Below, piece after piece: positions 1-21,059 of a stretch of DNA of 21,059 nt. The translations under genes and the position numbers were made by a program. Origin of the DNA: a virus; the IMG/VR virus record IMGVR_UViG_3300042935_000452, positions 1 through 21,059 of that record; one strand, 5' to 3'. The notes beneath the pieces were generated by a model. The model saw nothing but the letters and a program-made list of their open reading frames with translations. It searched no databases and was not told the DNA's origin. Every line of letters begins with the position of its first letter. The stretch's first letter is position 1.

Positions 1-1
1 A

Positions 2-64
2 TTTGGAATCAATGCAAGTACATTTGATTACAAATCTTTTATGACAGCAGAAGAAGCTAAGTAA
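2..64 (+). CDS. 3' end of an unidentified protein (partial, cut by window edge)
   Basis: Reading from base 2, an open frame gives 20 codons and a TAA stop at 62-64; the visible C-terminus ends in FMTAEEAK. The gene begins upstream of the window. The frame is supported by lying just ahead of a well-formed terminator on the same strand (91-117). The other two plus-strand frames are less convincing. Too little protein is visible to name a family. Its position ahead of the DNA polymerase suggests a member of the same replication block, which is inference. Confidence 0.6.
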   Translation, partial: FGINASTFDYKSFMTAEEAK

Positions 65-90
65 TTAGTATTATTAATTGAACTAAGGAA

Positions 91-117
91 GTGGGTAGTT
101 TTACTATCCACTTTTTT
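91..117 (+). terminator. Rho-independent terminator upstream of the DNA polymerase gene
   Basis: Bases 91-111 can form a 9-bp stem (one G-T wobble, otherwise Watson-Crick) around a TTT loop, followed at once by six T residues (112-117). It lies 27 bases after the stop of the preceding gene and 38 bases before the polymerase ATG. The polymerase therefore probably has its own promoter or depends on read-through. I saw no convincing promoter in 118-155; a run of five G at 129-133 is too far from the start (about 22 bases) to be an ordinary ribosome-binding site. Confidence 0.85.
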
Positions 118-155
118 ATGCACTAAAAGGGGGAACAGCTTAACTGAACTAGCCT

Positions 156-2054
156 ATGAGAACACATTATGTGATGGATTTTGAAACATTATCTAATTGT
201 TTTATTGCTGTGTTTGAGAGTGTTAAGTCTGAGGAACGTGAGATATTCACAGTTCATAAAGACAAAAATGAAATACTAGAATTTATTACATTCATTGAGA
301 GAAACATTCAGCTACAAGAGTGGCATGTATCTTTTAACGGTTTGGGGTTTGACAGTCAGATTACTGAACATGTACTTAGAAATAAAGAGCAGTTGCTTAA
401 CCAAGATGGTGAGACAATTGCTAGGTTTATTTATAGTAAGGCACAAGATGTAATTGGCAGACAGAACCGTCAAGAGTTCCTAGAGTTTGCTCCAAAGGAC
501 CTGCAGGTACACCAGGTAGATGTCTTTAAACTTAATCACTGGGATAACAATGCTAAAAGAAGTTCTTTAAAGTGGATTCAGTATACAATGGACTGGCATA
601 ATATAATGGATATGCCTATTCATCATACTGAAAATATTACTTCTGAACAGATTCCGGAGATCATTACATATTGTATTAATGATGTTAGGTCCACTAAGGC
701 TATCATGCAGCTCAGTAAGAGTCAGATAGAACTTAGGAAGACTTTGACTGAAGAGTATAATATTAATTTGTTCTCTGCATCTGAGCCACGGATTTCTAAA
801 GAGTTATTCTTGCATTTCTTAAGTGGTCACACTGGGATTAAGAAGTGGGACTTAAAGCAAATGAGAACACACAGGGAGAAGATAGTAGTTAAAGATATTA
901 TCCTACCTTATATTCAATTCAAGACAGCTACATTTGAGAATCTATTACAGAAGTTTCAAGATGTAGTCATCTATCCTGGTCAAACTAAAGGAGGCTTTAA
1001 GTACTCTATACAGTACAAAGGAGTGAAGACTGATTATGGTCTAGGTGGTATACATGGTGCTAGGTCTGCTAAGGTATATGAATCTGCGGAAGATATGGTT
1101 ATCATGACAAGTGATGTTACCAGTTTTTATCCTAATCTAGCTATTAGAAATGGATGGTCTCCGGCACACTTACCTAAGGAAGAATTCTGTGATCTTTATG
1201 AGTGGTTCTTTGAAGAAAGAAAGAAGATACCTAAGTCTGATCCTAAGAACTATGTATACAAGATTATCCTAAACTCAACCTATGGGTTGAGTAATGATGA
1301 GAATAGCTTCCTGTATGATCCTGAGTTTACTATGAGGATTACTATTAATGGTCAGTTAAGTCTGACTATGTTGTATGAGATGATCTGTGAAGAGATTCCA
1401 AATGCTATTCCACTAATGCAGAATACAGATGGTCTAGAGACTATGATCCCGCGGGAGTATGTTGATAGATATATGGATATCTGTGCAAGATGGGAGAAGA
1501 GAACCATGCTACAGTTAGAACATGATACTTATAGTAAGATAATTCTGGGTGATGTAAATAATTACATTGCTATCACAGAAAATGGTAAAGCTAAGAGTAA
1601 AGGTAGATTTGAGTATAAGGATTTAGCTCTTCATAAGAATAAGAGTTTTTTAATTATACCTAAAGCTATCCAAGCTTATTTTGTTGACGGGATTAAACCT
1701 GAAGACTATTTAGCACAGAACCAAAACATATTTGATTATTGCGGTGGTGTAAAGATTAAAGGAGATTGGGAGTTCTATGAGCATGCAATTGCTGATGGAG
1801 AACATACTATTAAACCTTTACAACATACAATAAGATATTTTGTTTCCAATTCCGGGTCAAAGATTATCAAGAAAAATAATACTGACGGGAGAGAAATCCA
1901 GGTAGAGGCTGGGAAGTGGATGCAAACTACTATGATTGACTACGAAGAAAAAGAGTTCTCTGAGTATGATATTAACTTTAAATATTATCTAGAGAACATT
2001 TATAAAGAAATAAGGTCTTTAGAGCCTATTAATCATCAATTAAGTTTATTTTAA
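156..2054 (+). CDS. Family B DNA polymerase with 3'-5' exonuclease (phage replicative polymerase)
   Basis: Copies the phage genome and proofreads it. The exonuclease is intact: Exo I D8-x-E10, Exo II N61 to D66 (NGLGFD) and Exo III Y172 to D176 (YCIND). The polymerase has motif A at 320-326 (DVTSFYP), motif B at 369-377 (K369, then NSTYG) and motif C at 423-426 (NTDG). In motif C the first Asp of the usual DTD is Asn, but the Asp equivalent to the metal-binding residue (D425) is kept. A GLGGIHGA segment (295-302) precedes motif A. At 632 residues it is compact: only 49 residues separate D320 from K369, so a TPR1-type insertion as in protein-primed polymerases is absent. The last five residues, QLSLF (628-632), match the bacterial beta-clamp-binding consensus. 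An in-frame TAG at 150-152 excludes an earlier start. The next gene starts one base after the stop, so the two are probably translationally coupled. Confidence 0.95.
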   Translation: MRTHYVMDFETLSNCFIAVFESVKSEEREIFTVHKDKNEILEFITFIERNIQLQEWHVSFNGLGFDSQITEHVLRNKEQLLNQDGETIARFIYSKAQDVIGRQNRQEFLEFAPKDLQVHQVDVFKLNHWDNNAKRSSLKWIQYTMDWHNIMDMPIHHTENITSEQIPEIITYCINDVRSTKAIMQLSKSQIELRKTLTEEYNINLFSASEPRISKELFLHFLSGHTGIKKWDLKQMRTHREKIVVKDIILPYIQFKTATFENLLQKFQDVVIYPGQTKGGFKYSIQYKGVKTDYGLGGIHGARSAKVYESAEDMVIMTSDVTSFYPNLAIRNGWSPAHLPKEEFCDLYEWFFEERKKIPKSDPKNYVYKIILNSTYGLSNDENSFLYDPEFTMRITINGQLSLTMLYEMICEEIPNAIPLMQNTDGLETMIPREYVDRYMDICARWEKRTMLQLEHDTYSKIILGDVNNYIAITENGKAKSKGRFEYKDLALHKNKSFLIIPKAIQAYFVDGIKPEDYLAQNQNIFDYCGGVKIKGDWEFYEHAIADGEHTIKPLQHTIRYFVSNSGSKIIKKNNTDGREIQVEAGKWMQTTMIDYEEKEFSEYDINFKYYLENIYKEIRSLEPINHQLSLF

Positions 2055-2055
2055 G

Positions 2056-3096
2056 ATGCCAAAGAAAATTCAAGATTGCACAAAAGCACATTTGATTAGT
2101 ATTGATTTACCGGTTCATGGTGATAGCTACACAGTTATCAGCCATGAGTCAGTAATGGATTATGTATTCACAGAACTTGCTAATGCAGGTTTTGGGATTA
2201 CAACAGAAGAGTATAGAGCAACTGCAGATGGTCAGATTGCTCAGGGTATTTATAGATTGAACTATAATAGTGACCCAGAATTATCTATGATGTTTGCTTG
2301 GACAAACAGTTATAACAAACAAGTAAGATTTAAGTGTGGTGTTGGTGCATATGTGAACCAAATAGGAACCGTGATGGTATGTGGAGACATGGGAAGCTGG
2401 GCCAGAAAGCATACTGGTACAGCAGATGCAGAAACAATACAGACTATTAAGGATCAGATTGCTGATGCTACTATGTATTATAATCAGTTAGTATCTGATA
2501 AGGAAGCTATGAAAGTTATATCTATGACTAAGAGAAAACAATCTCAGTTATTAGGTATCTTATTTGCTGAGTATAAGATTCTTACTACTGAGCAAGCTAG
2601 TATGATTAGAAATCAAATGGAAAGACCTAGTCATGTGTTTGAGGACACTAATAGTCTATGGGCATTTTATAATTATGTAACTATTGCACTACAACATTCT
2701 CATCCTAAAACATGGATGGAAGATCAACGTGTGTTACATTATTTTATATCAACTGTTAATAACTTTACTACCCCCCAAGTCACCCCTCAAGTCACCCCCC
2801 AAGTTGAAGCTGTAGTAGATTCATTAACAACAAATTATGGTCAACCAGAGAATCAATTAAATATTCTAACTGAACTTGATAGAATAGAAGCTGAGGAAAG
2901 TGTATTAGAGGTAGAAGAACTTGATCGCAATATTACGATAGATGAAGTTATTACTTATACTGATCCTGTGGGTAATACTTTTGAAGCTCCTATAGTTACA
3001 CCATTTGCTGCATATGAATCAGAACCAGAAGATGACTTTGACTTTGATTTAAGTATTGCAGATGATGAGGATGAAGAATTACAATTTGAATTTTAA
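2056..3096 (+). CDS. DUF932-like phage protein with acidic, SSB-like C-terminal tail
   Basis: Follows the polymerase gene with a single base between stop and ATG. The first 235 residues look like a folded domain. The MFAWTNSYNKQVRFKCGVGAYV stretch (about 75-96; for example TNSYNKQVRF) and a later YNYVTIALQHSHP segment (about 206-218) resemble the DUF932 / phage-plasmid-like protein family, judged by eye only. That family has no settled function but is common next to phage replication genes. Three TPQV repeats (239-250) form a linker. The C-terminal part (251-346) is strongly acidic and ends in DDEDEELQFEF. An acidic tail closed by an aromatic residue is typical of single-stranded DNA-binding proteins such as bacterial SSB and T7 gp2.5, where it recruits replication partners. 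A role in ssDNA handling beside the polymerase is therefore plausible but is inference; no OB-fold signature was recognised. Confidence 0.8.
   Translation: MPKKIQDCTKAHLISIDLPVHGDSYTVISHESVMDYVFTELANAGFGITTEEYRATADGQIAQGIYRLNYNSDPELSMMFAWTNSYNKQVRFKCGVGAYVNQIGTVMVCGDMGSWARKHTGTADAETIQTIKDQIADATMYYNQLVSDKEAMKVISMTKRKQSQLLGILFAEYKILTTEQASMIRNQMERPSHVFEDTNSLWAFYNYVTIALQHSHPKTWMEDQRVLHYFISTVNNFTTPQVTPQVTPQVEAVVDSLTTNYGQPENQLNILTELDRIEAEESVLEVEELDRNITIDEVITYTDPVGNTFEAPIVTPFAAYESEPEDDFDFDLSIADDEDEELQFEF
2770..2805 (+). repeat. Three 12-bp tandem repeats encoding (TPQV)3
   Basis: Three direct 12-base units (2770-2781, 2782-2793, 2794-2805) of the form ACCCC[C/T]CAAGT[C/T] lie in frame in the DUF932-like gene. 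They encode a Thr-Pro-Gln-Val linker between the folded part and the acidic tail. The C-runs stand out in AT-rich DNA, and such units are prone to slippage, so copy number may vary between relatives. Confidence 0.9.
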
Positions 3097-3131
3097 GAAA
3101 TGTTTTAATGGTTAATAAAACAAACAAAGAG

Positions 3132-3164
3132 GGGGTATGGCATTTTGCTGTGCCCCTTTTTTTT
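3132..3164 (+). terminator. Rho-independent terminator after the DUF932-like gene
   Basis: Bases 3132-3156 fold into an 11-bp hairpin (GGGG pairing with CCCC at the base, some G-T wobbles, TTT loop at 3143-3145). Eight T residues follow (3157-3164). It lies 36 bases after the preceding stop and ends the polymerase/DUF932 unit, so the endonuclease and pyrophosphohydrolase genes need a separate promoter or read-through. Confidence 0.9.
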
Positions 3165-3171
3165 AACTTTG
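3164..3171 (+). promoter_or_regulatory. Possible Bacteroidota-type -7 promoter box (TAACTTTG)
   Basis: TAACTTTG at 3164-3171 fits the Bacteroidota -7 consensus TAnnTTTG and sits immediately after the terminator, where a new promoter would be expected. A TTTG at 3144-3147 is 16 bases upstream, slightly closer than the usual -33 spacing. Transcription would start near 3178, about 50 bases before the endonuclease ATG. A single short match in AT-rich DNA is weak evidence. Confidence 0.35.
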
Positions 3172-3173
3172 TA

Positions 3174-3192
3174 TTATGAAAAAACAATTAAA
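3174..3192 (+). repeat. Left copy of a 19-base imperfect direct repeat flanking the homing endonuclease
   Basis: This 19-base sequence is matched at 17 of 19 positions by 3954-3972, exactly 780 bases downstream. Each copy contains an ATG at the same place. The right copy is the true start of the pyrophosphohydrolase gene, while the left copy starts a 20-codon open frame. This looks like a remnant or duplication of the target gene's 5' end produced when the endonuclease gene entered. The stretch is A-rich, so coincidence cannot be excluded. Confidence 0.5.
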
Positions 3193-3238
3193 AGCAGTGG
3201 AGAAGTTAAAAAATTATTGTATATTTGTTGCATGGTAA
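3176..3238 (+). pseudogene. 20-codon leader ORF resembling the start of the pyrophosphohydrolase gene
   Basis: ATG at 3176 opens a 20-residue frame that begins MKKQLKAVEKL and ends at TAA 3236-3238. The downstream pyrophosphohydrolase begins MLKQLNKVAEF: five of eleven positions are identical, and similarity stops abruptly after that. The stop overlaps the endonuclease ATG at 3232, which could couple translation of the two. The best reading is a leftover 5' fragment of the invaded gene that may now act as a leader peptide. It could also be a chance ORF. Confidence 0.4.
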
Positions 3239-3975
3239 TAGGCATATATACAATAAAATCTGTAAAAGATAATAAAATCTTAGTAGGTCAGAGTATTAAT
3301 ATAGTCAGGAGACTTTCACAACATAAGTTTCATCTAAAGAATAATACGCATGATAATAGACATTTACAAAGTGCTTATAATAAATATGGTATTGATAATT
3401 TTCAATTTCAAATATTACTTATATGTGAAGAAGAGCATTTGTACTCAGAAGAAAACTATTGGTGTAATTTATTAAATACCCATAATCATAAATTTGGATA
3501 TAATATTAAACCTACACATCCTAATGGCAACTATAGACATTCAGAAGAAACAAAGTTAAGAATGTCACAAAAGTTAAAAGGCATTAAGCGCACTAATGAG
3601 TTTAAAAAAAATTGTTCTCTTAGAATGATTGGTCATAAAAAATCTAAAAAAACTTTAGAAAAATTAAGAAACACTTGTACTGGAAAAAAACATACAGATG
3701 TTACTAAACAAAAACTGTCACATATAAAAAAAGGTAAATCTATTACATTTTCTAAAGAGGGCAGGGCTTCTGTAGATAAAGCTCTAAAAGAATGGTTAAA
3801 GTTAGGACTAAAGAATAAAAAAATAAAAGATGAGTTAACAGGTGTTCTGTATGAAAGTGTTAGTGATTGCATAAAAAAACTGAATATTTCAACAAGTGCT
3901 TTTTACAGAAATATAAAAAGAAAAGGTAGATTTACAAATAAATATAAATTAAGTTATGTTAAAACAATTAAATAA
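3232..3975 (+). CDS. GIY-YIG homing endonuclease (Seg-like, free-standing)
   Basis: Cuts DNA at a specific site to promote its own spread between related phages. With the ATG at 3232 it has 247 residues. GIY lies at 4-6, and the YIG position is LVG (17-19), so the usual Tyr is Leu. R26/R27, H31, E74 in EENYW and N91 in GYN fit the rest of the active site. NUMOD3-like DNA-binding repeats cover about 98-170. An IENR1-type helix-turn-helix module covers about 200-243 (DELTGVLYESVSDCIKKLN start). A longer frame from TTG 3145 is rejected because it would begin inside a terminator and the GIY motif should sit at the N-terminus. No Shine-Dalgarno sequence is visible, as is common in Bacteroidota. 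The last 20 bases overlap the next gene. The gene looks richer in A/T and Lys codons than its neighbours, consistent with a mobile element. Confidence 0.92.
   Translation: MVIGIYTIKSVKDNKILVGQSINIVRRLSQHKFHLKNNTHDNRHLQSAYNKYGIDNFQFQILLICEEEHLYSEENYWCNLLNTHNHKFGYNIKPTHPNGNYRHSEETKLRMSQKLKGIKRTNEFKKNCSLRMIGHKKSKKTLEKLRNTCTGKKHTDVTKQKLSHIKKGKSITFSKEGRASVDKALKEWLKLGLKNKKIKDELTGVLYESVSDCIKKLNISTSAFYRNIKRKGRFTNKYKLSYVKTIK
3954..3972 (+). repeat. Right copy of the 19-base imperfect direct repeat
   Basis: Partner of 3174-3192 (17 of 19 identical). It contains the ATG of the pyrophosphohydrolase gene and also encodes the last residues (VKTIK region) of the endonuclease in another frame. Confidence 0.5.
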
Positions 3976-4354
3976 AGTAGCAGAATTCCACACAGCATTT
4001 GGGCAAGAGAATGGTAAATGGCCACAACCACTTACTAAAGAAGAGTATGAACTCAGATACAGATTAATGGCTGAAGAGAACTATGAGTATCAGGAAGCAT
4101 GTGAAGTTAACTCATTAGTAGAGATTGCAGATGCTCTTGGTGACCAGTTATATATCTTATGTGGTACTATACTTAAACATGGTATGCAATATGTCATAGA
4201 GGATGTGTTTGATGAGATACATGCAAGTAACATGAGCAAACTTGGTGAAGATGGTAAACCCATTTTAAGAGATGACAACAAGATATTAAAAGGTCCTAGT
4301 TATTTTAGACCAGACTTAAACAAGTTTATTAAAATTGAAGGGGGAGAGTCTTAG
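3956..4354 (+). CDS. MazG/HisE-like nucleoside triphosphate pyrophosphohydrolase
   Basis: Predicted all-alpha NTP pyrophosphohydrolase of 132 residues, which would convert an NTP or dNTP to the monophosphate and pyrophosphate. The Mg-binding pattern is seen as E41-x-x-E44 followed by E56-x-x-D59 (EIAD), with D63 one turn further. A C-terminal section with ASNMSKLGEDGKP (90-102) and LKGPSYFRPDL (111-121) is typical of the phage and bacterial members of this superfamily. Such phage enzymes are thought to adjust nucleotide pools or alarmone levels; the actual substrate cannot be read from sequence. An in-frame TAA at 3950-3952 fixes the start at 3956, inside the end of the endonuclease gene. Translation is therefore probably coupled to it. 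The stop codon lies inside the terminator hairpin. Confidence 0.88.
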   Translation: MLKQLNKVAEFHTAFGQENGKWPQPLTKEEYELRYRLMAEENYEYQEACEVNSLVEIADALGDQLYILCGTILKHGMQYVIEDVFDEIHASNMSKLGEDGKPILRDDNKILKGPSYFRPDLNKFIKIEGGES

Positions 4355-4373
4355 GACTTTCCCCTTTTTTTTT
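4341..4373 (+). terminator. Rho-independent terminator between the convergent blocks
   Basis: A 10-bp hairpin (4341-4350 pairing with 4355-4364, TTAG loop, one G-T wobble) is followed by nine T residues (4365-4373). It includes the TAG stop of the pyrophosphohydrolase gene (4352-4354) and abuts the stop of the minus-strand giant gene (4372-4374). In the minus direction the hairpin is followed by CTTCAATTTT, a poor T-tract, so it should work mainly for plus-strand transcripts. Confidence 0.9.
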
Positions 4374-7300
4374 ATTTAAGGTTTTCAGCTTGCTCTGCTT
4401 TCTTAATTGCCCAAATAGGAGATACATTTTTACCTTTAATACCAAATACAGCTCCTATATCATTCCATACTTTAGCTGATCCTTTTTTCTGCCATCTATA
4501 TGGTCCAACATCTTGTTTATAAAATGCTTTTTCACTTCCAGTAAGAGCACCATATAAATCTGTTGCTAATTTATCATACAATTTTAAAGTTGGTCCTAAA
4601 GCTATAGTAGATGTACCTAAATAGTTAACGTAATCATCATAACCTAAACCTGATATAGGAATAAAAGTTTCATTCTCTCTTTTAACCATGATTAATTGAT
4701 ATAATAGTTGATTAGCCATGTATCCAAGATTACCATATTCTTCTTCTCTAGCTTTTAATTTATTGAATCTATCTTCATCACCCGGATCATAACCAAAAAT
4801 AATAGAAATAGCAGCATACATTAAATAGATATAAGCAAATTCAAAAATCATTTGTTTAATAGCAGCTACCTCATCAGGTTTCATTATACCTTTATATTTT
4901 TTAAAATCTCTAATTAAATTTATAAGTGCAGCTAGACCTGTAACGTAGTAACCTCTTGATGTAGTATCTAAATCCCAATCATAAACCTCTCCAAAGAAAT
5001 TATCTTTAGCTGTATCAAATTGGAATCTTCTCATAAACATACCAGTAGCATAGTTACGAGAATAAGTAAATAGTTTATATAATAAGTTTTTACTTAATGC
5101 TGGATTATCAATACTTGCTACATATCCATTTAATTTTTTATTAGTACCAGCTAATTTCCTACGCATGCCTTTAAATTCTTTTGCATTAGAAATAATTAAC
5201 TCTGTTCCAGGATCAATCTCTGCTAAGTTATCTACTTTATTATAAGCTTTTAAATCTTCTACAGTAGTGTTATATAGTTTAGCTAGATCTTCATAAGTTT
5301 CTCCATCTGAATAAGTATGTTTAACTTGGGACATTCCCCATTCAGGATTAATACCTGCCTTAAGTCTTAATAGTTTATCTGGGCCAATTTCAAATGCATC
5401 TGAATACTGAATCATTCTAGATTTACCATTAGGTAACTTTTGTTCTATCATTTGATAGTCTAACATACCGTATCCTAACTCTAGTGCTGCTTCATTTGCT
5501 ACCCATTTTCTAAAATCATATAAGAAAGTAGCATTAGAAGCATCTGAAAGAATAGTTCTTGTAAGAGATTTTGCAAAATCAGTTTCAGCTCTACCAGGAA
5601 TCAAATCAAATGCATCCATCATTTGCATATTGAAACTTTTAGCTCCCCTTTCATATACACCAGAAGTAGTTAATTCTGTCATAGCTTTTACAGCTTTGAT
5701 TTTACCAGAGATTAATGATCTAGTATTAATAAACTTACCACCAGATGCAAGAATCATTTTCTGAACAGTCATACCAAATCTGTTTTTTAATGCAGACTGT
5801 ATATCTAAAGCATAAAAAGATAAACTTGCAGCTCCCATTAACTTTTCACTAAGTTTAGTAATACCCTTAAAGTTTTCTTGAAATTCATCAGTTACTTGAC
5901 CGTAAACTTCTCTTTCAATTATCTCATTAAGTAGTTTTAATCTTCTATTTTCAGATTTAGCAATTAGTCTCATTGGACCTAATCCAGCATTTCTTAATGT
6001 AGAACTTGCTTGATTAATATTCTTTGCAGCATTTTTAGGATCAGATAATACATTTCTTAAAGCTAGAAGTAATGGCTCATCTTTTTTTAACTGTTTTGTT
6101 TTATTCATGGAGAACATATATTCACCTAGAGCTCTTAATACATCAGAAGAAGTTTCTGATACATCTAAAGCAAATAAACCACGTACAGGAACTCTTGATA
6201 TAGGATTACCATCCATATCTGTTGGTACAAATGCTGGATCAATCTCAGCATTAAAACCTTTATCTTGATCATCTGCTGCAGCTCTGAATGAAGCTCTAAT
6301 ATCTTTAAATGTACCTTTAATAGATTCTCCTTTTCTAGATATATCTCCAGACTGGCCTCTTTCTAGATTAGTTCTTTTTCTAAATCTTGGAAGATCTAAA
6401 TATAATTTTTCATACTCTCCAGAACCATCTTGAATATCTAAAAATTCTTTTTTAGTTTGCTCAAGTAACTTAAACACAGCATTGTTAGTACCTTTAAGTT
6501 TATAATACTGTTGATTAATATACTTCTGATCATAAGCTGAATTTGGTAAACTAGTATTATACTCCCTTGGTAAAAACTCTCCCTTATTATTTATATGTAC
6601 TCCTACTTGTAAATTTACTTTTTTAGTTTTGGGATCATAACCTGTTCTATACTGATCTTTAATTTTAGATATAGTATATCTAGAAACTGGAACACCAGAT
6701 ACTTGTAATTTTTCTTTAGTAGTAGGGTCAATTAATTCTGTTTTCTTATAATACTTTGGATTACTAGGTCTAGATACACTCCAAACTTTAGTTCTAAAGA
6801 ATTGCTTCTCATACTTCCTAGTTTCAGAATTGTAAACCATTTTTTCATAATGGTTTCTATCAAACCATTCAGAAAATCTTTCACTTTCTGCTTTAGCTAA
6901 GATAACATTATCTGAGTTAATCCACTCATCAGCATTTTCAAAGTTAATCTCTTCAGCATCAACTCCATTTATAGCAGTATTAAAAGCTTCAAAATAATAA
7001 TCTGTTGGGATTACATCTGTTAATTCAGATAAGCGTCTGTATAAGTTTCTAAGATTGGTCATCTCTTGAGTAGATAAACCAAACTGATTAGATTTATTTG
7101 ATAAATTATAATAATCTAAAAGCTGTTCTTCTGTTAAATCTCCAGTCTTATTTTTAGAAATATATCTTGTTTCATACCATTGCAACCTTGCAGCATCTTC
7201 TTTTGTTAATCCAGAAGCTTTATCAAATTGAGCTTGCAAGGATACTATTTCATCTTCTACAACTTTAACTTGATCAATCTGAACTCTATCTAGATTTAAT

Positions 7301-10248
7301 GCATTAGGTTCACCATCTTTATCTGTAACCATATTGACATAAGTCTTTCTTTGGTCATAAAGGTTAGCTAGTTTTTTTGATACATCAGAATTAGAAGCTT
7401 TCTCATTGATTCTTGCTATCTCATTAAAGATGGCAGTTATCTCTTTATAATAATCTTCTGTATATGCTACTCTAAAATTCTTGCGTAGATATCTATCCAT
7501 CTCTATCTGAAATCTTTCCGGAGTACCATCTGCAGTAATACCTCTAGAGGCAAGCCTTACATTAGCAAAGTTGTCTAAATCTCTTTGAACTCTATCATAA
7601 TTTATTTCAAAGTCATAAAATTTTCTAGACTCATTTCTATATTTGATTCTAAGTAAAACTTTTTTAAGTTCATCTCCTTGTTTATACTCCCCTGTTGTTG
7701 CTTCAATAGGATTATAAAGCTCTTCATAGTCCATTTTAGCTACACTAGCTTCATTATAATCAAATAGATCATCTAACTCTGTAAAGTCTCTCTTATTTTG
7801 AGTATTTAAAGTTTCTATGGCTTTCTTTCTTTCCTTATAAGCTTCCATTGAAACTTCCTTAGGCACTGTTAATACTTCTCCAGTATCGGGATGAATTACA
7901 GTGTTTTCTTTTTTAAACATACTAAGAACTTCATACACTTCAGGTGTAAAAGTTCTATTCATATATCTTTCATGAAAGTTCCAAAGAGCTTCAGTTGCAG
8001 CATCAATCTGAGCATTATCTTTAGCTTCTCTTGCTTTTTTAAGATCAAATTCTAATTGAGTCTTATCTGCTCTATAGTTTTTAAACTTATCTATAAAAGA
8101 GTAAACTTCTTTCTCAATAATTTCACCATTTCTTTCAAGCTTAATAGTATCTTTAAATAGTAGTAAATCTGCTAATTGAGTTGTATTATTAGGATTCCAA
8201 CCTACTTTTTCAAGTAATGGCAATAAAGTATCTGCCATTGTGTTAAGTTCTCTTTGTGATTCAATATTAGTATCCGCTCTTCTATCTTTCATAAAATTAA
8301 AGACAGCTCCTAAAATATCATCTATATTTCCTAATGGAACTAAATTAGAACCAATCTGTCCAATATCTTGAACATATCCTGTAAGAAATTCTTGAATAGT
8401 ATCTGGAGTAATATGTTTAATTACATAACTCTTAACTTCTTTAAGTAAGTACTTAACTCTAGGTGAAGCTTTAGGCAATAAACTATTTAACTCACTTTCT
8501 TTAAAGCTCTTCTTATTGTTTATATCAATTTGCTCAATTAGATTATTTAAAAATTTATTAATATCAGATTCTCTAAAACCATCAGCTTTAAGAATATTTG
8601 TAATAGCATCTTGAAAATTCTGGTTAAGACTTCTTTGCATATCTTTAGTAGCATCATTTATAAATTCTTTAGCAAATTCAAACATGACATCATTAATATT
8701 TTCCAAATCATCCTTAATAATCTGTCTTACAGAAAGTATTTTTTGAATGATGGGAGTATCTCTTGGTAACTTTAATTCTTTGATTGCTTCATCAAAGAAC
8801 TCAGCTTGACCAGCAAGTATGTCTCTATAGTGTATTACTTGTGTAATACCTTCAGGAGTTAAGTGTCTGTTAGTTTTAACTAAGTTATCTAATGCCTCTT
8901 GTATTCTTTGTGCATATACTTGAGACTCAGCTAAACTATTTACAAATGCAATTGAGCGTAGTCTTATATCTTCTTCATTCTCTTCAATAGCATTTATAAT
9001 TTCTTCTATTTCTTCAGCAGTTAAGTTCTTTTTTCTTACTGTATAGGGTGATAAAAAGGACTGTATATTTTTTAAAATATCCTCCCCTACTTTTCCTTCT
9101 AATAAGTTCTTTACTTCTTCAGGAGATTTTCTAAGTTTATCTAACTGGAAGTTAATGTTATCATAGTATCTATCAATAACATTCATTAGCTCTTTACTCT
9201 TAGCTTTTTCTAGATCCTGTATAAAGCTTTCAGCTTCTTTCTTAAACTCAGGTATTAAAGATAATTGATACTCTAAGTCTTCAATAACAAAATCTTCATC
9301 AAGTAACATCTTTACTAACTCATCTCTAGTAGTATTAGCATCTAGACTTTTAAGATTTACTTTATTAGAAAGTGCACGCAATACTTTTTTTATTGCTGCC
9401 ATTAAATTAGTAATAAATTTTTGGAATAAACTATCATCTTTAATAGTCTCATCAATTTGTTTATTAGCATCTAACTCTATAGCAGTAACAAGAGCTTCTT
9501 CTTTAAATCTTATTGTATTCTCTTGAAGCTCTGGATATCTATCTTTTACAATTTGTAGAGCTCTTTGACCAGTTGTGGTTAGACTAAGTTGATTAAATAG
9601 ATTATCAAACAACTTAGGATTTTGAAATTGAATTCCTTTTATTAAAGGGTGCGCATATTCATGGACTACAGAACCAGCATCAAATTTACCATCTACAAAA
9701 TATACTTTGTTGCCATAAAAGAATGATCCTATATTAGACTGATAAGGTGTAGTACTTTGTCCTAATAATTCTATAGCAGCTCCTTCTGTAATGATTTCAT
9801 AAGGAATATTAAATGCCTTATTATATTTTTCTCCTAATGCTTCAGCTATTTGCTTACTTCTTCTTCTTTCAATACCTTCTCTACTTAGAGCTACATCTAC
9901 GGGAGAAGTATTATCAAATAAGTAATCTTCAGTATAAGCTACTCCAGCACGCGCAGCATCTAGTTGCTGTGCTCTTCTTGCATCATTTTGATCTTGGACT
10001 AATTCTTGAGCCTCTATCTTTAGTTCATTTTCATAATAGATATCTACTAATGCCTCTGGGATAGTTATATCCATATCCATAAGATCATCTACAGTATATT
10101 GTGTAAACTTAACTACAGGGAATCCATAAGTTCTGTTTATACTAGTTGCAAGCACGCTAGCATTGTCTTGAGACATTCCTATTCCAGGACTAGCTGCTGC
10201 ATATACTTGATCAGTAAGTTTGTTCTTTATTTGAATTTTACAAGGCAT
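4372..10248 (-). CDS. Giant (1958 aa) putative virion protein: zincin-like protease motif, LysM domain, hydrophobic C-terminus
   Basis: Last gene of the giant-protein operon, 30 bases after the RNA polymerase gene. A metalloprotease signature H196-E-Y-A-H200 follows a short beta-rich stretch (YGNKVYFVDGKF), with E251 in an EEALVTAIE helix as the likely third zinc ligand; this matches zincin-like domains of phage polyproteins. Residues 300-1600 are mostly charged, helical sequence without a recognised domain. A LysM peptidoglycan-binding domain covers about 1644-1687 (start HTYSDGETYEDLAKLYNTT). Hydrophobic stretches lie near 1763-1780 and at 1800-1820 (MIFEFAYIYLMYAAISIIFG). The mix of protease, cell-wall binding and possible membrane segments suits a protein packaged in the virion and ejected with the DNA. 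Crass-like phages carry comparable giant genes beside their RNA polymerase. Specific function is inference. Confidence 0.9.
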   Translation of the reverse strand: MPCKIQIKNKLTDQVYAAASPGIGMSQDNASVLATSINRTYGFPVVKFTQYTVDDLMDMDITIPEALVDIYYENELKIEAQELVQDQNDARRAQQLDAARAGVAYTEDYLFDNTSPVDVALSREGIERRRSKQIAEALGEKYNKAFNIPYEIITEGAAIELLGQSTTPYQSNIGSFFYGNKVYFVDGKFDAGSVVHEYAHPLIKGIQFQNPKLFDNLFNQLSLTTTGQRALQIVKDRYPELQENTIRFKEEALVTAIELDANKQIDETIKDDSLFQKFITNLMAAIKKVLRALSNKVNLKSLDANTTRDELVKMLLDEDFVIEDLEYQLSLIPEFKKEAESFIQDLEKAKSKELMNVIDRYYDNINFQLDKLRKSPEEVKNLLEGKVGEDILKNIQSFLSPYTVRKKNLTAEEIEEIINAIEENEEDIRLRSIAFVNSLAESQVYAQRIQEALDNLVKTNRHLTPEGITQVIHYRDILAGQAEFFDEAIKELKLPRDTPIIQKILSVRQIIKDDLENINDVMFEFAKEFINDATKDMQRSLNQNFQDAITNILKADGFRESDINKFLNNLIEQIDINNKKSFKESELNSLLPKASPRVKYLLKEVKSYVIKHITPDTIQEFLTGYVQDIGQIGSNLVPLGNIDDILGAVFNFMKDRRADTNIESQRELNTMADTLLPLLEKVGWNPNNTTQLADLLLFKDTIKLERNGEIIEKEVYSFIDKFKNYRADKTQLEFDLKKAREAKDNAQIDAATEALWNFHERYMNRTFTPEVYEVLSMFKKENTVIHPDTGEVLTVPKEVSMEAYKERKKAIETLNTQNKRDFTELDDLFDYNEASVAKMDYEELYNPIEATTGEYKQGDELKKVLLRIKYRNESRKFYDFEINYDRVQRDLDNFANVRLASRGITADGTPERFQIEMDRYLRKNFRVAYTEDYYKEITAIFNEIARINEKASNSDVSKKLANLYDQRKTYVNMVTDKDGEPNALNLDRVQIDQVKVVEDEIVSLQAQFDKASGLTKEDAARLQWYETRYISKNKTGDLTEEQLLDYYNLSNKSNQFGLSTQEMTNLRNLYRRLSELTDVIPTDYYFEAFNTAINGVDAEEINFENADEWINSDNVILAKAESERFSEWFDRNHYEKMVYNSETRKYEKQFFRTKVWSVSRPSNPKYYKKTELIDPTTKEKLQVSGVPVSRYTISKIKDQYRTGYDPKTKKVNLQVGVHINNKGEFLPREYNTSLPNSAYDQKYINQQYYKLKGTNNAVFKLLEQTKKEFLDIQDGSGEYEKLYLDLPRFRKRTNLERGQSGDISRKGESIKGTFKDIRASFRAAADDQDKGFNAEIDPAFVPTDMDGNPISRVPVRGLFALDVSETSSDVLRALGEYMFSMNKTKQLKKDEPLLLALRNVLSDPKNAAKNINQASSTLRNAGLGPMRLIAKSENRRLKLLNEIIEREVYGQVTDEFQENFKGITKLSEKLMGAASLSFYALDIQSALKNRFGMTVQKMILASGGKFINTRSLISGKIKAVKAMTELTTSGVYERGAKSFNMQMMDAFDLIPGRAETDFAKSLTRTILSDASNATFLYDFRKWVANEAALELGYGMLDYQMIEQKLPNGKSRMIQYSDAFEIGPDKLLRLKAGINPEWGMSQVKHTYSDGETYEDLAKLYNTTVEDLKAYNKVDNLAEIDPGTELIISNAKEFKGMRRKLAGTNKKLNGYVASIDNPALSKNLLYKLFTYSRNYATGMFMRRFQFDTAKDNFFGEVYDWDLDTTSRGYYVTGLAALINLIRDFKKYKGIMKPDEVAAIKQMIFEFAYIYLMYAAISIIFGYDPGDEDRFNKLKAREEEYGNLGYMANQLLYQLIMVKRENETFIPISGLGYDDYVNYLGTSTIALGPTLKLYDKLATDLYGALTGSEKAFYKQDVGPYRWQKKGSAKVWNDIGAVFGIKGKNVSPIWAIKKAEQAENLK

Positions 10249-10278
10249 TGTTTCTTCTTTATATAAATATACTAATTT

Positions 10279-13200
10279 TTAGCTACAAGAGTCTATAGAT
10301 CTGTCTATTCCAGGTAATCCTTCTGGTGCATTTTGATCTGGTTTTTCTTCAAGAGTTTCTTCTTCTTTAACTTCACCTACTTGTTCTATGATAGGTTGAG
10401 TAACAACTACATCTTCATCTGGAGCAGATTCTTCTGTAATAGTTTGAGACTCTAATGGAGTATCTGTAGGATCATTAAAATCTATTGGAGAAACTACAAA
10501 GTCTTTAAACAATCTATTCTTAGGATCCATGATCTTATTATAGATGTTTCTTAGAGTTGCATTGTTAAGTTGTTTCTCTAAGAATATTTTTGAAGCAGAA
10601 TCCATTACATCTAAGAACTTATCATATGGTAAAGCCTCATTAAAACCAAATCTACTAAATCCAATTCCATTTTGATAAATAGAAACTAAAGGCAATAGAC
10701 CAAACATCTCACTAATTCTGTCATTATCAGCAATTGATTGTACTTTTTTAACTGTAGGATCTCCTAAATCTTTAATGTTCTCATAATAGATCTCAGCAAG
10801 CTGTGCATCTTTTAACATTCTAGAATCATTCAATGAGATTATTTTCTCACCTGTTTTAAGTGAAGGTTTAGTAAGTTGATTTAATACAGGATACTTATCC
10901 TTAAGCTCTGAAAACTCAGCAATCATACTCATTAATTGATCTGAGTAAGAGTAATTAACTGTTTTCATTAAAGCTTCTCTATTAAATGCAAAGATTAAAG
11001 CTCTTTGATTTAAAAATGCCTCATATGTTTGTTGATTTAGAGTATTCTCATCTTGTATTGAGTTAGCTAAAACACCTCTTAGTTTTCTAAATGTTTTATT
11101 TGTTGTAGCTTTATCAAAAGGAAAAGTAGATCTTTGATACTCTCTTTCCACTACATACTTAAAGAAGCTTGATTCAGTTGGAAAAGCATTCTCTACTGCT
11201 CTAAATGGTCTTAAACCACGGGCTCTATAACTATCAGCTGATTGAGAGTCTGCAGAAAATAACTTTTCATTATAATCTTTACTGATTCTAGCCTCATCAA
11301 CATAAATTACATTGTCAATTACTTCTGCACCATTAGCAATACCCTTTTTATTTTTAACTTGCATTTCTTTATATGCCGTAGGTACATTTACTATGTTACC
11401 ATTAATGTCAGTAAAGTTTGACATATAATTTTGGAATACATAATTTACTACAGAGTTTTTATAGTCTGAAATAAATGCTCTTGTACCATCCGCTCCTGGA
11501 CCGTATTTTTTTATAATGTCTCCTGCTCTTCTTTCTAGTAATAATAGTACATAACTAGTAACCTTTTCTGAATTTCTTAATGGAAACAAAGGTTTTATTA
11601 GTTCTGTAACAATTTTATTATCAAAGAATGTCCCAAGAATAGATTCTTCAATCATTTTTCTTACAAGCTCTGGGTCTACTTTAGATAAGTCCTTAAGTTC
11701 TTCTAATGATATACCTCTTCGCATTCCCTCTTCTAATGTTTTAGAAGACTTAGTATCTGGATTAGAAAGTCTTTTTAATGTTTGTAAACCCTTAATTTGT
11801 TTTTCAACTTCAATAAAGTGCATAAACATACCTAAAGCAGCACCTCTATACTTTGTAGATTTTGGATTTAAGATTACTCTTTTCATAAGATCCAAATCAA
11901 ACTCTTTATTTTTATTTAAAAAAGATTGAGAGTAGTTAAAAGCATTTTGATAATACTTTTTATTACTTACTGAAGGTTTAATAAATATTGGTGCCTTATC
12001 TTTTGCATTAATTCTTACATCTAAGAACTCATCATTAAACTTATTATCAGTTTTAGTTCTTTCAATTAATTGTAACTTAGTCATTGGTATATTAAAATAT
12101 TCCATTTCTTGTTTATCATCATTAAACTTTCCTGTTTTTACAGAAAAAACAGTGTTGTCTCTAAATGAAGAAAGTTGATCTTCTATAACACTTGGTAACT
12201 GACTATAGATAACATCTGTTGCTGCTTTATATTGAGCAAATGCTTTATTATCTAATACTTTACCAGCTACATTAGCATAAGAACTTTTATATAGTCTTTG
12301 GTTCTTTGCATACTCTCTTACTAAAGGATTAGATACAAACATAATTGCATCTTCTTTTGGAACACCAGCCTTAAGCAAATATAAAAGTGTAGGAGCAACT
12401 TCCAAGTTACCTTGAATAAAGAAGATCCAAGCATCTTTTTCAACATCCACTAAACCATTCATCATTTGTGAGAACAATTCTGAAATAGAATCACCATCTA
12501 CTGATTCAGTATGTGAAAGAGAAATTCTACCTTGTTTGGTTTTTCTATGTGGTAAATAAAGATTTGTATTATAGTTTATATCTGTTTCTACATACTTCTT
12601 TGTAACATCATCATAGTAAGACCACTTATATGTTTTAGGCATTGCTGCTCCCAATGAATTAAAAATTGGGTGTAAAGCATTTTCAATAGCTGTAATACCT
12701 AATACAGTCTTACCAGTTAGATTTACTTCATGTTTATGTAAATTGTATCCTGTTTCAAGAATTCTTGTAGGACTTATTAGTTTAGTTACTTTACCATCTG
12801 TATTCTTAGTATAGTAATCTTCACCTAGTTTGTTCTTAAATCTATCATAATCAGAAACAAAATCTTGTAATCTATCTGCAATGTCTTTAAGAAGGTATGT
12901 AGCATTTGGTCTTACCAAGTTAGCATAGTTATCAGGTAAAGCAAGGATATCATTAATGCTACTGATTAATCTATTCTCAAGAGCAGCCTTTTGAGTTTTA
13001 ATTGTTTGAGTTACTCTTTCTGGATTAGACTTATTTCTTTTTACAAAGTTCTGAAACTGTTCTTCTGATAAGCCTGACTCTATAAATTTACCTCTGTTAT
13101 CTAGATTAGGCATAAATGTAATCAACTTATCAACGTCAAAGTCAGATCCTGATTTAGCAACAATCTCAGTTGGAGGAATAATAATGTTTCCTGCAGATGG

Positions 13201-16200
13201 ATCTAAGAACTCATAGACTTCCATAAACTCCATAGAGTTAAGACCCTGTACTGGAATTCTTACAGCGGATAGTCTGATAACATTTCTATTTTCTTTAAGC
13301 CAATCTTCATCTTTAATTAGTTGATTAAGCTTAGCAAGACTAGCTTTTTGATTTAAAACCTTTTTACCATCAATTGTATCATAGATTGCAACATCAGATC
13401 TTTTTAATAAATTAAAGAAATCACCTTGTAGAGCAATAGCAACTTTCATAGCAGAAGTGCCATCTGCAGTTTGATCATAGAAAGGAAGATTATTTGTACC
13501 TAAGAATTTTCTTACTTCTTCATCTGTAGCTTTTTCAAAAGTAGGTTGTTGCCACATACCATTTGTCATAGTACTAGCTACCTGAACTAATGGTTCACCT
13601 TTTACTTTTTGTTTAATAAATCTTTTCTCTATAAGACTAACTAATATTTTTTCTATATCATCAGCTCTTAAATGTAAAGACAAATCAGTCTTTAAAGTAG
13701 TATCCGGATTTTGACCAACAAAGTCAATATGATGTTCTGGTAAGTTTCTTCTACCTAATTCTCTTTGGATAAGATCTAAGAAATTTGTAAGATTACCAAT
13801 GTATTTACCATCAACTTCTTCATAACCAATCTCATTAAGTAACTCAAACTTCAATAATTTGGTATACTCATCAACAGTTTGCTCATATTTCTTTACTGTA
13901 GCCGCATTATTAGGATTAATGATTTTACCTTCACGGTACATAGCTCCTAAAATAAGTTTTCTTAACTGTGTAGAGAAGATAGACTTATTTTTAAATGCAG
14001 TATTTACATTGGTTACATTTTTAAGATAGTCAACATAGATAGTATTTTCTGTAAACTTAATGTCTTTATTAAGAGTCTTCATTTCAGAATCTGAATAGAT
14101 AGGATCTGCTGCTGCTTTACCCTTGCTATCTTTAGCTGAAGTTACAGAACCTACTTTAGAACCCGATTGGAATGTAACATACTGAATGTTCTTTTCCATC
14201 ATTTGCTCATGTAGAGACTGTAAATCTGATCCAGCAATCATTGATGGAATCAATGGAGCTAATGCAAACTTATGCATTGCATTTACAGGCATACCTGTAT
14301 TTGCTAAGTGACCAAAATTCTGTACTTTATATACTGGGAACATTTCAAGAATATCTTTTGGAGAAACAAATTCTCCTCTAGTTATTTTTTGAAATAATTG
14401 ATCTTGCTCATATGACCAAGAATTCTCTAAATTTTTAAGAACTCTGTATGTATCAAAAGTAATCCAACCTTGACCGTCCCCTTCAGTCATTTTTTTATAA
14501 GCATTAATATCATTATTAACTCTATACTCTACAGCTTCTTTAAGTTTAGCGGGATCTTTTATAGATTCTTTAAGCTTATTAGTATAATCTTCAGTTAAAG
14601 CTTTTGTAATTATTGGAAGATATACAGAACTTCTTTCTACATCTTGTATAATAGCAGTATTCAATGTACCATTATAAGATATAGTATTGTATCCTTTTTG
14701 TGCAGCATAAGATGTATCACGTAAATAACCATTAACCAAGTTCTGAGCAGCTAAGTCTGTTCTAAAGGTTCTACCTGTAGAAGTAAGACCAGTATTTCTT
14801 TTATGCATTTCTTCTTTAACATGGTTATATTGAGCCATATCTCCATACATAAGATTGATTGTTTCAAAATTATGTATCCAAGAATTATATGTGTAAGCTT
14901 TACTTAACAACTTTTCTTCTTCTGTTTTTGATAAGTTAAAAACTTTAAGTGAACTTGATAAGTCTGGACTTATATAATTAGTTTGCTGTAATTGATTATA
15001 GTTCTCCTCTGATAACTCATTAAAATAATCAGTTATATCAGTTTTAATTTTTTCTGCTAATCCAGATTTATCAGCTTTAATAAATGATATGAAGTCAAAG
15101 TATTCTTTGTTTGCAATAGCTTGATCAATTGCATCATAGATTGCAGTTTTAGTAGAAGGCCTTAATGCATTATCAAATGCAGTAAACACTTCTCCGGCCA
15201 TTTTGCCATTAGCAGTGATATTATTATAACCGGCATAGGTTTCAAACTCAGTTTGATTTTGTTTGAATTTATAAATTCTATTTGCTTCAGTTGCAATGTA
15301 AGGAACAATATGTGTTCTTAATGCATATGATTCTGCAGTACCATTTCCAAACATATCTATATCAACATAGAGTCTTGGATTACTGTCTAGCTTATTTGGT
15401 CCTCCAATAATTCCTCCATTAAGTCTCAAACCAAAAGCAGAACTTTTAGAAGCGTGTCTAATAAATTCTTGTATACCTCCTTTAAGCATAGAGTTAGTCT
15501 CCTGTAGAAACTTACTAAATACATCTAAGGAAGTAGTATTTAATCCTTCTTTGATAGCATTGTCTTCATCAATTATCTGTTGTGTACCGGAAGACATAAA
15601 TAATTCTAACTCCTTACCATCTCTCTTAACAAACTCTGGATCATTAAAGTCAAAGATTGTTTTTAAGATTGTAGAATTATTAGTAAATGTATTGATAGCA
15701 GGATTTAGATAACTCATATACTTAAGAGCATCTGAAGTCCATAGATCAGCTAGTTTTTCAGCTTTATTAATAGCATATGCAATTTTACTTGCCGTACTCT
15801 TTTCAATTAACTCAAATACAGTATTACCTTCAGCATTAAGTACTCCAAAATTAGAAGTATCTAAACCATAACGTGCTTGTAAATCAGCTAGTTTTCTAAG
15901 AACATATTTTTGAGTCTCTGCTTTATCTGAGATAATTCCTTCAGGTATTTCAGTTCTTAAGTAATAAATAGGATTCTTTTTGAATTCTTTTATAAAACCT
16001 AATTGTTTTGGAGTAGCTGCATTACTATTTTCTAGTTCAGCAAGTTGTTTTACTGTATTAAAAATATAAGGAAGCCCATACTCTTCTATAGATTTTTGAT
16101 TCTTACCAAGTTCTTTCTTAATAACCGTTAAATTATCAAGATAAATACCTACTCTTCCTGCAAATTCAAAGTACCTGGCGGAGTCTAAGTTTCCATTCTT

Positions 16201-19200
16201 ATCAGAGAACTCATCTATTAAAGCTGCTATGTTAAGCATAGGAACATTATCTTCAGTTCCTCTTACAATAAATGGATTACTAGTATCTGCTTTAAACTTA
16301 TATTCAAAAGATTTAAGAATATCTACACTCTCTAATGAAGCTTGTGTAATTTGTGTTATACCATTTGTATATATGGTACTTTGTAATAAAGGTACTCTTG
16401 GTTTACTAAAAGTTTGCCAGAAAGCTGTAGTAGCTTTAGCCTCATATAAATCATTACTTTTAGTAGGATCTGCTAATTTAAAGTTTACTAATTGCTCAAA
16501 CTCCGGATGAATAGGAATAGCAGCTTTTAGTAATTCATACTGTATTGCAGGGTCTTGTTCTCCACGGATAGTTCTTACTGTATTATTCCAAGTACTTCTA
16601 AAATCTACAAGTTCTGGAAACCCTAATTGATTTAATATAACTTTACCAGACCTGTCTACTTTAAATAGACTCTTTAATATATAAACTACTTCTTTATCTG
16701 CTAATTCAAGTAATGATCTATCTCCAATTTTTGTATCTCCAAATCTCTCACTTGCCTCTACATTTTGAGGATCTGTAGCATCATCAGTTTCATCTTTTAT
16801 TTCTTCATCTTCATTTGCTTCTTTGAGCTCATCTATTGTCACAAACTTCTCTCTTAACAGATTATAGTCTGAATTTTCAATATGGTATTGAATCATACCA
16901 TTAGATTGATTACCCCAATTATCTAATGCACTAGTAATAATTCTAATGTTATTCTCTATCTTTTGTTTTTCTAAGAAGTTTTTTGGGATGTCCTCAAGCT
17001 TTTCAAGATCTTCTTGTAACTCAATTCTTCTTGTATCAAGTTGATCAAAGATATAAGAATACATTGCATTCCTATTTCTAGGATCTTCTAATAACTTAGT
17101 AGTAGCAGATTTATTTTGCCCAAGTTCAGCAGTATCTTGTTTTCTTTCTGAATAAAGTTCATCACCTAACTTAGAAATAATAGCATCCATTGAATTTTTT
17201 AAAACTGTTGCGTCTTGTCTGTTCAATACTTGTTCTTCAGCATTAGCTAAACTTTGAACTCCAGAGTTTCTATTAAGCAAATCAAACATTACATTGTCAA
17301 TGCTTGGTGTATACTGATTAAGATTCTTATTAAAATAAAGATTCTCATAGTATTCCTGAACTTTTTTAATATTAGTCACAGTACTAACTGACCCTAAACC
17401 AATTAACTCTCTTAAGAAATTAAGGATTCTTCTGAATATACTATTTTTTACAGGACTATCTTTAGCTGCTTTAGGGTTCTTAGCATAAGTTCTGAACTCT
17501 TCTGCAAGCATTTCTTCTATTTCAAAGAATGATAAATTCTTTTTAGTACCTAACTTTTTTTGTACTTCTTTATAAAGAGCTGTTTTTTCTTGTGGAGTAA
17601 GAAATAACTGACTGAAACCATGCCAAGCTTCATGATAGACATCTACCATAGAACCTTTGTTTCCAATCTGGAGCATACCTAACTTACCATTTAAGACAGC
17701 ACCATAAGAAATAAATCTTGCAAATGCATCTGAGTTAGCAATAGCTACGCCTTGTTCAAAATCTAAGTATTTAAATAAATCACTTTTTTTCCACCAAGCA
17801 TCTGCAACCTTAATTTGTTCAGGAGTAGCATCATATTGTAAGTGACCATCTCTTAAAAAGAATTTACCCGCTAAACCATCTTTAGGATTAGCAGTACCTT
17901 TTGTATTAGTAGATTCTTCAATCTTCTCTTCAAGTGTAGTACTTCTTTGTTTTTTTAGTTGCTTATAGTAATCATTTAAATCACTTTCTCCAATAGCATA
18001 ATTTGTTTCCATTACACGGCCAAGAACCTTTCCTTCTGCATTCTTTACTTGAATAACATTAGGAATATACATGTCATCTGTTTCCTCAGTAATTACTTGT
18101 AATGAAACAGTGGTTCCTATTACTAATTCAGCAGCAGATTTAAATAACTTTTTATCTAAAGAAACTACTAATGGTTCCCCCGTTGCAGGAGAAGTAATTG
18201 AAAATATTCCAAACTCATTTCCTGTACCAGAAACATTTACTTTTCCTTGTTGAGAGATTGTAGTGTCTACAGCTTCTGTTTGACCTTTTACATAATCAAC
18301 AAGAATATTCTTTTGTTTTCTTGTTGGTGAAGGTTCTACAGATACCGGATTCTTTTTAGCTTTTTCTACAGCTTTAATAAACTCAGTTGGTACTCTGAAG
18401 CTGATATAAGAGTTAAACTTTTTAGGATCACTTGATGATGAAAAATCAATTGTAGTTCTTGGTAATGTTTTTAATAACTCAATGTAACTACTAAACTCTT
18501 CATTCAATGTGTTTGTTTCTAAATTATAGTCTTGATAACCATTTTTAGAAAGAGCTGTTGAATCATAGTTCATCTTAGCTGAGAAGTACTTTCCAGTTGT
18601 ACCGGAAGCATTTGTTAATGTATCTATGATTAACTGTTTAGCTTCAGGAGTATTTAAATTTGTAATAGATTCAAACTTAGAATACTTTTCAGCATAAGTA
18701 GTAGGAGAATAGCGGAATATTAACTCATCTGTTGCTGGTGAATATTCTACAGAATGTTTTCTTGTACTAAATGAAGCATTCTTTGAAAAGAATTGTAGAT
18801 AGAAATTATATTTTTCTTGATTAGAAATATTAGAATTACTAAATACAGCAGCAACTTTTTGAATTACATCCTCTGTAGCATTTGGTCTATCAATTTTATA
18901 TTCAGTATCCTCTATACTGATTACAGCATCTCCTTTAGCAAATACTCCTCTAGGAGTTCTTACAATATCTATAGTTCTAAATACTGAATCATTACCAAAA
19001 GGAAACTCATTAAGATTAGATAGATTAACTATTTGTTTACTTTGTTTTGGAGAAACTCCTGCACTAATTCCTGTCATTGAAGCTAATGCAACATTACCAT
19101 CTAAGACTGATTTCTTATACTCATGTAGTGATTTAAAATCTGCTTGTTGATTTTGAGTTGCTTCTTCTACTGTAATACCAGTTGCTTTAGATATTTCTGT

Positions 19201-20139
19201 TGGTGATGCAATTTGATTAGAGTAACCATAGATATTTACATCTTTAAATTTACCATCTTCTACAATCACATTTCTTAAGAATTGATACACAACTCTTCCT
19301 TGTTCTGGAGTCTCTACAATGTTACCTTCATTGTCAAAATATAATAGGTTACCTTGCTCATCTGAAATAGCCATTAAGATAATCTCAGTAGCTTGAATAA
19401 CATTTTTATTTTTCTTGTTTGAGTTTCTAAAGAATGTAGATACATTTTTAATTCTTGTAGAATACTTATCAAGCACCTCAACTGGAGCTGAGGATAAAAC
19501 TATAGGTTTAAGATAAAGCTTTTTATCTTGGTACTCTACAGTATCCATAGCATTATCAAGACTAGGGTTTGCTTCAGAAATTTTTCCAAGAGCAGTATAT
19601 ATAAACTCTTTAGTCTCATCTGCTATTTCTTGATATCCTTCTTCTTTAGCTTTAGGATCAATTGCTTCAAACTCCTGATAACTTGTATTGAAAATTGAGA
19701 AAGGTTTTAATGATAAAGGTCTAGCTTCTGCAGGTTTATCATCTGTTTGCACTGGATTAAAAGCTTCATTAGCTTTTTGATTAACCAAATCTTTTTTAGT
19801 ATTAGTAGATTTAGTAGGAGCAAATCTTTTCATTACAGCTTCAATACCTGTAGTCTCATTACCAAATTCTTTTATAATTTTTCTAATAGAGTTAAGATCA
19901 ACATCTAATTCAAATAGACTTCCACGGTTTGCAGCTGCAGATACCATTTTAGGTATTTGTTGTACAAATTTAGATGCTGTATCTGGATTAGACTTTTTAC
20001 TAATCTTATCAAATACACTTGACATATAGGTATTAATATCAAAAGGAACATCATTATTCAATGCATCCATCATGTTACCATATACATTACTATATAGATT
20101 CTTAATCTGGTCTGGGCTTAGTGCACAATTAATTTTCAT
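10279..20139 (-). CDS. Giant (3286 aa) single-chain virion-type RNA polymerase with embedded zincin-like protease domain
   Basis: Predicted DNA-dependent RNA polymerase of the crAss-like type, in which beta- and beta'-like double-psi barrels lie on one chain (prototype: phi14:2 gp66, a virion enzyme that transcribes early genes). The key evidence is D2333-F-D-V-D2337-K in the context SGSDFDVDKLITF, preceded by RIPVQGLNSMEF (from 2294). This order copies the cellular beta' pattern of an RxP stretch leading into NADFDGDxM. An upstream YVTFQSGSKVGS segment (K1995) is a candidate for the beta-like barrel lysine motif. A metalloprotease signature H836-E-A-W-H840, with E876 or E880 as third ligand, lies in the N-terminal third between low-complexity linkers. 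A very acidic linker spans about 1095-1125. The C-terminal 60 residues are acidic and Pro-rich, like a flexible tail. The N-terminal region (1-730) is not recognised. The gene starts 4 bases after the preceding stop. Confidence 0.88.
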   Translation of the reverse strand: MKINCALSPDQIKNLYSNVYGNMMDALNNDVPFDINTYMSSVFDKISKKSNPDTASKFVQQIPKMVSAAANRGSLFELDVDLNSIRKIIKEFGNETTGIEAVMKRFAPTKSTNTKKDLVNQKANEAFNPVQTDDKPAEARPLSLKPFSIFNTSYQEFEAIDPKAKEEGYQEIADETKEFIYTALGKISEANPSLDNAMDTVEYQDKKLYLKPIVLSSAPVEVLDKYSTRIKNVSTFFRNSNKKNKNVIQATEIILMAISDEQGNLLYFDNEGNIVETPEQGRVVYQFLRNVIVEDGKFKDVNIYGYSNQIASPTEISKATGITVEEATQNQQADFKSLHEYKKSVLDGNVALASMTGISAGVSPKQSKQIVNLSNLNEFPFGNDSVFRTIDIVRTPRGVFAKGDAVISIEDTEYKIDRPNATEDVIQKVAAVFSNSNISNQEKYNFYLQFFSKNASFSTRKHSVEYSPATDELIFRYSPTTYAEKYSKFESITNLNTPEAKQLIIDTLTNASGTTGKYFSAKMNYDSTALSKNGYQDYNLETNTLNEEFSSYIELLKTLPRTTIDFSSSSDPKKFNSYISFRVPTEFIKAVEKAKKNPVSVEPSPTRKQKNILVDYVKGQTEAVDTTISQQGKVNVSGTGNEFGIFSITSPATGEPLVVSLDKKLFKSAAELVIGTTVSLQVITEETDDMYIPNVIQVKNAEGKVLGRVMETNYAIGESDLNDYYKQLKKQRSTTLEEKIEESTNTKGTANPKDGLAGKFFLRDGHLQYDATPEQIKVADAWWKKSDLFKYLDFEQGVAIANSDAFARFISYGAVLNGKLGMLQIGNKGSMVDVYHEAWHGFSQLFLTPQEKTALYKEVQKKLGTKKNLSFFEIEEMLAEEFRTYAKNPKAAKDSPVKNSIFRRILNFLRELIGLGSVSTVTNIKKVQEYYENLYFNKNLNQYTPSIDNVMFDLLNRNSGVQSLANAEEQVLNRQDATVLKNSMDAIISKLGDELYSERKQDTAELGQNKSATTKLLEDPRNRNAMYSYIFDQLDTRRIELQEDLEKLEDIPKNFLEKQKIENNIRIITSALDNWGNQSNGMIQYHIENSDYNLLREKFVTIDELKEANEDEEIKDETDDATDPQNVEASERFGDTKIGDRSLLELADKEVVYILKSLFKVDRSGKVILNQLGFPELVDFRSTWNNTVRTIRGEQDPAIQYELLKAAIPIHPEFEQLVNFKLADPTKSNDLYEAKATTAFWQTFSKPRVPLLQSTIYTNGITQITQASLESVDILKSFEYKFKADTSNPFIVRGTEDNVPMLNIAALIDEFSDKNGNLDSARYFEFAGRVGIYLDNLTVIKKELGKNQKSIEEYGLPYIFNTVKQLAELENSNAATPKQLGFIKEFKKNPIYYLRTEIPEGIISDKAETQKYVLRKLADLQARYGLDTSNFGVLNAEGNTVFELIEKSTASKIAYAINKAEKLADLWTSDALKYMSYLNPAINTFTNNSTILKTIFDFNDPEFVKRDGKELELFMSSGTQQIIDEDNAIKEGLNTTSLDVFSKFLQETNSMLKGGIQEFIRHASKSSAFGLRLNGGIIGGPNKLDSNPRLYVDIDMFGNGTAESYALRTHIVPYIATEANRIYKFKQNQTEFETYAGYNNITANGKMAGEVFTAFDNALRPSTKTAIYDAIDQAIANKEYFDFISFIKADKSGLAEKIKTDITDYFNELSEENYNQLQQTNYISPDLSSSLKVFNLSKTEEEKLLSKAYTYNSWIHNFETINLMYGDMAQYNHVKEEMHKRNTGLTSTGRTFRTDLAAQNLVNGYLRDTSYAAQKGYNTISYNGTLNTAIIQDVERSSVYLPIITKALTEDYTNKLKESIKDPAKLKEAVEYRVNNDINAYKKMTEGDGQGWITFDTYRVLKNLENSWSYEQDQLFQKITRGEFVSPKDILEMFPVYKVQNFGHLANTGMPVNAMHKFALAPLIPSMIAGSDLQSLHEQMMEKNIQYVTFQSGSKVGSVTSAKDSKGKAAADPIYSDSEMKTLNKDIKFTENTIYVDYLKNVTNVNTAFKNKSIFSTQLRKLILGAMYREGKIINPNNAATVKKYEQTVDEYTKLLKFELLNEIGYEEVDGKYIGNLTNFLDLIQRELGRRNLPEHHIDFVGQNPDTTLKTDLSLHLRADDIEKILVSLIEKRFIKQKVKGEPLVQVASTMTNGMWQQPTFEKATDEEVRKFLGTNNLPFYDQTADGTSAMKVAIALQGDFFNLLKRSDVAIYDTIDGKKVLNQKASLAKLNQLIKDEDWLKENRNVIRLSAVRIPVQGLNSMEFMEVYEFLDPSAGNIIIPPTEIVAKSGSDFDVDKLITFMPNLDNRGKFIESGLSEEQFQNFVKRNKSNPERVTQTIKTQKAALENRLISSINDILALPDNYANLVRPNATYLLKDIADRLQDFVSDYDRFKNKLGEDYYTKNTDGKVTKLISPTRILETGYNLHKHEVNLTGKTVLGITAIENALHPIFNSLGAAMPKTYKWSYYDDVTKKYVETDINYNTNLYLPHRKTKQGRISLSHTESVDGDSISELFSQMMNGLVDVEKDAWIFFIQGNLEVAPTLLYLLKAGVPKEDAIMFVSNPLVREYAKNQRLYKSSYANVAGKVLDNKAFAQYKAATDVIYSQLPSVIEDQLSSFRDNTVFSVKTGKFNDDKQEMEYFNIPMTKLQLIERTKTDNKFNDEFLDVRINAKDKAPIFIKPSVSNKKYYQNAFNYSQSFLNKNKEFDLDLMKRVILNPKSTKYRGAALGMFMHFIEVEKQIKGLQTLKRLSNPDTKSSKTLEEGMRRGISLEELKDLSKVDPELVRKMIEESILGTFFDNKIVTELIKPLFPLRNSEKVTSYVLLLLERRAGDIIKKYGPGADGTRAFISDYKNSVVNYVFQNYMSNFTDINGNIVNVPTAYKEMQVKNKKGIANGAEVIDNVIYVDEARISKDYNEKLFSADSQSADSYRARGLRPFRAVENAFPTESSFFKYVVEREYQRSTFPFDKATTNKTFRKLRGVLANSIQDENTLNQQTYEAFLNQRALIFAFNREALMKTVNYSYSDQLMSMIAEFSELKDKYPVLNQLTKPSLKTGEKIISLNDSRMLKDAQLAEIYYENIKDLGDPTVKKVQSIADNDRISEMFGLLPLVSIYQNGIGFSRFGFNEALPYDKFLDVMDSASKIFLEKQLNNATLRNIYNKIMDPKNRLFKDFVVSPIDFNDPTDTPLESQTITEESAPDEDVVVTQPIIEQVGEVKEEETLEEKPDQNAPEGLPGIDRSIDSCS

Positions 20140-20143
20140 AATA

Positions 20144-21059
20144 CTAACAATCTAGATCATTTAATAAGTCTTCATCTAAGTCTGTCAAAGATTTCTTTTC
20201 TGCTGCTTTTTCAATTGCAGGAAGAGCGTTTTCTTCATCAGCTACAAATAAATCTACAGAGTCTAATGTTTCAACTACATTAGCTTTAGATTCTTTATCT
20301 ATTTTAGTTGCGGTTTTTTCTTTTGCTTCCATTACTGCTTCTTTTTCACTAAATAAATTATTTAACTCATCTCTCTTAAGTTTCAAAGTTGCTTTTTTAC
20401 CAAGAGCTTTAACTGTAACAGTTCCTTCTTTTTTATTAGTAGAAGTAATTACTACAGTATCATCTTCTTCTGCAAAAATTTCAGTTTGATTTTTATCAGT
20501 AAATATAAGACTTTTAGCAACAAGCTGAGTACCTTTTACCATGTTATCTGGAGAAATTTTAGGTTCAGTTTCTTCTGCTAAAGTAAGATCTTTATTATCT
20601 AACAACTCAGTAATTCTATCTATATCCTCAGGCACAATTTTACCTTGTGCAATATCTAGATTAACTTGTATTTTTAATTTAAGTAATTGAGGTTCAGTAG
20701 TTATTGAATTTAACTTGTCTTCAATACTTTTTAAAGTTACTCTTTCTGCAACAGGAGCATAAGCCATACCTGGATCAACAGCTTGACCTTCTGCAGATAT
20801 AGTAGGAGACACTTGATCTGTACTACTTTCAACATTGCTCGGCATCTCCACTGTCTCTTGAATTTCTGAAGCTTGTTTAACTGCAGGTACTATTGCTTCA
20901 GCTTGATCTTTAACTAAGTTTTTATCTAATGTGATTAAGAACTCAGTATTTAAAAGATTCTCTCTAGTAGGAGTTGTAGCTGAAGTAATTTTACCAGACT
21001 TATCTGCTACAATTTCAATAGGCATTAATGCAATCTTAGGAGATACTCCTACCATTCTT
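20144..21059 (-). CDS. C-terminal part of an unidentified operon protein (5' end outside window)
   Basis: At least 303 residues are visible. The frame is still open at the window edge: the codon before the first visible Met is AGA, so that Met need not be the start. Residues 60-105 (counted from that Met) are a Pro/Ser/Glu-rich linker. About 107-155 is a helical pair (LKSIEDKLNSITTEPQLLKL start). About 173-235 alternates short beta strands (GTQLVAKSLIFTD, TVVITS, GTVTVKALGKKATLKLK) like a small SH3-type barrel. The tail from 262 is acidic and ends TDLDEDLLNDLDC. No catalytic motif is visible. Stop to next ATG is 4 bases (TATT), implying translational coupling with the RNA polymerase gene and probable co-packaging, though that is inference. 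It may be the end of another large protein of the same cluster. Confidence 0.8.
   Translation of the reverse strand, partial: RMVGVSPKIALMPIEIVADKSGKITSATTPTRENLLNTEFLITLDKNLVKDQAEAIVPAVKQASEIQETVEMPSNVESSTDQVSPTISAEGQAVDPGMAYAPVAERVTLKSIEDKLNSITTEPQLLKLKIQVNLDIAQGKIVPEDIDRITELLDNKDLTLAEETEPKISPDNMVKGTQLVAKSLIFTDKNQTEIFAEEDDTVVITSTNKKEGTVTVKALGKKATLKLKRDELNNLFSEKEAVMEAKEKTATKIDKESKANVVETLDSVDLFVADEENALPAIEKAAEKKSLTDLDEDLLNDLDC

Follow-up and report, generated by a model that had tools for sequence, protein, structure and literature searches.

A crAss-like two-barrel RNA polymerase of an uncultivated virus, with putative zincin-like domains in its extended front end and in the downstream giant protein

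Introduction

The RNA polymerase of Cellulophaga phage phi14:2, gp66, is the member of the crAss-like family with a solved structure (6VR4), and it carries both barrels in one chain together with the motifs DFD[I/V]DK and RIP. Its gene belongs to a block of giant genes (gp67-gp66-gp65) that is annotated in the phage record from mass spectrometry. For phi14:2 and crAss001, earlier work has established that the polymerase is packaged in virions and transcribes early genes. The giant size, the variable protein boundaries, and the DxDxD chain of the crAss-like RNA polymerases have already been published (PMC7886860, PMC10136315), with lengths of up to ~6000 aa according to one review (PMC10136315). 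In crAss001, gp47, gp49, and gp50 are present in virions, and the structure paper proposes that the cargo proteins exit partly unfolded and refold in the host (PMC10172136). Coliphage N4 has another giant, injected virion RNA polymerase, with a zincin-like domain of the HExxH type (PMC12633501, PMC5512222), and a preprint on its structure places the HExxH in the C1 domain (PMC12633501). Iyer and colleagues describe N4-like virion RNA polymerases as almost always fused to a zincin-like domain, in which HExxH and a downstream glutamate form the metal site, and they suggest that such domains process multidomain polypeptides (PMC5512222). In the literature that we searched, mostly by titles and with figure labels outside the scope, there was no report of a zincin-like domain in the crAss-like RNA polymerases.

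Gene layout of the window

The window, as we call the whole stretch of DNA that was analyzed, is the complete 21,059-base virus record IMGVR_UViG_3300042935_000452, which is most likely a fragment of a genome. Its seven genes are arranged as two converging blocks (Table 1). The plus-strand block encodes a B-family DNA polymerase, a DUF932-type protein, a GIY-YIG homing endonuclease, and a MazG-like pyrophosphohydrolase. The minus-strand block consists of giant genes: P0007, the end of an upstream gene whose counterpart in the relative L001 has at least 2003 aa, then P0001 (3286 aa), the subject of this report, and P0002 (1958 aa). Only 4 bases separate the P0007 stop from the next ATG. The order of these genes, and their polarity toward the opposing block, are those of gp67-gp66-gp65 in phi14:2, with P0002 as the counterpart of gp65 and P0007 in place of another giant virion protein; from this likeness we infer that the neighbors of P0001 in the window are virion proteins.

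Table 1. Positions of the features in the window
Feature	Position	Strand	Basis
P0007, C-terminal 304 aa of incomplete upstream giant gene	20144..21058	-	
P0001, catalytic chain of crAss-like two-barrel RNA polymerase, 3286 aa	10279..20139	-	ORF from ATG to stop; tblastn; profile
Zn1, zincin-like (putative metallopeptidase) domain, residues 774-949	17293..17820	-	Profile match; phmmer
HEAWH, residues 836-840	17620..17634	-	H and E in 63/63; last position H in 55 and E in 8 of 63
E876, 40 residues past first His of the motif, predicted third metal ligand	17512..17514	-	63/63
Approximate equivalent of whole phi14:2 gp66, residues ~973-3152	10684..17223	-	Inferred from DxDxD offset
RNA polymerase core, both double-psi barrels, residues 1735-2645	12205..14937	-	AlphaFold2 model; 6VR4 superposition
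K1938, invariant lysine, strand N-terminal to DPBB-A (likely DPBB-B)	14326..14328	-	73/73; strand in model
K1957, invariant lysine, strand N-terminal to DPBB-A (likely DPBB-B)	14269..14271	-	73/73; strand in model
RIP, residues 2294-2296, 39 residues before first Asp	13252..13260	-	Invariant 73/73
DFDVD, residues 2333-2337, metal-binding loop of DPBB-A	13129..13143	-	D2333/D2335/D2337 invariant 13/13
P0002, 1958 aa, downstream virion-type RNAP-associated protein	4372..10248	-	phi14:2 gp65 position; tblastn; blastp
Zn2, second zincin-like domain, P0002 residues 146-317, HEYAH at 196	9298..9813	-	Profiles
LysM domain, P0002 residues 1649-1686	5191..5304	-	Pfam PF01476, 3.9e-6, 27.1 bits vs cut-off 20.9
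Terminator-like hairpin between converging blocks	4337..4368	.	Pattern match only, plus-strand listing

Two relatives were useful for reading this layout. One contig (L002) is the same virus as the window (99.87% identity over 16,221 bases). The other, L001, has a collinear P0001 ortholog of 3696 aa, which is extended by ~120 aa near residue 624 and by ~280 aa near the C-terminus. The preliminary description of this DNA had reported a 3286-residue reading frame at 10279-20139, and the frame is there, with the minus strand to be added to its coordinates; the plus strand of the same interval is full of stops. P0001 and the L001 ortholog share 76.7% identity over 3281 codons, and their differences at codon positions 1/2/3 (591/381/1127, with 774 synonymous and 764 amino-acid-changing codons) indicate a coding reading frame under selection.

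Identity of the polymerase

P0001 is almost certainly an RNA polymerase of the crAss-like (phi14:2 gp66) type and hence a known kind of enzyme. A tblastn search with residues 1214-3180 against 50,697 phage records matched 91 of them. Among the 40 matches listed are phi14:2 gp66 (1e-17, 21.9% identity) and entries annotated as RNAP catalytic subunit or putative RNA polymerase, and these 40 come mostly from phages that are named crAss-like, or are classified so where the record was fetched. A profile of 73 core sequences that excludes gp66 found one significant PDB chain, 6VR4, at 5.7e-114. An earlier profile had reached 6VR4 at 1e-254, a value that we set aside as circular since its alignment contains phi14:2 gp66. 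AlphaFold2 modeled residues 1735-2645 with a mean pLDDT of 89.4 and a pTM of 0.87, and Foldseek with this model placed 6VR4 (1.1e-30) ahead of QDE-1 (2.9e-4). In VIA-align 2 the model superimposed on residues 849-1698 of 6VR4 with a Z score of 22.2 (3.0 A over 734 aa), and the Asp triad aligns with D1361/1363/1365 of gp66 in sequence alignments. Thus the profile search and the structure prediction that the preliminary description proposed as checks both returned phi14:2 gp66 as the top match, and its assignment to the RNA polymerase family, which had been drawn from a motif and gene context, is borne out by the tblastn match, the gp66-free profile, and the fold. Sequence and predicted fold together make P0001 a gp66-family member that keeps the Asp triad and has its two barrels in a single chain.

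The next best structural matches are also two-barrel enzymes, namely QDE-1 (Z 15.4-15.8) and the plant RDR2 proteins (maize and Arabidopsis, Z 9.6-15.6, with maize reaching 15.6); these are eukaryotic RNAi enzymes, unlike P0001, and share only 11-14% identity with it. More distant neighbors are P74 gp62 (Z 9.7), P32 gp64 (Z 9.4), P23-45 gp96 (Z 8.1), the non-virion RNA polymerase chains of phiKZ and AR9 (Z 7.1-7.4), and, weakly, cellular beta' (Z 6.3-6.7). Most of the beta' alignments run from about model residue 442 to 823-870, a range that contains the DxDxD loop, in agreement with the parallel to cellular beta' that had been proposed. In the model, the Asp triad lies between a helix (591-600) and a strand (604-608, model numbering). 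The term single-chain RNA polymerase, used in the preliminary description, holds for the two catalytic barrels and does not extend beyond them, since further giant virion proteins accompany the enzymes of phi14:2 and crAss001.

The catalytic motifs are where they had been reported. The aspartates of SGSDFDVDKLITF are residues 2333, 2335, and 2337, and RIPVQGLNSMEF begins at R2294, exactly 39 residues ahead of D2333. Conservation was examined in two alignments. In the first, which joins the window, L001, and 11 phages from the tblastn matches, all 13/13 core sequences share the Asp triad, R2294, and P2296, and therefore the motif is not a matter of chance. The second alignment has 73 rows, the window and 72 relatives without phi14:2 gp66, from loci picked with the pattern [SF]DFD[IV]DK taken from the first. 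The underlying scan confirmed at least 447 of 599 stretches, and the best 80 were used; 8 of these 80 core sequences were left out as duplicate, too short, or over-long, as was L016, a copy of L001. Invariant in 73/73 rows are R1781, K1938, K1957, K1995, Q2058, G2181, R2294, I2295, P2296, F2311, G2331, N2389, A2484, and D2565, along with S2332, D2333, F2334, D2335, D2337, and K2338. The invariance of DFDxDK is by construction because the contigs were picked with that pattern, and on this alignment only the invariant residues outside DFDxDK count as independent evidence. The roles of K1938 and K1957 are presumably those of their equivalents in QDE-1 and beta.

Searches of P0001 against PHROG, Pfam, and NCBIfam matched 0 families each, and phmmer with the whole chain against the PDB found no chain at E <= 1. 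The evidence for the assignment therefore comes from BLAST, profiles, and fold. Taken by itself, the full-chain phmmer result against the PDB points away from an RNA polymerase.

Chain length and the N-terminal extension

The two proteins differ in length, 3286 aa for P0001 vs 2180 aa for phi14:2 gp66, at ~22% identity where they align. The earlier estimate of about 1100 residues beyond the prototype, mostly at the N-terminus, agrees with an excess of 1106 aa, of which ~970 are N-terminal, as follows from the position of DxDxD (2333 in P0001 vs 1361 in gp66); direct alignment of the two spans only about 1749-2619. Size was considered as a possible novelty of P0001 and rejected. The complete frames of its relatives run from 2242 to 4907 aa with a median of 3657 (measured stop to stop, n=52, some from duplicate contigs), and 32 of the 52 have at least 3286 aa.

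Most of the extra front end has little outside likeness. Residues 1-790 matched only close relatives aside from weak matches, and no convincing relative was found outside the close clade, the best values being 0.012 (cr128 gp51) and 0.024 (cr50 gp59). The protein upstream of the P0001 ortholog in L001 matched cr112 gp6 at 0.015 over the whole sequence and at 5.2e-4 for its best stretch.

A putative zincin-like domain ahead of the polymerase

The end of this N-terminal extension holds a domain, Zn1, that is shared with other crAss-like proteins. The Zn1 profile, which includes the near-identical L002 sequence, matches P0001 at 4.6e-50, and Zn1 as a single phmmer query matches cr118 gp14 at 6.6e-15. 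The domain also occurs in cr4_1 gp26, cr50_1 gp59, cr52_1 gp34, cr108_1 gp54, cr112_1 gp6, cr128_1 gp51, and a Dulem virus 41 protein. H836, E837, and E876 are invariant in 63/63 Zn1 sequences, a set gathered with a profile of ten seeds that all have HExxH, which favors motif-bearing matches; at position 840, 55 sequences have H and 8 have E. Two L015 fragments and identical copies were left out of this set, and near-duplicates (window/L002, L073/L078) remain. Identity to the window falls to 13% among the aligned members. An invariant H-E-x-x-H/E followed by a distal glutamate is the gluzincin pattern, and our reading of Zn1 as a zincin-like metallopeptidase domain takes its name from this invariant motif and not from a fold.

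Zn1 goes with the long form of the polymerase. A survey covered 79 loci (L017-L095). In 60 of them the RNA polymerase frame has 1600 or more residues ahead of DxDxD, and a Zn1-type domain is found in 60/60, at 1303-1776 residues before DxDxD; the cut-off of 1600 was set after the survey, duplicates were kept (L017/L018, L026/L027, L029/L039, L088/L090), and in two of the 60, L076 and L079, the upstream domain is a better fit to the profile of a second domain, Zn2. Outside the 60, Zn1 is absent from nine complete shorter RNA polymerase ORFs and ten 5'-truncated ones. It was not detected in gp65-gp68 of phi14:2, the block of the enzyme with the solved structure, in which both gp66 and gp67 lack a detected Zn1. 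Nor was it found in the proteins examined of crAss002, cr106, and DAC15, a set in which cr106 and DAC15 were represented without their third giant protein.

Comparison of protein boundaries among the relatives suggests how the P0001 architecture may have come together. In the giant Suoliviridae polymerases, cr118_1 gp14 (4946 aa) and cr50_1 gp59 (4774 aa), a Zn1-type HExxH lies in the same chain, 1475 and 1489 aa before DFDID, respectively; these proteins are longer than P0001, with ~1600-1700 residues ahead of Zn1. Zn1 is likewise fully fused with the polymerase chain in a Chitinophaga chromosome. The split Steigviridae polymerases (cr112_1 gp4/5/6, cr128_1 gp51-53) have the RNA polymerase, a Zn2-type domain in the next protein, and a Zn1 with HEAFH that, unlike that of P0001, ends a separate protein on the opposite strand. 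The boundary falls directly after Zn1 in cr112, cr128, and Dulem virus 41, which leaves the domain at the C-terminus of a separate giant protein, and it falls ~180-200 aa before Zn1 in six contigs (L073/L075/L078/L082/L087/L092). Given those three split relatives, P0001 resembles the end of such a protein, Zn1 with the ~770 residues that precede it, joined onto a gp66-type chain.

A second candidate domain in the downstream protein

P0002 is linked to the crAss-like polymerases by tblastn matches to annotated RNA polymerase subunits (best 1e-4) and by a blastp match to cr128 gp52 (4.5e-8). Near its N-terminus is Zn2, in which the motif glutamate and the last histidine are invariant across 53 aligned sequences, the first position being H in 29 and E in 24; a glutamate 55 residues past the motif is invariant in 53/53. 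The Zn2 set was built in four iterative rounds, so that drift is possible, and it includes the upstream domain of L076; identity of its members to the window falls to 9%. Profile-profile comparison relates Zn1 to Zn2 at 95.7% (E 8.5e-9), and another comparison gives 96-98%, while controls of either domain against the RNA polymerase core or the N-terminal region give 0.2-0.4%. The window's own Zn2 matches the Zn1 profile only weakly when compared directly (0.0099). No PDB chain was significant in a search with the Zn2 profile, and 13 of 48 members match Pfam DUF4932, a domain of unknown function (best 1.2e-5). Phi14:2 gp65 has a weak Zn2-type match (2.3e-5), and the protein downstream of the cr118 polymerase has EExxH rather than the HExxH of P0002. 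The HExxE and EExxH variants suggest that some copies of the two domains may be inactive.

In a contig of the Chitinophaga sp. YR573 chromosome, one frame of 5491 codons contains Zn1 (HEAFE), the RNA polymerase core with DFDIDK at 3059, and Zn2 (EEAMH), in the order of the window's genes. Both domains are therefore tied to the polymerase.

Proposed mechanism and alternative readings

By analogy with phi14:2 and crAss001, P0001 would be packed in the capsid with the neighboring giant proteins, threaded through the tail partly unfolded, and refolded in the host, where it would transcribe early genes with Mg2+ held by D2333, D2335, and D2337. Zn1 and Zn2 may then be metallopeptidases that accompany the polymerase and cleave, at about the time of ejection, either the giant cargo chains or a host target; this is the role that we regard as the most likely one for them, and we propose it tentatively. 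The unfolding and refolding proposed for crAss001 would be compatible with either kind of substrate. A wider reading, to which we are equally hesitant to commit, is that crAss-like virion RNA polymerases are polyvalent cargo machines in which two related zincin-type metallopeptidases flank the polymerase, Zn1 at the joint between the neighboring giant protein and the RNA polymerase chain and Zn2 in the downstream protein, and process cargo or a host factor at ejection, with the N4-type enzymes having reached the same plan independently. N4 combines a T7-type polymerase with a zincin on the C-terminal side (PMC5512222), whereas the crAss-like chain combines two barrels with an N-terminal Zn1. 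The two polymerase folds are unrelated, and the same zincin fusion would therefore be convergent.

As a polymerase, P0001 brings an uncultivated lineage into a family that is already known, and no new explanation is required for it. The conserved protease-like domain in the extra front end is the less expected architectural feature, and it is worth a bench test. If real, the protease-like pair would explain, in a way that can be tested, how chains of 3000-5000 residues get out of the capsid through a narrow tail and turn into a working polymerase, and it would mark a convergence of two unrelated phage polymerase types, the two-barrel crAss-like and the T7-type of N4.

Packaging in the virion could be questioned, as phage two-barrel polymerases include non-virion types (PMC10770324), and P0001 might be made after infection to transcribe later genes like P23-45 gp64. 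The presence of P32 gp64 among the structural neighbors of the core fits such an enzyme, but the virion enzyme 6VR4 is far closer, the P0001 gene lies in a co-directional giant block like the one annotated from mass spectrometry in phi14:2, and the crAss001 proteins were found in virions (PMC10172136), so that we consider a non-packaged polymerase very improbable. A more serious competitor to the cutting role is that Zn1 and Zn2 derive from zincins and are structural, holding giant proteins together or binding metal without cutting. HExxE in 8/63 Zn1 sequences, EExxH in 24/53 Zn2 sequences, the nine complete RNA polymerase ORFs that do without Zn1, and a helical model with no zincin match would all suit that role, which has a substantial chance of being correct, if one somewhat short of even. 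Against it, every aligned Zn1 and Zn2 sequence keeps both the general-base and the distal glutamate in spite of the low identities, and a purely structural role would not obviously need this.

Whether the domains are zincins at all is the remaining issue. The AlphaFold2 model of Zn1 is all-helical at a pLDDT of 68, and zincins contain beta sheet (PMC5512222). Foldseek and VIA-align 2 with this weak model gave no PDB match and listed no zincin, an absence that excludes nothing, and no known zincin is matched significantly by Zn1 or Zn2, in sequence or in fold. Pfam searches with single Zn1 members scatter over 35 mostly unrelated families (best Prim-pol 4, 0.00069), and PHROG matches are few and mixed, the best being a "virion structural protein" at 9.1e-5 (4 of 56 members). 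These results would fit an unrelated helical domain with a chance-like HExxH. However, the invariant gluzincin pattern speaks against chance, and the stretch of the model just ahead of HExxH (model residues 83-89) has a pLDDT below 50. Of the eight rows in the PDB profile search with Zn1, seven belong to one zincin family, the Pro-Pro endopeptidase Zmp1, at a non-significant E of 0.43-0.58 and with alignment at EExxAE, in the second helix only, and not at HExxH. In addition, 1 of 56 members matches Tox-MPTase2 at 0.0022, amid unrelated Pfam matches of similar or better score. On balance we think it unlikely that Zn1 and Zn2 are something other than zincins.

Minor features and relatives

To place the virus in the order Crassvirales, for which crAss-type terminase, portal, and capsid genes would be the markers, seven records of relatives were searched with phrog_2, presumably the terminase family, and gave no match. 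Terminator-like sites such as the hairpin between the converging blocks number 10 in the window, vs 5.7 expected from shuffles. A FastTree phylogeny was built from 84 core sequences and 802 columns, with Steigviridae, Suoliviridae, Intestiviridae, and Dulem virus 41 as references; as its sequences were chosen for their similarity to the window and other groups are missing, it indicates only that, on these sequences, the virus is not close to those references. The window groups with L001 (support 1.0), and both fall in a cluster of 72 sequences, all derived from contigs (support 1.0), to which no reference among the 11 belongs.

Relatives and copies of the polymerase and zincin-like domains

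Counterparts of the window's two zincin-like domains, Zn1 in the RNA polymerase chain P0001 and Zn2 in the downstream giant protein P0002, are found together with a two-barrel RNA polymerase in a single 5491-codon frame of Chitinophaga sp. YR573. Several large co-directional genes precede this frame on a bacterial contig of 4.8 Mb, and the locus is possibly an integrated crAss-like relative. Two-barrel frames with GSDFDIDK also occur in genome contigs of Spirosoma oryzae and of an Aenigmatarchaeota MAG, the latter with a Zn2-type domain within the same frame; phage contamination may be the source of such MAG contigs. Among the downstream frames of two other relatives (L071 and L084), two Zn2-type domains occur downstream in one locus, a possible further duplication. 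Because 13 of the 48 Zn2 sequences match Pfam DUF4932 (best 1.2e-5), this domain of unknown function may represent a related zincin-like family.

Interruption of the polymerase gene and additional features

In cr108_1, the RNA polymerase gene is divided exactly at its DFDxD motif into gp54, whose last residue aligns to D2333 of P0001, and gp53, which restarts at 2334 approximately 290 bases further on. This break suggests that an intron has been inserted in the catalytic motif.

Features in the window and in the Chitinophaga contig
Feature	Position	Context
GIY-YIG/NUMOD3 homing endonuclease	window 3145-3975	flanked by DUF932 gene and MazG-like gene
LysM domain	window 5191-5304	P0002 residues 1649-1686
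L121-L122	~3,727-3,743 kb	Chitinophaga sp. YR573 chromosome contig

The internal LysM domain of P0002, a presumed injected protein, could bind peptidoglycan during DNA entry. The homing endonuclease frame starts differently in a near-identical contig of the same virus, L002 (289 aa from ATG), and in the window (276 aa from TTG).
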